Below are positions 1-64,000 of a DNA stretch of 64,000 nucleotides, in pieces. The stretch lies in assembly GCF_000807675.2 (NCBI RefSeq), contig NZ_CP019962.1:2046001-2110000 (forward strand), given 5' to 3'. Numbering within the stretch: position 1 is the first letter of the stretch; the number at the start of each line of letters is the position of its first letter. The DNA comes from Eubacterium limosum (lineage in GTDB: Bacteria; Bacillota; Clostridia; Eubacteriales; Eubacteriaceae). A program made the translations under genes and the position numbers. The notes under the pieces are model-generated. The model was given only the letters and a program-made list of their open reading frames with translations. It was not told where the DNA came from and searched no databases.

Positions 1-463
1 AAGGTTCGACATCTTTTGCGACTACAGCTCTGGAGCCTACAATGGCGCCATGTCCAATATGGACACCGGGAAGAATAATGGCCTCATAGCCGATCCATAC
101 GTCACTTCCGACAACAGTGTCGCCTTTGTTTTCCCAGCCATCCTGCATTTGAAGCGGCGTGTACCAGTCGTCGGAAAAGAGAGGGAAAACAAAGGTGGAT
201 AACGAGTCCATCGCGTGGTTGGCACCGTTCATAATAAACTTGGCCCCACAGGCAATCGACCCATATTTTCCGATAATTAAGCGGTCATGGTTGATGGGAT
301 AGTGATAAAGAACATTGTTCTTTTCAAAATTGCGGGGATCATTGACAAAGTCGTTATAAACGGTAAAGTCCCCGACTTCAATTGCGGGAGTTGTTATGGC
401 GTTTTTGAGATAAATACTGTTTGTATCGCCCTTTCGCGGATACATTTTATTTGCGTTTGGCAT
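1..463 (-). CDS. Vat-like xenobiotic O-acetyltransferase, 3' end cut by window edge
   Basis: The reading frame is open from an ATG at 463 to the window edge with no stop, so about 154 codons are visible and the C-terminus is missing. The protein starts MPNANKMYPR and contains the left-handed beta-helix hexapeptide pattern of the streptogramin/chloramphenicol (Vat/CatB) acetyltransferases, including NGANHAMDS, FPLFSDDW, GSDVWIGYEA and GHGAIVGSRAVV. The His in NHAMD matches the catalytic His of the family. A GGAGG site lies 7 nt before the ATG. The family acetylates antibiotics from acetyl-CoA in the cytosol, but many members have unknown substrates, so drug resistance is only a possibility. 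Confidence 0.85.
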   Translation of the reverse strand, partial: MPNANKMYPRKGDTNSIYLKNAITTPAIEVGDFTVYNDFVNDPRNFEKNNVLYHYPINHDRLIIGKYGSIACGAKFIMNGANHAMDSLSTFVFPLFSDDWYTPLQMQDGWENKGDTVVGSDVWIGYEAIILPGVHIGHGAIVGSRAVVAKDVEP

Positions 464-604
464 TCTGTTTCCTCCTTGATGTCTTTTAATGATTATACCA
501 CAGTGCATAAGATTTAACCGAAGTATAGAAGGTAAAAAGGCTTTTCTTTTTCCAGAAAAGGTGGTAATATTAAAGGCCCTATTTATGAGATTGGAGGATA
601 GTGT

Positions 605-1159
605 ATGATTGAGAAAATACTTTTTACGGATCGACTGGTGCTTAGACGTTCAGAGGCAGTACTTTCGGGACTGGTAGCCAACTATTTTATACGAAACGCA
701 GATTTTTTGAAAGCCTGGGATGCAGCGCACGACTCAGAGTTTTTTACAGAAGCCTGTCAGAAAAAAGCCTTGGAACAGGATGAAAAAAAATTTTTGCAAG
801 GGCAAGGTTTAAGATATTGGCTGATGCCAGAAGATGAAAGCGAGGTTATTGGTAATATTTCTTTTAACAATATCGTTATGGGACCATTTTGTTCATGCTT
901 TCTCGGTTACCGGTTGGATGAAAAAAGGCAGGGCAGAGGGCTTATGACAGAAGCGCTGAGGAAAGGGATTGAAACAGCCTTTGGACCGCTGGGGCTTCAC
1001 CGAATTGAGGCCAATATTATTCCTAGAAACAGGGCGTCTCTGCGGGTAGTTGAAAAGCTTAATTTTAGGAATGAGGGCTTATCCTCTAAATACTTAAAGA
1101 TTAATGGTGTGTGGGAGGACCATATCCACATGGTTTTATTGAACGAGGAGATGGAATGA
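605..1159 (+). CDS. GNAT N-acetyltransferase (RimJ/RimL type)
   Basis: A 184-residue acetyltransferase of the GNAT fold. The acetyl-CoA binding region is visible as GYRLDEKRQGRGLMTEALRKG (approximately residues 105-125), followed by the RimJ-type segment HRIEANIIPRNRASLRVVEK, in which neighbouring residues of a protein N-terminus or small amine are usually recognised. A GGAGGA site precedes the ATG. The stop overlaps the start of the next GNAT gene in an ATGA arrangement, so the two are probably translated together. The substrate cannot be told from sequence; ribosomal-protein N-terminal acetylation is the family precedent. Confidence 0.85.
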   Translation: MIEKILFTDRLVLRRSEAVLSGLVANYFIRNADFLKAWDAAHDSEFFTEACQKKALEQDEKKFLQGQGLRYWLMPEDESEVIGNISFNNIVMGPFCSCFLGYRLDEKRQGRGLMTEALRKGIETAFGPLGLHRIEANIIPRNRASLRVVEKLNFRNEGLSSKYLKINGVWEDHIHMVLLNEEME

Positions 1160-1674
1160 ATATGATTTTAGAAACAGAACGATTATCACTCAGAGAAATG
1201 AACGATGGTGATTTTGAAGACCTCTGTCAGATGCTTCAGGATCCTGTTGTTATGACTGCCTATGAGCATGCTTTTGAGGATGAGGAAGCAAGACGGTGGC
1301 TGGAAAATCAAAAAAGACGTTACCGTGAAGATGGTTTTGGCTTATGGGCCGTACTGCTCAAAGAAACCGGAGAAATGATCGGGCAGTGTGGCCTGACCTG
1401 GCAGTGTGTGGGGGAAAACAGTGTTTTAGAGATTGGCTATCTGTTTAAGAAAGATTTCTGGCATAAGGGTTATGCGACCGAGGCAGCCACAGTCTGCAAG
1501 CAGTATGCTTTTGAGGTTTTAGACATCGACGAGGTCTATTCCATTATCCGAGATACAAACATCGCCTCACAGGCCGTCGCAAAACGTAACGGAATGACGT
1601 TGAAAGGCAAAATCGTCAAGCACTATTATGAAATGGACATGCCCCATTTGCTTTACTCGGCAGTAAGAAAATAA
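1156..1674 (+). CDS. GNAT N-acetyltransferase (RimJ/RimL type), second of a pair
   Basis: A 172-residue GNAT protein starting MNMILETERL. I chose the ATG at 1156 because it overlaps the upstream stop (ATGA) and has a GAGGAG site just before it; a longer frame upstream is only overlap with the first gene. The acetyl-CoA loop lies in GYLFKKDFWHKGYATEAA, and the downstream SIIRDTNIASQAVAKRNGM matches the RimJ pattern of conserved Asn and Ser. It is paralogous in fold but not closely similar to its upstream partner. The shared operon suggests they act on related substrates or were acquired together; no specific substrate is indicated. Confidence 0.85.
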   Translation: MNMILETERLSLREMNDGDFEDLCQMLQDPVVMTAYEHAFEDEEARRWLENQKRRYREDGFGLWAVLLKETGEMIGQCGLTWQCVGENSVLEIGYLFKKDFWHKGYATEAATVCKQYAFEVLDIDEVYSIIRDTNIASQAVAKRNGMTLKGKIVKHYYEMDMPHLLYSAVRK

Positions 1675-1695
1675 AAAAACTCCCCTTTTGGGGAG
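1673..1695 (-). terminator. Rho-independent terminator of the XRE gene
   Basis: The stem CTCCCC/GGGGAG has a four-base loop and, read on the minus strand, is followed by a T run (complement of 1673-1679). It ends the minus-strand regulator gene and may also slow plus-strand transcripts of the GNAT pair. Confidence 0.75.
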
Positions 1696-1705
1696 AGGAC
1701 AGAAT

Positions 1706-2062
1706 TTAAGTCTCTTTATCAAGGGCAATCCGGTGCTTTTCATAAGTTTTTATCATGTCCAGCACATAGATTTGTTCCTCAGGGCGGAGATCAACCAAAA
1801 TTTCATGAATCTGTGTTAAAATCTCATTAGCATTCCACTCGGGGAGTGGATAGGCCATCGGCCCCTCATCACGGAGCAGCCACTCTTTGCTAATTTCCAG
1901 TGTTTTACAGATCGTATCGACATAAGAGACCCTCGGATGTTCTGTTTTGTCGCGTTCAATATCTGTGATAACCGTACGTGAGGTGCCTATTGCTTCAGCC
2001 AGTTTATCCTGAGAAAATCCTTTTGCTTTGCGCGCTTCTTTCAACCGTTCTCCGATACTCAA
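1706..2062 (-). CDS. XRE-family helix-turn-helix regulator
   Basis: A 118-residue protein with an N-terminal HTH_3 (Cro/CI) domain, residues 4-65: IGERLKEARKAKGFSQDKLA then GTSRTVITDIERDK as the recognition helix. The C-terminal half has no recognised domain. The start codon is TTG at 2062, chosen because AAGGGGG lies about 6 nt upstream and no ATG is suitably placed. It is divergent from the small operon at 2273, with a TTGACA-17-TAAATT promoter for itself in the shared intergenic region, so it may control both directions. A phage or mobile-element origin is possible but not shown. Confidence 0.85.
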   Translation of the reverse strand: MSIGERLKEARKAKGFSQDKLAEAIGTSRTVITDIERDKTEHPRVSYVDTICKTLEISKEWLLRDEGPMAYPLPEWNANEILTQIHEILVDLRPEEQIYVLDMIKTYEKHRIALDKET

Positions 2063-2095
2063 TAGTCAACCCCCTTTTATCGTATTTGTTTTTTA

Positions 2096-2124
2096 AATTT
2101 ACCATACTTGAGACCCGCTGTCAA
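2096..2124 (-). promoter_or_regulatory. Sigma-A type promoter of the XRE gene
   Basis: On the minus strand TTGACA (2119-2124) is followed after 17 bp by TAAATT (2096-2101), about 35 bp before the TTG start at 2062. Confidence 0.65.
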
Positions 2125-2177
2125 TCAGGGAATTAGGCGATATAAGCTTTGCCGTTACCAGTGTTTTAAATACTTAG

Positions 2178-2206
2178 TTGACATTCAGAGTGAATTAATA
2201 TAAAAT
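2178..2206 (+). promoter_or_regulatory. Sigma-A type promoter of the 2273 operon
   Basis: TTGACA (2178-2183), 17-bp spacer, TAAAAT (2201-2206). It faces away from the XRE promoter; the two -35 boxes are about 54 bp apart. Confidence 0.7.
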
Positions 2207-2272
2207 GAATTTAATAAACGAAAAAGAATATAAAATACATATACTTAGACCTGATGAATGGAGGAGATTCCA

Positions 2273-2440
2273 GTGAGTAAAGAAAATGCAGTTGTTGAGG
2301 AAATTCTCGAGCATTTAAGTCAGGCCACACCTGAATTTCAAAAGGAAATTCTTTCGGTGGTAACAGAACTAAAGGCGACCTCGGATCCCGATGATACAGC
2401 TTTTAAGGAAAGAAAGGAGCGCAGAAATGAAAGAACTTAA
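2273..2440 (+). CDS. Small acidic hypothetical protein paired with an XRE regulator
   Basis: A 55-residue protein if started at GTG 2273, which has GGAGGAG six bases upstream; an in-frame ATG at 2258 lies before that site and is less likely. It is rich in Glu and Lys with a predicted helical core (VVEEILEHLSQATPEFQKEI) and a basic C-terminus (KERKERRNE). The next gene starts inside its 3' end, so they are translationally coupled. I do not recognise a family. The arrangement of a small coupled protein before an XRE regulator could be an antitoxin-like or accessory pair, but no toxin motif is seen. Confidence 0.55.
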   Translation: MSKENAVVEEILEHLSQATPEFQKEILSVVTELKATSDPDDTAFKERKERRNERT

Positions 2441-2759
2441 CCATAAAGCCATTGGTTTGAGAATCCGAAAGCAGCGGACGCTTCTAAAAATGAGCCGTGA
2501 AGAACTGGCATGCAAAATAGGAGTTTCCACTACATTTTTGACAGATATAGAATTGGGAACAAAGGGATTTTCGCTTAAGAGTCTGAACCGTTTTTCTCAG
2601 GTGCTTAAAATGTCAGCAGAGGCCATTTTATATGGATCAGAAAATGGCAGTAAAAAGACAAATCTGCTGGATACGCTAACTCAGTGCCCCGAAGAAATGA
2701 TCAACTATGCTGAGGAAATAATTTTGATCTTCCTTCTGAGTCACGAATACGAACAATAA
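2427..2759 (+). CDS. XRE-family helix-turn-helix regulator
   Basis: A 110-residue protein starting MKELNHKAIG at ATG 2427, with AAAGGAG about 8 nt upstream. Residues 9-64 form an HTH_3 domain (IGLRIRKQRTLLKMSREELA, recognition helix around GVSTTFLTDIELG). The remainder is a short helical tail resembling the C-terminus of many Clostridia XRE regulators that use a domesticated phage-repressor fold. It overlaps the small upstream gene by 14 bp. Its own operator is not identifiable. Confidence 0.85.
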   Translation: MKELNHKAIGLRIRKQRTLLKMSREELACKIGVSTTFLTDIELGTKGFSLKSLNRFSQVLKMSAEAILYGSENGSKKTNLLDTLTQCPEEMINYAEEIILIFLLSHEYEQ

Positions 2760-2777
2760 ATTAAACAGCATGATAAT

Positions 2778-2825
2778 AAAAGCAAATAAGGATTTTTGGG
2801 AAAAAGCCTTTATTTGCTTTTTATT
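2778..2825. terminator. Bidirectional terminator between XRE and zinc-ribbon genes
   Basis: AAAGCAAATAA pairs exactly with TTATTTGCTTT across a loop that itself holds a weak GG/CC stem. T-rich sequence follows on both strands, serving the convergent genes at 2427 (+) and 2831 (-). Confidence 0.8.
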
Positions 2826-2830
2826 TTATG

Positions 2831-3046
2831 TCAGTATTCTATTTTCTGAGGTGCAATGCCGGCCAGGTCAGATTCATCTAAATAGATTGAAATTTCGCCA
2901 CATTTTGGGCAGACCGCAGCTTTTGGCTTTCCGATCATTTCGCCAAAAGTACCCTCTTTTGTAACTTTCAAGCCATTTCCTGAGCTGTCAATTTTAATGT
3001 CAAAGCTTTCATTCATTTCATATTGACAATGTGGACAAATTCGCAT
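2831..3046 (-). CDS. Small zinc-ribbon protein
   Basis: A 71-residue protein with two CxxC knuckles, CPHC (residues 4-7) and CPKCG (residues 47-51), which together would bind one zinc. The family is a common Firmicute hypothetical with a nucleic-acid-binding or YgiT-like zinc ribbon. An AGGAGGTG site precedes the ATG by about 7 nt. It is monocistronic, ending at the shared terminator at 2778-2825. Function is unknown. Confidence 0.75.
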   Translation of the reverse strand: MRICPHCQYEMNESFDIKIDSSGNGLKVTKEGTFGEMIGKPKAAVCPKCGEISIYLDESDLAGIAPQKIEY

Positions 3047-3151
3047 TTGCTACACCTCCGATTATGTTTTATAGTCTTATTATAACACATTGTATGAAAT
3101 TGGTGAAGCTATTTAAGTATGTTTGTAGAAGGACACACTCTGAATTGGGTA

Positions 3152-3201
3152 TTGACTTTTGTGAAAAAAAGCTCTATACTGATACTAGTCTCAACTATAC
3201 T
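3152..3201 (+). promoter_or_regulatory. padR promoter with overlapping operator copy 1
   Basis: TTGACT (3152-3157), 17-bp spacer, TATACT (3175-3180). Immediately downstream, 3182-3201 read on the minus strand is AGTATAGTTGAGACTAGTAT, which recurs before the exporter gene at 3839-3858 and, less exactly, at 3774-3793. The site covers the expected transcription start, as in autorepression. Confidence 0.75.
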
Positions 3202-3220
3202 AGTCGTCAAAGGAGAAGCG

Positions 3221-3736
3221 ATGTCAACAGTTAATTTATTGATTCTGGGTGTCTTAATGGAACAGCCCATGAATGCTTATGAAATGCAAAAAGTCATGGA
3301 CAGCCGCTATATCAAACGGTGGACTAAGATCAGTACGCCTTCTATTTATCGAAATCTTGTGACGCTCTGCGATCGGGGATATATTGATGGAGAGGTGGTT
3401 AAGGAAGGGGAAATGCCGCAGAAAACCATTTATACCATAAACGAAAAGGGAAAGGACTACTTTTTCGATTTGATGGAGAAATGTATAGATAAGCCTGAAA
3501 CAGTCTATCTGCCCTTTACGGCGTTTATCGCGAACATCGAAAAACTTGATGATGCGACTGGAAAAGCAATGCTTGATCGATTATATCAGACATTTTTTGA
3601 CAAAGCGCACCGACTGGAAGCAGTAGCAAAGGCGCCTCTGGTCTATCAGGGAACTTCGGTCATTGATTTGAACCGGAGAATGTACCTGCTGTTTTGTGAC
3701 TGGATCAAAGAATTTAAAGAGAATTATTACGGATGA
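3221..3736 (+). CDS. PadR-family transcriptional regulator
   Basis: A 171-residue PadR protein starting MSTVNLLILGVLMEQPMNAY at ATG 3221, with AAGGAGAA upstream. The winged-helix domain occupies residues 1-80 (LILGVLMEQPMNAYEMQKVM; ISTPSIYRNLVTLCDRGYI; wing around TIYTINEKGKDYF), and the C-terminal helical dimerisation domain (Vir_C type) follows. PadR members usually repress a neighbouring exporter and are released by the exported drug. Here the exporter is 150 bp downstream and shares operator sequence with the regulator's own promoter, so local autoregulated control is well supported. Confidence 0.9.
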   Translation: MSTVNLLILGVLMEQPMNAYEMQKVMDSRYIKRWTKISTPSIYRNLVTLCDRGYIDGEVVKEGEMPQKTIYTINEKGKDYFFDLMEKCIDKPETVYLPFTAFIANIEKLDDATGKAMLDRLYQTFFDKAHRLEAVAKAPLVYQGTSVIDLNRRMYLLFCDWIKEFKENYYG

Positions 3737-3773
3737 CCGGCATTACCGTTTATCCGTTTATTTTCAACTGAAT

Positions 3774-3793
3774 AGTATATTTGATAGTAGTAT
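3774..3793 (+). promoter_or_regulatory. Putative PadR operator copy 2
   Basis: AGTATATTTGATAGTAGTAT matches 17 of 20 positions of the site in the padR promoter. It lies just after the padR stop, between padR and the exporter. Confidence 0.55.
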
Positions 3794-3805
3794 AGAAGAG
3801 ATTGA

Positions 3806-3829
3806 TCCGCCTATGATGCGGTTTTCTTT
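3806..3829 (+). terminator. Weak terminator after padR
   Basis: CCGC, seven-base loop, GCGG, followed by TTTTCTTTT. The stem is short, so termination is probably partial. Confidence 0.4.
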
Positions 3830-3858
3830 TGAAATTTTAGTATCATTGAGACTAGTAT
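3829..3858 (+). promoter_or_regulatory. Exporter promoter with overlapping operator copy 3
   Basis: TTGAAA (3829-3834), 18-bp spacer, TAGTAT (3853-3858). The sequence 3839-3858, AGTATCATTGAGACTAGTAT, covers the spacer and -10 box and matches 18 of 20 bases of the operator in the padR promoter. Confidence 0.7.
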
Positions 3859-3887
3859 TAAATAGATGAAGAAAGGATTTTATTTTA

Positions 3888-5429
3888 ATGAAAAAAGCAG
3901 AAAATACATCAACCACACTGATTTTGATCGGTGTAATGGTCAGCCTTTTGCTGGCGGCCCTTGACTCGACAGTTGTCAGCACAGCGATGAAGCCTATTAT
4001 TGAGGATTTAGGCGGCATGGCCTATTACGCATGGCCCTTTACAGCTTACATGCTCTGCTCAACCATGGCGACGTTAGTCTGCGGCGGTATTGCGGATATT
4101 TATGGTCATAAGCCACTTTTTATGGGTGGTATCATTGCTTTTAGTCTGTTTTCAATGATTTGCGGGATATCCCAGAATATTTTTCAGCTCATTACATTCA
4201 GAGGTCTTCAGGGGATTGGCGGAGGTTTAATCGCAGCCAGCGTATTTACTGTGGTGGCAGATGTATTTCCACCTCAAAAACGAGGGAAATATATGGGGAT
4301 GGTTTCATCAATGTATGGACTGGCCAGTGTCATAGGACCTCTGGCCGGAGGTTTTTTTGCAGATCATTTGGGATGGCGGTGGATTTTTTATATGAATTTG
4401 CCCATTGGTATTGCAGCCGCTGTACTGATTGGTATAGCACTTCCAGGAGTTAAAAACAACCGTGGAAAATTGGATGTATCGGGAATCCTTTTGTTAGCTG
4501 TGGGAGTGGTTCCGCTGCTGCTGGTTTTGAGCCTGGCAGGTAAGGAAATTAGCTGGTTTTCACTTCCCATGAATCTGGCGCTTTTATTCTCGACATTGGC
4601 GATGGTCGGATTCGGTTTTTATGAGAAAAAGGCTGTAAACCCCATTATACCACCATCATTTTTGACTAACCGGGCCATCAGCTTTTCTTTTGCGGTCGCT
4701 TTTTTAGCTCAGTTTGTCATGCTTGCCGCCATTGTTTATCTGCCATATTATGCCCAGGGTGTTATGGGAATTTCAGCAACGGTATCGGGCATTATGACTA
4801 TTCCTATGATGCTGGCCCTGTTGATTGCCAGTAATTTTACAGGCAGAATGATTTCGAAATATGGAAAAGCGCCAAGATTGTCGGTCGTATCCTTTGTCAT
4901 TCTTTTGTTTGGGACGTTTCTGCTTTCGCGTATTGGGTCGGGCACGCCTTACGTGCTAGTGGTCGCGTATATGTCGATCCTGGGGTTTGGCATTGGTATG
5001 AGCATGCCCATTGCAAATGTCAACGCTCAAAATGCCTGCCCACCGCCTCAGATAGGAACGGTGACCTCGTCGGTACTGTTTTTTAGAAATATTGGCGGGA
5101 CAGTAGGATCTTCGCTGTGCGGGGCCATCATGAACGAAGGCCTGGCAAAGGGGATGTCAAATCTGGATGCAGGCAGCCTTCCAGATACCGTTGCTGCTCT
5201 CCTGAAAAACCCTCAGGTTATCATCAACGCAGATGCGGTTGACCAGATTCGCGCAGGTATACCGGCAGCCCTTGGCGATGGTTTTAATATACTGCTGGGG
5301 CAGGCCAAAGCAGTCATTGCACTGTCGGTAGATCATGTTTTTCTGCTTTGTGTGGCAGTAGGTGTTCTGGGCATTGTGGCTTCGTGCCTTATGAAGGAAG
5401 CGCCCCTGCTTTGGAAAACAAGGCCGTAA
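3888..5429 (+). CDS. MFS drug:H+ antiporter, DHA2 (14-TM, EmrB/QacA) family
   Basis: A 513-residue integral membrane protein. The first TM carries [16 protein letters not shown], the DHA2 motif D1 (LDxTVVNxAxP type), and motif A appears as [11 protein letters not shown] at about residues 65-75. The region [19 protein letters not shown] is motif C plus the following loop. Length and spacing fit 14 TM segments. It would export hydrophobic or cationic drugs driven by the proton gradient. A GAAAGGA site precedes the ATG. Control by the adjacent PadR regulator is inferred from the shared operator. The substrate is unknown. Confidence 0.92.
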
Positions 5430-5580
5430 AAAAGCGCCGCCATCTTTAGCATAGCTGCTCCCTTTAATTAGGAATGTGATTTTAGAAGATGCTCTGGCGC
5501 ATATTCACTCAATATTCACGATTTTTGGGAAATGCAGCTTAAATATTGTTTAATCTTTACATATTTATACAGTTTTTCAC

Positions 5581-5609
5581 TTGTGATAAAGAAAGGAAGG
5601 TGATATAAT
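5581..5609 (+). promoter_or_regulatory. Promoter of the OLE RNA
   Basis: TTGTGA (5581-5586), 17-bp spacer, TATAAT (5604-5609). Transcription would begin near 5616, exactly where the structured RNA begins. Confidence 0.75.
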
Positions 5610-5615
5610 CTTATA

Positions 5616-6190
5616 CAGGTGGTGCAGTATTCTAGTCGGCACTGTTGATCACCAGGGCGGGCCTAAAAATCCGTCGAAGGGCATATCGATGAAGTCCCTT
5701 GTGAATGCTTTTGACGCCCAGTTGGGGGTGTTCACTGGGGGTTAAGGAAGATGGGGCAACCTGCAATGGCATGTGGGCTTCTGACCCTGCTTCCGTGGAG
5801 ACCTGTCTAATGATAGGGAAAACCTGTGAATGTGTTTCATTCTGTAGTGGAATGGAGTGCTGAAACAGTGTAGCCTGCCTTGAGTGGCTTAGGTGGATGG
5901 ACTGACAGTTTTATAATTTCCAGGGCCCGGAGAGTATAAGATATTGCGTTCGAAACCTAATCTGCAAAAGAGGCTAAGGATCAATGGGTGTTGTCGAGGA
6001 AAACTCCTAGACTGCTCGCAAGAGGTATAGTGGGGATTATAGTGCACACTTAGTGGTAATTCAGTCCTGCATCCGGTGACGCTGCAGACTACATGTAAAG
6101 GGAAACCGCTTTGACGGCGACGTCTTAGTCATGTTTTGGGAAATCCTACTGAACCTATGTCGCAAAGTTTACTCATTATGCTACCACCCC
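5616..6190 (+). ncRNA. ole: OLE RNA (ornate large extremophilic RNA)
   Basis: About 575 bases, GC-richer than the flanks, without a plausible reading frame, preceded by a strong promoter and followed by a 12-bp terminator stem. The termini can pair: GGTGGT at 5618-5623 with ACCACC at 6183-6188. Size, single-copy placement and context match OLE RNA. The next gene encodes a roughly 190-residue four-TM protein like OapA, the membrane protein that binds OLE RNA, and the cluster continues tlyA, nadK, argR, recN, the neighbourhood known for OLE in other Firmicutes. The RNA is known to form a membrane ribonucleoprotein implicated in stress responses. I identify it from context and architecture, not from a covariance-model search. 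Confidence 0.85.
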
Positions 6191-6203
6191 ATGAAAGAAT
6201 GTG

Positions 6204-6237
6204 AAGGAATTATGCGTCGCATAATTCCTTTCTTTTT
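6204..6237 (+). terminator. Intrinsic terminator between OLE RNA and oapA
   Basis: AAGGAATTATGC, loop GTC, GCATAATTCCTT, then TCTTTTT. A perfect 12-bp stem that should release OLE RNA before the oapA coding region, with oapA expressed by read-through or another start. Confidence 0.85.
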
Positions 6238-6257
6238 AGTTTAAAACTGGAGAATTG

Positions 6258-6839
6258 ATGAAAACAAACAAGAAAAATTTGTCTAAAAAGGAATTAAAAG
6301 AGCGCAAGCACCGCCATTGGGTGATTGGAGTTTCCATTGGAACCTTCTTTTCGACCATGCTGGTCACTTATATTTCAGATACGCTTTTAGCCCATACGGG
6401 CCTTCTGATTTCTTTTCTTATTTTATTTGCCATTATTGCTTTTGGGATATTGGCAGATATTGTAGGTGTGGCCGTGACAGCCGTTAATATTGAGCCCTTT
6501 AATGCTATGGCCGCCAAAAAACTAAAGGGCGCTAAGACCGCGGTCTCACTTGTCAGGAATGCCCCGAGGGTATCTAATGTCTGCAACGATGTCATCGGCG
6601 ATATCTGCGGCATTGTCAGTGGCGCTACGGGCGTCAGCATCGCTACACAGCTTCTGCGCTTTTATCCGCTCTTTAACGCGGTTATTTTGAGTCTGGTAAT
6701 GAGTGGCTGCATTGCCTGCCTGACGGTTGGCGGTAAGGCTCTTGGCAAGGACCTGGCAATGAAGAACAGCACCTCTATTATCCATGGCTTTTCGGTGCCT
6801 GTGGCGACCGTTAAGATTTTATTCAAGGGCTGTGAATAA
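6258..6839 (+). CDS. oapA: OLE-associated membrane protein OapA
   Basis: A 193-residue protein with a very basic N-terminus (MKTNKKNLSKKELKERKHRH) and about four TM segments: roughly residues 25-45, 50-80, 130-150 and 155-175. The second TM region holds LADIVGVAVTAVN, with the Asp typical of the conserved DxxG core of this family. I start at ATG 6258 (GGAGA five bases upstream) in preference to the TTG codon just before it. OapA dimers bind OLE RNA and hold it at the cytoplasmic membrane. It directly follows the OLE RNA and its terminator and precedes tlyA. Confidence 0.85.
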   Translation: MKTNKKNLSKKELKERKHRHWVIGVSIGTFFSTMLVTYISDTLLAHTGLLISFLILFAIIAFGILADIVGVAVTAVNIEPFNAMAAKKLKGAKTAVSLVRNAPRVSNVCNDVIGDICGIVSGATGVSIATQLLRFYPLFNAVILSLVMSGCIACLTVGGKALGKDLAMKNSTSIIHGFSVPVATVKILFKGCE

Positions 6840-6907
6840 CAGCCCGGTTTTGCTGGGAGTATTATGCCGGTAGACCGGTATCATTTTATAAATAGAAAGT
6901 AGAATGT

Positions 6908-7759
6908 ATGAAAAAAGAACGATTTGATAAATATCTCGTTGATCACGGCTTTTTTGATTCTCGGGAAAAGGCTAAAAAAGCAATTATGGCCGGGTTGGTC
7001 ATGGTGAGCGGCCAGGTCAAGGATAAAGCGGGAGAACAGCTGGCAGTGGACTTAGACCCATCCGTCATCGAGATCAAGGGCAATCCCATCCCTTACGTGA
7101 GCCGGGGAGGACTCAAGCTCGAAAAAGGGCTTGCGGTTTTTTCGTTTCCGGTAAAGGATGGTATTTTCCTTGATATCGGCGCGTCGACCGGGGGCTTTAC
7201 AGACTGTCTGCTGCAAAATGGCGCGGCAAAAGTATACTCGGTGGATGTGGGATACGGGCAGCTTGACTGGCGTCTCCGCGGAGATGAACGAGTAGTGTCC
7301 ATGGAGCGCACGAATTTCAGGAATCTGGAAAAGGATGCGATCCCGGATAATGTGGACGGAACGGTTATGGATGTCTCCTTTATTTCCATTACGAAGCTTC
7401 TGGACGCGATCCGTTTGTTTTTAAAAGATGGCGGAAAAGGTATCTGGCTTATTAAGCCGCAGTTTGAGGCGGGGCGCGATAAGGTGGGTAAGAACGGTGT
7501 TGTCCGGGATAAAAAGATCCATCGAGAGGTACTGGATCGGACGCTTATGCAGATTATGGAAAAGCATTTTAAGATTTTAGGATTGGATTATTCACCAATA
7601 CAGGGGCCTAAAGGGAACATCGAATTTCTCTGCTATGTTGAGAAATTGACAGAGACTGAGACTGCCGGGCTTGAAAACCGGGAACAATTGATTGAGCAGG
7701 TGGTTAATGCAGCTCACAGTGCGTACAGTAAGAAGGATGGGGAAAGCAATGATGAATGA
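6908..7759 (+). CDS. tlyA: TlyA family rRNA 2'-O-methyltransferase / hemolysin-like
   Basis: A 283-residue protein. Residues 1-65 form an S4 RNA-binding domain (ERFDKYLVDHGFFDSREKAK), and the rest an FtsJ-like Rossmann methyltransferase with the SAM motif FLDIGASTGGFTDCLL near residue 85 and the K-D-K-E type residues expected of 2'-O-methyltransferases. The family methylates ribose in 16S or 23S rRNA; some members were first described as hemolysins. Length is normal. It lies between oapA and nadK and overlaps nadK by 11 bp, so the two are translationally coupled. Confidence 0.92.
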   Translation: MKKERFDKYLVDHGFFDSREKAKKAIMAGLVMVSGQVKDKAGEQLAVDLDPSVIEIKGNPIPYVSRGGLKLEKGLAVFSFPVKDGIFLDIGASTGGFTDCLLQNGAAKVYSVDVGYGQLDWRLRGDERVVSMERTNFRNLEKDAIPDNVDGTVMDVSFISITKLLDAIRLFLKDGGKGIWLIKPQFEAGRDKVGKNGVVRDKKIHREVLDRTLMQIMEKHFKILGLDYSPIQGPKGNIEFLCYVEKLTETETAGLENREQLIEQVVNAAHSAYSKKDGESNDE

Positions 7760-8645
7760 AGTCGGCATCTATCTCAATTGCGATAAAAGCGACAGTGTGG
7801 AAATGGCCGCGAAGTGCATCCGCTATCTAAGAGGGCGGGGAATACATGTCGCTCTGCTCAATCATCAGATGGAGCCGGATGGAGACCCTGGGGTGCACAT
7901 CTATCCTAAGGATGAATTTTATAAAAAGCCGGACTGTATTGTGGTATTGGGCGGAGACGGAACACTGCTGTCTGTTGCCAGGGCTTCCTGCATTTACGAT
8001 ATGCCCCTTTTTGGCATTAACCTTGGAAAGCTGGGATTTCTGACAGAAGGTGAAGCCTCTAACTATGAGCATCTGTTAGAGGCGCTGTGCGACGGTGAGT
8101 TCTTCCTTGAAAAGCGTATGATGCTGTCCTCCTGTATTCATCGGCCGAATGGTGAGAGTGAGACCTTTCTGGCCCTTAACGATGTTCTGGTAAAAAATAC
8201 CGGGTTTCGCATGATGGACATTAAAGCCTACGCAGGGAAGAACGGCGAGAACATGATCGACTTTTTCAGAGCGGATGGGCTGATTATTGCCAGCCCGACC
8301 GGTTCAACCGCCTATTCGCTGGCGGCCGGCGGACCGGTTGTGGCTCCGGGAACAGATGTCATGATCGTCAATCCCATCTGTCCGCACCGGCTCCACGATC
8401 GTGCTTATGTGATAGCCGCAGAGGAAGATATCACTATTCGTTTTGATGAGCGCGAGCGGGATATTATTGTGAGCTTTGACGGACAGAATATTATCCCCAT
8501 TGGCGCGAGGGATGAGGTTGTGGTGAAAAAAGCACCCTATACCGCCAATTTAGTCCGGCTCAACAATGTGAATTTCTACGATCGTCTGAGGAAAAAGCTT
8601 TCTGACGATGTGCTCAGCAATATCAGCAATAAAGACAGGAGGTAG
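7749..8645 (+). CDS. nadK: NAD kinase
   Basis: A 298-residue ATP-NAD kinase that makes NADP from NAD in the cytosol. The hallmark GGDGTLLSVAR lies near residue 60, the NE/D segment is LALNDVLV, and the diacylglycerol-kinase-like glycine-rich loop is SPTGSTAYSLAAGGP. I chose the ATG at 7749 (GGGGAAAG upstream), which overlaps the tlyA stop; the frame extends further upstream but only inside tlyA. The tlyA-nadK-argR-recN order is conserved in many Clostridia. Confidence 0.95.
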   Translation: MMNEVGIYLNCDKSDSVEMAAKCIRYLRGRGIHVALLNHQMEPDGDPGVHIYPKDEFYKKPDCIVVLGGDGTLLSVARASCIYDMPLFGINLGKLGFLTEGEASNYEHLLEALCDGEFFLEKRMMLSSCIHRPNGESETFLALNDVLVKNTGFRMMDIKAYAGKNGENMIDFFRADGLIIASPTGSTAYSLAAGGPVVAPGTDVMIVNPICPHRLHDRAYVIAAEEDITIRFDERERDIIVSFDGQNIIPIGARDEVVVKKAPYTANLVRLNNVNFYDRLRKKLSDDVLSNISNKDRR

Positions 8646-8650
8646 CTGCC

Positions 8651-9103
8651 GTGAAAGTAGCAAGACAGACTAAAATCATTGAAATTATTGAAAATAATCA
8701 GATTGAAACCCAGGAGGAGCTGGCCGAGCACTTAAAGCAGAGTGGCTACAAGGTGACTCAGGCTACGATTTCGAGGGATATTAAGGAGCTTAAGCTTATT
8801 AAGGTCATGGGGCAGGACGGACGCCAGTATTATTCCTCCTTAAAAGATATGGGTACCATATACGATGAGCGTGTGGTAGCTGTTTTCAGGGAATCTGTTT
8901 TAACAGTAGATACAGCGACCTTTTTAGTAGTGATTCATACACTGCCTGCCATGGCCCAGGCGGCGGCTCTGGCCATTGACTCCATGGAGTGGAATGAAGT
9001 AGTTGGCACTGTAGCCGGAGACGATACCATTTTTGTCGCCGTCCGGGAACAAGATGATGTCAATGAAATCGTAAGCCGCTTTAAAAAATTGATGAAGCCC
9101 TGA
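8651..9103 (+). CDS. argR: Arginine repressor ArgR/AhrC
   Basis: A 150-residue ArgR of normal length. The N-terminal winged helix includes RQTKIIEIIENNQIETQEEL and the SR of the recognition helix (QATISRDIKELKLI). The C-terminal domain has the trimer/arginine-binding segment GTVAGDDTIFVAVR with the Asp pair that contacts arginine. Start is GTG at 8651 with AGGAGGT upstream. It forms arginine-dependent hexamers that repress arginine biosynthesis genes. It sits five bases after nadK. Confidence 0.95.
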   Translation: MKVARQTKIIEIIENNQIETQEELAEHLKQSGYKVTQATISRDIKELKLIKVMGQDGRQYYSSLKDMGTIYDERVVAVFRESVLTVDTATFLVVIHTLPAMAQAAALAIDSMEWNEVVGTVAGDDTIFVAVREQDDVNEIVSRFKKLMKP

Positions 9104-9152
9104 TGGCGTCGGATAAAATAGCCGACAGACTTAAAGCACAGGAGAGGTTTTT

Positions 9153-10856
9153 ATGCTGTTAAATATCGTCATTAAAAATTATGCCCTGATCGAGGCTTTG
9201 AATATCGACCTGGATCCGGGGCTCAATGTGATCACTGGGGAAACCGGGGCCGGTAAATCCATTGTTATCGACGCGCTTACACTACTGTTGGGGCAGCGGG
9301 GCAACAAGTCTAATATCCGCCACGGTGCGGATAAAATGGTGGTGCAGGGATTGTTTGATATTGACGGAAATCAGGCAGTTGCCGCCAAGCTGGCCGAATT
9401 CGGTATTGAGCCAGAGGATGGGCGCCTCATTTTGACCCGTGAGATAGATACCAAGGGGAAAAATGTATGTCGGGCAGATGGGATGATCATTACTGTAACA
9501 CAGCTCCGGGCCATCGGCGACAACCTGATTGATATCCACGGACAGCATGAGCATCAGTCGCTGTTTCAGCGGGAAAACCACCGGCATCTTCTGGATGACT
9601 TTGGCGGGGATCTGGCCAGGGAACTGCTGGGCGCTGTGGTGGAAGACGCTGCGAGACTTAAGGAGCTCAGCCAGAAAATCCGCGGACTTGAAAAAGATGA
9701 GCGGGAAATGGAACGTCAGAAGGAAATGTTCTTATATGAGCTTAAGGAAATTCGGGCCGCCAAGCTGATCGACGGTGAAGAGGAAAGCCTGGAGAGTGAC
9801 AAAAAGATTCTTGTCAACAGTGAGCAGCTTTTCAGAAGCGCCAACGAAGCCTACCAGGTTTTAAACGGTGACGAAAACGCCTACCAGACCGCCCTCCTGG
9901 CGTTGCTGACCGAGCTGGGCGACCGTATACGCAATATTTCGGAGATTGACAGCGGCTTTAAGGTCTATGAGACTGTGGTGGAATCGGCTTATCAGGAGCT
10001 TGAGAACCTGTCTTTTGAAATCCGCAGCTATATTGACGGTATTGACTTTGACATGAATAATCTGGATGAAGTGGAGAAACGCCTGGGCGTGATTACCGGG
10101 CTCAAACGAAAATACGGAAGCTCGATCAAGGAGATTCTGGATTATGGCGCGCTGCTGGAAGAACGGCTTTCTGGCCTCATGAACCGCGATGAGCAGATCG
10201 AAAAATTTCAGAAGCAGTATAAAAAAATTCTGAGAGACTATGAAAGCAGGGCCAACGCACTTCATGAAATGCGCAAAAAATCCGGGCAGGTATTTAAGGA
10301 AGCCCTTGAACATGAATTGAAGGATCTGGCTATGGAAAAAACCGTAGTACAGGTGCAGATCATCCAGGAAAAGAAGCTGATCTCACCCAAGGGACAGGAT
10401 CAGGTTGAATTTTTGATCTCAGTTAACCCCGGGGTGCCGCCCAAGCCGCTGCGCAAAATTGCTTCGGGAGGGGAAATCTCCCGCATCATGCTCAGCATTA
10501 AAAGTATTTTTGGCGACCGCGACCGGATCCAGACCATGATTTTTGACGAGATTGACACAGGTATCAGCGGGAGGACGGCTCAGGCAGTGGCTGAGAAGGT
10601 TTTTGAGCTCAGCAAGACCCACCAGATTATCTGTATCACCCATCTGCCACAGATTGCCTCGATGGCGGATAAGCATTTTCTGGTCGAGAAAAAATCGGCC
10701 GACGACAGTGTTGAGGTGAATTTTGGACCGCTTGGAGAACGGGAACGCCAGAATGAGCTGGCCCGGATGCTTAGCGGCGCAGAGGTGACCCAAACGACCC
10801 TTGATCATGCTGCCGAAATGCTGGAAATGACCAAAAAGTTAAAAAAGACAAAATAG
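9153..10856 (+). CDS. recN: DNA repair protein RecN
   Basis: A 567-residue SMC-like ATPase. Walker A is GETGAGKS near residue 30, followed by the RecN-specific DIHGQHEHQSLF at about 125. A central coiled coil spans about 160-370, and the C-terminal half has the ABC signature ASGGEISRIMLS and Walker B MIFDEIDTGISG. RecN gathers and holds broken DNA ends early in recombinational repair. No LexA-like box is seen directly upstream, so it is probably expressed with argR or from an unseen promoter. Length is typical. Confidence 0.95.
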   Translation: MLLNIVIKNYALIEALNIDLDPGLNVITGETGAGKSIVIDALTLLLGQRGNKSNIRHGADKMVVQGLFDIDGNQAVAAKLAEFGIEPEDGRLILTREIDTKGKNVCRADGMIITVTQLRAIGDNLIDIHGQHEHQSLFQRENHRHLLDDFGGDLARELLGAVVEDAARLKELSQKIRGLEKDEREMERQKEMFLYELKEIRAAKLIDGEEESLESDKKILVNSEQLFRSANEAYQVLNGDENAYQTALLALLTELGDRIRNISEIDSGFKVYETVVESAYQELENLSFEIRSYIDGIDFDMNNLDEVEKRLGVITGLKRKYGSSIKEILDYGALLEERLSGLMNRDEQIEKFQKQYKKILRDYESRANALHEMRKKSGQVFKEALEHELKDLAMEKTVVQVQIIQEKKLISPKGQDQVEFLISVNPGVPPKPLRKIASGGEISRIMLSIKSIFGDRDRIQTMIFDEIDTGISGRTAQAVAEKVFELSKTHQIICITHLPQIASMADKHFLVEKKSADDSVEVNFGPLGERERQNELARMLSGAEVTQTTLDHAAEMLEMTKKLKKTK

Positions 10857-10903
10857 TAGCAGTCCTTAAAATGCGAAATGCGCAAAATGAACAAAATAGT
10901 GCA

Positions 10904-10932
10904 TTAACAAGTGAATAATTTTTAGGTAGAAT
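10904..10932 (+). promoter_or_regulatory. Promoter of pduL
   Basis: TTAACA (10904-10909), 17-bp spacer, TAGAAT (10927-10932), 56 bp before the pduL start. Confidence 0.6.
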
Positions 10933-10988
10933 AAAGCAAGGTAGAGAAACTTAAAAATTAATGGTTAATGAAAAGGAGATTAGTATTT

Positions 10989-11648
10989 ATGGAACGCAGA
11001 GTACCATTGGGATTATCAAACAAACACATTCATTTGTCCCAGGAGGATTTAGAAGCTTTATTCGGTGAAGGCTACGAACTGACACCGAAAAAATTTCTGG
11101 TTCAGCCTGGACAGTTTGCAGCGGTCGAAAAGGTCGACATTGTAGGGCCAAAGAACACACTGGCAGGGGTACGTGTGCTGGGTCCGGTTCGTCCAGAAAC
11201 ACAGCTGGAATTAAACATCGCAGACGGTGTTAAATTAGGAATCCACCAGGTTCCGATCCGTTTATCTGGTGACCTGGAAGGTACACCGGGCTTTACCATT
11301 ATCGGGCCAAAGGGCAAAGTGGTTAAGGAAAAAGGGATGATCGTCGCTGAAAGACATATCCACTTATCCACCGAAGAAGGCGCTAACTACAATCTGAAGG
11401 ACGGCGATATTGTTTCGGTTCGTCTGAAGGGACCTCGCGGCCTGATTTTCAATAATGTGCTGGTGCGTGTTGGGGATAAACACAAAATGGAAATGCACAT
11501 TGACATTGAAGAAGGCAACGCGGCCGGTGCGCGCAACGGACAGCTGGCCTGTATCGTTGATAAGGAAACCGCTACGATTGATTACCTGACCATCTGTGAC
11601 GACGGAAGCCCGCTTCCGATGGTTGGAGACCTTCCGGAAAAAGAATAA
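10989..11648 (+). CDS. pduL: Phosphate propanoyl/acetyltransferase PduL
   Basis: A 219-residue PduL-type phosphotransacylase converting acyl-CoA plus phosphate to acyl-phosphate. Both repeated beta-barrel halves are present, each opened by a metal-binding motif: SNKHIHLSQEDL (residues 12-23) and ERHIHLSTEEG (near 125). I start at ATG 10989, with AAAGGAGA ten bases upstream; an earlier in-frame ATG would overlap that ribosome site. The protein begins directly in the catalytic domain, lacking the N-terminal amphipathic peptide that targets PduL to microcompartments, so a cytosolic acetate-forming role is likely. It is followed by lgt after 23 bp. Confidence 0.93.
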   Translation: MERRVPLGLSNKHIHLSQEDLEALFGEGYELTPKKFLVQPGQFAAVEKVDIVGPKNTLAGVRVLGPVRPETQLELNIADGVKLGIHQVPIRLSGDLEGTPGFTIIGPKGKVVKEKGMIVAERHIHLSTEEGANYNLKDGDIVSVRLKGPRGLIFNNVLVRVGDKHKMEMHIDIEEGNAAGARNGQLACIVDKETATIDYLTICDDGSPLPMVGDLPEKE

Positions 11649-11671
11649 ATTAAAATTATTGGAGGAATGCC

Positions 11672-12451
11672 ATGCCAACACCGAACCCTACAGCGTTTAC
11701 GATTTTCAATATTGAGGTGAAATGGTACGGAATCCTCATTGCCGCAGCCCTGGTAATCGGGATGGTGATTGCGGTCAAGCGCAGTGCGAAATACGGCATT
11801 AAGAGTGATGACATCATGGATTTCTTTCTGTTCCTAGTTCCATCCATTATAGTGGGCGCGCGGCTTTATTATGTTATTTTTGAATGGGGCTACTATTCAA
11901 AACACCTTAATGAAATTATCATGACGCGCTCCGGCGGGCTGGCCATACATGGCGGTATTATTGCCGGAGTGATCGTCGGGATTATTCTGTGCCGGGTAAA
12001 AAAGATCAATTTCTTTGCGCTGGCGGACACGGTGATTCCGGCATTGCCGCTGGGGCAGGCCATTGGGCGCTGGGGCAATTACCTTAACCAGGAAGCTCAC
12101 GGAACTATTACCGATCTGCCCTGGGCCATTACGGTGAACGACCCGATTTTGGGCATGATTCGTGTCCATCCCACCTTTTTGTATGAATCCATCTGGGATT
12201 TGCTCGTTTTTGGATTCCTGTTCTTTTATGAAAAGAAATTCAAAAAAGTTAACGGCGAGCTGCTGTTTTTGTACCTCGCATTGTATTCTGTAGGCCGCTT
12301 CTTTATTGAAGGGCTGCGGACGGACAGCCTGATGTTTATGAACATGCGCGTGGCCCAGCTGATCAGTCTGGCCCTTGTGATCGTCGGATTTGGCGGTATC
12401 ATTGTCCTGAGGAAAAAATTTGGCGGCGAGCATTTAAATGGTGGCGAATAA
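11672..12451 (+). CDS. lgt: Prolipoprotein diacylglyceryl transferase
   Basis: A 259-residue membrane enzyme of normal length with about seven TM segments. The Lgt signature appears as HGGIIAGVIVGIILCRVKK and GRWGNYLNQEAHG (around residues 130-145), with HPTFLYES and GLRTDSL further on. It transfers diacylglycerol from phosphatidylglycerol to the lipobox Cys of prolipoproteins. A GGAGGA site precedes the ATG. Several lipoproteins in this window (binding proteins at 37119 and 51258) would be its substrates. It probably shares the pduL transcript and ends at a terminator. Confidence 0.95.
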   Translation: MPTPNPTAFTIFNIEVKWYGILIAAALVIGMVIAVKRSAKYGIKSDDIMDFFLFLVPSIIVGARLYYVIFEWGYYSKHLNEIIMTRSGGLAIHGGIIAGVIVGIILCRVKKINFFALADTVIPALPLGQAIGRWGNYLNQEAHGTITDLPWAITVNDPILGMIRVHPTFLYESIWDLLVFGFLFFYEKKFKKVNGELLFLYLALYSVGRFFIEGLRTDSLMFMNMRVAQLISLALVIVGFGGIIVLRKKFGGEHLNGGE

Positions 12452-12459
12452 GACTTTAA

Positions 12460-12487
12460 AACACTCCTGAGCAGGGGGTGTTTTTTT
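12460..12487 (+). terminator. Terminator after lgt
   Basis: AACACTCC, loop TGAGCA, GGGGGTGTT, then a run of T. Confidence 0.8.
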
Positions 12488-12616
12488 GGTTAAAATACAA
12501 AAAATAGCTTTATCAAACAAGTATTTCCATGTTTTGCTTAAAGATTAAATGTTACAATACATAGTAATACAATAAAAAAGAATGAAAAGTTATGGGGATT
12601 TTTAGGAGGGACTTCA

Positions 12617-12997
12617 ATGGATGTGAACAATATACTGGGATCAAACGAAGGCAAGCTTCGTATCATACAGGAAACCGTACCGGGCAAACAGGTTACGCTG
12701 GCACATATTATCGCTGGTCCAGACCCGATCGTTTACCAGAAGCTGGGCTTAAACCCAAGCGTGGATTATAATAAGGCGGCCATTGGTATTTTGAGCATGA
12801 CACCGGCGGAAATTGCTGTTATCGCAGGGGATATGGCCATCAAGACCGCCCCGATTGATATGGGCTTTATTGACCGTTTCAGCGGCACCTTAATCTTTAC
12901 AGGCCGTATTTCCGATGTTAAGTCAGCAGTCAATGCAATTTTGAGCTACCTTCAGGGGACATTGGGCTTTACCATCTGCGAAATTACAACAACATAG
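12617..12997 (+). CDS. eutS: Bacterial microcompartment shell protein, EutS/PduU type
   Basis: A 126-residue circularly permuted BMC-domain protein. The family's N-terminal beta-barrel segment RIIQETVPGKQVTLAHIIAG is followed by the core (GILSMTPAEIAVIAGDMAIK) and the closing helix SAVNAILSYLQ. EutS/PduU proteins form hexameric shell tiles with a plugged pore in ethanolamine or propanediol microcompartments. AGGAGGG precedes the ATG. It is followed 15 bp later by eutP, and no enzyme genes of the pathway are in the window, so this is a satellite locus. It could equally be named pduU. Confidence 0.88.
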   Translation: MDVNNILGSNEGKLRIIQETVPGKQVTLAHIIAGPDPIVYQKLGLNPSVDYNKAAIGILSMTPAEIAVIAGDMAIKTAPIDMGFIDRFSGTLIFTGRISDVKSAVNAILSYLQGTLGFTICEITTT

Positions 12998-13012
12998 AAT
13001 GAAGGCGACTTT

Positions 13013-13549
13013 ATGAAAAAGATGATTTTGGTTGGCAGGAGTGAATGCGGAAAAACCACGCTGCGCCAGGCACTGAAGGGTGACACCATTCAGTATGAAA
13101 AAACGCAGTATGTCAATCACTTCGATGTAATTATTGATACACCAGGCGAATACGCCGAAACCAATACACTAGCGCGGGCGCTGGCCCTCTATTCTTACGA
13201 GGCGGACGTGGTAGCACTTTTAATTAATGCGACTGAACCCTATTCCTTATATCCGCCAAACGTTGCACCTGTGGCAAACAGGCCGGTGATTGGGATTGTT
13301 ACGCAGATCGACCATCCCTGTGCCAATACAGAGCAGGCCATCGAATGGCTTAAACTGACCGGCGCTGACCCGATCTTTCCGGTGAGCTCTTATACCGGAG
13401 AGGGGATCTGGCAGCTTTTAGAATACCTGAAGGAGCCGGGGGATGTCCTTCCTTGGGAAAACCAGGAGGAGGCTGAGCAGGAAAGAAATGTAAAATCCAC
13501 AAAATACGAGATCCAGGAATTTGGACAGAAGGATTTTGAATTTATTTAA
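13013..13549 (+). CDS. eutP: EutP/PduV P-loop protein
   Basis: A 178-residue small GTPase-like protein with Walker A GRSECGKTTLRQ at residues 8-19, the G3-like DTPGEYAE at about 43, and the G4-like TQIDHP near 102. EutP/PduV is always found with microcompartment operons; acetate kinase activity and microcompartment positioning have both been proposed for the family. The C-terminal 25 residues are charged and unlike the core. It directly follows eutS and is ended by a strong terminator. Confidence 0.88.
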   Translation: MKKMILVGRSECGKTTLRQALKGDTIQYEKTQYVNHFDVIIDTPGEYAETNTLARALALYSYEADVVALLINATEPYSLYPPNVAPVANRPVIGIVTQIDHPCANTEQAIEWLKLTGADPIFPVSSYTGEGIWQLLEYLKEPGDVLPWENQEEAEQERNVKSTKYEIQEFGQKDFEFI

Positions 13550-13553
13550 AAAA

Positions 13554-13585
13554 ACCCTTCCGCATATACAGCGGAGGGGTTTTTA
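13554..13585 (+). terminator. Terminator after eutP
   Basis: ACCCTTCCGC pairs with GCGGAGGGGT across ATATACA, then TTTT. Confidence 0.85.
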
Positions 13586-13590
13586 TCTGG

Positions 13591-13628
13591 AAAAAGATGG
13601 TGTGTCCTTTTGGCACACCATCTTTTTT
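13591..13628. terminator. Second, bidirectional terminator facing the minus-strand gene
   Basis: AAAGATGGTGTG and CACACCATCTTT form a 12-bp stem with A/T tracts on both sides. It overlaps the stop codon of the gene at 13627. Confidence 0.8.
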
Positions 13629-14097
13629 AGAGATCCTTTAAAATTTCATCCCACACATCACCGATCCGGGTCGTGCCAAAATAGTTGAGACAGGTCGAAA
13701 CTGTTGGAAGATTTTTGTTTGCGTCTATTTCCTTACGGGTTGGCTTTTTGCCAAGGCGTTTAAACTCATCCAGCAGCATCTGAGTGATGATGCTCTTAGA
13801 GTAACGGCGGCGACCCTGGGAAGGAGTATCTTCAACAGGTTCAGGGTCATTGGCGACGGCTTCGGCGGGTTCAGCAATTTCGGGAATGACAGGAGATTCC
13901 GCCTTGACTGGTGCTGGATTAAGGCCAGAAGTGCTGATACCGGCAGCTTTTACGGCCTTTTCCCATTTTTTGAAAAAGCCAAGATAAGCTTTTGCCGGTG
14001 GGTCGATCATATCTTCAGAAGCTGGTACACGTCCTAATTCAACGGCCTTCTTTTGTAATTGCTCAATGAGTGTCTTTTTTTCGTAATATTTTCCCAT
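13627..14097 (-). CDS. Protein with two HNH-repeat-like modules
   Basis: A 156-residue protein with two copies of a module resembling the homing-endonuclease-associated repeat. Residues 8-55 run TLIEQLQKKAVELGRVPASE to FFKKWEKAVKAAGI; residues 100-154 run IITQMLLDEFKRLGKKPTRK to YFGTTRIGDVWDEI. They are joined by a Pro/Ala/Glu-rich linker (residues 57-95). Such modules are DNA-binding helices in endonucleases and regulators, but no nuclease domain is present. It is monocistronic and convergent with eutP. DNA binding is an inference and the function is unknown. Confidence 0.7.
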   Translation of the reverse strand: MGKYYEKKTLIEQLQKKAVELGRVPASEDMIDPPAKAYLGFFKKWEKAVKAAGISTSGLNPAPVKAESPVIPEIAEPAEAVANDPEPVEDTPSQGRRRYSKSIITQMLLDEFKRLGKKPTRKEIDANKNLPTVSTCLNYFGTTRIGDVWDEILKDL

Positions 14098-14444
14098 GGT
14101 TACCTTCCCTTGATTAACAATAATTTCAAAATTTTAAACGGTTATTATTATAGCATAAAACAGTGTAAATACAAGTAAAAATACGCCTGTAAAGTAATAA
14201 AAAATGAAACTTCCGGCAATAAAAAACAGGCGGGATAAATCCAAAGCCTGTTTGGTGCCGATTCAACCGTATTACAGCAAATTTTATACAATAATTTACC
14301 GTATTGATTATACCATAATGCTGTACAGATGTAAATTGAAGTTTTGAAATTGGTCACGCTAAAAGCTCTATTCTTAAAAATAGTAGGAAGCAAAGCCGAG
14401 GGTTGGAAATCCACAAAAGAATAGCGGTAACACTGGACTATTGA
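14098..14444. other. Intergenic region without a supported gene
   Basis: AT-rich spacer between divergent genes. Short frames here lack ribosome sites and resemble no family. Apart from the promoter at 14445-14473 I see nothing that can be named. Confidence 0.6.
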
Positions 14445-14473
14445 TTGATTTTAAAAAGTTATTAAGATATAAT
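14445..14473 (+). promoter_or_regulatory. Promoter of the hybrid histidine kinase
   Basis: TTGATT (14445-14450), 17-bp spacer, TATAAT (14468-14473). Confidence 0.7.
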
Positions 14474-14520
14474 ATGAACAAGTGATGATATTATGATTAA
14501 GAGCGACCATGAAGGAGTGA

Positions 14521-17271
14521 ATGATTTTTATGAAGGATAAAAATGAAATAAAGCCGGAGTTATCAGGAGAGCAGCTGATGTTGGACAGCATGGGCATCGG
14601 AATATGCAGGCTCCTTTTAAGGGAAGAGCTTCCACTGCTCTGGGCAAACACAGAGTTTTACTGCATTACCGGTTATACAGAAGAAATATATCAGGCGCGG
14701 TTTTCAAACCTCAGGCACTACTATCAGGCCTACCCTGAAGATTTTTGCATGCTTAAAAATACATTGTTTCAGGCTTTTGATGCGGGTGAGACCTGGGTAA
14801 GGACAACCTGTCGGATGCCTGTTCCAATGAGAGAAAACTGGTTTCAGGTAACCGCGACAATGGCAGAGACCTGTCAAGGAGATATACCGGTGATCAACGC
14901 TGTATTTGTCGATGTTACAGATATGTATTCTTTGCAGGAGCAGAGAATGCGTTATTTTGAATTAATGATGGATGAATATGTCGGCAATATTTATATCAGT
15001 GATATGTCTACCTACGAGCTTTTGTACGTGAACAGAGTATCCTGTGAAACGCTGCAGCAGCCAATGGAAAAAATTATTGGAAGAAAATGCTACGAGGTGA
15101 TACAGGGGCGGTCAGCACCCTGTCCATTCTGTACCAATGATTATTTAACCGAGGATTCCTTTTATGAATGGGAATTTTTTAACCCGGTTTTGGATAGGAC
15201 CTTTATGATTAAAAACCGGATTGTGAACTGGTATGGACATAAAGCCCGGATTGAGCTGTCCCACGATATGTATAGTGCAGAGTATAAGCTTGCGAAAAAG
15301 GACCGGGAGCGGGAAGCTCTGCTCAGAACAATTCCCGGGGGCTTTGTGCGTCTGGACGCCCGAGATTTCAAAACCATTCTCTGGTATGGGGCAGATTTTT
15401 TAGACATGATTGGCTATACCAAAGAGCAGTTTGAAAAAGAGCTGCATTCCCAGTGCACCTACATACATCCAGATGACCATGCCCGGGTTAAAAAAGCTAT
15501 TACTGGGCCGCAAACGACAGGAAAGAATACCGTGTTTGAGGTTCGGATAAAAAGAAGGTCAGGGGAACAGCGTATCCTGACCATTACCATGTGTTATGTG
15601 GATGGTTTGGATAGCTGGGATGGTATCCCTTCCTTTTACAGTATAGGACTGGATATTACAGAGGAAAGACAGGAACAGCAACGGCAGCGTATAGCTCTTG
15701 AGGACGCCTATCAGGCAGTGCGTGTGGCCAACTCGGCCAAAACTGACTTTCTGTCGTCCATGTCTCACGATATTCGTACGCCGATGAATGCGATCATGGG
15801 CATGACGGCTATTGCCAGGGTAAACATGGAAAGCCCGGAAAGGGTAGGGGACTGCCTGAATAAGATTAATGTCTCTAGCCGACATCTTCTCAGCCTGATT
15901 AATGAGGTTTTGGACATGTCAAAAATTGAGAGCGGGAAGCTTGATCTGTCGCTTGAAGCCGTTGACCTCTCCGAGATTGTTGAGGGAGCATCGGATATGT
16001 GTAAAGCGCTGCTGACTGAGAAAAAGCATGATTTCAGAGTGATTGTCGGACAGGTGCAGCACGAAAAGGTTATCACCGATGGCGACCGCCTGCAGCAGGT
16101 CTTTTTGAATCTGCTGTCCAATGCCATCAAGTATACACCGGAGGGCGGGAAGATCACCCTGTTGATTAATGAGAAGCCTTCGATTATTCCTAAAAAAGGT
16201 CAGTATGAATTTATTTTTTCAGATAATGGTATCGGTATGGAGCAGGAATTTCTTACACATGTATTTGAGCCCTTCTCTCGTGCTGAGGATTCGCGTATCA
16301 GCAAAATCCAGGGAACCGGTCTTGGAATGGCCATTACCGAGAATGTCGTTCATATGATGAATGGAACCATTGATGTGAAAAGCGAGCCAGGAAAGGGCAG
16401 CCAGTTTATTGTGACGGTGCCGCTGGAGCTGCAGATTGAGGAAGAGCAGAGTGATGTCGCGCTGGCAGGCCTGCCAGTACTGGTGGTGGATGATGACCAG
16501 ATCGTATGTGAAAATGCCGCGCTGCTGCTGAATGAGCTGGGAATGCGGGGATACTGGGTTTTATCCGGCGCCGAGGCGGTTGAGAGCGTTCAGGACGCCC
16601 ATGGCCGGGGCGAGGATTATTTTGCCGTTATCTTAGACTGGAAAATGCCTGAGATGGATGGCCTTGAGACAGTCAAAGTGATCCGGGAGGAAATGGGAGA
16701 AGAGGTGCCTATTATTATAATTTCCGCCTATGATTTTTCGGATATTGAAGAGGAATTTCTGCGCGCAGGAGCAGATGCCTTTATCACCAAGCCACTGTTT
16801 AAATCTAAGATGCTGCATGTGCTCCAGCTGTTCTGCTGTACGGGTAAGACAGATATTGAGGATGTCGGAGAAGAAGATACCTATACTGGGCTTTTGGGAA
16901 AACGAGTTTTACTGGCCGAGGATAATGACCTCAACCGTGAGATTGCCGTCGAGCTCCTTGGAATGCAAGGAATTTTAGTGGAAGCTGCGGAAAATGGAAA
17001 GCAGGCGATGGAGATGTTTGAAGCGTCAGAACCTGGATACTACCAAGCGATTTTGATGGATATTCAAATGCCGGTCATGGACGGCTATGAGGCGACAGGC
17101 AAAATACGGGCGATGCACCGGGCGGACTCAGATATACCGATTTTTGCGCTCACAGCTAATGCTTTTGTGAGTGATATTGGTAAGGCCCAGCGCGTGGGTA
17201 TGAACGACCATATCTCAAAGCCCATTGATATGGAGAAGCTCACCAACATTTTGGAGCAGTGGATCGGGTAA
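14521..17271 (+). CDS. Hybrid sensor histidine kinase with PAS domains and two receiver domains
   Basis: A 916-residue cytosolic kinase without TM segments. Order: PAS (about 20-130), a Cys-containing PAS (140-260, with CYEVIQGRSAPCPFC), a third PAS (265-390), HisKA with the H-box SHDIRTPMNAIMGM (His near 413), HATPase with NLLSNAIKYTPEGG and DNGIGM, GTGLGMA, receiver 1 (ILDWKMPEMDG, Asp near 705) and receiver 2 (ILMDIQMPVMDG, Asp near 846). A phosphorelay output partner is not visible. The CxxxxCPFC motif could bind a metal or sense redox. Translation may start at 14521 or at ATG 14530. Its paralog at 52717 is frameshifted. Confidence 0.93.
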   Translation: MIFMKDKNEIKPELSGEQLMLDSMGIGICRLLLREELPLLWANTEFYCITGYTEEIYQARFSNLRHYYQAYPEDFCMLKNTLFQAFDAGETWVRTTCRMPVPMRENWFQVTATMAETCQGDIPVINAVFVDVTDMYSLQEQRMRYFELMMDEYVGNIYISDMSTYELLYVNRVSCETLQQPMEKIIGRKCYEVIQGRSAPCPFCTNDYLTEDSFYEWEFFNPVLDRTFMIKNRIVNWYGHKARIELSHDMYSAEYKLAKKDREREALLRTIPGGFVRLDARDFKTILWYGADFLDMIGYTKEQFEKELHSQCTYIHPDDHARVKKAITGPQTTGKNTVFEVRIKRRSGEQRILTITMCYVDGLDSWDGIPSFYSIGLDITEERQEQQRQRIALEDAYQAVRVANSAKTDFLSSMSHDIRTPMNAIMGMTAIARVNMESPERVGDCLNKINVSSRHLLSLINEVLDMSKIESGKLDLSLEAVDLSEIVEGASDMCKALLTEKKHDFRVIVGQVQHEKVITDGDRLQQVFLNLLSNAIKYTPEGGKITLLINEKPSIIPKKGQYEFIFSDNGIGMEQEFLTHVFEPFSRAEDSRISKIQGTGLGMAITENVVHMMNGTIDVKSEPGKGSQFIVTVPLELQIEEEQSDVALAGLPVLVVDDDQIVCENAALLLNELGMRGYWVLSGAEAVESVQDAHGRGEDYFAVILDWKMPEMDGLETVKVIREEMGEEVPIIIISAYDFSDIEEEFLRAGADAFITKPLFKSKMLHVLQLFCCTGKTDIEDVGEEDTYTGLLGKRVLLAEDNDLNREIAVELLGMQGILVEAAENGKQAMEMFEASEPGYYQAILMDIQMPVMDGYEATGKIRAMHRADSDIPIFALTANAFVSDIGKAQRVGMNDHISKPIDMEKLTNILEQWIG

Positions 17272-17616
17272 TTAAAAACAGAAGTGTGGAGACGGTGGAG
17301 TCGAACAAAAATACTGAATTAATGGGTATTAAGCAATTTTCATCTGTATCGCTTAAACCTGCATAAATAAAGGATTTGAAACGCTTTTTAAACCACAGTT
17401 ATTTATAATACGCGAAATACAAAAATTGACCATTTTTTATCCATTTGTTAGAAAAATATTTTATTAAAAACTAAATCGTAAATAGAGTTGACAGATTAGC
17501 TTTTTATCCTAAAAGTTAATCTGTCTTTTTATTGGAGAAGATCGAAATATACATTGAAGTTATTCATCGATATCCTTTTTAGGATTTGTTAGCGATTTAA
17601 GTGTGAGGTGTAAAAA
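17272..17616. other. Intergenic region, terminator only
   Basis: AT-rich stretch between the kinase gene and the mobile-element remnants. It holds the terminator at 17490-17527 and no coding frame I can support. Confidence 0.55.
17490..17527 (+). terminator. Terminator after the hybrid kinase
   Basis: GACAGATTA and TAATCTGTC form a 9-bp stem extended inward by CTTTT/AAAAG and are followed by TTTTT. Confidence 0.7.
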
Positions 17617-17801
17617 ATGGAATATTCTATAATTACTAAAAAGAATTTTTGAAGATTTTTTCATTTGGTGAAACTAAGTTAAACAAATTGCTTAATGCAG
17701 GAATATTACCAGTAGTTAAATTGGGGAGAGGTTACGTAACAAACCCAGAATGTCTTGACCAACGGTTTAAGAAAAATGAGGGAAAACAGATTCTTTATTA
17801 A
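17617..17801 (+). pseudogene. Decayed excisionase (Tn916 Xis-like)
   Basis: The ATG at 17617 opens MEYSIITKKNF and then meets TGA. Shifting frame restores a typical excisionase sequence: IFSFGETKLNKLLNAG, ILPVVKLGRGYVTNPECL and a short basic tail ending at TAA 17799. The GETKL..LL...G..P..K.G pattern is that of Tn916-type Xis winged-helix proteins. One frameshift separates the halves. With the integrase remnant just downstream it marks a lost integrative element. Confidence 0.75.
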
Positions 17802-17871
17802 CCTCAAAATAGCAAATAATTATGTTATCAAATAAAAGGTATCTCTTTATTTATGTAAAGAAAGTGATTTT

Positions 17872-18660
17872 ATGCAAATAAACCAAGAAAAAACGCGAGC
17901 TGAAGCAAAGAAAAAATTTAAAGAACTAAAAATTAAATCCAATTCTAAGTTTATAAAAAAAATTTATTTAATAATGATCTATAAGATTGTCTTTTTAATG
18001 CAAGATACTGCACATTAAATTCAGGCTTTTTTGATCGTGTTGAAATTATATATCTAACGCATCTAAAAAGAAAATTTGAAAATGCCTCAATAAATGAAGT
18101 TGCTTTACGGCAAATACAAGATTTAATTAACCAGGAGAACGAAATATTATCATTTTCAACGGTAAAAAATAAAGCAATTGTTAGATGAAGTTTTCAAATA
18201 TGCTTATATGGAAGGTGATGTCGATAAAAGTCCAATAACAAACGTTAGATTACCAAAAAAGTCATTTCAAACCAGTTGAAAAAATAGAGATGCTAGAAGA
18301 AGATGAGAGTTTGAGAATAGAGAAGCTTGTAGATCAAAGGAACAAGACTAGAAATCCAATTCATTTATATGGATACTTAATCTTTTTTTAGTTCATACAG
18401 GACTGAGACGAGGAGAACTGTTTGCGCTCAAGTGGGAATTGAGCTATAGGATCAATGCTAAAAAAGCCGTGATAAATAAAAATATGACATTACACCAGTT
18501 AAGATATACTTTTGCTAATAGAGCATTAAAGATAGGAGTGGATATAAATATTATAAGTCAGTGACTAGGACATGGAAACATATCAACAACATATGATACT
18601 TATATTCACGAAACTAAAGATCAGAAGAACGCAGAAGCTCAACGATTGAACAGACTGTAA
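17872..18660 (+). pseudogene. Decayed tyrosine recombinase (phage/ICE-type integrase)
   Basis: Pieces of one integrase occur in order in different frames: an N-terminal piece from ATG 17872 (MQINQEKTRAEAKKKFKEL), a SAM-like arm (VEIIYLTHLKRKFENASINE), the segment KQLLDEVFKYAYMEGDVDKS, box I (FVHTGLRRGELFALKW), and box II (LHQLRYTFANRALKIG, then LGHGNISTTYDTYIHETK) to the TAA at 18658. Frameshifts, an internal deletion after box I and an in-frame TGA before LGH make it nonfunctional. Box I Arg and the final Tyr are still readable. Confidence 0.85.
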
Positions 18661-19038
18661 TGATAATTGGTTATCGCCTGAAAAAATTATGTAAGCCAAC
18701 ATAATTATTTTACTTTTTTTGCTATATGGTTAAAAATTTGTAATAAGTTACGAATAAGTATCAGATATACAAGTTTAATACATTTATTATCAAATGGTGT
18801 TAATTTAAAAAATGACTAAAAAATATAAAATAAATCGCTTCAAAACGATTATAATTAAGCATACCAACCGGACTGTTTTTTCTTTGTAGTTTAATGATAA
18901 CGGACACTTGAAAAATGATGTGACCGGTACAGTAAAAATCATTAAATAATGATATACTATGGTCAACAGGCAGACCTACCGTCTCAATGTATTTGAAAAT
19001 TTGGATCTGGCAGCAATTAAAACTAACAGGGGGGATCT
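18661..19038. other. AT-rich intergenic region after the integrase remnant
   Basis: No coding frame is supported. This is where an attachment site for the lost element would be expected, but I could not recognise a direct repeat or a tRNA end. Confidence 0.5.
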
Positions 19039-19563
19039 GTGGGAACAGGAATTATTATCTGTGGTTTAAATGGAACTGGAAAGAGTGCACTTGGGAAGGC
19101 GCTTGCTGAAAAACTAAAATTTTATTTTATTGATATTGAAAAACTATCTTTTTACATGACAGACCAGTATTATATCTATTCATCTCAACGCACGCATGAA
19201 GAAGTCCAAAAAATTCTTCTTAACGAGATTAGAGCACATGGCAATTTTGTCCTTGCTTCTGTAAAAGGGGATTATGGAGAAGTTATATATTCCTTTTTTC
19301 AATACATTGTATTGATTGATGTTCCAAGAGATATTCGATTACAACGAGTAAGAAACCGATCTTTTCAAAAATTCGGTAATAGAATACTGTCAGGAGGAGA
19401 TTTACATAGAAAGGAAGAAGGTTCCTTTGATTTTGTTAAATCCCGAACAGAGTACACTGTTGAGGAGTGGGTGCAATCTATGGACTGTCCTGTCATACGG
19501 GTAGATGTTAGAAAGCCTGTTGAAGAAAATATTAATTTAATCATCAGTCAAATACAAAATTAA
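19039..19563 (+). CDS. P-loop nucleotide kinase-like protein
   Basis: A 174-residue protein starting at GTG 19039 with GGGGGG upstream. Walker A is GLNGTGKSALGKAL (residues 9-22), and the fold resembles shikimate/adenylate kinase-like AAA_18 proteins, with IDVPRDIRLQRVRNR as a likely Walker B and LID-side arginine segment. The substrate is not evident. It lies alone beside the integrase scar with its own terminator, so it could be cargo of the lost element or an unrelated housekeeping gene. Confidence is high that it is real and low for its substrate. Confidence 0.75.
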   Translation: MGTGIIICGLNGTGKSALGKALAEKLKFYFIDIEKLSFYMTDQYYIYSSQRTHEEVQKILLNEIRAHGNFVLASVKGDYGEVIYSFFQYIVLIDVPRDIRLQRVRNRSFQKFGNRILSGGDLHRKEEGSFDFVKSRTEYTVEEWVQSMDCPVIRVDVRKPVEENINLIISQIQN

Positions 19564-19583
19564 TTTTCAGTTTACAGCACAGG

Positions 19584-19613
19584 AAGGAATACGCAAAATG
19601 TATTCCTTTTTTT
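19584..19613 (+). terminator. Terminator after the P-loop kinase gene
   Basis: AAGGAATAC, loop GCAAAAT, GTATTCCTT, then TTTTT. Confidence 0.85.
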
Positions 19614-19616
19614 ATC

Positions 19617-19931
19617 TTTACAGTGAGCCGCTCATGATACATGGAGGGGCTGGTTCAATTTAAAGAAAGTACTGGCAAGCGAAAGAAGCAAGGACGATTC
19701 TCAAAGGAGGCACTGCAAAATAGCGAAAAATAAAAAACTTATCAAGAGCCTCCCGGTGTCAATGGGTTTTTACCATCTGGAAGAACTAGGAGTAAGGTGG
19801 CCGATTATTTTCCCTGTCACTTTTGTGTCACGTTGTTGGCGTGAATAATCATAACGCTTCTATTTTTAGGATTCCTAAATCATTATAATTATGACATAAG
19901 AATAATTTTATAGATGGTAAAGGAGAAAGAA
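19617..19931. other. Intergenic region before the surface-protein gene
   Basis: No gene is supported. A TATAAT at about 19883-19888 could be the -10 box of the surface-protein gene, though no convincing -35 box accompanies it. Confidence 0.4.
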
Positions 19932-22900
19932 ATGAGAAGCAAATCCCTGAAAGCAAGGACAATGATCACAGTATTGTCTGCCATAGGCCTGTTATTTATA
20001 AGTATAATAGCACCTATAACTGTTTTAGCAGAAGACAATGTTTCAGTATCTACAGTGAGTGCTTTGCAGCAGGCTGTTGATCAAGCGGAGGATAACCAAA
20101 CGATTGTACTTTCCGATGACTTTGTGTTTTCCGATGCTGCCATTAATATGCCTGATAAAAATGTGGTTATTGACGGCAGAGGATTAATCTGGAGTATGAG
20201 TACTTTTACTGTTTCCGGGAATGGTAACGGAAGTTTAACGATAAAGGATTTTAAGTTTGATGGGAGTAACATTGCAGGTACCTGTTTAACGAATAAAACG
20301 GGAAATGGAACCCTGCTAATTGATCATACAGAAATTTTCAATGCGTCAACAGGAGCGATCGGCATTGCTGCAACGGGAAATGCAAAAACGGTTATTTCAT
20401 ATACTAAGATTTATAATAATGAATCGAATAATATTGGTGCTGCGATTAATATAAGTGGAAATAACACTACGCCAATTGAAATAAACAATGCAACGATCGA
20501 AAATAATACTGGCAATGGAGCTGGGTATGAATGCGGTGCGATTGCCGGAAAATTTTACAGCGGTAATCTCCGCATAAACAATACCGTTTTTAGGAATAAT
20601 GTTAATAACTGTGCGAATTCGGGCGTTACCGGCGGCGGTGGCGGAGCCATGTCCTTTCACTATCTTCGTGGAAATATAGCGATTGATGAATCCTATTTTC
20701 AAGGGAATAAAACCAATGGTACCGAAGCGTCAGCAGCAAGTACTTATGACGGAGGCGCCATTTATATCTTTGATGGACGGGACGGCGCAACCTTTACAGT
20801 CGATCAATCTACTTTTGATAGCAATCTGGCCTATGATGACGGTGGAGCCCTGCTTGTCCAGGGGACAGGCAACCCAGGTTTGACAACGACAATTACGAAT
20901 TCTACGTTTTTTAATAATAGAGCCTATGGATTAAACGGAGGTAATCGAAGCGGCGGAGCGATTCAGTTTTTTAAAAATGGCGGCTCCAGTAAAATGACTA
21001 ATACGGTTACAGGCTGTACGTTTGTGGGAAATCAATCCGGAAACGAAAAGACCACAGTAGAACAAAGAGGTGGAGCGATAGGCCTTTCAGGGGCTGGAGT
21101 ACTCGCAACAGCTACTGTAACGAACAAGGACTGTTTATTTTTAGGAAATAAAGTATATGACGCCACCGGGCAAATAAACAATGCCAGTAATTACAAAGAT
21201 GTTTCAAGCACCAGCACGCTTCAAGAAGGCGCGTCTAATGTCTTGAATGCAGATAAAGGTGCAGCGCCAAAGTATACAACAAAAATGATTCTTGGTGTCG
21301 ATACGCCTCGTTTGACAGATAATTTGTCTCAAATAACGGCAGGTGTAGACGAAGAAGTTGTAAAAACCATACCGATTAAACCAGAAGGGATTGCGGATAA
21401 CACCAATACAAGTTCAGATTTGCCGATTGAAGATCAACGAAGCTTTGAACGGTATAAAGATAACGGCGCCGTAGAAATGTCCTGGGCAAAATATAACGCA
21501 AATGGCGGAGAATGGAAAAATTTGCCGGATATAGTCTATCAGGGAGATGAATATTATGAAAAAGATAGTGAGGGTGCCGTCGAAAATTATTTTATGGTAT
21601 GCTATAAAGATGGAACCGTCACACCACCTGAAAATCCAGTTAGAGATGATTATATTTTTGAAGGATGGAAAAACCAGGAGACTGGAATCATACAGAAGGA
21701 GTGGCCTTTTGTATTAGGTGACAACATAACCTTTGAAGCGCAATGGACACCCGTTGAATATACAGTGACCTTTGACTCTCAGGGCGGCTCAGCAGTGGCC
21801 CCGATGACTAACGTCGCATCCGGCGCGCTGGTAACCGAACCAGAAGAGCCGACCTGGGAAGGTCAAATCTTTGGGGGCTGGTATAAAGAGGCCGAAACCA
21901 CAACCCCGTGGGATTTTGCGTCCGACACAGTGACCGGGAATGTGACATTGTACGCCAAATGGACGCCGGTGCCGCGCTATACAGTGACCTTTGACGCCCA
22001 GGGCGGCTCAGCAGTGGCCCCGATGACTAACGTCGCATCCGGCGCGCTGATAACCGAACCAGAAGAGCCGACCTGGGAAGGTCAAACCTTTGAAGGCTGG
22101 TATAAAGAGGCCGAAACCACAACCCCGTGGGATTTTGCGTCCGACACAGTGACCGGGAATGTGACATTGTACGCCAAATGGACCCCGGTGCCGCGCTATA
22201 CAGTGACCTTTGACGCCCAGGGCGGCTCAGCAGTGGCCCCGATGACCAATGTCGCATCCGGCGCGCTGATAACCGAACCAGAGGAGCCAAATTACGAAGA
22301 CTGGTTTTTTGAAGGCTGGTATAAAGAGGCCGAAACCACAACCCCGTGGAATTTTGCGGCCGACACAGTCACAGAGAATATAACGCTGTACGCCAAATGG
22401 TCAAAGATTTTGAGTTATACAGTGACCTTTGATTCGCAGGGCGGCTCGCCAGTGGCTCCGATCACTGGCATTGTGCCGGGGAATGCTATTACTGAGCCAG
22501 AAAATCCAACCTATGAAAACTTTATATTTAAAGGCTGGTATAGGGAGGCAGAATGTTTGACACCGTGGAATTTCACCCAAGATATGGTTAATAATAATAT
22601 CACTCTATATGCAGGTTGGCAGCCCGCTGTTCTAACCCTATATACAGTAACTTTTGATTCGCAGGGGGGCTCCTCTGTTGATCCTATCCAGAATGTTAAT
22701 GCTGGATCGAACATTCTGGAGCCTGAAGCGCCAAAGATGGAAGGATTTGTGTTTAATGGGTGGCACAAAGAGCCGGAATGCATAAATCCCTGGGATTTTG
22801 ATAACCATACCGTAAATGAAGATACCACTTTATATGCAAAATGGTACGCGATTCCGATTTCAGAAACTTATACCGTAATCTTTGATTCGCAGGGGGGGTC

Positions 22901-23243
22901 GAATGTCGAAGCAATTAAGGATATTTCAGCCGGCGCAACGATTAACATGCCAGCAGAGCCTGTACGAACCGGTTATAAATTTGGCGGATGGTTTCTTGAG
23001 GCAGAAACATTGATAGCCTGGAATTTCGATGCAGATCATGTCAATGGAAATATGACCCTATATGCAAAATGGACTGCGGATCCAACGAATAATCCAAATA
23101 AAGATGCAAATGAAAAGATAGAAACGGAGAATAAGCTTACAGGCTCTCCTGCGACAGGTATTTTTTCAGAAACCTCTATATGGGTTATTGCCCTTGTAGT
23201 CATGGCTTCTGGGATTGTCCTTGCTATTAGAGTAAGAAAGTAA
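19932..23243 (+). CDS. Wall-anchored beta-helix protein with InlB-type repeats
   Basis: A 1103-residue exported protein. I start at ATG 19932 (AAAGGAG seven bases upstream) giving a clean signal peptide, residues 1-35 (MRSKSLKARTMITVLSAIGL to VLAEDN). Residues about 40-420 are a right-handed parallel beta-helix, rich in N-x-T/S turns and GGGGAMSF-type steps, as in pectate-lyase-like adhesins. Then come six full InlB B-repeats (Listeria-Bacteroides repeat, YTVTFDSQGGS ... GWYKEAET ... TLYAKW) preceded by one divergent copy. The C-terminus is SPATG, a TM segment and RVRK, a variant sortase signal. It is probably an adhesin or wall-ligand protein. It lies upstream of the pheromone system but ends at its own terminator. 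Confidence 0.88.
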   Translation: MRSKSLKARTMITVLSAIGLLFISIIAPITVLAEDNVSVSTVSALQQAVDQAEDNQTIVLSDDFVFSDAAINMPDKNVVIDGRGLIWSMSTFTVSGNGNGSLTIKDFKFDGSNIAGTCLTNKTGNGTLLIDHTEIFNASTGAIGIAATGNAKTVISYTKIYNNESNNIGAAINISGNNTTPIEINNATIENNTGNGAGYECGAIAGKFYSGNLRINNTVFRNNVNNCANSGVTGGGGGAMSFHYLRGNIAIDESYFQGNKTNGTEASAASTYDGGAIYIFDGRDGATFTVDQSTFDSNLAYDDGGALLVQGTGNPGLTTTITNSTFFNNRAYGLNGGNRSGGAIQFFKNGGSSKMTNTVTGCTFVGNQSGNEKTTVEQRGGAIGLSGAGVLATATVTNKDCLFLGNKVYDATGQINNASNYKDVSSTSTLQEGASNVLNADKGAAPKYTTKMILGVDTPRLTDNLSQITAGVDEEVVKTIPIKPEGIADNTNTSSDLPIEDQRSFERYKDNGAVEMSWAKYNANGGEWKNLPDIVYQGDEYYEKDSEGAVENYFMVCYKDGTVTPPENPVRDDYIFEGWKNQETGIIQKEWPFVLGDNITFEAQWTPVEYTVTFDSQGGSAVAPMTNVASGALVTEPEEPTWEGQIFGGWYKEAETTTPWDFASDTVTGNVTLYAKWTPVPRYTVTFDAQGGSAVAPMTNVASGALITEPEEPTWEGQTFEGWYKEAETTTPWDFASDTVTGNVTLYAKWTPVPRYTVTFDAQGGSAVAPMTNVASGALITEPEEPNYEDWFFEGWYKEAETTTPWNFAADTVTENITLYAKWSKILSYTVTFDSQGGSPVAPITGIVPGNAITEPENPTYENFIFKGWYREAECLTPWNFTQDMVNNNITLYAGWQPAVLTLYTVTFDSQGGSSVDPIQNVNAGSNILEPEAPKMEGFVFNGWHKEPECINPWDFDNHTVNEDTTLYAKWYAIPISETYTVIFDSQGGSNVEAIKDISAGATINMPAEPVRTGYKFGGWFLEAETLIAWNFDADHVNGNMTLYAKWTADPTNNPNKDANEKIETENKLTGSPATGIFSETSIWVIALVVMASGIVLAIRVRK
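21759..23074 (+). repeat. Six tandem InlB-type coding repeats
   Basis: Units begin at 21759, 21978, 22197, 22416, 22641 and 22869. The first four starts are exactly 219 bp apart; later units are 225 and 228 bp. The first three are almost identical at DNA level while units 4-6 have diverged, which indicates recent duplication or gene conversion at the 5' side of the array. Confidence 0.95.
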
Positions 23244-23352
23244 AAATAACAATAATTTATGCCTGAACAGCAGTGTTTTGTTTTAAGTGGGTCGCGAAAG
23301 CATTCATTAAAAAAGGAACTAGGCATAAGAAATAAGAAGTTAAAAACCTTAC

Positions 23353-23391
23353 AGCCCATTGGAGATTTCCAATGGGCTCTTTATTTTTTTC
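23353..23391 (+). terminator. Terminator after the surface-protein gene
   Basis: AGCCCATTGGA and TCCAATGGGCT form an 11-bp stem, followed by CTTTATTTTTTT. Confidence 0.88.
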
Positions 23392-23459
23392 AGCTTTACA
23401 TTTTTATAAGATACTTTACGCTAGCGATAAAAAAGATTTCCGTAGGTGATTTGTGCAAA

Positions 23460-23501
23460 TTCAACAAATTAGTTGAATTAATCTGTAAGAAGGTTTATAA
23501 T
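23460..23501 (+). promoter_or_regulatory. comX promoter with overlapping dyad (candidate ComA site)
   Basis: TTGAAT (23473-23478), 17-bp spacer, TATAAT (23496-23501). The perfect inverted repeat TTCAAC-N6-GTTGAA at 23460-23477 runs into the -35 box, a position suited to an activator touching RNA polymerase. ComA of Bacillus also binds a 6-bp dyad, though of different sequence. Confidence 0.65.
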
Positions 23502-23538
23502 TTAAACATAATAAAAAAGTATTTTAAGGAGGAAAAAC

Positions 23539-23703
23539 ATGGATATTACTTTAAGACAAGATCTTACAATGTGGGAAATCATTAAGTCAGTTAAAGCCGG
23601 AGAGACGGTATTAAGCGATTGGGAAAGATATCTTGATGCTGAAGATTATCAGGAACTGAAAGCGAGCTTTGAAAAGACCAGTAAAAAACCGCTTTGGGAG
23701 TAA
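23539..23703 (+). CDS. comX: ComX-like isoprenylated pheromone precursor
   Basis: A 54-codon gene with an excellent AAGGAGG site seven bases before the ATG and the stop three bases before the comQ-like gene. The peptide begins MDITLRQDLTMWEIIKSVKA and ends KTSKKPLWE, with Trp as the penultimate residue. ComX precursors are about 55 residues, have a helical leader and carry near the C-terminus a Trp that ComQ prenylates. Size, Trp position and a middle that recalls ComX (a helix, then GETVLSDW, then an acidic helix) all fit. Sequence identity to Bacillus ComX is low, as usual for this hypervariable peptide, so the call rests on context. Confidence 0.78.
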   Translation: MDITLRQDLTMWEIIKSVKAGETVLSDWERYLDAEDYQELKASFEKTSKKPLWE

Positions 23704-23706
23704 ACG

Positions 23707-24615
23707 ATGTCTTCTGTCGAATTGGCAAAAGATTCATTGAATGAGCAGCTCGAAGATAGTGAGGCGGAATTAGTCGAGAGGCTTGGCCTCGAAGGGTATT
23801 TATATGTAAAACATATTTTTCAGAAAAAAATACTCAAAACAGGAAGCTGGGGCGTCTTTTCGTCATTGTTAATGCAGGTCCAAATTAGAAAAAGTCCTTC
23901 AAAGCAAATGATGAAAAGCGCCTTTTTTATTGAATTATTTATTATAGCGACGGATTTTGTGGATGACTATATGGATGGTGACAATGAGGCTTTTAATGAT
24001 ATTCAGGATCGTCGGCGAATTACGATCCAATTATTAAACTATGCATTGGAGCAGCTGCTGGAATTACTGCCAGCGAATATAAAAAGGCATTTTATGAGCA
24101 ATCTTGAATCATCATTAACGCATCAGGTGCTGGAATCGAAATATCAGCTTTATTTTTCGACATCTGAAGCGTTTTATTTTCGGCACACCATTGAGCGCTC
24201 TGTCTATCTGATTTACGCTATGGTTATAGCAATTTTGAAAACAGCGCAAAAAGAAGTATTACAATTTTCATATTTCTGGGGGGCTTACGGTCAAATCGAA
24301 AATGATATTAATAATATCGAAAAAGGCAGTTTCAGCGATGTATTAGAACGAAAACCAACACTGCCGATAATAAAAGCTTTTGAGAGCATATCGTCAGACA
24401 ATGCCTTTTATGACGTTTATTTTTCGTACATTATTGGCTCTGATAAAAAAGAAACTCAGAATATCGCAAAATACATTCTCAACTCTGGCGCCATTGAATA
24501 TTCAAGAATGCTTTCAAATAAGTGTTATCTGAAAGCCTTAAAAATTCTTTCAGATCTATATCCAGGATCTGAGAGAATGATAAAAGAATTTGACGATTAT
24601 TTTGTAAAGAGGTGA
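23707..24615 (+). CDS. comQ: ComQ-like isoprenyl transferase
   Basis: A 302-residue all-helical protein of the polyprenyl synthase fold. The first aspartate-rich motif is DFVDDYMDGD (DDxxD near residue 85), and the second-motif region is YGQIENDINNIEKG (near 200), which keeps the Q-x-x-x-D pattern found in ComQ. ComQ prenylates the conserved Trp of ComX with geranyl or farnesyl diphosphate and is needed for its processing and export. It begins three bases after comX, with GGGAG as ribosome site inside the comX end. As a stand-alone prenyl synthase it would be unusually divergent. Confidence 0.85.
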   Translation: MSSVELAKDSLNEQLEDSEAELVERLGLEGYLYVKHIFQKKILKTGSWGVFSSLLMQVQIRKSPSKQMMKSAFFIELFIIATDFVDDYMDGDNEAFNDIQDRRRITIQLLNYALEQLLELLPANIKRHFMSNLESSLTHQVLESKYQLYFSTSEAFYFRHTIERSVYLIYAMVIAILKTAQKEVLQFSYFWGAYGQIENDINNIEKGSFSDVLERKPTLPIIKAFESISSDNAFYDVYFSYIIGSDKKETQNIAKYILNSGAIEYSRMLSNKCYLKALKILSDLYPGSERMIKEFDDYFVKR

Positions 24616-24619
24616 TACA

Positions 24620-26641
24620 ATGAGCAATATTAAAAAAGGTTCATTTCTATTGATTGTTTTATCAATATCTCTTTTTTGTCTTTTTCTTTTATCGGAAATG
24701 CAGCTTACCATTGCAGACTCTTTCAACAAAATATCTTTTGATTTATACTTTGTCTTTTTTTTGAATTTCCTGGCGGTTCATTGTGTTCTGAATACACATG
24801 AAAATATATCGGTATACCTTTTCGGTCTGTTACTTTTTTGGTTTGGCTGGATATTTGAATTTTCCTGGTTTAGTCCTCCGATATTTACCGAACTGCGATA
24901 TTTTCTGATGTTCTTCTTTTCATTACTATTAGTTGCGTTCTATATTAGTCTTTTTGAGGATATTCGGTCGAAGAATGTCATTAAATTAATGATCATACAA
25001 GGGATTCTTTCAATTGCTTGCCTGATATTTTACGGCAGGTTTGCAGATCACCTTAATGCGTTCCTGTTTTTTATCAATATTGTCGGCGCCATTGCATTGT
25101 GTATTTATTACTCATATACACACTTGTTGGATCAGACTTCAAAACGATTGGTCAGCTTGATCATTGCCGGATTATTGTGCTCTGTTTTGCCATATCTGCT
25201 GCTTACATTTGTGCCGACTTTTTTGCTGACATCCTTCAATCTACCAACTATTGGAAATTGGACTTTGTATTTTCTACTAATTCTGCCCATTGTATTTAGC
25301 GTGATCCTGAACAAGCGGAATCTCAGCATTGAACAAATTGGCATATTTCGATACCCTGTAAATCTTTTGATTTTGACGGTCGGTATTGCGAGCCTTAACT
25401 TATTAGCTGTTTTTATTTTAGAAATACCTGTTTTGTCAGTGATTATCATGAATTACTTTTTTGTCATTTTATATGTGATTTACTATGCTATTGCAGCTAA
25501 CAACGTTAAAATCCGACAAGAAAAACTAAAAAAAGTGTTGAATAATTTTCAGGAAGAGCGATTGGACATTTTCAGGCAGCTGTTTGCAGATGACCAGTTG
25601 GAAAAAATTGGGATTCTAATGCTGGATCTTGTGAAGAGCAGTATTCCCTTTACTGGCGGCGCAATTACGATTGCCAAAAACCGCAAAAACGAAGTATACA
25701 TTGTGCGCTCAGGTGATTTGGAAGATCTGACTTTAGGAAATATAGAGGGGAAAGCCGGATACGTTCATGAACTGAAGACATTCCCTTTCAAAAACGTCAA
25801 TTGTATTTCGTTACCGCTAAATTATTTAAATGATCGAATTGGAAGCATTACCTTATCAAGAGCCTCGTTTTCCTTCTTTACCTCAGAAGAGTTAGAAGTT
25901 TTAGAAAAATATACACAGATCTTGTCAGAAATGTTAGTGACAAGCCTGAGGATGGCTGAATACGAAAGGAATAGTGTTAAAACAGGATTCACGGCTGAAG
26001 AGCGGTTGATTTATCTTAAAACTGCCGACTTGGCTGAACAAGATAAAAAAAGATTGGCGACTTATTTGCATGATGAAATCTTGCAAAAGATTTTTGGTAT
26101 TAAAAATTTACTAAGTACGCTCCAAGGCCCGGATGAGACAAAAAGATTGATGATGGATACGTTAGAAGAAATAAATGTTTCGCTGCGCAAACGAATGACT
26201 GAGATGTATCCAGCCTTTCTGAATGTGACAACTTTGGAAGAAGCCATCATGAATTTAGTCGAAAAAAGCAATCAATTCTACCATAAAAACATTCAGATGG
26301 ATCTTTTGGTAGAACCCAATTTACAATTAGGCCAGAAACAAAGACATATGATCTTTCGAATGGTTAAGGAACTCGTTATCAATGTGTATAAACACGCTGG
26401 AGCAACGAGCATTGTTGTTGAAATATTAAAAGATAAAGAGATGATTGACATCACTGTTCAGGATAATGGGGTTGGTATCAACCAAACAACGTTTCAACTA
26501 ATTGATGTCCTTCAAAACCATTTAGGCCTGGCGTCCATCAAACAAGAGGTTTTTTTTCTGAATGGCTTCTTTGAGATTAAAAATTTAAAGAATCAGGGAT
26601 TAGGCATTGAAATATCAATTCCGTATATCAGTGAGGAGTAG
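24620..26641 (+). CDS. comP: ComP-like membrane sensor histidine kinase
   Basis: A 673-residue kinase. Residues 1-290 contain about eight to ten TM segments without a large external domain, as in ComP. A GAF-like linker follows (about 320-455), then a HisKA_3 dimerisation helix with LATYLHDEILQKIFGIKN (His near 482) and a HATPase_c domain with KELVINVYKHAG and DNGVGI. This is the NarL/ComP/DegS class, matching the LuxR-type regulator three bases downstream. It should detect the modified ComX peptide. The four genes have gaps of only 2-4 bp and no internal terminator. Confidence 0.88.
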   Translation: MSNIKKGSFLLIVLSISLFCLFLLSEMQLTIADSFNKISFDLYFVFFLNFLAVHCVLNTHENISVYLFGLLLFWFGWIFEFSWFSPPIFTELRYFLMFFFSLLLVAFYISLFEDIRSKNVIKLMIIQGILSIACLIFYGRFADHLNAFLFFINIVGAIALCIYYSYTHLLDQTSKRLVSLIIAGLLCSVLPYLLLTFVPTFLLTSFNLPTIGNWTLYFLLILPIVFSVILNKRNLSIEQIGIFRYPVNLLILTVGIASLNLLAVFILEIPVLSVIIMNYFFVILYVIYYAIAANNVKIRQEKLKKVLNNFQEERLDIFRQLFADDQLEKIGILMLDLVKSSIPFTGGAITIAKNRKNEVYIVRSGDLEDLTLGNIEGKAGYVHELKTFPFKNVNCISLPLNYLNDRIGSITLSRASFSFFTSEELEVLEKYTQILSEMLVTSLRMAEYERNSVKTGFTAEERLIYLKTADLAEQDKKRLATYLHDEILQKIFGIKNLLSTLQGPDETKRLMMDTLEEINVSLRKRMTEMYPAFLNVTTLEEAIMNLVEKSNQFYHKNIQMDLLVEPNLQLGQKQRHMIFRMVKELVINVYKHAGATSIVVEILKDKEMIDITVQDNGVGINQTTFQLIDVLQNHLGLASIKQEVFFLNGFFEIKNLKNQGLGIEISIPYISEE

Positions 26642-26643
26642 CT

Positions 26644-27246
26644 ATGAAATTAATTTTAGTCGATGATCACGAGCTTTTTTCAATGTCATTGAAGACTGTT
26701 TTAGAGCAATATGACAATATTGAAAAGGTCATAACATTAAAAGATTCAAGCAATTTACTTGGGATACTGGCATGTGAAAACATTACGTTGGTAATGCTGG
26801 ATATACATTTAAAAGATGAGAATGGCTTAGAGATTGGAAAAGATTTGAAAAAGAAATACCCTGAAATGCCCCTGATCTTTTTAACCGGCTTTGATTTAAT
26901 GGATTATAAGTATCAGGCATACGAAATAGGGGCAGAGGCTTTTATAGATAAAGGAATTCCACCGGAAGAACTTTATCAAACGATTAATGACGTTATCAAT
27001 AATCCATCCGTAATGCGTGACAAAATAAAACCGAAAAAACCCCCTTTTACAGAACGAGAAGTAGAACTGCTAAAGCTTTTAAGTAAAGGGAAGAAACATA
27101 ATGAAATTGCGGATAATCTTGGGATAAGCCGAAGGACTGTGGATGCTTTGCTCCAGCGAATTTACATCAAAATGGATGTAGACAATGCGACCGGCGCAGT
27201 GGTACAGGGCATTAACATGGGCTTAATTAAAATGGAAAAGCTGTAG
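26644..27246 (+). CDS. comA: ComA-like response regulator, NarL/LuxR family
   Basis: A 200-residue regulator. The receiver domain (1-120) has VDDHELF with the acidic pocket, the phosphoacceptor Asp in MLDIHLKDENG (near 57) and LTGFD with the conserved Thr. The LuxR HTH (138-200) reads FTEREVELLKLLSKGKKHNE and GISRRTVDALLQRI. It is cotranscribed with the kinase. By analogy with ComA it would bind a dyad as a dimer; the TTCAAC-N6-GTTGAA repeat in the comX promoter is the obvious candidate for positive autoregulation. Confidence 0.88.
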   Translation: MKLILVDDHELFSMSLKTVLEQYDNIEKVITLKDSSNLLGILACENITLVMLDIHLKDENGLEIGKDLKKKYPEMPLIFLTGFDLMDYKYQAYEIGAEAFIDKGIPPEELYQTINDVINNPSVMRDKIKPKKPPFTEREVELLKLLSKGKKHNEIADNLGISRRTVDALLQRIYIKMDVDNATGAVVQGINMGLIKMEKL

Positions 27247-27402
27247 AGCGAAAACTTGAGTATCTTTGAGAAGTGTGAAAGGGACTGGTCAAAATTACTG
27301 GCAGCAGAAAAGGTTATAGAAAGCTTCATGTAAATCAGCGAGGTAAAGTTGTGTGTTTTCAAATGATTTTGTGATGAAAAAACATCGTTTTTTATAAACA
27401 AA

Positions 27403-27440
27403 AAAGCCAGAATGTTCTTAAACATTCTGGCTTTAAATCA
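27403..27440. terminator. Bidirectional terminator between comA and the NEAT protein gene
   Basis: A perfect 14-bp stem, AAAGCCAGAATGTT with AACATTCTGGCTTT, loop CTTA, with A/T tracts on both sides. Confidence 0.9.
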
Positions 27441-27469
27441 TTTTAAAACGTGGATTTTACCATTTAAGA

Positions 27470-30400
27470 CTACTTATTGGAAGATTTTTTGCGTTTAAAT
27501 ATGAATCCACCGGTTAAGGCGCCCGCTGCGGCAAGGAAGGCTGCGGCGACACCGAGATTGGTTTCATTGTTTTCAATGCCAGTTTTGGTATTAGCACCTT
27601 TTTGGGACGAATTTGATCCAGATGCGGCATTTCCATTTAATGTGTTGTTGCCGAGATTATTATTTGTTCCAGAATTATTGTTTGATCCAGCGTTTCCGCC
27701 CGGTGTGGTGTTGGGCTTGTTATTATCTTCGCCACCATTTGGTGTCTGATCTTTTTCGACCAGAGCCTTAATGGCGTTATCCAGGTTTGTTACCTGAGTA
27801 TCAACATCGCTTTGTGTCGCATCGGTTTTGTCGATGATGGCCTGGGCGGCATCAATGGCAGTTTGTAAGGCTTTTAAGCTGTCTTCTGTGTATTTATCCG
27901 TCTGTGCTGCCAATTCTTTTGCTTCGGTCAGTTTGGTGTTTAATGCGGTCTTGTCGACACTTACTGGCGCTTGAATTTCTTCCAGTGCGTCGATAGCTGC
28001 CTGGAGGGCTTCTATCTGAGCGTTAATGTCATCTTGAGAGGCAGATGGATTGTTGGCAACTGCGTTTGCTAAATCAAGAGCATTTTGAAGAGCTTTGAGG
28101 CTTTCAGCTGTGTATTTGTCTGTCTGAGTAAGCAATGTCTCTGCTTCTGTAATTTTGTTCTGTAAGTCTGTTTTTTCAGATTTAACCTCGATATTTTCAT
28201 AATCCAGGGTTAACCGAGCGACCTGGTCACCGGAAGAGAGGGTTCCCATTGCCGGTACATAAACATGAACCCAGGTTTCAGTTTGATTTGGAACGACCTG
28301 AAGTTCTAAAATTTTTGGATAAGGCTTGCCGGCAGCGTTCGGGTCGGCAGCACCCTCAGGTTTATTAAAATCATCGACGACATCATAGTATTCGATATAA
28401 TTTGTTTCCAGGAATTTTGAATTTTTCCAGTCGAGGATATTTGTCGATGTCATGACTGTATTTTCTGGATCTGCAACTTCCATACTTAACAGATATCCAT
28501 TAAGATTTGCAATTGGAAGCGGAACCATTTCTAATTGTAGGGTGCCCTTACCATCTTTAATGGACAAGGTACCGCTGTTATCCTTGATGGCTTTGTTGCC
28601 CATGGAATCCTGTCCGGGAGTGGTGGCGTGCATTAAGGTTACCGGCAGGGTATATACGCCGTCTCTTAAGACCGTGCCATCGTCAACCAGAGAGGCGATG
28701 GCAACATCCAAGGCGTTAACCTGTGTGTCAACATCAGCCTGGGAGGCTTTATCATTGTTTAACACTTCTTCAGCTTTCTGGATTGCAGCTTGTAACGCCT
28801 GATAGCTTTCATCTGTGTAACCTTCTGCTGTGATCGCTTTAGCTTCATTGAGCTTTTCGGTTAGAGCTGTTTTATCTGTTTTTTCCTGTTCGTCTTCCTT
28901 AACCAATGCCTTTACAGCATTATCCAAGGCAAGCACCTGTGCATCGACATCGGCCTGAGTAGCGTCTTTATTGTCGGCAACAGCCTGTGCGGCTGTGATT
29001 GCATCCTGTAGAGACTTGAAGGATGCTTCGGTATATCCGTCGGCTGTGATCGCTTTAGCTTCATTTAATTTATCATTTAATGCAGTTTTATCGACCTGAA
29101 CTTCATCACTGCCATCAGCTTTTTTGAGATTATCATAGGCGGATTGTAATTTTTCAGTAGCAGCTTTGATTTCTTGGTTGCTCACTTTGTCAGATACGAC
29201 AATTTTGTAGGTTTCATCGTACACACTGCTCAGATTATTGATAGAATCTTCGGTGTATTCAGCGCGGCTAATTGGATTGTTTAAAATAAGGCCTGCTTCG
29301 TCAGCAAGATTTTTGAACAGATCCGTGTAGGTAACCAGATGGTCATCAGCGTCATAGATCGAATTCAGTGCGGCGTCAATTTCATACTGAGAGTTAGATT
29401 TTTTATAAGTTTTATTGGCTGCGTCGTAGGCATCGACCATTGCTCTGGCAGATTCTTCGGTGTAACCGGATTTGAGCAGGCCATTATAGTCATTTCTCCC
29501 GATTTCTTCGCAGCGGTCCAGCAAGGTTCTTAAATCGGTTTTATCGACCTGAATATCGCTGGTCTTTGTAGCATGTTCATAATCTACGTCGAGATAAGCG
29601 GTGTTTTGGTAGTAGGTGCCGTCGGTAGATTTTCCGTTTTCATCGATCATATGATATCTAAAAGTGGTATCCTTCGCTTCAGGCTGGGAAGGAAGTTGAA
29701 GAACAACTTCCAGAGGAACTTCCTTGGTTTCACCGTTTGCTAAAGTGACCTCTTTCATGTTTGAGCCTTCAACCCAGTAACTGTCATTATCACCGATATG
29801 CTGACCATTTCCGTTGGAGATGACCAAATATGGGAATGTATCTTTATCTTTAACCGAAAGAGTTAACGTTGCTTTTCCATTGTAGATTTTTACTTTCATC
29901 TTTTGAGAAAAATCAATTTGATCATTTAAAGCGGTGCTCTCTACAAGGTTATTGTTTTCATCCATTTGTTTTGGTGTGACCGTTACTTCATAGATCCCAT
30001 CTTCAACGACTTTTCGTTTAGGATAAAGCTCGTCTTTCCAGGTGGCGGATTCGTTTAGTACACGGCGGCACTGAATTGCATCGCCAGTTTCTGCCGTCTC
30101 ACGCCCATTGGCAACGAGACGGGAAAATGCATTCCAGGCGCCAGTCAGATAATTATCTTTTTCTGATTCCAATGCTTCACATTCTTCGACCACTTTCATC
30201 AGTTGTTCAGAGTAAGAGGCAACGCCATCCTTGGTTATCAGCCCATTGAGCGCTTCATTCCATTCATTCTCAATATCAACGACATCTGCATCTGTACAGT
30301 CCGCGCTGTTCATAAAGTCGAAGTAACCATAGCAATCTGTTAATGCGGCCCAGCTTTCATCGGTAAAATCGCCTTGCGTTTCTTCCTGATAACCTTTCAT

Positions 30401-31342
30401 TTTATTGATCACTTTGTTTTTGCGCAGATGGTATGAGCGTTGATTATAATCGCTGCTCAGACCTTTATTGATATATTCGATGTTAGAATTATCTGGATTA
30501 ATGCCATAATTAATATAGTTTTTTGCATCCATCAGGTCTTGCTGGAAAGTGTCTGCATAGGAGTCGCTGTAATGCTCCCAGTTAATATTGTTTTCAAACT
30601 GTTCAATATACCATTCAGTCATTTCTGTCCCGGAGAAATCTCCGACGCTGCCATTAAGCACTTTGACATTACTGTAGTCAAAGCCAACCAGCGCTGTGAC
30701 AACGGTCCCCATCATGTCAACATAAGGGCTGATGCCAACCAGTGGATCGCCGGAGGGAAGCTTGAAAGAAACCTGTTCGTAGTTTGCCCCCCTTTTGCGT
30801 TCCACTTCAACTTGCTGCGGAAGATTTTCATAGCCTGGTTTACGGGCAGCCCAGTCATACATATCTTGTGTTGTGTTAAAATAGGTCATTCGCTGCAGAT
30901 GACCATACTGCCCAGCATAATCCATTCCATGGAACTGGAGCTTAACGGTTGCCTCTCCATTCTTGTCAACAACAATATAAGCGGTGTGTGTGAGTGCGGG
31001 GTTTCCCATTGAGTAAGTATTATCTTGATCCGAATTATACAGATAGACCGGTACTTCCAGAATGGTGTTATAGTAATCCGTACGGTACTGACTAAAATCA
31101 ATAGCCTGTGTTGGACGTTTGGCTTCCTCTGGTATATTTTCATAATCCGGATTATAACAACCAGACGGGCTGCCATCATCATGCTCGGCCGCAGCCGAGG
31201 TTTCGGCATTAACGGTCTGAATAAAATTTGTGATCGACTCTTGTGCCGCCACGGTTGTCAATGGAACGACCGCTGTCGGTGCAAGCATTGACACTGTTAG
31301 AACGGTAGTCATACCATGCTGTAGTAGTTTTTTGAATTTCAC
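27470..31342 (-). CDS. Wall-anchored heme-binding NEAT/FIVAR protein
   Basis: A 1290-residue surface protein. The signal peptide is residues 1-34. NEAT-type beta domains lie at about 90-235 (with TYSMGNPAL) and 893-1055 (YTLPVTLMHATTPGQDSMGN), and a third, more divergent one at 448-594. Between and after them are helical FIVAR modules (about 250-440, 596-885, 1058-1190), each opening with a VDKTALN-type motif. A Gly/Asn-rich linker leads to a sorting signal NTKTG, TM and KRKK. NEAT proteins capture heme from host proteins. The gene is divergent from the DtxR-like regulators, and its promoter has an iron-box-like site. The classical YxxxY heme motif is not seen. Confidence 0.85.
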   Translation of the reverse strand: MKFKKLLQHGMTTVLTVSMLAPTAVVPLTTVAAQESITNFIQTVNAETSAAAEHDDGSPSGCYNPDYENIPEEAKRPTQAIDFSQYRTDYYNTILEVPVYLYNSDQDNTYSMGNPALTHTAYIVVDKNGEATVKLQFHGMDYAGQYGHLQRMTYFNTTQDMYDWAARKPGYENLPQQVEVERKRGANYEQVSFKLPSGDPLVGISPYVDMMGTVVTALVGFDYSNVKVLNGSVGDFSGTEMTEWYIEQFENNINWEHYSDSYADTFQQDLMDAKNYINYGINPDNSNIEYINKGLSSDYNQRSYHLRKNKVINKMKGYQEETQGDFTDESWAALTDCYGYFDFMNSADCTDADVVDIENEWNEALNGLITKDGVASYSEQLMKVVEECEALESEKDNYLTGAWNAFSRLVANGRETAETGDAIQCRRVLNESATWKDELYPKRKVVEDGIYEVTVTPKQMDENNNLVESTALNDQIDFSQKMKVKIYNGKATLTLSVKDKDTFPYLVISNGNGQHIGDNDSYWVEGSNMKEVTLANGETKEVPLEVVLQLPSQPEAKDTTFRYHMIDENGKSTDGTYYQNTAYLDVDYEHATKTSDIQVDKTDLRTLLDRCEEIGRNDYNGLLKSGYTEESARAMVDAYDAANKTYKKSNSQYEIDAALNSIYDADDHLVTYTDLFKNLADEAGLILNNPISRAEYTEDSINNLSSVYDETYKIVVSDKVSNQEIKAATEKLQSAYDNLKKADGSDEVQVDKTALNDKLNEAKAITADGYTEASFKSLQDAITAAQAVADNKDATQADVDAQVLALDNAVKALVKEDEQEKTDKTALTEKLNEAKAITAEGYTDESYQALQAAIQKAEEVLNNDKASQADVDTQVNALDVAIASLVDDGTVLRDGVYTLPVTLMHATTPGQDSMGNKAIKDNSGTLSIKDGKGTLQLEMVPLPIANLNGYLLSMEVADPENTVMTSTNILDWKNSKFLETNYIEYYDVVDDFNKPEGAADPNAAGKPYPKILELQVVPNQTETWVHVYVPAMGTLSSGDQVARLTLDYENIEVKSEKTDLQNKITEAETLLTQTDKYTAESLKALQNALDLANAVANNPSASQDDINAQIEALQAAIDALEEIQAPVSVDKTALNTKLTEAKELAAQTDKYTEDSLKALQTAIDAAQAIIDKTDATQSDVDTQVTNLDNAIKALVEKDQTPNGGEDNNKPNTTPGGNAGSNNNSGTNNNLGNNTLNGNAASGSNSSQKGANTKTGIENNETNLGVAAAFLAAAGALTGGFIFKRKKSSNK

Positions 31343-31804
31343 TTCACATTTCTCCTTACTTTTTTAATACATTTGGGCCATAGGAATTAGGTGTGCCTAA
31401 CTAATATCCTCTATAGTTATAAAATATCTTTCGCGAATTGTCAACAACTGATTTTTTAACGCAAAAAGCGTTTCGTGCTTTATAAGCACGTGTTTTTAAT
31501 GGTGAAAAGATCCGTATTATACCATTTTTTTCGTGCCCGCCAAGCAAGGATTTTTATTTTTGAAATTTTAATTTGCTTGTTCTTTTTTTAGTACATTGCT
31601 TAAAAAAAGAAAACAGGTTATTTGAAGTGGATCATCATACGTTGCAAGAAAATTGTATTAAAAATATTTTAAAAGCAACATGTTAAAAAACAAGGCTTTT
31701 TTTATCAATCATTTTAAGATAAGGGATTGTAAAAAAATCAGAAAGTGGTATCATTGAGTTAGTTGAGCATAACTATGTTAAAAATATATCTTTGGAGAGT
31801 ATGA
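31343..31804. promoter_or_regulatory. Divergent regulatory region of the heme locus
   Basis: Minus-strand promoter for the NEAT gene: TTGACA (31439-31444), 17 bp, TATAAC (31416-31421), followed by the DtxR-box-like TTAGGTGTGCCTAACTAA at 31387-31404. Upstream, 31468-31480 on the minus strand is AAGCACGAAACGC, part of a hairpin-forming palindrome CGTGCTTtatAAGCACG. Plus-strand promoter for the regulators: TTGTAA (31727-31732), 16 bp, TATCAT (31749-31754), with a second box-like site TTAGTTGAGCATAACTA at 31759-31775. Confidence 0.7.
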
Positions 31805-32677
31805 ATGCAAGCAAGTGGCTATTATGACAATTTTGAGCAATGGCAGACAGTTTGTGATGGTTTGTCAAAAAGATGTTTTATAAAAGAAAAAGAATCTGAG
31901 GAAGATTTTCTCGAAGCGGTATGTATCCTGCAGCGAAAGCAAAAGATAACATCATTGACGCAGATATGCGATCAACTGAAAATAGAAAAAACAAACGCGA
32001 AACGATGGAGTGAAAAACTGGAAAGCGAGGGATATTTATATACTGAGGAATCTGGCAGCATTGTACTTACACCCTTTAGACGGATTAAAGGGGAACTGTG
32101 TTTAAAAAAACATCGCTATTTGACAGAATTTTTAAAATATGCCTGTGGTGTTGATGAGAAAAGCGCTGAAAAAAACGCCTGCAGTCTGGAGCATGTTATC
32201 ACGGAAGATGTCTTTATGGGAATCTGTGCTTTTATGCAGCGTGGCGATACCTATGACCGAGTGATGCATGGCAATGATCTCAGTTTTTTATATGCAAACG
32301 GAACATATCAGTTTTTTATGTCCATTTATGATCAGAACAAACGTTATCCAAGGTTGCTGACACCAGAGTTTTATTGGTTCGAGCATGATGTGTTGGCAGA
32401 AATAGATGAGAAAAGCACCCTGTTTTTAAAACCTTCTCCATTAATGCCGGTATCGGCTGAAGCGGGAAGATTTCTTTACGAACAGGATGGAACCTGGAAA
32501 GAGGCTTCTCTGGGCGTAAAGGGCTATGCGATTCCAAGTGATGTTTTTGCTTACCGTATTTGCCGGAAAGCGCCGGTAACGGAGGCTGAGCTTAAGATTG
32601 CAATCACAGATCAGAAAAACTGGTGCGAAAAAACGTTGGATATTCGTGAATTGATTGTTCATTTGTGGCAGATATAG
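31805..32677 (+). CDS. DtxR-family-like metal-dependent regulator with an extended C-terminus
   Basis: A 290-residue protein. Residues 30-155 match the DtxR/MntR pattern: a winged helix (EDFLEAVCILQRKQKITSLT to LTPFRRIKG) and a dimerisation helix set with LTEFLKYACGVDEKSAEKNA and SLEHVI, whose Cys, Glu and His correspond to the metal-site residues of the family. The C-terminal 130 residues are not an SH3-like domain I recognise. The gene sits between two heme-protein genes and is preceded by an iron-box-like site. It probably senses iron (or manganese) and represses the locus and itself. Confidence 0.75.
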   Translation: MQASGYYDNFEQWQTVCDGLSKRCFIKEKESEEDFLEAVCILQRKQKITSLTQICDQLKIEKTNAKRWSEKLESEGYLYTEESGSIVLTPFRRIKGELCLKKHRYLTEFLKYACGVDEKSAEKNACSLEHVITEDVFMGICAFMQRGDTYDRVMHGNDLSFLYANGTYQFFMSIYDQNKRYPRLLTPEFYWFEHDVLAEIDEKSTLFLKPSPLMPVSAEAGRFLYEQDGTWKEASLGVKGYAIPSDVFAYRICRKAPVTEAELKIAITDQKNWCEKTLDIRELIVHLWQI

Positions 32678-32687
32678 GGGCAGTAGC

Positions 32688-33512
32688 ATGAAAAATCCGA
32701 CGGTTTTACAAATTCGTTATCTGGAAGAACTTAAGCATCTGCAGGACAGTGGCGAAAAATGTTCGGTGGTGAAAATTGCCCAGAAAAATAATGTCACACA
32801 TGGACCTGTTAGCCGCTTTTTAAAAGAATGTATGCAAAATGGGTATTTGACAGAGGAGTACCGTTTGACTGAAAAGGGTGAAACATGGCTGACAAATTAC
32901 ATCAATATACGAGAAGATCTCAGAGATTATTTAATACGCGTTGGAATAGAAGAAAGCGAAATTGAAGATAATATACGTGATATGATCGAGAACATGTCAC
33001 TTTCAACACTTAATACAATTTTACTTCAGGAAAAAATACAACAGAAACAAAACTATTTATTGTATCATCAAAAGGGAGGCGTAAAGGTTTCTGCCCAGAA
33101 TGTCAAAGAATTTATCCCAATTGGAAAATATCCGGTTAACTTCTTGTTTTTGAAAGCCAGCAGCCGAGGAAAAAGTCGTTCAATGGCCGATCGGGGATTT
33201 GAGAAGCCTGCGCTTTTACGCCGTAACCGCCGGGGGATATGGCTGGAATTAACGACGCGGGAAATGAAAGAGACTTCAAGACAGACTGGGAAAGTGCTTT
33301 CAGGGCACTTGAAAAGTATGAAGTACGAATCGGAAAGCACGCTTAAGGAGTTATCCATAAAGAATGGGAAGGTCAAAATTCCTTTTGAAGCATTTCGCTT
33401 TATATGTCTGCAAACGGGACAGTTTATCGGCGTTTTGTACGCGGCATTATCCTGTAGTGTTGGGGAAAGGCATATGCCTGAAAGCACTGCGCAGATGATT
33501 TTTTGGATATAA
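32688..33512 (+). CDS. Second DtxR-like winged-helix regulator
   Basis: A 274-residue protein starting MKNPTVLQIRYLEEL at ATG 32688, with AGGGG upstream. The N-terminal winged helix (VVKIAQKNNVTHGPVSRFLK, LTEKGETWLTNYINIRED) and following helices are laid out as in DtxR. However, the metal-site motif is degraded: the Ala-Cys-x-x-Glu-His segment seen in the upstream gene is replaced by ESEIEDNIRDMIENMS. The C-terminal half is basic with no recognised domain. It is 10 bp after its partner and cotranscribed. It may be a heteromeric partner or may respond to another signal; that is inference. Confidence 0.65.
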   Translation: MKNPTVLQIRYLEELKHLQDSGEKCSVVKIAQKNNVTHGPVSRFLKECMQNGYLTEEYRLTEKGETWLTNYINIREDLRDYLIRVGIEESEIEDNIRDMIENMSLSTLNTILLQEKIQQKQNYLLYHQKGGVKVSAQNVKEFIPIGKYPVNFLFLKASSRGKSRSMADRGFEKPALLRRNRRGIWLELTTREMKETSRQTGKVLSGHLKSMKYESESTLKELSIKNGKVKIPFEAFRFICLQTGQFIGVLYAALSCSVGERHMPESTAQMIFWI

Positions 33513-33520
33513 TCATAAGG

Positions 33521-33562
33521 CTTTCTAAAAAGAGTGAATACTCTTTTTAGAAAGTTTTTTTG
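33521..33562 (+). terminator. Terminator of the regulator operon
   Basis: A 15-bp perfect stem, CTTTCTAAAAAGAGT with ACTCTTTTTAGAAAG, then eight T. Confidence 0.92.
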
Positions 33563-33869
33563 TTGCAAAATAAATTTATAAAAAATTTTTTTACATAAAA
33601 AGCCCGAAGCTGGTGCCTTACAGGCACATAAAAAAGTTAGAGGAATCGTGTCTTTTGTTTTTTTAATGCGGTGCTCATTAAGCACGAAACGCGTTGAAAC
33701 GCAAATTCAAGCAACTTGACAGAGCTTTAGGTCCGTGGTAAAAATAAACTAACATAGTTAGCTTAAACTTAATACCGACAATCAGGAGGACAGTTTGAAG
33801 TGGTTTGTACATAAGATTTGAAGCACAGTTCAAAAAAGAAATTTGATAAAAGAATGAAAAGGTGGAATT
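33563..33869 (+). promoter_or_regulatory. Promoter region of the right-hand heme operon
   Basis: Promoter TTGACA (33716-33721), 17 bp, TAAAAA (33739-33744). The box-like site ATAGTTAGCTTAAACTTAA lies at 33754-33772, just past the expected start. AAGCACGAAACGC at 33680-33692 ends 23 bp before the -35, the same element and spacing as in the left-hand NEAT promoter; it too follows a GTGCT half to form a dyad. Another hairpin (GTGCC/GGCAC) lies at 33614-33628. Confidence 0.7.
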
Positions 33870-36137
33870 ATGAAGAGTAAAAAAGTAAGCCAAAAAATAA
33901 AAACAACGGTTTCGGCAGCCGTTGCTGTCACCATGGCCTTGCCAGGTATCGCAAATGCCCGGGAATTGCCGTCAGCAACCTATTCTGATGCCAGTGCAGA
34001 GAGTGTGCAGATACAAGCGTGCTCAAACACAGTAGACAAAAGTATTTTAAAGGATTTAATTACCCAGGCAGAGGGGCTGGATACCAGTCCCTTTTCTGAC
34101 GCTGGCGTGGCTTTTTTTAATGCGGTTATCGCTTCGGCTGAAGCGGTCGCTTCAGATGTGGAAGCTACTCAGGAAACGATTGATCAGCAAGTTAAGCTTT
34201 TGGAGACATCATCCGCTGCATTGGTAGAAAAGCCTGAAGATGGGAAAATTTACGATGGTGTCTACAGTATTTCAGGACGTATGTGGCACGCAACTCAGGA
34301 TCAGCCTTCTATGGGAAATAACGCGCTGGCACAACCCATGGAGTTGACGGTAAAAGATGGAAAAACATCTCTGCGGATAAAATTTCAATCATTGACAGTT
34401 ATTGGCAATTTGACCGGAAATCTTGCGAAATTGAGTTATTTTCCAAATGTGGATAAAGAAACAGTTCCTAATGCATCCGATGCAGTGCCTGTGACGGTTG
34501 AAAGCCAGTATGATTTTTATGATTCTTTCAATGACCCCAATAAAGGAACGGATAAAAACATTAAAGGAGTGCTTTATCCAGAGTATGTGAGTATGCCGGT
34601 TGATTTGAATGATGAAGAAATATGGGTGCAGGTCTATGTCCCTGTCATGGAAAGCGTTTCTGCCGGGAGTGGGACGCAACTCGCGCGGCTGCAGCTGGAT
34701 TGGGATACACTTTCCCAGACCAGGGGCACCAAAACAGATAAAACGGCTTTAACGGATTTGATTAACCAGGCAGAGCAGCAAACTCAGGGAGCCGCCTCTG
34801 ACACTGTTTATCAAGTGCTAACCCAAGCCATCGCCTCTGCAAAATCGGTTAATATGAATATGAATGTAGACCAAAAAGCAGTGGACGCAACGGTAATCGC
34901 GCTTCAAAGCGCCATTGACGCCATGCCAAAAGCAGTTGTTGTCGATAAAAGCATTCTTTCAGCCCAGATTACATCTGCCAGGGCTATCGGAAGGGATGAT
35001 TACTCCGAAACGTCTTATCAGGCGCTGCAAGCGGCCATTGTAAGTGCGGAAAATATGTACGATAATCCCGATGCAACAGAGGCAGAGGTTGAAAAACAGA
35101 TTGAGCTGATTCGGGCAGCCATCTCCGGCTTGGCTGTTAAAGAGGCAGATAAAGCCAAATTGGCAGAAAAAATAGCGGAAGCGGAAGCCATCGAGGGCTC
35201 TCAGTACACCGATGACACCTACAATGCGCTTAAAGAAACCATTAAGAGCGCCAAAGGTATTTATGACAGTGCGGCCGCCACACAGGAACAGGTCAATGAA
35301 CAGGTAACTGCGCTGGAGTCAGCCCTAAGCAATCTCGTGGAAAGGCCACTGGATATCAACCATTTGGCTGATGGCATCTATGCAGTAACAGGAGATATGC
35401 AGAAAGTGGATAAGGTGACACCATCTATGTCCAACGAGGCTATTAACCATACGTTAAAGCTGACCGTAGAGGATGGAAAATATACGCTATCCATGGATTT
35501 TAAAGGGCTGAAAATCAGCAGCCAATTTGGATATCTCGGAGCGCTAAAATACTATAAAACAGGATACAGCATGGATCAATACGGAAATCCCATTGGCGAA
35601 CTGGCAGATGTCACGGCTGAATCTTACCAGACAAATGAAGACGGTACCCTTATTTCAGACACATTCGGAACGAACTATCCGGATATTATCAGCTTTGAAA
35701 TGATTTCTGAAGCCAGAGAAGATGGCTATGTACCACTCCAAGTGTTTGTGCCGATTATGGAAAATATTTCTGCAGGAACCGGAACGCAATCTGTCTTTTT
35801 ACATTTGGATTGGAACAGTCTTAAAAAAGCAACGGCTGATGATCTTGGATTCACCGATACCAGTACGCCTGGAGAAACAGAAGGATCAGGCAACAAAACG
35901 GATACAGGCATTGGCAATACGCTCAAAAGCAATTCGCTGGGAAAAAGCAGTTCGCTGAGTAGCGGTTTAAGCGGATCGGGATCAAACCTAAATAAAAACA
36001 CAGCCGCAGGAAAAAATGCAGCCACCGGAATTCCAGGTCAACAGGGGATGGCCACTGCCGCCACTTTATGTGTGACCGCTTTGGCAGGTGCTGTTGGCTT
36101 TATTGCCAAAAAAAGAAAAGAATTGGACAGTAAATAA
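33870..36137 (+). CDS. Wall-anchored NEAT/FIVAR heme-binding protein
   Basis: A 755-residue exported protein, first gene of the heme operon. Signal peptide 1-27 (ending NARELP). FIVAR module about 50-118, NEAT domain 126-290 (MWHATQDQPSMGNNAL; YVPVMESVSAGSGTQ), FIVAR modules 294-490, second NEAT 498-650 (TPSMSNEAINHTLKLTVEDG; FVPIMENISAGTGTQ), a Ser/Gly/Asn linker, then NAATG, TM and KKRKE as sorting signal. Both NEAT domains carry SM-x-N but lack YxxxY. It would take heme from the left-hand NEAT protein or host proteins and pass it to the Shp-like protein encoded next. Confidence 0.87.
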   Translation: MKSKKVSQKIKTTVSAAVAVTMALPGIANARELPSATYSDASAESVQIQACSNTVDKSILKDLITQAEGLDTSPFSDAGVAFFNAVIASAEAVASDVEATQETIDQQVKLLETSSAALVEKPEDGKIYDGVYSISGRMWHATQDQPSMGNNALAQPMELTVKDGKTSLRIKFQSLTVIGNLTGNLAKLSYFPNVDKETVPNASDAVPVTVESQYDFYDSFNDPNKGTDKNIKGVLYPEYVSMPVDLNDEEIWVQVYVPVMESVSAGSGTQLARLQLDWDTLSQTRGTKTDKTALTDLINQAEQQTQGAASDTVYQVLTQAIASAKSVNMNMNVDQKAVDATVIALQSAIDAMPKAVVVDKSILSAQITSARAIGRDDYSETSYQALQAAIVSAENMYDNPDATEAEVEKQIELIRAAISGLAVKEADKAKLAEKIAEAEAIEGSQYTDDTYNALKETIKSAKGIYDSAAATQEQVNEQVTALESALSNLVERPLDINHLADGIYAVTGDMQKVDKVTPSMSNEAINHTLKLTVEDGKYTLSMDFKGLKISSQFGYLGALKYYKTGYSMDQYGNPIGELADVTAESYQTNEDGTLISDTFGTNYPDIISFEMISEAREDGYVPLQVFVPIMENISAGTGTQSVFLHLDWNSLKKATADDLGFTDTSTPGETEGSGNKTDTGIGNTLKSNSLGKSSSLSSGLSGSGSNLNKNTAAGKNAATGIPGQQGMATAATLCVTALAGAVGFIAKKRKELDSK

Positions 36138-36163
36138 TGCTGTGTCTTCAGAAAGGAAAATAT

Positions 36164-37141
36164 ATGAAAAAGCCAAAGCGTTTAACGAAATTTCTGACAG
36201 GCATCCTGGTACTTATATTTACCATATTAGGTACGGGTATCAAAGCATTGCCTGTGAATGCCGCTAGCGGAACGGTTTATACGGCTGTTATTCATCCCTG
36301 TTATGCGCATCCAGTCACAGGTGCCATTGAGGATTCAGGGGGCGAGGCATCCTACGCAACAGGACAGGGGATGGTCGATGGTGCTGTTTATACCAGCGGG
36401 ATTTTAGAAGTAACAGACAGCGGGGAATATTATCTGACCATCCGTATGAGCCTGATGGACTACACATCTAATCACAGCTTCATGGTTCAAAATGTCGGCG
36501 ATTCCGGCTGGTCCTCTCCGTCCATGGGTGTTACAGGTAATGGATCTGACAATAATGGGTCAACCGCGGATATTTGTATTCAGGTTCCCAGTGAAAACTG
36601 CGTTGTCCGTGGGTCCATGTATGTTACGCCAATGGGACGGGATGTGGTTTTTTACCTGTACCCCAGCGACTATGCAGCTGGCAACAATACAGACATGAAT
36701 GCAACGATGGTAACTTCGTCAGGCGCAGCCGCACCAGGGAATGCATCCTCCGGTCAGTCGGCGGCAGGCGGGTCGTTGAGTTCAGGCGCTGGTGCGTTGC
36801 AGAGTAACGCTGCCGGTAATACCGCTGGAAATGCAGCGCAGCTTCAAAGCAGTATTACTCAGGCCGCTCAGCCCACCGCACAACAGGGGCAGGAAAGTGA
36901 AGGAGAAACCAGCCTCAATAAGGAAAAAGGTCTGGGGCTTTCCACAGAAGAAGAGACAGAGGAAGAAAGCGGTTTTTGGGGCGCTTCGGAGAAAAAAATC
37001 GTCGTACTTTTTACGGCCATTACTATTTCAGGTTTGATCTTCCTGGGAGCAGGTGCTGGAATTGTCTATTTGTTCCGTAAAAACTGGTATCGATGGAGCG
37101 GTGGAGGATATAGTGACGATGATGAATGGCAAATTCGTTAA
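36164..37141 (+). CDS. Shp-like cell-surface heme-binding protein
   Basis: A 325-residue protein starting at ATG 36164 (GAAAGGA upstream); an in-frame ATG 27 bases earlier lacks a ribosome site. Signal peptide about 1-38. Residues 40-185 match the streptococcal Shp domain: HPVTGAIEDSGGEASY, GQGMVDGAVY, RMSLMDYTSNHSFMV and GSMYVTPMGRDVVFYL. A low-complexity Ser/Gly/Ala linker leads to one TM near 280-305 and a short tail, so it is membrane- rather than wall-anchored. Shp relays heme from NEAT proteins to the HtsA/SiaA lipoprotein, which is exactly the next gene here. Confidence 0.87.
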   Translation: MKKPKRLTKFLTGILVLIFTILGTGIKALPVNAASGTVYTAVIHPCYAHPVTGAIEDSGGEASYATGQGMVDGAVYTSGILEVTDSGEYYLTIRMSLMDYTSNHSFMVQNVGDSGWSSPSMGVTGNGSDNNGSTADICIQVPSENCVVRGSMYVTPMGRDVVFYLYPSDYAAGNNTDMNATMVTSSGAAAPGNASSGQSAAGGSLSSGAGALQSNAAGNTAGNAAQLQSSITQAAQPTAQQGQESEGETSLNKEKGLGLSTEEETEEESGFWGASEKKIVVLFTAITISGLIFLGAGAGIVYLFRKNWYRWSGGGYSDDDEWQIR

Positions 37142-38237
37142 AATGACTAAGTATTTTCTGAGTTTTTTCCTGATTGTCCTGATGCTGTTAAGTATGACTG
37201 GCTGTGTGGATCAAAGTGGAGGCGGGGAGTCGAAAGATACAGGAATACAAGGCGACGTTAAAACCATGCTGGAAATCAGCGACCCACAGGAGAAAGCCGC
37301 GGTAGAGTCTGCGAAAAAAAAAGTAGCTGGAATGAACAGTGAACCCCGTCTGGTAGCCACGTCTCCGGCAACCGCCGACATCTGCGACCGTTTAGGCCTT
37401 GATCTGGTGGGGGTGTGCAGCAGTGCAATCTCAAAGATACCAGACCGGTATAAGGATGTAACGACTGTTGGAACCGCCATGAGTCCAGATATGGAGGTGA
37501 TTTCATCATTAGATCCGGATTGGATTTTAAGCCCTGCATCGCTTCAGAGTGATTTACAGCCAAAATATGAGGCAGTCAACACCGATTGGGCATTTTTAAA
37601 CCTTCGTAGTGTCCAGGGAATGTACCGATCTATTCAGGAGCTCGGTGATATCTTTGGACGTCAAGAGGAAGCTCAGAAGCTCGTGGATGAATTCACAAGC
37701 TTCTATAATGACTATAAAGATAAAAATAAAGATAAGGAAAAACCAAAAGTCTTGATTTTGATGGGGCTTCCAGGCAGTTATATTATTGCAACAGAGAATT
37801 CATATGTTGGAAGCTTAGTAGAATTGGCCGGGGGAGAAAATGTTTATGCCGGAAGTAATCAGGAATTTTTAACCGTCAATACTGAGGATATGAAAACTAA
37901 AGAGCCGGATATTATCCTTCGGGCCGCACACGCACTACCGGATCAGGTGGTGGAAATGTTCAAACAGGATTTTGAAACCAATGATATCTGGAAGCACTTT
38001 AAAGCGGTACAGGAAGGACGGGTTTATGATCTGCCTTATAGCCAGTTTGGCATGAGCGCTACCTTTGCTTATCCAGACGCTCTAAATACATTACAGCCAA
38101 TGCTTTATCCAGAAAGTGACGACGATGCCGCAAAGGCAAAAGAGAACAGTGACAATGCGGCGAAAGCAGCTGAAAATTCCAATGCAACAGATAATACCGA
38201 TCCAAATCTTATAAAAGAAGCTGAGGGAGGTCAGTAA
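37119..38237 (+). CDS. Heme/iron ABC transporter substrate-binding lipoprotein
   Basis: A 372-residue lipoprotein of the class III (FecB/PeripBP_2, HtsA/IsdE-like) binding proteins. I start at ATG 37119 with GGAGG ten bases upstream, overlapping the shp-like gene by 23 bp. The lipobox is LLSMTGC. The mature domain has LVATSPATADICDRLGLDLV, YKDVTTVGTAMSPDMEVISS, the long linker helix and a second lobe with GGENVYAGSNQEF. A Lys-rich insertion lies near 205, and the C-terminus is an Ala/Asn/Glu-rich tail. It would receive heme at the membrane and dock on the permease. Confidence 0.88.
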   Translation: MMNGKFVKMTKYFLSFFLIVLMLLSMTGCVDQSGGGESKDTGIQGDVKTMLEISDPQEKAAVESAKKKVAGMNSEPRLVATSPATADICDRLGLDLVGVCSSAISKIPDRYKDVTTVGTAMSPDMEVISSLDPDWILSPASLQSDLQPKYEAVNTDWAFLNLRSVQGMYRSIQELGDIFGRQEEAQKLVDEFTSFYNDYKDKNKDKEKPKVLILMGLPGSYIIATENSYVGSLVELAGGENVYAGSNQEFLTVNTEDMKTKEPDIILRAAHALPDQVVEMFKQDFETNDIWKHFKAVQEGRVYDLPYSQFGMSATFAYPDALNTLQPMLYPESDDDAAKAKENSDNAAKAAENSNATDNTDPNLIKEAEGGQ

Positions 38238-38238
38238 A

Positions 38239-39312
38239 ATGAAAAGTAATGAACAGATGGTGCTTCCCGCAGAAAACATCCAACAGGAAGATCACCATAA
38301 ATTAGATATGAGCCGGTGCCGGCGGAAAGCGTTGAAAAGTGTGCTTTCCTTTATAGTCATGGCAATATTGCTTTTAGCCCTTTTTTTCGCGGCCATCAAT
38401 ATTGGCAGTCTAAAAGTAAGCTTTGGGCAGCTGTTAAGTGGGTTATTTATTGAACGTAATGATGATGTTGTGACTATTTTTGATTTGCGCTTTCCGAGGA
38501 TCATTATTTCAATGCTTGCGGGAGCGGCTATTGCTGTTTCTGGTGTGCTTTTTCAGGCTGTGCTCAAGAATCCTCTAGCGGATCCTGGTATTATTGGTAT
38601 TTCCAGTGGTGCAAGCTTTGCCGCAGTGCTGGTAACGGCTTTTGCACCGGCTTTGTTTTTCTTTACCCCGTTTATCGCATTTTTGGGGGGCGTAATCGCG
38701 TTCTTTTTAGTGTACAGCCTTTCATGGAAAGGCGGTCTGAGCCCCTTGCGGATCATTCTGGTCGGGGTTGCGGTCAACGCTATGTTTTCCGGCCTTTCAA
38801 GCGGTTTAAATGCTATGAACGGCGGTGATATGTCGGGTGTTGCAGCCATTGTCAATGGAAACATCACCATGAAAACCTGGGATGATGTCGGGACGCTGGT
38901 TCCCTATGCTTTGATCGGCCTGCTTCTCTCCATTATTTTTTCGGGAAAATGTAATTTGTTGACACTCGAAGATAAAACGGCTCGAAGCCTGGGTGTAAAT
39001 GTTAATGCAATGCGCATCATGATTTCACTCATTGCGGTGCTGCTAGCCAGTATTTCTACGGCAGTAGCGGGAGTTATCAGTTTTCTAGGATTGATTGTAC
39101 CGCACATCGGCAGAATTTTGGTTGGGAGTGACCATAAAGCACTCATTCCATTTTCAATGCTTTTTGGCGCTTTTACTTTTTTACTGGCTGATACAATCGG
39201 AAGAACAATCGCAGCGCCTTATGAGGTCTCAGCGTCCATTATCATGAGTGTTATTGGCGGGCCATTCTTCATCATTCTTCTCAGGAGGTCAAAAAAGTAT
39301 GCGAACGCTTAA
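38239..39312 (+). CDS. Heme/iron ABC transporter permease, FecCD family
   Basis: A 357-residue permease with about ten TM segments. The FecCD signatures are LRFPRIIISMLAGAAIAVSG, LKNPLADPGIIGISSGASFA and GLIVPHIGRILVGSDH with the coupling-helix glycine. GGGAGG precedes the ATG by eight bases, and the gene begins two bases after the binding-protein stop. It forms a homodimer with the ATPase encoded next. Heme as substrate is inferred from the NEAT and Shp genes; the family also takes up siderophores and cobalamin. Confidence 0.92.
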   Translation: MKSNEQMVLPAENIQQEDHHKLDMSRCRRKALKSVLSFIVMAILLLALFFAAINIGSLKVSFGQLLSGLFIERNDDVVTIFDLRFPRIIISMLAGAAIAVSGVLFQAVLKNPLADPGIIGISSGASFAAVLVTAFAPALFFFTPFIAFLGGVIAFFLVYSLSWKGGLSPLRIILVGVAVNAMFSGLSSGLNAMNGGDMSGVAAIVNGNITMKTWDDVGTLVPYALIGLLLSIIFSGKCNLLTLEDKTARSLGVNVNAMRIMISLIAVLLASISTAVAGVISFLGLIVPHIGRILVGSDHKALIPFSMLFGAFTFLLADTIGRTIAAPYEVSASIIMSVIGGPFFIILLRRSKKYANA

Positions 39313-40132
39313 GGAAACCAACAAAGAAACCTTATTTATACGAGGAGATGCGGTGAATGAGAAAAAAACAGCCATGGAGGTCCGAAATTTGGTTTTTGCC
39401 TACGGTCGCAATGTTGTGCTTCGGGGGATTTCTTTTAAAATTGAGGAAGGAAAAATCACTACACTAATGGGCGCCAATGGTTGTGGTAAATCCACTTTGT
39501 TTTCACTGATGACAAAAAACTTAGATCCTCGGCGGGGCAAAATATTTCTTTATGGTAAGAATATTTACCATCTGGGCCTAAAGGATTTTGCCCGGCGGGT
39601 ATCTATTGTCCATCAGTATAACACAGCCAATGATGATATTACGGTTGAACGGCTGGTGTCCTACGGCAGGATTCCCCATATGAAAATGATGCAGGGGAGA
39701 AGTGACCGGGACGAACAAATGATTGAATGGGCATTGGAAGTTACAAATCTCCAGGCTTACCGTGATCGGGAAGTCAGCCGCCTGTCTGGCGGCCAACGTC
39801 AGCGGGTTTGGATTGCGATGGCGCTGGCTCAAAATACAAAAATTCTTTTTTTAGATGAACCCACTACTTATCTGGATATCCGTTACCAGATTGAAATACT
39901 TGAGTTAGTAAAAAAACTAAACGATGAATTTGGTATGACCATTGTGATGGTGCTCCATGATATTAATCAGGCCATCTATTTTTCCGACAACATTATTGGG
40001 CTTCAAAACGGCTGCATCACAGTCGAAGGAAGCCCAGATGAGGTTATCACGACTGAAAGTCTCAAAGAGCTGTATGGGATAAGCCTTGAGGTGACACAGG
40101 TAGAAGGACAGAAATTTGTATTGACCGTATGA
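39299..40132 (+). CDS. Heme/iron ABC transporter ATPase
   Basis: A 277-residue FepC/BtuD-type ATPase. I start at ATG 39299 (AGGAGGT upstream), which overlaps the permease by 14 bp; the domain itself begins about 20 residues in. Walker A is GANGCGKST, the signature LSGGQRQRVW, Walker B ILFLDEPT and the switch HDINQA. It powers the permease. Its first residues (MRTLKETNKETLFIRGDAV) precede the usual start of the family and may be dispensable; an alternative GTG start is within this stretch. Confidence 0.92.
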   Translation: MRTLKETNKETLFIRGDAVNEKKTAMEVRNLVFAYGRNVVLRGISFKIEEGKITTLMGANGCGKSTLFSLMTKNLDPRRGKIFLYGKNIYHLGLKDFARRVSIVHQYNTANDDITVERLVSYGRIPHMKMMQGRSDRDEQMIEWALEVTNLQAYRDREVSRLSGGQRQRVWIAMALAQNTKILFLDEPTTYLDIRYQIEILELVKKLNDEFGMTIVMVLHDINQAIYFSDNIIGLQNGCITVEGSPDEVITTESLKELYGISLEVTQVEGQKFVLTV

Positions 40133-40152
40133 TGAAAAACAGGAGGTGAATC

Positions 40153-40545
40153 ATGAAAAATCCAATAAAGTATCTGTGGATGGGCGTTGGCTTTTTAGCC
40201 ATGGGACTTGGAGCTGTCGGTGTTGTACTCCCGATTCTGCCGACAGTCCCTTTTCTGCTGCTGGCAATGTTTTGTTTTGCAAAAAGTTCAGAAAAGCTCC
40301 ATCGCTGGTTTATGAACACAAAACTTTACAAAAATCATCTGGCAACCTATGTCAAAAAAGAAGGCATGACCGTGAAAACAAAGCTCGGTATTATTATTCC
40401 GGTAACCATCCTTATGGCGATTGGGTTTGCCTTAATGGGACGTGTGCCCATAGGCAGGATTATTTTGGCTGTTGTCTGGGCAGCACATTTAATTTATTTT
40501 ATCTTTATTGTCAGAACCATATCCGAAAAACATGAAGTAGAATAA
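40153..40545 (+). CDS. YbaN-family (DUF454) inner-membrane protein
   Basis: A 130-residue protein with the DUF454 pattern: GLGAVGVVLPILPTVPFLLL as first TM hairpin, FCFAKSSEKLHRWFMNTKLY as conserved loop, and two more TM segments after residue 75. AGGAGG precedes the ATG. The function of the family is not established; members often sit beside heme or iron genes, and here it is the last gene of the heme operon, 20 bp after the ATPase gene. No terminator is obvious before the broken ABC gene that follows. Confidence 0.82.
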   Translation: MKNPIKYLWMGVGFLAMGLGAVGVVLPILPTVPFLLLAMFCFAKSSEKLHRWFMNTKLYKNHLATYVKKEGMTVKTKLGIIIPVTILMAIGFALMGRVPIGRIILAVVWAAHLIYFIFIVRTISEKHEVE

Positions 40546-40559
40546 TATTCCACTAAGAG

Positions 40560-40969
40560 TTAATTCCAGACCTGCGTTTGTTCTCTGGCGTTTACAAAAT
40601 TTTTGTAAATCCCTTCTTTGTGTATCAGTGTATTGTGGGTGCCGGATTGTGCGATCCGGCCCTCCGCGATAACAAGAACCTCATCCGGGTTTTGAATGGT
40701 ATTCAGACGGTGAGCGATGACAAGCAGTGTTTTACCTTTGCACAATTCTGAAATAGCTTCTTGAATATACCTTTCATTATTAGTGTCCACATTGGCCGTC
40801 GCCTCATCAAAAATAACAATCGGGGCGTCTTTTAAGATACAGCGCGCGATTGAAATACGCTGTCTTTGCTCATATTGCGAATATCCTGGCCACCACTTTT
40901 TATGGCACCGTCACACACATCATAAAAATGGACAAGCAGTTTGGCCAGTGTTGATTTTCCGCTGCCGCG
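40560..40969 (-). pseudogene. Remnant of an ABC exporter ATPase domain (MsbA/MdlB type)
   Basis: Minus-strand translation gives two parts of one nucleotide-binding domain: [20 protein letters not shown] with [12 protein letters not shown] (Walker A half), then, after an internal deletion and frame change near 40873, [35 protein letters not shown] and IAHRLNTIQNPDEVLV to the stop at 40560. The Q-loop to signature segment is missing and the transmembrane domain is gone. The remnant ends abruptly at the Walker A sequence at 40969. Confidence 0.85.
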
Positions 40970-41266
40970 TTATCCGGAGGCCAGAAACAGCGGGTAACCA
41001 TTGCGGCGGCAATTCCGAAGGGCAGTCCGCTGATCTGTTTCGATGAACATACAAGTGGACTCGATTATGACTCAATGGTTCGGGTTAGCCGACTGATTCA
41101 AAGGCGGTCTGGTATGGGCGCTATAATTTTTGTGGTTTCACACGATTTTGAGTTTATTGTCCGGTCATATTCAAGTGTTCTGCAGCTTGAGCGCAATGGA
41201 AAGGCACGACAAAAACCCTTGGGATGCAAACTTTTTGAACAGCCTTCCCACCAATATTTTTATTAA
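40970..41266 (+). pseudogene. Remnant of an ECF-type ABC ATPase (CbiO-like second domain)
   Basis: The plus strand from 40970 reads LSGGQKQRVTIAAAIPKGSP, then LICFDEHTSGLDYDSMVRVS and VVSHDFEFIVRSYSSVLQLE to a TAA at 41266. Signature, Walker B-like (CFDE) and switch His are present but everything before the signature is absent, so this is a 5'-truncated gene. It is joined directly to the oppositely oriented exporter remnant. Confidence 0.82.
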
Positions 41267-41290
41267 AGTATTTGGCCAAAACGTGTATAT

Positions 41291-41719
41291 TTAAAAAGAA
41301 GAAGGCACCTGGATGTCCACAACATCACCAATGAAGAGCGTTTTTCCGGATACCTGAAGGGTCTGAGCCACTGGGGTGATTTTTTCAATATTGCCGGTGA
41401 CCTCGGCATAAGAACCGAGCGGTTCATTAGTTTCCTTTGATTTTGTTTTTGCCACAAAATATCTGACAGTAATATTGATCTTTTGTCCCTCAGACAGCCG
41501 CTTAGCCAGGATATGGAGCTTACGGTCAAGTATGTTTTGAACGTATTCTGTCAATTCGATTCTTTTTTCATAGCTTATCTGTTTTAGCTTGAGCGCTTCC
41601 TCATAACCCTTAAGCGCGGCAAAAGGGCTGAACTGTTTTGCCCGGTCTGCGTTGGACATGTGAGACCGCCAGTCGGAAACTGGACGGATTTGATCCATGA
41701 TATCATCGTAGTTACTCAT
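41291..41719 (-). CDS. YolD-like protein
   Basis: A 142-residue YolD-family protein starting MSNYDDIMDQIRPVSDWRSH at ATG 41719, with AAAGGAGG nine bases upstream. RPMS-type DRAKQFSPFAALKGYEEAL is the family core. YolD proteins are encoded after Y-family polymerases of the UvrX/YqjW type and are thought to modulate them; the gene is 16 bp downstream of one here. Length and order are normal. Confidence 0.85.
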   Translation of the reverse strand: MSNYDDIMDQIRPVSDWRSHMSNADRAKQFSPFAALKGYEEALKLKQISYEKRIELTEYVQNILDRKLHILAKRLSEGQKINITVRYFVAKTKSKETNEPLGSYAEVTGNIEKITPVAQTLQVSGKTLFIGDVVDIQVPSSF

Positions 41720-41735
41720 GAAGTAAAGCCTCCTT

Positions 41736-43238
41736 TTACGCCTTATGGCCGCCAATTTGATTGTTGCGCACCAAGGTCGTTGCGCCATCCTGAAGGTTCA
41801 TACCTTTGAAAATAGCGTTGTTTCCATATCTCCGCTTTATTTTGAGCAGCGTCTGCTGTATCTTTTGCTCTTGTTTTTCCGCTTCTTCTTCCAGGAAATC
41901 CTCTTCAAACAGGCTGAGCTGCCGGTATACTATGTTTCGGTCCGCAGTCCCTTCGACATCATTGAAAGTCAGAGATACCCTACGCAGCATAAGCTCCTTG
42001 TCAATGATCCGATCATAGAGTGCCAGGGCGGCATGCAGGATTTTTTTTGCCGAGTTGCTGTAAACCGGGCGGCCGCCTGCATCGGTCAGTTTTTCTGTCC
42101 CGTGCGCCGGTTTCGGCACTGCGCGGCCAAAATGGTCAATGTGAATGCCGCCGCTGTAGCGGCGATCGTTCAGCCCATCCTTGTCATAACCGATATGCAG
42201 AGTTATGCTGGATGTAGACAACCCCTTTTCGATCAGATCGTACACCAGTAAATCCACCATTTCCTGGACGATCAGTCTTCCCTGTACAGAATCATAAGCG
42301 TGTGGGAGCACCTGGCCTGAGGAGAGGGAGTGGTTGCTGGGTTTATAGTTTTTGATATCGGCCATGGTGCAGGGCTCAATTCCCCAGGCGTGGTCAATGA
42401 GCAATTCCGCGTCGATACCAAACTCATTATAAAGCAGGTTTTCGCCATATCGGTTATCAGCGCCTCTCTGCAAGCTCATTCTGGCCACGTCACCCATTGT
42501 AACCATCCCGTTTTTCTCAAGCCTTCTGGCGATTCCCCGGCCCACGCGCCAGAAATCCGTGATTGGGCGGTGGTTCCACAGAAGCTTTCGATAGCTCATT
42601 TCATCCAGCTCGGCAATACGAGCGCCGTCCGCATCCGCCTTTACATGCTTGGCGACAATATCCATGGCAATCTTGGCCAGATAAAGGTTGGTTCCAATAC
42701 CGGCAGTGGCCGTGATGCCTGTGGTTGTCCAAATGTCCTGAATGATCATCTTTGCCAGCGCACGCGCCGTCATAGGTTGTCCGTCCTTATTTTGGTTGAC
42801 TGAAAGATAGTGGGTTACATCCATAAAAACTTCATCAATGCTGTATACATGGATATCCTCTTCCGAAACATATTTAAGGTATATCTCATATATTCGGGCG
42901 CTGTAATCAATATAAAGCTGCATTCTGGGAGTCGCGGCAATATAGGCAACATCCTTTCCCGTTCGCAGACGGACAGCTTTCAGTTTTTGCTCAACTTCAA
43001 AAAGTCTGGGACGTCCGGGAATACCGTAGGCTTTCAGGGCGGGGGAAACCGCCAGGCAGATGGTTTTCTGAGTGCGGGTGACGTCAGCGACAACAAGATT
43101 GCTTGTGATAGGGTCAAGACCGCGTTCGACACACTCTACCGACGCATAAAATGACTTTAAATCAATGCAGAGATAAGTGGAATCAAGCTTTCCTGAGCTG
43201 TAAAGCGGAGTATTTTTTGAAGAAGCATTCATCATCAT
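41736..43238 (-). CDS. Y-family DNA polymerase (UmuC/UvrX-like)
   Basis: A 500-residue error-prone polymerase. The catalytic palm has CIDLKSFYASVECVERG (first metal-binding Asp and steric-gate region), YSIDEVFMDV (SIDE motif, near 130) and GIGTNLYLAKIAMD. The helix-hairpin-helix and little-finger domains follow. Translation starts at one of three consecutive ATG codons at 43238. It is cotranscribed with the YolD gene. Two LexA-like boxes lie in the promoter, so SOS induction is likely. It would carry out translesion synthesis and damage-induced mutagenesis. Confidence 0.93.
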   Translation of the reverse strand: MMMNASSKNTPLYSSGKLDSTYLCIDLKSFYASVECVERGLDPITSNLVVADVTRTQKTICLAVSPALKAYGIPGRPRLFEVEQKLKAVRLRTGKDVAYIAATPRMQLYIDYSARIYEIYLKYVSEEDIHVYSIDEVFMDVTHYLSVNQNKDGQPMTARALAKMIIQDIWTTTGITATAGIGTNLYLAKIAMDIVAKHVKADADGARIAELDEMSYRKLLWNHRPITDFWRVGRGIARRLEKNGMVTMGDVARMSLQRGADNRYGENLLYNEFGIDAELLIDHAWGIEPCTMADIKNYKPSNHSLSSGQVLPHAYDSVQGRLIVQEMVDLLVYDLIEKGLSTSSITLHIGYDKDGLNDRRYSGGIHIDHFGRAVPKPAHGTEKLTDAGGRPVYSNSAKKILHAALALYDRIIDKELMLRRVSLTFNDVEGTADRNIVYRQLSLFEEDFLEEEAEKQEQKIQQTLLKIKRRYGNNAIFKGMNLQDGATTLVRNNQIGGHKA

Positions 43239-43297
43239 AGACCTTTCTTACAACATCATTTCAAAGATACAGGCGTTTAATACAATACCGAGAGAGA

Positions 43298-43370
43298 ACT
43301 TTTGTTTATCTATAAACGAACATAAGTTTTAATAATGATATATTATAACGATATCCAGGAATTGTCAAGG
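43298..43370 (-). promoter_or_regulatory. SOS-type promoter with two LexA-like boxes
   Basis: On the minus strand TTGACA (43365-43370), 17 bp, TAATAT (43342-43347). Downstream are two GAAC-N4-GTTT boxes, plus-strand coordinates 43320-43331 (GAACATAAGTTT) and 43298-43309 (GAACTTTTGTTT), starting exactly 22 bp apart. GAAC-N4-GTTT/C is the LexA pattern of Firmicutes. The remaining bases of this gap, to 43612, hold a TATAAT at about 43561 for the next gene. Confidence 0.75.
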
Positions 43371-43612
43371 GCTGAATTTGATTTAATATGTATGCTTATT
43401 TAAAAATAAAGCCGTGCAGGAAGATGAGAATAGGTGTTCGTGATTGAAGCTGTATTGCGAATTTTATTATCGCAGCCATTTTTGCTTTTTGTGAGAAATG
43501 TTCTGTCCATCTTGCATGTTTTATTCAAAAGAAATACAATAGGGCTACAGAGAGATGTCGTATAATAGAATAAGGTTATGACAAAAGAAGCAGCAAAGGA
43601 GAATGAAAATAG

Positions 43613-44299
43613 ATGAAACGCATATTTTTGGTTGAGGACGATCAGGCCATCGCGAGAAATCTGATGCTTTTACTCAAGTCGGAAGGGTTTAACGTCACCC
43701 ATGCTGCCACCCGGAGGAAAGCCTCAGATATGCTCGCTGCCAATCAATTTGATCTGGCACTTATTGACATATCCCTGCCTGACGGGAATGGCTTTACCGT
43801 TTGCACAGAGGTCAAAGAAATTCAGGATATTCCCGTCATTTTTCTGACAGCCTCTGGCGATGAGGCGAGTGTTGTTACCGGACTGAATATGGGTGCGGAT
43901 GACTATATTACAAAGCCCTTCCGCCCCCGTGAACTGATTGCGCGGATCGGGACCGCTCTGCGAAAAAGCGGACGTTCTGTATCAGCTTTTGAAGTGTGCG
44001 GGCTCCAGGTCGATACAGCGAGCGGTGTGGTGAAGAAAAATGGTAGCGAGGTTTTTCTTTCAGCTTTGGAATACCGGCTGCTATTGATGTTTGTGAGCAA
44101 CCCTAAAAACATTATCACAAGAGACCGGCTGTTGGATGAGCTGTGGGATGCGGCGGGCGAGTTTGTCAATGACAATACCTTAACCGTCTATATCAAACGG
44201 CTGCGGGAAAAGATAGAGGATGATCCTGCAAAACCGAAAATTATTCGGACTGTCCGTGGGACAGGCTATCGTCTGGGTGACGGCCATGCTCCGGAATAG
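43613..44299 (+). CDS. OmpR-family response regulator
   Basis: A 228-residue regulator. Receiver domain 1-115: VEDDQAIA, phosphoacceptor in LALIDISLPDGNG (Asp near 51), LTAS and KPF. The winged-helix DNA-binding domain follows (residues 130-225), ending with TVYIKRLREKIEDDP and the RTVRGTGYRL wing. Its gene overlaps the kinase gene by 14 bp, and an ABC transporter follows, so this is a transporter-linked two-component system of the type that answers cell-wall-active peptides. Confidence 0.92.
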   Translation: MKRIFLVEDDQAIARNLMLLLKSEGFNVTHAATRRKASDMLAANQFDLALIDISLPDGNGFTVCTEVKEIQDIPVIFLTASGDEASVVTGLNMGADDYITKPFRPRELIARIGTALRKSGRSVSAFEVCGLQVDTASGVVKKNGSEVFLSALEYRLLLMFVSNPKNIITRDRLLDELWDAAGEFVNDNTLTVYIKRLREKIEDDPAKPKIIRTVRGTGYRLGDGHAPE

Positions 44300-45275
44300 A
44301 GAATTTAAGCGGTTTGCGGTTCTGTTTTTAATGATGGCCGCTGCTTTTACCGCGCTGGGATTTGCTATCAGCCGTGCGGCCGGAGTACTGGTGCTTATGT
44401 CCGCCGCCGCCTTTGGCATTGCCTTTTACACGCATACCAGAGCCCGGTACAGAAGCATTGCGAAAATTTCTGATCAAATTGATCTTGTGCTTCACAATTT
44501 CGACCATCTGGATATTGACGAATTGGATGAGGGTGAGCTCTCCATTTTGTACAGCGAGGTAAAAAAAATGACACTGCGCATTCGAGAGCAAAACGATGCG
44601 CTGAAAAGGGAAAAAACACATTTGGCCGATTCGCTGGCAGATATTGCCCATCAGCTCCGCACACCCCTCACATCCGTGAACCTTCTTCTGTCCCTGCTTT
44701 CGAACAGCACTGATGAAAATGAACGGAAGACCTTTGTGCGTGAGGCTGAAGAACTGCTCATGCGTATGGACTGGCTGCTCACATCCCTTTTAAAATTATC
44801 CCGTCTGGATGCGGGCGTCGTGGTATTCCAGAGCGAGCTGATTGATGCAGAAAGTCTGATATACACTGCGCTGCGCCCGCTTCAAATCCCGATGGAGCTG
44901 CACGCTGTCAGAGTACAGCTTGATGTGCCGAAGGGAGCGAGGATTCAAGGGGATTCCGGCTGGCTTTCAGAGGCCATTCAAAACATTCTCAAAAATTGTA
45001 TGGAGAGCGTAGGTGAAAATGGGAGCATTGAGATTGTATGTACCGATAATCCGCTGTTTACCGAGATCGCCATCTATGACAGCGGCCCAGGCTTTAAAAA
45101 AGAGGATATACCGTGCCTGTTCGACCGGTTTTACCGGGGAAAAAGCACAAACGCGTCGGGCTACGGCATTGGTCTGGCACTCTGTAAGATGATTATAACA
45201 GGGCAGGGAGGGTCCATCACAGCCAGAAACCGACCCCAGGGCGGTGCGGCCTTTACCCTTCGCTTCCCAAAGTGA
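44286..45275 (+). CDS. Sensor histidine kinase of the ABC-linked two-component system
   Basis: A 329-residue kinase starting MLRNREFKRF at ATG 44286, inside the regulator's 3' end. Two TM helices (about 10-28 and 32-48) enclose almost no external loop, the intramembrane-sensing layout of BceS-like kinases. HisKA contains SLADIAHQLRTPLTSVNLLL (His near 123) and HATPase has NCMESVGENG, DSGPGF and GYGIGLAL. Such kinases usually sense through the partner transporter and not directly. Here the transporter is encoded 83 bp downstream. Confidence 0.9.
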   Translation: MLRNREFKRFAVLFLMMAAAFTALGFAISRAAGVLVLMSAAAFGIAFYTHTRARYRSIAKISDQIDLVLHNFDHLDIDELDEGELSILYSEVKKMTLRIREQNDALKREKTHLADSLADIAHQLRTPLTSVNLLLSLLSNSTDENERKTFVREAEELLMRMDWLLTSLLKLSRLDAGVVVFQSELIDAESLIYTALRPLQIPMELHAVRVQLDVPKGARIQGDSGWLSEAIQNILKNCMESVGENGSIEIVCTDNPLFTEIAIYDSGPGFKKEDIPCLFDRFYRGKSTNASGYGIGLALCKMIITGQGGSITARNRPQGGAAFTLRFPK

Positions 45276-45283
45276 CAGATCTC

Positions 45284-45325
45284 TCACCTGAAAGTCACCG
45301 GGATGTTAGAGAGAAGCTTTATTAT
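45284..45325 (+). promoter_or_regulatory. Candidate response-regulator site before the ABC genes
   Basis: Two direct repeats TCACC at 45284 and 45295, 11 bp apart as OmpR-type regulators require, lie about 20 bp before a TATTAT -10-like box at 45320-45325. No good -35 box is present, as in activator-dependent promoters. Confidence 0.45.
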
Positions 45326-45357
45326 ATGGGTATACCAAGAGAGAGGAGGCTCACATA

Positions 45358-46041
45358 ATGGAGCTGTTAAGAATTGAAAATTTATGCAAGGTCTATGGGA
45401 CAGAAGAAAACCAGGTTACTGCCCTCGACCATGTTTCACTTACAATCGAAAAGGGGGATTTCACCGCGATTATCGGGTCGTCCGGTTCAGGAAAATCCAC
45501 TCTGCTTCATATGATTGGCGGTGTGGACGTGCCCACCAGCGGAAAGGTATTCTTGGACGGACAGGATGTATATGCCCAGAGCAATGATAAGCTGGCGATC
45601 TTCCGCAGGCGGCAGGTCGGGCTCATTTATCAGTTTCACAACCTTATTCCCACGCTCAATGTGGTGGAGAACATCACTCTGCCGGTTTTGATGGACAAGC
45701 GGAAGGTCAACCAGAAAAGATTGAACAACCTGTTGTCACTGCTTGGCCTGAAAGACCGCCAGACGCATTTGCCCAATCAGCTCTCAGGCGGCCAGCAGCA
45801 GCGTGTTTCCATTGGCCGCGCTCTGATGAACGCCCCGGCGGTCATGCTGGCCGATGAACCCACAGGCAGTCTGGACAGCCGGAATGGCCATGAAATTGTC
45901 AATCTGTTAAAGCTGAGCAATAAAAAATATGGGCAGACCCTTATCCTCGTCACCCATGATGAAAATATCGCCCTTCAGGCGGACCGCATTATTGGCATAT
46001 CTGACGGCAAGGTAGTGCGGGATGAAAGGGTGCGGCCATGA
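45358..46041 (+). CDS. ABC transporter ATPase, MacB/LolD/BceA type
   Basis: A 227-residue ATPase: Walker A GSSGSGKSTLLH near residue 42, Q-loop YQFHNLIPTLNV, signature LSGGQQQRVSIGRAL, Walker B MLADEPTGSLD and the switch THDE. GAGGAGG precedes the ATG. It overlaps the permease gene by 4 bp (ATGA). Together they form an exporter or mechanotransmission complex probably controlled by the upstream two-component system. Confidence 0.93.
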   Translation: MELLRIENLCKVYGTEENQVTALDHVSLTIEKGDFTAIIGSSGSGKSTLLHMIGGVDVPTSGKVFLDGQDVYAQSNDKLAIFRRRQVGLIYQFHNLIPTLNVVENITLPVLMDKRKVNQKRLNNLLSLLGLKDRQTHLPNQLSGGQQQRVSIGRALMNAPAVMLADEPTGSLDSRNGHEIVNLLKLSNKKYGQTLILVTHDENIALQADRIIGISDGKVVRDERVRP

Positions 46042-48617
46042 ACATTTTTAACAAAGTCACCCTGCAAAGCCTGAAAAAGAGCCGTACACGGACGATCGTA
46101 ACGATTATCGGAGTGGTTTTATCAGCCGCTATGATCACGGCGGTTGCTACTTTTGCTGTTTCTCTGCAAAACTATCTGGTAAACAGTTCGGCAGTGAAAT
46201 ATGGCAGCTGGCATGTCGAGTTTCTGGATGTGGACTCTGCATTTGTACAGGAGCGAAGCCATGACAAAGGGGTCAAAAACACTGCGACCATTGAAAATAT
46301 TGGCTACGCAGCGCTCAATGATGGGAAAAATCCAGATAAGCCGTATCTCTTTGTAACAGGATTTAACGAAAAAGCCTTTGAAGATCTGCCTGTTAACATG
46401 ATTTCCGGCAGGCTGCCGCAGAACAGCAGCGAGGTTCTTATCCCCGCACACCTCTCGGCAAATGGCGGCGTCAACTATGCTGTGGGAGATACTATTTCCC
46501 TTTCAATCGGAGACCGCGTGGGCGGAAACGGAAAGCTCACGCAGCACATCCCTTACAATGCAGAGGGCGCGATAGAAGGTGAAGAAATACTTGAGCCAAA
46601 AGTTGAGAAAACCTACACGGTTGTCGGAATCTGTGAAAGGCCCAGTTTTGAGGAAGCCGCAGCGCCAGGATATACCCTGATCACGGCATCGGACTCTGCC
46701 GATCAGGCGGATCGCTTTAACATCTTTGTCACCCTTGATAATCCGCGGGAGGTTCAGAGTTACGCAAAGGATAAAGCCGGGGGCTACAGCACCATTTTTA
46801 ATGATTATGTGCTGCGTTTTATGGGACTTTCGGATGATACGCTGTTCAACACATTATTGTATTCCGTTGGCAGTATTCTGGTTGTTCTGATCATGCTTGG
46901 CTCGGTTTTTCTGATCTATAACGCCTTTAATATTTCGCTTAATGAGCGTACACGCCAGTTTGGGATACTGGCATCTGTGGGAGCCACATCAAAACAGCTG
47001 CGGAATTCTGTATTGTTCGAGGGGGTCTGTATCGGTGCGGTTGGGATACCCATCGGTCTGGCTGTTGGTATCGGCAGCATCACCCTTGTGATTGCCCTTA
47101 TCGCTGGCAATTTTAAAAATATTCTCTCGACCGATGTGCCTTTGACCCTAACGATATCTGTACCAGCCCTTATTGCCTCTGCGGTGATCAGTATGATCAC
47201 GATTTTGATTTCGGCTTATATTCCGGCGCGAAAGGCCGCAAAAAGACCTGTTTTGGAGAGTATACGCCAAACAAACGAGGTCCGGATTGAATCTAAGTCT
47301 GTGAAAACATCCGATTTCGCGCAGCGTGCTTACGGTTTAGAGGGAATGCTTGCCCTGAAAAACTTCAAGAGAAATAAAAAGCGCTATCGCAGTATTGTGC
47401 TGTCTCTTACCCTGAGCGTGGTGCTGTTTGTGTCAGCGAATGCCTTTGGAGAAAGCCTCAAACAAGCTGCCAAGCAGTCTGTCGTCGATTCAGACTATGA
47501 CATCTGTTTTACCACACAGAATATGGATGAAAGCGAGCTGTTCCAGCTTTATGACAAATTGAAAACGGTGGACGGTGTCTATGAAAGCTCATACCAGGCA
47601 GTATCAACCTATTCATGCGAGGCCAAGGCCAGCGATTTTTCGGAGCGCTATCGTGAATCTCTAGGCCTGACTTCTCCGGAGGAAATGGTCGATCTGCCAC
47701 TGGATATCCAGTTTGTTGAGGACAGCGTTTATCTGGATTTTATCAAAGACCTGGGTTTACCCGCAGAGGAATACACCGGACAGAACGCGAAAATGACCGC
47801 TGTTGCCAAAGCAAAGGGCAGCAGCGAACAAGCGGGAAAGAGCTCGCTGTACAATATGTTTGACCGCTCATCCATGGATTTCACTGTCGTACCTGGATCA
47901 GATGACGGGGCGGCGGAAGGGCCGGGCAAGGCTGTGAGCCTGACCATTGTCGATACGATACCAGTTGACGGAATCCCAAGACAATCCTCTAAGGTAAAGA
48001 CTGCCACCTTTATGATTGTCGCTCCCTATCAGTTAAAAAGTGATTTTGCGCCTGGAAGTGACGCTGTAACGGGCCTGACCTTTCGGTCGGAAAACTCAGC
48101 ACAGTCGGTGGCTGAGATGAAAACAATTATCCAGAGTGAAGGGGTTACCTCGAATTATAGCCTCTACAATGCGAACGAAATATTCGAGCAAAACCGCAAT
48201 ATCGTATTTGTTGTGGATGTATTTACCTATGTTTTTGTCTTTATGATTTCGCTGATTGCCACAGCCAATGTGTTCAATACGATCTCCACAAATATCAAGC
48301 TTCGCAGACGGGAATTTGCCATGCTGCGTTCCGTGGGAATGTCTGACCGCGATTTCAATAAAATGATGAATTTTGAGTGTGCCTTTTTCGGCATGAAGAC
48401 ATTGCTGTTTGGCGTACCGATAGCGGTATTGCTCTCATGGCTGATTTATAAGGGCATGGCTGCTGGCGGCGCAGAGATCGGTTTTATATTCCCCTGGGCC
48501 AGTCTCATTATCAGCGTACTCGGCGTGTTCTTTTTGGTATTCATCACCATGCTGTATGCGACCCGAAGTATAAAAAAAGAAAATATTATAGACGCTCTTC
48601 GGGATGATATGACCTGA
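46038..48617 (+). CDS. FtsX-like ABC transporter permease
   Basis: An 859-residue permease with eight TM segments in a duplicated 1+3 arrangement: TM1 (18-40), external domain (45-270), TM2-4 (275-395), TM5 (450-470), second external domain (475-715), TM6-8 (725-850). Both FtsX cores carry the RRREFAMLRSVGMS-type motif (TRQFGILASVGATSKQLRNS in the first). BceB proteins instead have ten TM and one large loop, so this is the general MacB/FtsX type and not a strict bacitracin sensor. The transported compound is unknown; antimicrobial peptide or lipid handling is the usual role. Confidence 0.88.
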   Translation: MNIFNKVTLQSLKKSRTRTIVTIIGVVLSAAMITAVATFAVSLQNYLVNSSAVKYGSWHVEFLDVDSAFVQERSHDKGVKNTATIENIGYAALNDGKNPDKPYLFVTGFNEKAFEDLPVNMISGRLPQNSSEVLIPAHLSANGGVNYAVGDTISLSIGDRVGGNGKLTQHIPYNAEGAIEGEEILEPKVEKTYTVVGICERPSFEEAAAPGYTLITASDSADQADRFNIFVTLDNPREVQSYAKDKAGGYSTIFNDYVLRFMGLSDDTLFNTLLYSVGSILVVLIMLGSVFLIYNAFNISLNERTRQFGILASVGATSKQLRNSVLFEGVCIGAVGIPIGLAVGIGSITLVIALIAGNFKNILSTDVPLTLTISVPALIASAVISMITILISAYIPARKAAKRPVLESIRQTNEVRIESKSVKTSDFAQRAYGLEGMLALKNFKRNKKRYRSIVLSLTLSVVLFVSANAFGESLKQAAKQSVVDSDYDICFTTQNMDESELFQLYDKLKTVDGVYESSYQAVSTYSCEAKASDFSERYRESLGLTSPEEMVDLPLDIQFVEDSVYLDFIKDLGLPAEEYTGQNAKMTAVAKAKGSSEQAGKSSLYNMFDRSSMDFTVVPGSDDGAAEGPGKAVSLTIVDTIPVDGIPRQSSKVKTATFMIVAPYQLKSDFAPGSDAVTGLTFRSENSAQSVAEMKTIIQSEGVTSNYSLYNANEIFEQNRNIVFVVDVFTYVFVFMISLIATANVFNTISTNIKLRRREFAMLRSVGMSDRDFNKMMNFECAFFGMKTLLFGVPIAVLLSWLIYKGMAAGGAEIGFIFPWASLIISVLGVFFLVFITMLYATRSIKKENIIDALRDDMT

Positions 48618-48725
48618 TTAAGAAAGATTTTTTGAAATCTATTTGCTGCACAGCGGGTATTGTTTTATACTAAAGTAAGAAGAATCAAGGACTGGGAAGT
48701 TCTTAAAAACAAGGAGGCTAGTTAA

Positions 48726-49343
48726 ATGAACGTGTTATTGCTTAACGGCAGCCCTCACCCAAGCGGCGCAGGTTATACGGCCCTGGAGGTAATGGATGGA
48801 GTATTTGAAAAGAATGGGATTGAAACAGAACTGATCCAGGTGGGGAATAAAGCGATCAGAGGCTGTATTGCCTGCAATTACTGCAAGGAGCATGACAAAT
48901 GCACCTTTGATGATCTGGTAAACGAAATTGCCCCAAAATTTGAAAAAGCGGATGGATTGGTCGTTTCCAGCCCGGTCTATTACGCATCAGCCAATGCGAC
49001 GATGATTGCGCTTCTGGATCGTCTCTTTTACAGTACGCCCTTTGATAAAACCATGAAGGTGGGTGCGAGTGTTGTCACCGCCCGGCGCGGCGGCCTGTCA
49101 GCAACCTTTGACGAATTAAATAAGTATTTTACCATCAGCGGGATGCCAGTGGCATCGGGACAGTATTGGAACAGCCTGCACGGCAGAAATGCAGACGAAG
49201 CGGCTGAAGACCTGGAAGGCCTGCAGATCATGAGAACTTTGGCTGAAAATATGGCGTTTCTCATAAAATGTATCGCCCTTGGAAAGGAGCAGTATGGAGT
49301 GCCTCTAAGAGAGGAAACAGTATACACCAATTTTATTCGTTGA
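48726..49343 (+). CDS. NADPH-dependent FMN reductase / iron-sulfur flavoprotein
   Basis: A 205-residue flavodoxin-fold protein. The FMN phosphate loop is NGSPHPSGAGYTA (residues 6-18), and SSPVYYASANATM contacts the isoalloxazine. The four-cysteine segment CIACNYCKEHDKC near residue 48 resembles the [4Fe-4S] motif of archaeal-type iron-sulfur flavoproteins, more compact than standard. ACAAGGAGG precedes the ATG. It is monocistronic, ending at the terminator at 49377. It is likely an oxygen- or quinone-detoxifying electron carrier in this anaerobe; the substrate is not shown. Confidence 0.85.
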   Translation: MNVLLLNGSPHPSGAGYTALEVMDGVFEKNGIETELIQVGNKAIRGCIACNYCKEHDKCTFDDLVNEIAPKFEKADGLVVSSPVYYASANATMIALLDRLFYSTPFDKTMKVGASVVTARRGGLSATFDELNKYFTISGMPVASGQYWNSLHGRNADEAAEDLEGLQIMRTLAENMAFLIKCIALGKEQYGVPLREETVYTNFIR

Positions 49344-49376
49344 GAACAGAAAAATGAGAAAACGAAAAGCTTTGAA

Positions 49377-49410
49377 AGCCGGAAGTTCAAACAGGAACTT
49401 CCGGCTCTTT
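49377..49410. terminator. Terminator between flavoprotein and btuD
   Basis: AGCCGGAAGTTC and GAACTTCCGGCT form a 12-bp stem with loop AAACAG; a short CTTT tract follows on the plus strand and CTTTC on the minus strand. Confidence 0.7.
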
Positions 49411-49463
49411 GCGTGTGGTACGTCCTAAAGCGGTGTTTTGGATACAGATCTCTCGCTTAATCC

Positions 49464-50240
49464 CTAATTTTCGTCAATTAAAAAATCAAGGGTACCGTTG
49501 ACAGGGTTTGTATAAGTTTGAATATTGACTTCAAAGGCTTCGTGAATAAACGCTGGCCGTATAACGGCGGTACAGTCTCCTGAGGCCATGACTTGCCCAT
49601 GGTGCAATAATACTAGTCGGGTGCAGTACTTAATGGCAATGTGCAGGTCATGAACCGAGCAGATGACTAGCTTTCCGTTTTGACTTAACTCCCGTAACAG
49701 ACCAAAGGTTTCTTCCTGATATTTAATGTCCAAGCTGGAAATAGGCTCATCCAACAGAAGGATGCCGGTTTCCTGTGCCAGAAGCTTTGCCAGAAGAACC
49801 CGCTGTCGTTCACCACCGGAAATTGCATTGATTTTTTGGTCTCGGAGATGGTTGATCCCGATCTTTTTCATGTACTGGTCCGCGGCTGCAGCATCCTTTT
49901 CCGGTGTTGTCAGCGCAGTTTTACTGTAAGGATATCGCCCCATTAACACCACATCGCGGCAGCTGAAGGGAAAAGTAATGCTGGTTTCCTGATTCATCAG
50001 GGAGATTTCACGGGCCAGTGCCTTGCTTTCAAAGGTATGTAGAGACTGGCCGTTTACCAGCACCTGTCCTTCAAAGGTATTGATCCCATTAAGGCATTTG
50101 AGAAAGGTGCTTTTTCCTGAACCATTAGGGCCGATAAGCCCTACAAATTCGCCGCTGAAAAAATCCAGATTAATATCGTGCAGAATTTCACGTTGACCAA
50201 TGCTGAAGCACAGGTCCTTGACGGATAATGATAAATTCAC
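49464..50240 (-). CDS. btuD: Cobalamin ABC transporter ATPase
   Basis: A 258-residue FecE/BtuD-type ATPase. Walker A GPNGSGKSTFLK near residue 36, signature ISGGERQRVLLA, Walker B GILLLDEPISSLD, switch HDLHIA. The start is GTG at 50240, overlapping the permease stop as GTGA. The family also serves siderophores and heme, but the cobalamin riboswitch in front of the operon makes cobalamin or a related corrinoid the likely substrate. Acetogens need corrinoids for the Wood-Ljungdahl pathway. Confidence 0.9.
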   Translation of the reverse strand: MNLSLSVKDLCFSIGQREILHDINLDFFSGEFVGLIGPNGSGKSTFLKCLNGINTFEGQVLVNGQSLHTFESKALAREISLMNQETSITFPFSCRDVVLMGRYPYSKTALTTPEKDAAAADQYMKKIGINHLRDQKINAISGGERQRVLLAKLLAQETGILLLDEPISSLDIKYQEETFGLLRELSQNGKLVICSVHDLHIAIKYCTRLVLLHHGQVMASGDCTAVIRPAFIHEAFEVNIQTYTNPVNGTLDFLIDEN

Positions 50241-51268
50241 AGTGCGATTCCATCCTTTCGGCTTTTATTCAGCAAATACAGAAAATACGGAGCACCTAAT
50301 ATGGAAGTAACGACTCCGACGCTGATTTCGGAAGGCGCAAAGATGAGTCGGGCCAGTAAATCACTGAGTAATAGGAAAATGGCGCCAGCAAAGGCGCTGA
50401 CAGGAAGCAGAACCCGGTTATCTGCGCCTACCAGTAAACGCATCATATGAGGGACAATAAGTCCTACAAAGCTGATGCTTCCGCTGACTGAAACAGCCAT
50501 GGCTGTGGTAAGAGCGGATAAAAACAAAATAATTTTTCGGCTTTTTCCAGGATTCAGACCGACAGAATGGGCTTCCTCATCGCCCAGCAACAGGATGTTC
50601 AAATCCGAAGCGCGCAGGCATAAGAGGATCATGCCGAGAAGAATAGGAACAATGATTAAAAAAACATGTTCCCAACGCCTGTCCGCCAGGCTGCCAACAG
50701 ACCAGAACATGTAATCTTTCATTTGGTCATTGTTTAGTCCTGTCAGGATAAAGGCGATCATTCCACGAATAAAGGTGCTGACCGCCATGCCGGACAGAAT
50801 CATCGTCAGCATGGATACACTCCGATCCCGGCAGGAAAGTCGATAGATTACATAGGCGATTAAAAGGGCTCCGAGAGAAGCAAAAATCGGTGTAAAATAA
50901 AGGCTGACAGAGCTGAGTCCCAAAGCGATGACGACAATGGCGCCGAAGCTTGCGCCGCTGGATATTCCGATAACGCCAGGATCGGCCATAGGATTCCGGA
51001 ACAGGCTCTGAATGGCTGTTCCGGAGATGGCCAGCGCAGCCCCCACCAGGATTGCGATGATAACCCGGGGAAGGCGAACGCTGAAAATGATGCTTTCATA
51101 ACTTTTATCCACTTCAAAAAAGGAATGCTGTGTTATGCCATTGATGAGAATCCGGATAGATTCTCCAATGGGGACCCTGACAGCGCCGAGGGCAACGGAA
51201 AGGATAAAAGCTGTTGTGAGGAAAAGGATGAGAAGTCCATATAAGGTCTTTCTGCTTTTAGAAAACAT
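50237..51268 (-). CDS. btuC: Cobalamin ABC transporter permease
   Basis: A FecCD permease of 343 residues from ATG 51268 (MFSKSRKTLYGLLILF), a typical family N-terminus that overlaps the btuF stop by 11 bp; an upstream in-frame ATG at 51298 would add ten residues and a longer overlap. Signatures: RLPRVIIAILVGAALAISG, FRNPMADPGVIGISSGASFG and GLIVPHMMRLLVGADN. About ten TM segments. It lies between btuF and btuD in the riboswitch-controlled operon. It is paralogous to the heme permease at 38239. Confidence 0.9.
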   Translation of the reverse strand: MFSKSRKTLYGLLILFLTTAFILSVALGAVRVPIGESIRILINGITQHSFFEVDKSYESIIFSVRLPRVIIAILVGAALAISGTAIQSLFRNPMADPGVIGISSGASFGAIVVIALGLSSVSLYFTPIFASLGALLIAYVIYRLSCRDRSVSMLTMILSGMAVSTFIRGMIAFILTGLNNDQMKDYMFWSVGSLADRRWEHVFLIIVPILLGMILLCLRASDLNILLLGDEEAHSVGLNPGKSRKIILFLSALTTAMAVSVSGSISFVGLIVPHMMRLLVGADNRVLLPVSAFAGAIFLLLSDLLARLIFAPSEISVGVVTSILGAPYFLYLLNKSRKDGIAL

Positions 51269-52235
51269 CAGGATATACGGACGCTCCCATGAATTCAATG
51301 CCCTCGATGATATGGTGCGAGACTGAAGTCATATAGCGATTGGAGGCAGTATACACGCGACCATTTTTGATGGCATCTACATTTTTTAAGCTTTCGTCAG
51401 TTTTCAGAGAATCGGCGAAGGCTTGGAATTCCTGAAGATCGTCCTGTTCCCAGGCCATAAGGATCAGTACCTGTGGGTTCAGCTCAATGATTTTTTCCTT
51501 GGAAATTTTGGCAACGCCGTCCAGTCCAGCATCGGCAGAAACATTGACAGCCCCTATTTTTTGAACAATGTCGTTAAAAATGGTATTGTTGGCATTGGTA
51601 CTGCCATGCATGTTGTAGGCCATGACCTTTACATCTTTATCCTTTGACGTTTCAGATTTGCGGATAACTTCATCCATGCGTTTGTTCATGTCATCTACAA
51701 TGGACTGGCCTTTATCGCTCTCGCCGAGCACCTTGGAGAGGTCCAGGATAATAGCTTCCTGTTCTTCAACAGTAACAGGTGTTTTATAGCCATAGTAGGG
51801 GATGTTGTTATCCTTGAGCTGCTGCAAAAATTCATCTTTGATCCAGCTTGAGCCAATGACCAGATCGGGTTTGGCAGCTAAAAGAGTTTCGATGTTGTTT
51901 TCGATTTTTGGGAATTTAGAGGCTTTGTCTGCAACGTTGGACACAGCCTCATTGTCAGCATTTTTGCCGGAGAGGCCAACAACGCGGCTTTCATCCGCCA
52001 TTTCCAATAACATTTCATCCATACCCAGGGTCAGAGAAGCAATGCGTTCGGGCTTTTGACTGATAGTCAGCTCAGTACCGTCGTAGTTTGTTACGGTTAC
52101 CGGGAAACCGGTGCTGCTGCTGTTTGTCTTTGAGGCGTTGTCTGTGCTGCTTTGGGTACAGCCGCCAAGCAGGGAAGCTGCCAGGAGTAAGGAAAGTGTC
52201 AGGCTCAAAAGGTTGGTTTTTAGTGATTTTTTCAT
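51258..52235 (-). CDS. btuF: Cobalamin-binding lipoprotein
   Basis: A 325-residue class III binding protein starting MKKSLKTNLLSLTLSLLLAA at ATG 52235, with AAAGGAGA upstream. Lipobox LLGGC near residue 24. Mature features: PERIASLTLGMDEMLLEMAD, VGLSGKNADNEAV, LLAAKPDLVIGSSW and a C-terminal lobe ending in the binding region RYMTSVSHHIIEGIEF. It captures corrinoid outside the membrane. The 5' leader carries the riboswitch and a terminator, so expression should drop when cobalamin is plentiful. Confidence 0.88.
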   Translation of the reverse strand: MKKSLKTNLLSLTLSLLLAASLLGGCTQSSTDNASKTNSSSTGFPVTVTNYDGTELTISQKPERIASLTLGMDEMLLEMADESRVVGLSGKNADNEAVSNVADKASKFPKIENNIETLLAAKPDLVIGSSWIKDEFLQQLKDNNIPYYGYKTPVTVEEQEAIILDLSKVLGESDKGQSIVDDMNKRMDEVIRKSETSKDKDVKVMAYNMHGSTNANNTIFNDIVQKIGAVNVSADAGLDGVAKISKEKIIELNPQVLILMAWEQDDLQEFQAFADSLKTDESLKNVDAIKNGRVYTASNRYMTSVSHHIIEGIEFMGASVYPDVF

Positions 52236-52269
52236 CTCTTTGTCTCCTTTTAAATTAATGAAAAGTATT

Positions 52270-52303
52270 AAAAAAGAACCGGTCAGCATTTGCTGACCGG
52301 TTC
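52270..52303 (-). terminator. Riboswitch expression-platform terminator
   Basis: On the minus strand GAACCGGTCAGCA pairs with TGCTGACCGGTTC, followed by six T, just before the btuF ribosome site. This is the off state of the cobalamin switch. Confidence 0.88.
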
Positions 52304-52314
52304 CCATTTAACCA

Positions 52315-52515
52315 GTGATCAACGGTACTGTTTTTACGCGATACCCCAGGCAAAACAGCTTTCAAGGCAGGTCTCCTGACTTACAGATCCTCCGCGGCCC
52401 GCCTTCCCGAATATTTTCAGTGGCCTGATGGGCGTTGTCTCTGCTTACAGTGATGGGTTCGTACCGGATTTTCACCGGTTTCCCTATTCTCTTACGTGTA
52501 TAAGCACCTTGAAAT
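52315..52515 (-). promoter_or_regulatory. Cobalamin riboswitch
   Basis: Minus-strand leader with the conserved core: AATAGGGAAACCGGTGAAAA, CCGGTACGAACCCATCACTG, GGGAAGGCGG and the B12 box GTCAGGAGACCTGCC at about 52364-52378. Promoter and terminator lie at the expected ends. It senses adenosylcobalamin or another corrinoid and ends transcription of btuFCD. Exact ends are approximate. Confidence 0.93.
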
Positions 52516-52538
52516 TGAATATTTATTTAGTTATTTTA

Positions 52539-52567
52539 ATTTTAGCACGTTTTAGAACGTGTGTCAA
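52539..52567 (-). promoter_or_regulatory. btuFCD promoter with a dyad in its spacer
   Basis: On the minus strand TTGACA (52562-52567), 17 bp, TAAAAT (52539-52544). Almost the whole spacer is the perfect inverted repeat CACGTT-CTAA-AACGTG (52546-52561), a likely repressor site additional to the riboswitch. Confidence 0.7.
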
Positions 52568-52623
52568 CGCAGTGCGGCTTTGTGAATAAAATTATTGCCT
52601 CTCTGGGTCTTATCTTGAAAATA

Positions 52624-52632
52624 TGATATAAT
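52624..52632 (+). promoter_or_regulatory. Extended -10 promoter of the second hybrid kinase
   Basis: TGATATAAT, a TGnTATAAT extended -10 box, 85 bp before the start codon; no good -35 box. Confidence 0.5.
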
Positions 52633-52716
52633 ATGATCATGCGTTTGTAAAATAGTGCAGCGTAAAACGCTGATTTCGATAGTATAGATGTACAAGGAAA
52701 AGGGAGAGGAAAACTT

Positions 52717-53373
52717 ATGAAGGATCAGAAAACTGAAGAAGCTACAAGTGCTGAAGTGTTGTTATCACCTGATGAGTATCACCGAATAATGGAAGAAAAT
52801 CGGTTGTTAGAGAAAAAAGCCGGGTATTTTAGATGGATGCTGGATGAATATGCCGGCAATGCATATATTGCGGATATGGAGACTTATGAGCTGTTGTATA
52901 TTAATAAGACTTCCTATGAGACACTTGGGGCTCCGAATGAGAAAGTGATTGGACGTAAATGTTACGAGGTTATACAGTGCAGGACCAGTCCCTGTCCATT
53001 TTGTACTAATGCCTATCTGACGGAAGATGAATTTTATGAATGGGATTTTTATAATCCGTCTTTAGGGCGTAAATTTATGCTCAAGGATCGGATTGTTGAT
53101 TGGGAGGGGCGCAGATGCCGTCTCGAGCTATCTCATGATAATTTTAGTACAGAGTATAAGCTCGAGAAAAAAGAACGGGAGCGGGAAGCCATTCTGAGAA
53201 CTATTCCAGGAGGGTTCGCCCGGGTAGACGCCCGAGATATGCGAACCGTCTTATGGTATGGCGGTAATTTTTTGGAATTGATCGGCTATACGAAGGAGCA
53301 GTTTGAAGATGAGATGCACTCCCGTGCAATTATGTACATCCAGATGATATTGGGCGTGCGGCCAGAATCATGA
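52717..53373 (+). CDS. Hybrid histidine kinase, N-terminal part upstream of a frameshift
   Basis: 218 codons giving the Cys-containing PAS domain (MDEYAGNAYIADMETYELLY; CYEVIQCRTSPCPFC) and the start of the next PAS (WYGGNFLELIGYTKEQFEDE). It then leaves the family pattern after EMHSR and stops at TGA 53371. Comparison with the paralog at 14521 shows that the continuation (YVHPDD then IGRAARIMNNSKES) is present in another frame from about 53325, so one base is missing there. The reading frame is otherwise undamaged, so the event is recent or a sequence error. AAGGGAGAGG precedes the ATG. Confidence 0.85.
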   Translation: MKDQKTEEATSAEVLLSPDEYHRIMEENRLLEKKAGYFRWMLDEYAGNAYIADMETYELLYINKTSYETLGAPNEKVIGRKCYEVIQCRTSPCPFCTNAYLTEDEFYEWDFYNPSLGRKFMLKDRIVDWEGRRCRLELSHDNFSTEYKLEKKEREREAILRTIPGGFARVDARDMRTVLWYGGNFLELIGYTKEQFEDEMHSRAIMYIQMILGVRPES

Positions 53374-54803
53374 ACAATTCGAAAGAAAGCGGTATGTCTA
53401 CGGCTGTTGAAGGGCGGGTTATAACCCATGATGGGAAAATTAAAATTCTTACAATGACCTACAGTTATGTCAGCGGCGAAGAAAGTTGGGATGGCATTGA
53501 GTCCTTTTACAGTGTTGGCATTGACATTACAAAGGAACGGGAGGAACAGGAGATACAGCGCAGGGTATTGAATGAAGCCTATCAGACAGCAAGGGTGGCC
53601 AATGCGGCAAAGACTAATTTTCTTTCAGCTATGTCTCATGACATCCGGACGCCAATGAATGCGGTTATGGGGATGACGGAAATTGCGCAGGCGAATCTTG
53701 ATGCTCCAGACAAGATCCGAGACTGCCTGAATAAAATCAGTTCATCGAGCCAGCATCTGCTCAGCCTGATTAATGAAGTACTGGATATGTCAAAAATTGA
53801 AAGTGGCAAAGTTAACATGACATTAGAGCCCATTAATTTACAAGGACTTACCGATATAGTAGCAGATATGTGCCGGCCTCTGGTTAATGAAAAAAAACAG
53901 CATTTTGAGATCAGCCTTGAAAATGTTAAGCATGAAAATATCATTGCAGATGGCGACCGCTTGCGGCAGGTTTTGATGAATCTCCTTTCCAATGCCATCA
54001 AGTATACGCCCGAAGGTGGGAAGATATCACTGAAAATCAGTGAACAATACTCACCAAATCCTAAAAAAAGCCAGTATGAGTTTGTCTGTACTGATAACGG
54101 CATTGGGATATCTGAAGGGTTTTTACCCCAGGTATTTGATCCTTTTGCTCGGGCTGAGGATCACCAGATCAGTAAGATGCAGGGGACTGGCCTTGGAATG
54201 GCGATTACAGAAAATATAGTCCGCATGATGAATGGTACGGTCAGTGTGGAAAGCGTTAAGGGAAAGGGAAGTATATTTACTGTGTCTGTTCCCTTTGAAG
54301 TGTGTGTGAAGGATGAAACTTACCATGACACATTGGCTGGACCGTCTGAATCTGGAGATGGCGGCAGACGCAAAAACCATGAAAAAGATACGGTTTTTAC
54401 AGATGAAATTTATGGGAAGAAAGTACTTCTGGCAGAGGACAATGAGATTAATCGTGAGATTGCTGTGGAGCTGCTTAAAATGTACGGTATAGAGGTTAAT
54501 GCTGTTACCAATGGGGAGGAAGCAGTGGAGACTTTTGAGAAGTCAGCGCCGGAGGATTACAGTGCCATATTAATGGACATTCAAATGCCGGTTATGAACG
54601 GTTATGAAGCGACCCTGGCAATCCGTCATTTAAAACGTAAGGATGCAAAGACCATTCCAATTATTGCATTGACAGCCAATGCATTCACTTCAGACGCCGC
54701 AAAAGCAAGAAGTGTCGGTATGAATGACCATGTGGCAAAACCCATCGAAATGGATCGTCTGCTTGAAGTGTTGGAAAAATGGATGGATCAAAAATCCAAC
54801 TAA
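53370..54803 (+). CDS. Hybrid histidine kinase, C-terminal part downstream of a frameshift
   Basis: 477 codons from an ATG overlapping the upstream TGA (ATGA) but without a good ribosome site. It contains the rest of the PAS domain, HisKA with SHDIRTPMNAVMGM (His near 91), HATPase with NLLSNAIKYTPEGG, DNGIGI and GTGLGMA, and one receiver domain (LLAEDNEINRE; ILMDIQMPVMNG, Asp near 404). Compared with the 14521 paralog the first receiver domain is absent. Read with the upstream part it makes a cytosolic kinase of about 695 residues. As separate polypeptides it would lack its sensor. Confidence 0.88.
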   Translation: MNNSKESGMSTAVEGRVITHDGKIKILTMTYSYVSGEESWDGIESFYSVGIDITKEREEQEIQRRVLNEAYQTARVANAAKTNFLSAMSHDIRTPMNAVMGMTEIAQANLDAPDKIRDCLNKISSSSQHLLSLINEVLDMSKIESGKVNMTLEPINLQGLTDIVADMCRPLVNEKKQHFEISLENVKHENIIADGDRLRQVLMNLLSNAIKYTPEGGKISLKISEQYSPNPKKSQYEFVCTDNGIGISEGFLPQVFDPFARAEDHQISKMQGTGLGMAITENIVRMMNGTVSVESVKGKGSIFTVSVPFEVCVKDETYHDTLAGPSESGDGGRRKNHEKDTVFTDEIYGKKVLLAEDNEINREIAVELLKMYGIEVNAVTNGEEAVETFEKSAPEDYSAILMDIQMPVMNGYEATLAIRHLKRKDAKTIPIIALTANAFTSDAAKARSVGMNDHVAKPIEMDRLLEVLEKWMDQKSN

Positions 54804-54807
54804 TCAA

Positions 54808-54846
54808 ATAAAAGACCACTCTCTTGTGATAAAGAGTGGTCTTGTT
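54808..54846. terminator. Bidirectional terminator between the kinase and the NSS transporter
   Basis: AAGACCACTCT and AGAGTGGTCTT form an 11-bp stem with T/A tracts on both sides. Confidence 0.88.
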
Positions 54847-54848
54847 TT

Positions 54849-56243
54849 TTACAGTGCAACGCCAAATTTATTTAGGTAACCCATAATAAAGATAAAGAGA
54901 ATGACAAAAGGTAAAATCCAAGTTACATAAAAACGGATACCTTTTGGAAATTTTAAGCCGTTGCCGGTATTGGCCTCATTAATAAAAGCGTCCCAGCCCC
55001 AGCCTTTCTTAGATACACAGAACAGCAGATAAATAAGAGAGCCCAGCGGCAGAAGATTATTACTGACGATAAAGTCCTCAAGATCGAGAATACCGGTACC
55101 CTGGCCCAGCGGCTGAAAGCCTGAAAGTACATTAAAGCCCAGAATACAAGGCATGGACAAAAGGATAATGGCAACCAGGTTAATCAAAACGGATTTTTTT
55201 CGGCTAAAACCCCAGCGGTCAATGGCGAATGAAATAATGTTTTCAAACACAGCGATAACGGTTGACAGTGCGGCAAAGCTCATGAACACAAAGAACAGAG
55301 CACCCCAGACCTGGCCCATGGGCATTTCGTTAAAAATGTTGGGAAGTGTCACAAAAATAAGGGCAGGGCCTTCGTTAGGCGCAACGTTAAAAGCAAAACA
55401 GGCTGGAAAAATAATCAACCCGGACATAATGGCGACAGCCGTATCAAGCAGTGTGACACGGAGGGCTTCGCCGCCCAGTGTGTGGTCTTTTCCGATATAG
55501 CTTCCAAATATTGCCAATGCGCCGATTCCAAGGGACAGGGTAAAAAACGCCTGGCCCATAGCCGCAAAAATCGCTTCACCTAAAATCATATTTCCCTGAG
55601 CGTCATACATCAGATTATTGAAATCCGGCATCAGATAAAATTTCAGGCCTTCTGCCCCTCCTTCCAGTGTGACCGCACGTCCAACCAGAATGATCATGAC
55701 TGCCAACAGGCAAATCATCATAACCTTTGTGATCTTTTCAACCCCGTTTTGAAGCCCTCGGGAGCAAACCCCCATACAGATCAGTACTACGATAATCATA
55801 AAAACGGTCATCAGGACAGGCTGCCCCATCAGGTTCCCGAATTCTGCAGAAACACCATCGGCGTTTAAGCCGACAAAATCGCCCTTGGCCATTTTAATGA
55901 AGTAAAGCAGCAGCCAACCGGCAATGGTGGTGTAAAACATCATCAGCAGATAATTTCCCGCGATACCAAAAAAGCTGTATAGATGCCATTTTGTCCCCTT
56001 TGGTTCTAATTCATCAAAAGAACGGGCAATACTTTTCTGGCTGGCACGGCCGACAGAAAATTCCATGACCATGATCGGCAGCCCCATGATGATTAAAAAC
56101 AATAAATACAGTAAAACAAAAGCAGCGCCGCCGTATTTTCCAACAATATATGGAAAGCGCCAGACATTTCCCAAGCCGATGGCACAGCCTGCCGAAATCA
56201 GCAGAAAGCCCAAGCGAGATGAGAAGGTTTCTCTTTTTTGCAC
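54849..56243 (-). CDS. Sodium:neurotransmitter symporter (NSS/SNF) family transporter
   Basis: A 464-residue LeuT-fold transporter. I start at GTG 56243, which has AAAGGAGGT seven bases upstream; the frame extends 15 codons further but without a ribosome site. TM1 carries SAGCAIGLGNVWRFPYIVGK, the NSS sodium- and substrate-binding signature, and the second motif region is AFFTLSLGIGALAIFGSYIG. Eleven to twelve TM segments. It would couple Na+ influx to uptake of an amino acid such as tryptophan, tyrosine or leucine, well suited to an acetogen with Na+ energetics. Monocistronic. Confidence 0.92.
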   Translation of the reverse strand: MQKRETFSSRLGFLLISAGCAIGLGNVWRFPYIVGKYGGAAFVLLYLLFLIIMGLPIMVMEFSVGRASQKSIARSFDELEPKGTKWHLYSFFGIAGNYLLMMFYTTIAGWLLLYFIKMAKGDFVGLNADGVSAEFGNLMGQPVLMTVFMIIVVLICMGVCSRGLQNGVEKITKVMMICLLAVMIILVGRAVTLEGGAEGLKFYLMPDFNNLMYDAQGNMILGEAIFAAMGQAFFTLSLGIGALAIFGSYIGKDHTLGGEALRVTLLDTAVAIMSGLIIFPACFAFNVAPNEGPALIFVTLPNIFNEMPMGQVWGALFFVFMSFAALSTVIAVFENIISFAIDRWGFSRKKSVLINLVAIILLSMPCILGFNVLSGFQPLGQGTGILDLEDFIVSNNLLPLGSLIYLLFCVSKKGWGWDAFINEANTGNGLKFPKGIRFYVTWILPFVILFIFIMGYLNKFGVAL

Positions 56244-56397
56244 AATACATACCTCCTTTGCAAAAGTTTTCTTTTTAAATAAGTCCAACTTTTAAATTAT
56301 ATCAGATAAACTTTAGAGGGTCAATGGATGACTAGGAAGTGCGTGAAACTGCCATAAGAGTCAGTCTCTTTATTATAGGCAGAATAAATAAATAGAA

Positions 56398-56425
56398 ACC
56401 CCTTCGGCAGACCCGAAGGGGTATA
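56398..56425 (-). terminator. Terminator of the methyltransferase gene
   Basis: On the minus strand ACCCCTTCGG, short loop, CCGAAGGGGTTTC, then T-rich sequence. Confidence 0.75.
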
Positions 56426-56453
56426 TATTAACTCAGTATTAATTAAAATCTGT

Positions 56454-57098
56454 TTAAGCAATGAGTGGAATTCCGGAAGCAACAGCTTTAGCCAGGTAAG
56501 CGTGTTTATTGAGACGGCGCCAGGTGATACCGTTAAAGCCAGCTCCGCCAAGCATTTGCCAGATTTCTTTTTCAGAATACATGCGGATTTCTGTAACTTC
56601 ATTGATAGGCTTACAGAAATTGTTGAGATAGCGCAGTGTAGCACCAAGATAGGTGTCACAGATAACCAGGATTCCCTTTGGTTTAAGTACCCGGTGTACT
56701 TCCTTTAAAACATTGTCTGGGTAGGGGTAGTGGTGAAAAGTTGAGGTGCTGACCACAACGTCAAACTGATTATCTTCATAAGGGAGACACTGTGCGTTCC
56801 CAAATTTGAAAGATACATTTTTGCCTTCCAGACGTTCTTTTGCGCCATTCAGACGGTCCAGAGAATAGTCGAAGCCGCAGGCTTCCATGTCCGGAAAGGT
56901 TTCAAAAAGCTGCTCAAGCATTTTTCCGCCGCCGCAGTCAAGGTCAAGCAACGTTTTAAATTCGTGCCCTTCGAGGGATTCCACAACTTCCTGACGACAG
57001 TCATGGGAATACTGCTTAAACTCACTGGTATTAAACATTGCCGCTAAAACGTCTCTACTAATAACAGATTTTTTTTCTGATTTTTCCTTGGTACTCAT
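56454..57098 (-). CDS. Class I SAM-dependent methyltransferase
   Basis: A 214-residue enzyme starting MSTKEKSEKKSVISRDVLAA at ATG 57098, with GAAAGGAAG upstream. Motif I is LLDLDCGGGKMLEQL (near residue 60), motif II CGFDYSLDRL, and the post-motif segment FDVVVSTSTFHHYPYPDNVL is the UbiE/Methyltransf_11 pattern. The substrate is unknown; small-molecule or lipid methylation is the usual role. It stands alone with its own terminator. Confidence 0.88.
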   Translation of the reverse strand: MSTKEKSEKKSVISRDVLAAMFNTSEFKQYSHDCRQEVVESLEGHEFKTLLDLDCGGGKMLEQLFETFPDMEACGFDYSLDRLNGAKERLEGKNVSFKFGNAQCLPYEDNQFDVVVSTSTFHHYPYPDNVLKEVHRVLKPKGILVICDTYLGATLRYLNNFCKPINEVTEIRMYSEKEIWQMLGGAGFNGITWRRLNKHAYLAKAVASGIPLIA

Positions 57099-57407
57099 AA
57101 TAATACTTCCTTTCGGCTTCCTGTGCCTACAGTGTAGCACTTTTCAAATCAAAAATAAACCTTAAAATTCACTTTAATTTAAAAATACTGTATACATAAA
57201 ATGCATGAAAAGAAAATTTGAAAACTTGCAAAAATGCCATTTTTACAGGTCTTTTTAGCAATTAAAATGGAATTTAATTTAAAAATAATTCTTTCAAGAT
57301 GAATGTAAAAAAGTGCATTTGTTGAAATAATTTGTGCTGACCCGATAAAGTGCCAAAGTGGTCGAAATGAAGTGATTTTTAATAAATCTTAAAAAAATCT
57401 TAAGCAA

Positions 57408-57430
57408 TAAAAAAGACCGCAAAAGCGGTC
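57408..57430 (-). terminator. Terminator of the metallopeptidase gene
   Basis: On the minus strand GACCGC-TTTT-GCGGTC followed by a T run. Confidence 0.88.
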
Positions 57431-57433
57431 ATC

Positions 57434-57967
57434 TTAAATCGGATAATAGGTATTCAAAAAGTCTTCACGCTGCTTCCAGTCCGGCATCAGATTGCCGAGG
57501 GCAGAGTTAAAGCCAAAGTCATGACTGGGATATTTAAAATGAATCATCTCATGCAATGCAATATACTCGATACAAGGAACAGGAACCTTGATGAGTTCCA
57601 GATTTAAGATCAGAATTTTGCTTTTGGGAGAACAGGAACCCCATCGGTCCAGCATGCGGTAGATTCTGAGCTGCGGCATCTGAAGGCAGTATTTCGCTGC
57701 CTTTACAATGGCTTCGGCCAGAATGGGCACAAAAACCTCGCGGGCCTGTTCGCGGTACCACATATCCAGTGCCAGCTCTTTTTGCTTGCGGTTGCCCGGA
57801 TCGATAACCTCCATAATCATATTTTCGCCCTGTATACGTACGCTGGGCTCTGCGGTTGTCTGCATAACAGAGAGGGTGTAGAAATGCCCTAAGTATTTAT
57901 GTCGTTCGCCGGTTTCGTAGCGATATACTTTATTGTGCTCCGGCGTAATTTTTTGTCCTTTAAACAT
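57434..57967 (-). CDS. YgjP-like zinc metallopeptidase (DUF45)
   Basis: A 177-residue protein with the DUF45/YgjP core: YLGHFYTLSV, RMLDRWGSCSPKSKILILNL and the zinc motif ALHEMIHFKYPSHDFGF (HExxH near 143 plus a later His). The usual N-terminal segment of about 50-60 residues before YLG is missing; the protein starts MFKGQKITPEHNK at an ATG with a strong GGAGGT site. It is therefore a short form, or an older truncation that stayed in frame. The catalytic part is complete. The family function (protease or nucleotide hydrolase) is unsettled. Confidence 0.85.
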   Translation of the reverse strand: MFKGQKITPEHNKVYRYETGERHKYLGHFYTLSVMQTTAEPSVRIQGENMIMEVIDPGNRKQKELALDMWYREQAREVFVPILAEAIVKAAKYCLQMPQLRIYRMLDRWGSCSPKSKILILNLELIKVPVPCIEYIALHEMIHFKYPSHDFGFNSALGNLMPDWKQREDFLNTYYPI

Positions 57968-58103
57968 AATGCTACCTCCAAATCTTTATTTATTATACAC
58001 GTTTTCAGCAGTATGGGGTTAATAAATAGTTGGCGGGAAAAGGGAATAATTTGTGGATATAAAAATTTATCTTAACTTATGAAATTTATATTCATATTTC
58101 GAT

Positions 58104-58131
58104 TTGCGGGAACTCTCATAAATGGTATAAT
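58104..58131 (+). promoter_or_regulatory. thyX promoter
   Basis: TTGCGG (58104-58109), 16-bp spacer, TATAAT (58126-58131). Confidence 0.65.
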
Positions 58132-58188
58132 AATAACATTGTCTGTTTAGGACAAAATTACGACGCTCATAACAAAGGAGAGAAAACA

Positions 58189-58959
58189 ATGGAAACCAAA
58201 CTCAGTGTTACGTTAATCGAGCATACCCCCGAACCGGAAAAGCTTGTGGCTGCTGCTGCTAAACTCTGTTATTCGCATGCTGGTGCTGCGGAAATCATGG
58301 AGGATCTGACACCGGAAAATGTAAATAAATTTTTAAACCGTTTAATGGACATGGGACATGCTTCCCCCATTGAACATGCCAGTTTTACCTTTGCGATTGA
58401 AGGTGTGAGCCGTGCCCTGACTCACCAGCTGGTACGACACCGGATGGCAAGCTTTAGCCAGAAATCCCAGCGCTATGTTACGGAGGGGCAGTTTAATTAC
58501 GTTGTACCTTACGAAATTGCAAACATTCCAGAGGCGAAAGAAGAGTATATCCGAGCCATGGAAAATGCCCAGCATTCCTATGATGTGATTGCTGAAAAAC
58601 TCATTCAAAAGCATAAGCAGGAATTGATGGCAGAAGGAAAATCTGAAAAGCAGGCTGCAAATATGGCAGAAAAACAGGGAATCGAGGATGCCCGTTTTGT
58701 ATTGCCAAATGCCTGTGAAACAAAAATTGTGGTCACTATGAATGTCCGTGAGCTGCTGCATTTCTTTAATCAGCGTTGCTGCATGCGTGCACAGTGGGAA
58801 ATCCGAGCCTGTGCCATTGCCATGCTGGTGGAATGCCGCAAGGTTGCACCGATCTTATTTAAAAATGCTGGTCCACGCTGTGTGGAAGGCCCTTGCCCCG
58901 AAGGTGCAATGAGCTGTGGCAAGATCAATGAAGTTCGAGAAACCTTTAAAGCTTTATAA
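58189..58959 (+). CDS. thyX: Flavin-dependent thymidylate synthase
   Basis: A 256-residue ThyX, making dTMP from dUMP with methylene-tetrahydrofolate and FADH2. The ThyX motif [14 protein letters not shown] lies at residues 84-97, preceded by [14 protein letters not shown], and [20 protein letters not shown] provides the C-terminal nucleotide-binding part. It is somewhat longer than classical ThyX (about 220-230) because of a charged helical insertion at 125-165. AAAGGAG precedes the ATG. Confidence 0.95.
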
Positions 58960-59000
58960 AGGACAGGTGTGTATAAAAATTTAAAAAGGTTGGAAAAAGT

Positions 59001-59849
59001 ATGAATGACATTCAAAATCCATTAAAGCTGAACATTATTTTATCTCTGATCGCATCGGTTTTGGGCGTTCTGGTGGTCTTTGTACCTGGTATGATGGCGG
59101 ATATCGGCCCATACCAGTTCTATTGCAATTATTTTGGAATTATCCTGATTGTCGGAGGCATTCTCTTTGCGCTGTTTTATTTCAAACGCTACAAGGCATT
59201 TGAAAACTTTATAAAGAGCGATGAAGAAAAAATCTGTTGGGAGTACGATGATGCTTTATATGAAAGCTTTATTGGCGAGCTCAATGAAATCCAGAAAAAA
59301 GCCAGTAAAAAGAAATTTTTTATTCTTCTGGCGGTTATCGTTGTTTTATCAGTTGTCCTGTTCTTCCTGTTGAGTGAGGAAAGCAAGATGCTGGCTGTAG
59401 CTTTTGGGGTGTTCTTTGCAGTCACTGCGGTAATATTTGTGCTTATTGCGCCAAACTCTTTCCGCTTGAGAGCGACAAATAAACCCTATTGCTCCATTAT
59501 CGGTGTGGATCAAGCTTATATGATGGGCCGTTATCATTCCTGGAAACGTGCAAGAGCCAAGGTTAAGGAGCATGACAATGGACATCATGTTTACCGTGTG
59601 TTGGCTATCAATTATGAAGCCATGACAGTCAATGGTAAGCTTTTTAGAGAATGGAACGCTCTGTTGCCCAATGAAAACTCTGAAACCATTCAGATCGCCA
59701 AGGGGCTGGCCAATAAAATAAATCGCCGTACTAAGGAATTCGAGGGTAAAGGTAAAAAGAAAGACATCTTAGAGCGTCTTTTTGATAAAATGCTCGGCCG
59801 TTCAGATGATGACAAGGATGATAAAAAAAGTAAGAAAAAAGAGTCTTGA
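59001..59849 (+). CDS. Four-TM membrane protein of unknown function
   Basis: A 282-residue protein with TM hairpins at about 10-30 and 35-57, and at 103-123 and 128-150, separated by a charged helical segment (residues 60-100). A soluble C-terminal domain (about 155-255) contains VDQAYMMGRYHSWKRARAKV and ends in a Lys/Asp-rich tail. I do not recognise the family. It follows thyX by 41 bp and may be cotranscribed, and it ends at a strong terminator. Confidence 0.75.
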   Translation: MNDIQNPLKLNIILSLIASVLGVLVVFVPGMMADIGPYQFYCNYFGIILIVGGILFALFYFKRYKAFENFIKSDEEKICWEYDDALYESFIGELNEIQKKASKKKFFILLAVIVVLSVVLFFLLSEESKMLAVAFGVFFAVTAVIFVLIAPNSFRLRATNKPYCSIIGVDQAYMMGRYHSWKRARAKVKEHDNGHHVYRVLAINYEAMTVNGKLFREWNALLPNENSETIQIAKGLANKINRRTKEFEGKGKKKDILERLFDKMLGRSDDDKDDKKSKKKES

Positions 59850-59862
59850 TGAAAAAATCTTA

Positions 59863-59895
59863 AACATTCCGGTAAATTTACCGGAATGTTTTTTT
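59863..59895 (+). terminator. Terminator after the membrane protein gene
   Basis: AACATTCCGGTAAA pairs with TTTACCGGAATGTT in a 14-bp palindrome, then T. Confidence 0.92.
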
Positions 59896-60026
59896 GTTTG
59901 AAATGCTTAGGATACGCAAGTTTTGTTGAATAAAAATATTCCATACCGTTTTCTGTGGTAGACATAAGTATATCCATATGGTATAATAAACCATACCCCC
60001 AAAGTAGAAGGTTTTAAGGATATAAA

Positions 60027-62396
60027 ATGAAGCGTCAAATTTTTAAAAAAAGCTCACCCAAAGAGCAGAAAAACAATCTTTTTTATTTCACACTTCTGCG
60101 AATTTTAATTTTGGTATTTGTGGCGATGCTGATTGGATCCATGATTTTAACGTATTTTTTCAACTTGGATACTTATCGAAATAATCTCAGGCACCAAACA
60201 GAAACCGCAGAAGAGATGCTAGCAGATACCATTGACCACCTGGGCGATGAAACCCTTTATCTCAGCAATAGTACCAGTATCAGTACACTGCTGGAAGGTG
60301 GGGACGGTATCGCTGATGGAGGAGATAAAGAAAAGGAAGCAATCCATGTGGTCGAAGAGGCTGTGAAGCTGATGCCGAATTATGTTGGTATGCGCATTCT
60401 GGGAAAAGATAATCAGATTTATCTTAAGAATACAGTGCTTCAAGTCATTGATGGACTGGAGAGCAGTATAATGGATAATACACCGGATTATTTTCAGGGT
60501 GATCCATACCGGGTAGATTTTACCACATATAAAGATGAAGCGGTGGTAGAGGTGTGCGCGCCGGTCTGGTCTGCCGGCGGCGAGTACCTTGGCTGTATCA
60601 GTTTATATTATGACAATGATTTTATAAGTCTGCCCGATAATGAAAATGAACGGAGTACAATTCTGTTCGACAGTGACAGCTGGATGCCGGTGGCAACAAA
60701 AGGAGATCTCAGTCTTGGTGATGCCAATGACGAAGTGGTCAATTGTTCTGGACTTTTGGAAGGGATGATCGAAACAGAAAATACACGCGATTCTTTTACT
60801 TATGTCGATTCGGATGGGCAAAGGATGATGGGCTTTGTGGCCAGGGATGCGCAATACCCCATGGCTCTTATGACCTCTGTAAGCAGCCGTGCGATTTTTC
60901 AGACTGTTCTGAAGTACTCGGCCTATCAAATTGTTTTGACCATCATTTTACTAATTGTTTTTGGCCTTGTGCTTTACTATTTTTACAGTCGGATGAAACG
61001 TCCGGTTCGGGAAATGAACGAACGATGCGAGCGTATGTCTGAAGGAGAGGAAGGACTCGATTTTGGACATTATAACGATGAAGACTTAAATGTCCTGTCT
61101 GATACCCTGCTAAGCTATTGTAAAAAACTTGAAAAGGCTGCGTTTGTAGACTTTCATCTGAACTTGGCTAATTTTTCAAAAGGATATCAGGATATTTTTC
61201 GATTCATTCAAAAAAAGGAACCTTTTACAGTCTATATGCTTGACGTGGCGAATTTTGGAAAATACAATCGGATTTTTTCGATTGAGACGGGTAATGAGAT
61301 TCTTTTATGTATCAGCAGTGGTCTTCAAAAGATTTTTGGCGATCAGATATACCATGTCTACGGCGACCGGTTTATGGGCATAAATGCTATGCAGGATGGT
61401 GACGATGGGATTCAGCTGGAGCTGCAAAAGCTGATGGATTCAGAGATAGCCGTTGGAGCCGCCAGCTTTCAGCTTAAATATAAGGTTGGTATCTGCCGCT
61501 ATCCTGAACATGGTGACAATGCCAAAGATTTGGTGATGAAGCTTTGGCAGACGTTGAATTTTGCGAAAAAGTACAGCGAGGAAAGTGTCGTCATCTATAA
61601 TCAGACGGTGCTCAACGATGTGAATCGTGAGAATAAAATACTTGAGCTGTTAAACAGACAGATCGAGCTCCAGGATTTTGACGTCTGGTATCAGCCGGTT
61701 TATGATTACAGGAAGAAACGTTATACCACCGCAGAGGCCCTGATGCGGCTCCAGGATGAAAATGGCCAATATATTCCACCTTACGAGGCCATACGGGTGG
61801 CTGAAAAGAATAATCTGATAACAGAGGTCGGAGAACTGGTGTTAACAAAGGCCTGTCAAACCATGAAGTTTTTGTCAAACCAAGGCACAAGCATTGAAAA
61901 CATTACCGTCAACTTGTCGGTACAGCAGCTAGTGGATCAGAATTATGGGAAGAAAACGCTGAATATTATTCATGAATCTGGTATTACGCCAGACCAGATT
62001 TGTGTGGAAATTACAGAAGCCCTGTTATTGCAGTCTTTCCCGGCTGCCATTGACGTTTTGAACCAGATGCACGCAGCTGGAATTCGTATTGTTATGGACA
62101 ATTTTGGATCAGGTGAAGGCAGTATTTCCTATTTTTCTCAGGTTCCCTTTGCTCTGGTTAAGCTGGATCATCGTTTAGTGCAGCAGGTACAGCAGAATCA
62201 AGAACAGTTTGAGTTTGTCCGAAAAATGGTTGAGATGATCAAGATCAAAGAGGTTAAGGTCGTTGCCGAAAGGGTCGAAACCGAAGAAGACCTGAACTGG
62301 ATGATTCGCTGCGGAGCAGATTATGTTCAGGGTTACTACTATTCCAAACCTCTTGAAGAAAAGGCCTTTTGGGAGCTGGTTAAAAAGAAAAGTTAA
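60027..62396 (+). CDS. Membrane receptor with Cache-like, degenerate GGDEF and EAL domains
   Basis: A 789-residue protein. TM1 at about 25-50, an external Cache-like sensor (55-285), TM2 (about 295-318), HAMP-like linker (320-370), a GGDEF-fold domain (375-510) whose active-site loop reads VYGDRFMGI instead of GGDEF, and an EAL domain (535-785). The EAL domain keeps YQPVYDYR, AEALMRL and VEITEALLL, but the DDFGTG metal loop is DNFGSG. Diguanylate cyclase activity is very unlikely; phosphodiesterase activity is doubtful. It may bind cyclic-di-GMP as a sensor or act by protein contact. Confidence 0.88.
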   Translation: MKRQIFKKSSPKEQKNNLFYFTLLRILILVFVAMLIGSMILTYFFNLDTYRNNLRHQTETAEEMLADTIDHLGDETLYLSNSTSISTLLEGGDGIADGGDKEKEAIHVVEEAVKLMPNYVGMRILGKDNQIYLKNTVLQVIDGLESSIMDNTPDYFQGDPYRVDFTTYKDEAVVEVCAPVWSAGGEYLGCISLYYDNDFISLPDNENERSTILFDSDSWMPVATKGDLSLGDANDEVVNCSGLLEGMIETENTRDSFTYVDSDGQRMMGFVARDAQYPMALMTSVSSRAIFQTVLKYSAYQIVLTIILLIVFGLVLYYFYSRMKRPVREMNERCERMSEGEEGLDFGHYNDEDLNVLSDTLLSYCKKLEKAAFVDFHLNLANFSKGYQDIFRFIQKKEPFTVYMLDVANFGKYNRIFSIETGNEILLCISSGLQKIFGDQIYHVYGDRFMGINAMQDGDDGIQLELQKLMDSEIAVGAASFQLKYKVGICRYPEHGDNAKDLVMKLWQTLNFAKKYSEESVVIYNQTVLNDVNRENKILELLNRQIELQDFDVWYQPVYDYRKKRYTTAEALMRLQDENGQYIPPYEAIRVAEKNNLITEVGELVLTKACQTMKFLSNQGTSIENITVNLSVQQLVDQNYGKKTLNIIHESGITPDQICVEITEALLLQSFPAAIDVLNQMHAAGIRIVMDNFGSGEGSISYFSQVPFALVKLDHRLVQQVQQNQEQFEFVRKMVEMIKIKEVKVVAERVETEEDLNWMIRCGADYVQGYYYSKPLEEKAFWELVKKKS

Positions 62397-62405
62397 GTAA
62401 AATAT

Positions 62406-62438
62406 AAAGGAGGTATCGCGTTTCGCGATGCCTCCTTT
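62406..62438. terminator. Bidirectional terminator between the EAL gene and hydF
   Basis: AAAGGAGGTATCGCG and CGCGATGCCTCCTTT form a 15-bp stem (one G-T pair) with loop TTT. Confidence 0.85.
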
Positions 62439-62441
62439 GAT

Positions 62442-63635
62442 TTATACCAGGTCGATTTTATCCAAAATACCAGACAAGTGGGCAATGGTGACTCCGTAGT
62501 TACACATGGGTACGCCCTGGCTCCTGGCTCGTTCGACTCGGGAGAGCACATGCTTGCGGTTAAACATACAGCCGCCACAGTGAATCACCAGGTCATATGG
62601 CGTCAGGTCCTGAGGGAAATCATTTCCGGCTACGATGTCTATGTTCAGCCCTTTTCCGACACGCTTCCTGAGCATATTCGGGATTTTTTCGCGGCCGATA
62701 TCCTCTTCGAGAGGTGCATGAGTACAGGCCTCCGCAATAAGAATCCGGGAGCTCTCGGTCAAATGGTCAAGGGCTCTGGCGCCTGAAACAAAGTAATCCA
62801 GGTCTCCTTTGTAGGCGGCAAATAGCACTGAAAAAGAAGTGAGCTTGCTTTCAAGGGGTTTTTTATCATAAACGGTTTTAAAGACTTGGGAATCGGTGAT
62901 GATGAGCTTTGGCGGGGCTGTCAGGCAGGCGATGGCTTCAGCAAAACGGTCGGCAGTGGCACTGTGGACAATACACTTTTTATCCAAAAGCTCGCGGATA
63001 GTCTGTACCTGTGGCAGGATAAGCCGTCCCTTAGGCGCCTGAGTATCCTGCGGCATGACCAGCATAACCAGATCGCCGTCTGCGCAAAGGCTGCCGGTAA
63101 TGCTCTCGGCCTCATAATCCTTGGGAAGTGAGCGGATCAACGCTTCTCTTATACGATCCATTCCCTCCCTTGTTTTTGCGCTGACAATCAGAGGTGGCAC
63201 TCCAAGTTGGGTTTTGATTTCACAGACAAGCGGTTCAATATCTGTTAGAATATCGGATTTGTTAATGATGGGGATAACAGGTGTATTTCGTTTTTTAAAG
63301 GCATCAATCCAGTCATATTCTTCTTCAGTATGGGTATCGCCCCAGACTACAAGGGCAATATCGGTTTTATCCATGGCCTTGCGAGTCTGTCCAACGCGCA
63401 TTTCGCCAAGCTCGCCGACGTCGTCAAAGCCGGCAGTGTCGATGAACATACAGGGCCCAATACCATGGATCTCCATATATTTGTAAACGGGGTCAGCGGT
63501 GGTACCGGCCACGTCCGATACCAGCGCGATTTTCTGACCGGTCAAGGCATTGATCAATGAGGATTTGCCACTGTTGCGTTTTCCGTAAATACCAATATGA
63601 AGCCGGTTCGAACGAGGGGTGGATGTTAAACTCAT
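62442..63635 (-). CDS. hydF: [FeFe]-hydrogenase maturation GTPase HydF
   Basis: A 397-residue HydF, the scaffold that assembles and delivers the 2Fe subcluster of [FeFe]-hydrogenase. Residues 1-170 are a GTPase domain: GKRNSGKSSLINAL, GTTADPV, DTAGFDD and NKSD. The C-terminal cluster-binding domain has CTHAPLEEDIGREKIP (Cys-x-His) and VIHCGGCMFNRK (HCxxC), the ligands of the [4Fe-4S] cluster. AAGGAG precedes the ATG. It follows hydG by 31 bp on the same strand, as in a maturation operon, and fits hydrogen metabolism of an acetogen. Confidence 0.95.
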   Translation of the reverse strand: MSLTSTPRSNRLHIGIYGKRNSGKSSLINALTGQKIALVSDVAGTTADPVYKYMEIHGIGPCMFIDTAGFDDVGELGEMRVGQTRKAMDKTDIALVVWGDTHTEEEYDWIDAFKKRNTPVIPIINKSDILTDIEPLVCEIKTQLGVPPLIVSAKTREGMDRIREALIRSLPKDYEAESITGSLCADGDLVMLVMPQDTQAPKGRLILPQVQTIRELLDKKCIVHSATADRFAEAIACLTAPPKLIITDSQVFKTVYDKKPLESKLTSFSVLFAAYKGDLDYFVSGARALDHLTESSRILIAEACTHAPLEEDIGREKIPNMLRKRVGKGLNIDIVAGNDFPQDLTPYDLVIHCGGCMFNRKHVLSRVERARSQGVPMCNYGVTIAHLSGILDKIDLV

Positions 63636-63666
63636 AAGTACTCCTTTTTAATGTCTGGCAAAGCAA

Positions 63667-64000
63667 TCAGAAGCGGAAATCCCGCTGGCCCTGAGAAATA
63701 GCCTTGAGGTTTTCAATGGCAATATTTCGCACCTTATCTTTTGGAATGTCCTTTAATTCTTCATTAATGACAAAGTCACCTTTGGCTTTGGTATCGGGGC
63801 TGGCATAATCCTCAAGATATTCCTTGAGGGTCATCAGTGCATTGGGCTGGCAGCAGTTGGCAATTTGACCGGCCTTTACCAGGCTCATGAACCGGTCGCC
63901 AGTACGCCCCTCACGGTAACAGGCGGTGCAGAAGCTTGGAATATAGCCAAGCTGCAACAGCCAGTTGACCACTTCATCAAGGGTTCGGGTATCGCTGACG
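63667..64000 (-). CDS. hydG: [FeFe]-hydrogenase maturase HydG, C-terminal end
   Basis: The frame is open to the window edge, showing the last 110 codons or so. The sequence FCTACYREGRTGDRFM followed by IANCCQPNAL provides the CxxC and later Cys that hold the auxiliary [4Fe-4S] cluster in HydG. The tail LKEYLEDYASPDTKAKG is typical of the family. HydG is the radical-SAM tyrosine lyase that makes CO and cyanide ligands for the hydrogenase. It is upstream of hydF on the same strand. Confidence 0.93.
   Translation of the reverse strand, partial: VSDTRTLDEVVNWLLQLGYIPSFCTACYREGRTGDRFMSLVKAGQIANCCQPNALMTLKEYLEDYASPDTKAKGDFVINEELKDIPKDKVRNIAIENLKAISQGQRDFRF

Follow-up and report, generated by a model that had tools for sequence, protein, structure and literature searches.

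Does the anaerobic acetogen Eubacterium limosum, a gut inhabitant and a subject of C1-gas conversion studies, carry its own version of ComQXPA, the system by which Bacillus cells signal through a small peptide bearing an oily prenyl group? The question is raised by four adjacent open reading frames of strain ATCC 8486, all on the + strand and in the order X-Q-P-A, within the 64,000 nucleotides of DNA that were analysed (the window, whose numbering is used throughout). This locus, with its peptide gene foremost, resembles the Bacillus system in a divergent form, and we consider it probable that the unit is a ComQXPA-like peptide signalling operon.

The first gene, X (23539-23703, +), encodes a candidate signal precursor of 54 residues. 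It is followed by Q (23707-24615, +), a prenyltransferase-like protein of 302 residues with a weak PF00348 match, assigned to the ComQ side through trees and motifs; by P (24620-26641, +), a histidine kinase of 673 residues; and by A (26644-27246, +), a response regulator of 200 residues with a LuxR-type (GerE) DNA-binding domain. The gaps X/Q, Q/P and P/A measure 3, 4 and 2 nt. An earlier note on this DNA had described four tightly packed genes in the order X-Q-P-A, and the frame coordinates bear out both the packing and the order. As in ComQXPA, the same-strand neighbours are a prenyltransferase, a short precursor with a Trp near its C-terminus, a kinase with several predicted TM segments and a GerE response regulator, whereas X precedes Q instead of following it as in Q-X-P-A. 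Such close packing of these four functions favours a ComQXPA-like operon.

Could the arrangement be a coincidence? A congener (genome G024) carries its own X-Q-P-A locus at another site, with a Q that is 38% identical to that of the window. The two X peptides are 35% identical and have Trp12, Trp28 and Trp53 in common, and the peptide of G024 ends in Trp. Identity between the X frames of the two species at codon positions 1/2/3 was 0.45/0.69/0.37, a coding-type pattern that was also seen in Q, P and A for this pair. A 54-codon frame free of purifying selection in related genomes would have refuted the earlier interpretation, and that outcome did not arise. Because the congener repeats the unit, and because the codon-position pattern of X matches that of the other three genes, the unit appears to be more than chance; the repetition with a Trp-ended peptide also favours a ComQXPA-like operon. 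One could still suppose that a genuine locus is now decaying and no longer functions, since a Q match is absent in three of the four other genomes of the genus (G023, G025, G026), and G000 and G023 contain remnants of loci of this kind. However, those remnants are short fragments, whereas all four frames in the window are full-length, with ribosome-binding sites and coding-type codon patterns, and decay seems highly improbable.

Peptide X ends in KKPLWE, so that the penultimate Trp reported earlier is indeed there (Trp53 of 54 residues). It is therefore a short precursor adjoining Q with a Trp inside the last 5-10 residues, the position that the available text of a 2014 census gives for ComX (PMC4008528). 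X had no match in Pfam or NCBIfam. The ComX model PF05952 did not match it either, and this model is insensitive, as it matched none of 14 control genomes and overlooked the peptide of the X-first locus L051 as well. HMM and hhalign comparisons of X with ComX were both negative. Pairwise shuffles were suggestive only: the alignment score of the window X with L140 was reached by 1 of 400 shuffles and that of the G024 X with L068 by 0 of 400, each topping a set of 33 comparisons. A homology between X and ComX was rejected, and the place of X outside the ComX profiles was counted against a ComQXPA-like operon.

In the case of Q, the DDYMD noted earlier in a prenyl-synthase-fold protein is present. 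Like other ComQs, Q has the first Asp motif DDxxDxD[NH] and a pseudo second motif and lacks GGKxxRP (the first Asp-rich and pseudo second motifs as described in the accessible portion of PMC10853753). With ordinary trans-isoprenyl diphosphate synthases (PF00348) it shares the superfamily and the first Asp-rich motif, but it lacks their true second motif DDxxD, their GGKxxRP and the two Arg that follow their first motif. In the tree, Q splits from 19 housekeeping synthases onto the ComQ side with a support of 100/99, and the ComQ-side placement at 100/99 was obtained in two trees. Q did not cluster with the ordinary synthases, and on trees and motifs the reading of Q as one of them was rejected. 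The ComQ profile gave Q 58.6 bits, with three synthases scoring higher, up to 65.2, so this score alone does not separate the two groups. Altogether, Q as a ComQ-type protein holds by its trees and motifs, which favour a ComQXPA-like operon, but not by its profile score. The latter was counted against such an operon, as was the long Eubacterium Q branch (2.43), for which the tree program warns that the join may be false.

Q might instead make a small isoprenoid or be inactive, the neighbouring peptide being coincidental, and its high divergence, with a PF00348 match under the cut-off, would fit this. Against it stand the placement of Q among the ComQs and the recurrence of the X-Q pair in G024 with both frames conserved, and we judge this reading of Q very unlikely. 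A single-sequence AlphaFold2 model of Q (mean pLDDT 49.8) and a Foldseek search with this model, which returned mostly prenyl synthases (best E 0.14), were not used as evidence. Weak Q-like matches in G563, G612, G516, G421 and G078 were rejected as ComQs, being synthases by profile or context.

A prenylated peptide could also have another main role, e.g. antimicrobial, with P and A only sensing it or serving autoinduction, comparable to PalX/PalQ/PalP of Paenibacillus alvei. In the available part of PMC10853753, PalQ prenylates Trp and belongs, like Q, to the isoprene synthase superfamily; it is encoded next to a histidine kinase and to a precursor that has a C-terminal Trp, and the Trp end of the G024 peptide resembles the latter. 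By that description, on which the comparison is based, the Pal cluster differs in its NHLP-type leader, a conserved second Asp motif and three reported genes. Extra C-terminal residues abolished PalQ activity in the same source, whereas the X of the window ends in Trp-Glu. As the unit moreover holds both a kinase and its regulator in complete form, and as no gene inside it is an obvious candidate for export or immunity (neighbours scanned in part), another main role is unlikely.

P matched HATPase_c over the cut-off (E 3.5e-7) and has about 10 TM segments by a crude hydropathy count. The HisKA_3 match of the earlier description is weak (E 0.029) and under the Pfam cut-off. With a full-length ComP profile, P scored 107.7 bits versus 68-74 for four other kinases of the genus. 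Homology of its membrane part to ComP, which this score suggested, was not borne out, as that part alone did no better than controls. In BLASTP, the best matches of P outside its own type were other kinases of the genus and not ComPs, so that its closest relatives beyond that type are not clearly ComPs. The BLASTP matches and the control-level membrane part were both counted against a ComQXPA-like operon. No PDZ match was found in P, versus a weak one in three other ComPs scanned. In A, Response_reg and GerE domains were matched and the protein can be aligned with ComAs, confirming the proposed LuxR-type regulator.

How much of this is new? Occurrence outside Bacillus, put forward earlier as a novelty, is already in the 2014 census, Clostridiales included, as far as its available text goes (PMC4008528). 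Neither is the order unusual, as had been claimed: X comes first in 20 of the 30 ComQ loci examined in another taxonomic order, and X-first is a usual arrangement among other ComQ loci. A description of it was not found in the literature searched, nor was one of a ComX-type system in E. limosum among the matches listed. This order again favours a ComQXPA-like operon, as does one ordinary synthase of the PF00348 family, encoded at another genomic position, which could supply the prenyl donor. Overall, the earlier interpretation stands with Q on the ComQ side, an X frame of coding type and the order, and loses its two novelty claims.

In the X-first loci from the taxonomic order of G406, and from a few other genomes, the peptide gene likewise lies directly 5' of Q, with kinase and regulator following; they belong, however, to a ComX family and a ComQ clade separate from those of Eubacterium, and the kinases scanned, one each, from X-Q-P-A and X-Q-A-P loci (L051, L015) have the weak PDZ match that P lacks. 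What seems to be new, and to differ from ComQXPA, is thus a peptide outside the ComX model, a kinase without PDZ match and a Q that, with its congener, probably forms a separate deep ComQ branch. The gene remnants show that E. limosum and G023 had an ancestor with two distinct loci. It is quite possible, though we stop short of calling it probable, that these loci form a third deep branch of Trp-prenyl peptide signalling with its own signal family, a receptor that has no PDZ match and X first, and that this ancestor had two distinct systems at two sites, of which present species retain either one or neither. If so, these gut acetogens would document in nature how pheromone systems turn over. 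Contig scans for relatives found none, and genomes very near to that of the window are possibly absent from the searched set.

For the favoured ComQXPA-like operon, we infer that the peptide is prenylated, cleaved, exported and sensed, and the same goes for all targets. X would be a ribosomal precursor, and Q would transfer geranyl or farnesyl to the Trp near its C-terminus, using a prenyl diphosphate from the housekeeping synthase of the cell. The tail of X would be cleaved and then exported, the membrane kinase P would sense it and phosphorylate A, and A would change transcription, possibly also from its own promoter. If the locus works, E. limosum physiology may depend on cell density via a prenylated peptide that can be searched for by mass. 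X-first loci would escape searches that require comX between comQ and comP, and such systems are therefore possibly under-counted.

Regarding the flanks, the proposed dedicated promoter corresponds to a promoter-like TTGAAT-17-TATAAT (23473-23501, +) just 5' of X with a 10/12 consensus match, but such matches are not commoner than chance in 23200-27500 (11 observed versus 15.9 expected from shuffles). A perfect inverted repeat, AATTCAAC-N6-GTTGAATT (23458-23479), overlaps the -35 element and is a candidate operator; it was not found in the searched upstream region of G024. The Shine-Dalgarno sequence AAGGAGG of X (23526-23532, +) can be read directly 5' of its ATG. A terminator-like hairpin (23353-23378, +) precedes the unit, and another, terminator-like on both strands (27403-27434), lies 3' of A. 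In both species, the word GTGCAA occurs 42-43 bp upstream of TATAAT.

The earlier note had claimed a compact ComQXPA-type quorum-sensing system outside Bacillus in the order X-Q-P-A, and the four tightly packed frames on the plus strand, i.e. the 54-residue peptide (X), the ComQ-like protein (Q), the kinase (P) and the regulator (A), were indeed found there, with gaps of 3, 4 and 2 nt. The window covers positions 2,046,001-2,110,000 of its genome, a single contig of 4,422,837 bp. The GC content of the four genes is 35.5-37.6%, compared to 43.4% for the window, and terminator-like hairpins lie upstream (23353-23378) and downstream (27403-27434) of the unit. Q matched PF00348 under the curated cut-off, P showed HATPase_c and a weak HisKA_3, A showed Response_reg and GerE, and X matched no domain model. 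One further PF00348 match in this genome is an ordinary synthase. A perfect inverted repeat spans the -35 of the promoter-like site before X, a placement that would suit operon control; it is absent from the region searched upstream of X in G024, another genome of the genus. Around the locus, a stretch of about 93 bp (23297-23389) containing the upstream hairpin has matches of about 80% at several other sites in G023, G024 and G025 of the same genus and, judged by this recurrence, is an interspersed repeat. On the other side, 27470-37138 adjoins the locus with FIVAR and NEAT surface proteins, an iron-dependent repressor domain and a Shp-type haem-binding protein.

Clustering of Q with ordinary synthases was the outcome that would speak against ComQ identity. 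The ComQs used for comparison were taken from genomes with ComX-model matches (6 of 398 Bacillota genomes, 5 above cut-off) and from a ComQ-profile search in the order of genome G406, where 28 of 73 genomes matched. The 19 synthases were 17 PF00348 matches from ten genomes plus G563 and G612; the synthase-like L041, L043, L044 and L046 were left out of this set, and loci L072, L077, L078 and L079, truncated or with no kinase gene beside Q, were left out of the 51-row tree. Using a six-ComQ profile, Q matched with 58.6 bits (50.6 for Q of G024), and the 19 synthases were not separated from it (35.5 to 65.2 bits, three of them outscoring the window's Q); these scores count against Q being a ComQ. 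In the 51-row tree the 19 synthases were split from 32 ComQ-side rows with support of 100/99, and the Eubacterium pair (Q of the window and of G024) fell on the ComQ side. The split recurred (35 versus 21 rows) in a 56-row tree from which one long synthase row was removed and to which G421, G078 and G516 were added.

The motifs follow the same division. DDxxDxD[NH] was present in 35/35 ComQ-side rows and 0/22 synthases, a count that is partly circular because some frames were chosen by a similar motif; another set of frames was chosen by profile. A pseudo second motif was found in 34/35 ComQ-side rows versus 3/22 synthases, the true second motif in 0/35 versus 18/22, and GGKxxRP in 0/35 versus 14/22. 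Within the ComQ side of the 56-row tree, the Eubacterium pair joined the Q-first ComQs (comQ before comX) with support of 84/76; topologies placing it with X-first ComQs (p-AU 0.24) or outside both groups (p-AU 0.375) survive as well. In the 51-row tree its branch is long (2.43), and the tree program cautions about long-branch joins. Separately, L138 encodes on its reverse strand (5102-6100) a protein that resembles prenyl synthases but has an altered second motif; its neighbours, by reading, resemble radical-SAM-type and ABC-transporter proteins.

Regarding P, a seven-ComP profile gave 107.7 bits, compared to 118.7 for the G024 kinase and 68-74 for four other kinases of the genus. BLASTP of P returned the G024 kinase first, then those other genus kinases (E to 6e-28) and then ComPs (E to 3e-22). 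The membrane part alone scored -0.9 bits, not above unrelated multi-TM controls. PDZ matches under cut-off occurred in the three ComPs scanned (L012, E 0.073; L051, 0.0031; L015, 6e-5), and the same scan gave none in P or the G024 kinase. For A, the comparison was with seven ComAs and gave identities of 23-30%.

On the model of B. subtilis (PMC4008528) and of PalQ (PMC10853753), Q would prenylate Trp53 of X, and the tail of X would presumably be cleaved and exported, to be answered by P and A; the prenyl donor and the regulatory targets are likewise inferred.

The X-first order (peptide gene before comQ) is common among the ComQ loci examined. The search for X required a small frame beside Q with a Trp near its end, which makes the Trp of these peptides a selection criterion; the X-first peptides are alike in alignment with one another. 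In the order of G406, 30 of 39 ComQ places were obtained as loci: 20 are X-first, 6 Q-first, one (L078) probably X-first but partial, and L072, L077 and L079 were placed in neither class. L078 lies at the end of a contig and carries a 44-residue frame ending in LWY ahead of its partial ComQ. A mixed ComQ profile matched 17 of the 398 Bacillota genomes, of which 15, the window's own included, remained after G421 and G078 were rejected as ordinary synthases. An X-first locus was found in 11/15 and a Q-first one in 5/15, G406 having both; these counts cover the loci examined, to which a further G425 place and a G346 fragment do not belong. The two loci of G406 are L012 (Q-first) and L051 (X-first), and in L015 and L139 the regulator precedes the kinase (X-Q-A-P). 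Among 391 genomes of the window's class, ComQ was found in the window's own only; G516 was rejected as another synthase-like protein. Between X-first and Q-first ComX, hhalign showed a weak relationship (E 4.4e-4, probability 34%), and the Eubacterium X matched neither in this comparison.

Loci outside Bacillus, those of Desulfosporosinus and Syntrophobotulus among them, have been reported, with comX described as lying between comQ and comP (PMC4008528); the full pathway is said to be present in clostridia (PMC8895600), and the string comXQPA is printed in PMC8895600 and PMC6334282. Among the matches listed, in a literature mostly outside subscription journals and seen in part, no paper describing the X-first order or a ComQXPA-type system in Eubacterium was found.

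Using one genome per species, Q matched in 2/40 genomes of the family, namely in the window's genome and in G024, where the match is 38% identical, with no match in G023, G025 or G026 (80% complete) of the genus; among 67 genomes at order level the same two were found. In G024 a 51-residue peptide ending in NASW precedes Q, P and A. It is 35% identical to X, with Trp12, Trp28 and Trp53 (window numbering) common to both. For X, identities at codon positions 1/2/3 were 0.45/0.69/0.37; the corresponding values of Q, P and A were 0.53/0.60/0.35, 0.47/0.68/0.36 and 0.55/0.77/0.39, respectively. Because IspA differs by only about 0.01 changes per site between these species, the two loci are far more diverged than this gene.

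The flanks of the G024 locus are 82-89% identical to neighbouring stretches of the window's genome (G000), G023 and G025. At this site a match to the 3' end of G024 comA persists over about 98 bp in G000 and about 88 bp in G023, with scores of 107 and 64 where 200 shuffles reached at most 30, compared to only 27 and 20 against the window's comA; G025 has no comA remnant there (score 26). The upstream surface-protein gene of the window has a counterpart in G023, and beyond that counterpart lie short adjacent comP and comA fragments of the window type (scores 67 and 48, where 100 shuffles reached at most 36 and 38; only 26 and 21 against the G024 genes), with no fragment at that site matching the window's X, Q or promoter region. 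BLAST found no window-type fragment beside the counterpart gene in G024. By these remnants, both types were once held by an ancestor of G000 and G023, or by each of them; since the two genomes share decayed sequence at the G024-type site, a common ancestor is the likelier case. G024 also carries two copies of AAAAAAGATATACGTAAAAAGTGCAA (L003, about 5091-5122 and 5427-5458), one directly before the X promoter and the other conserved in G000, G023 and G025, and a 66-residue membrane-protein-like frame lies divergent from X (L002, 940-1140, minus strand).
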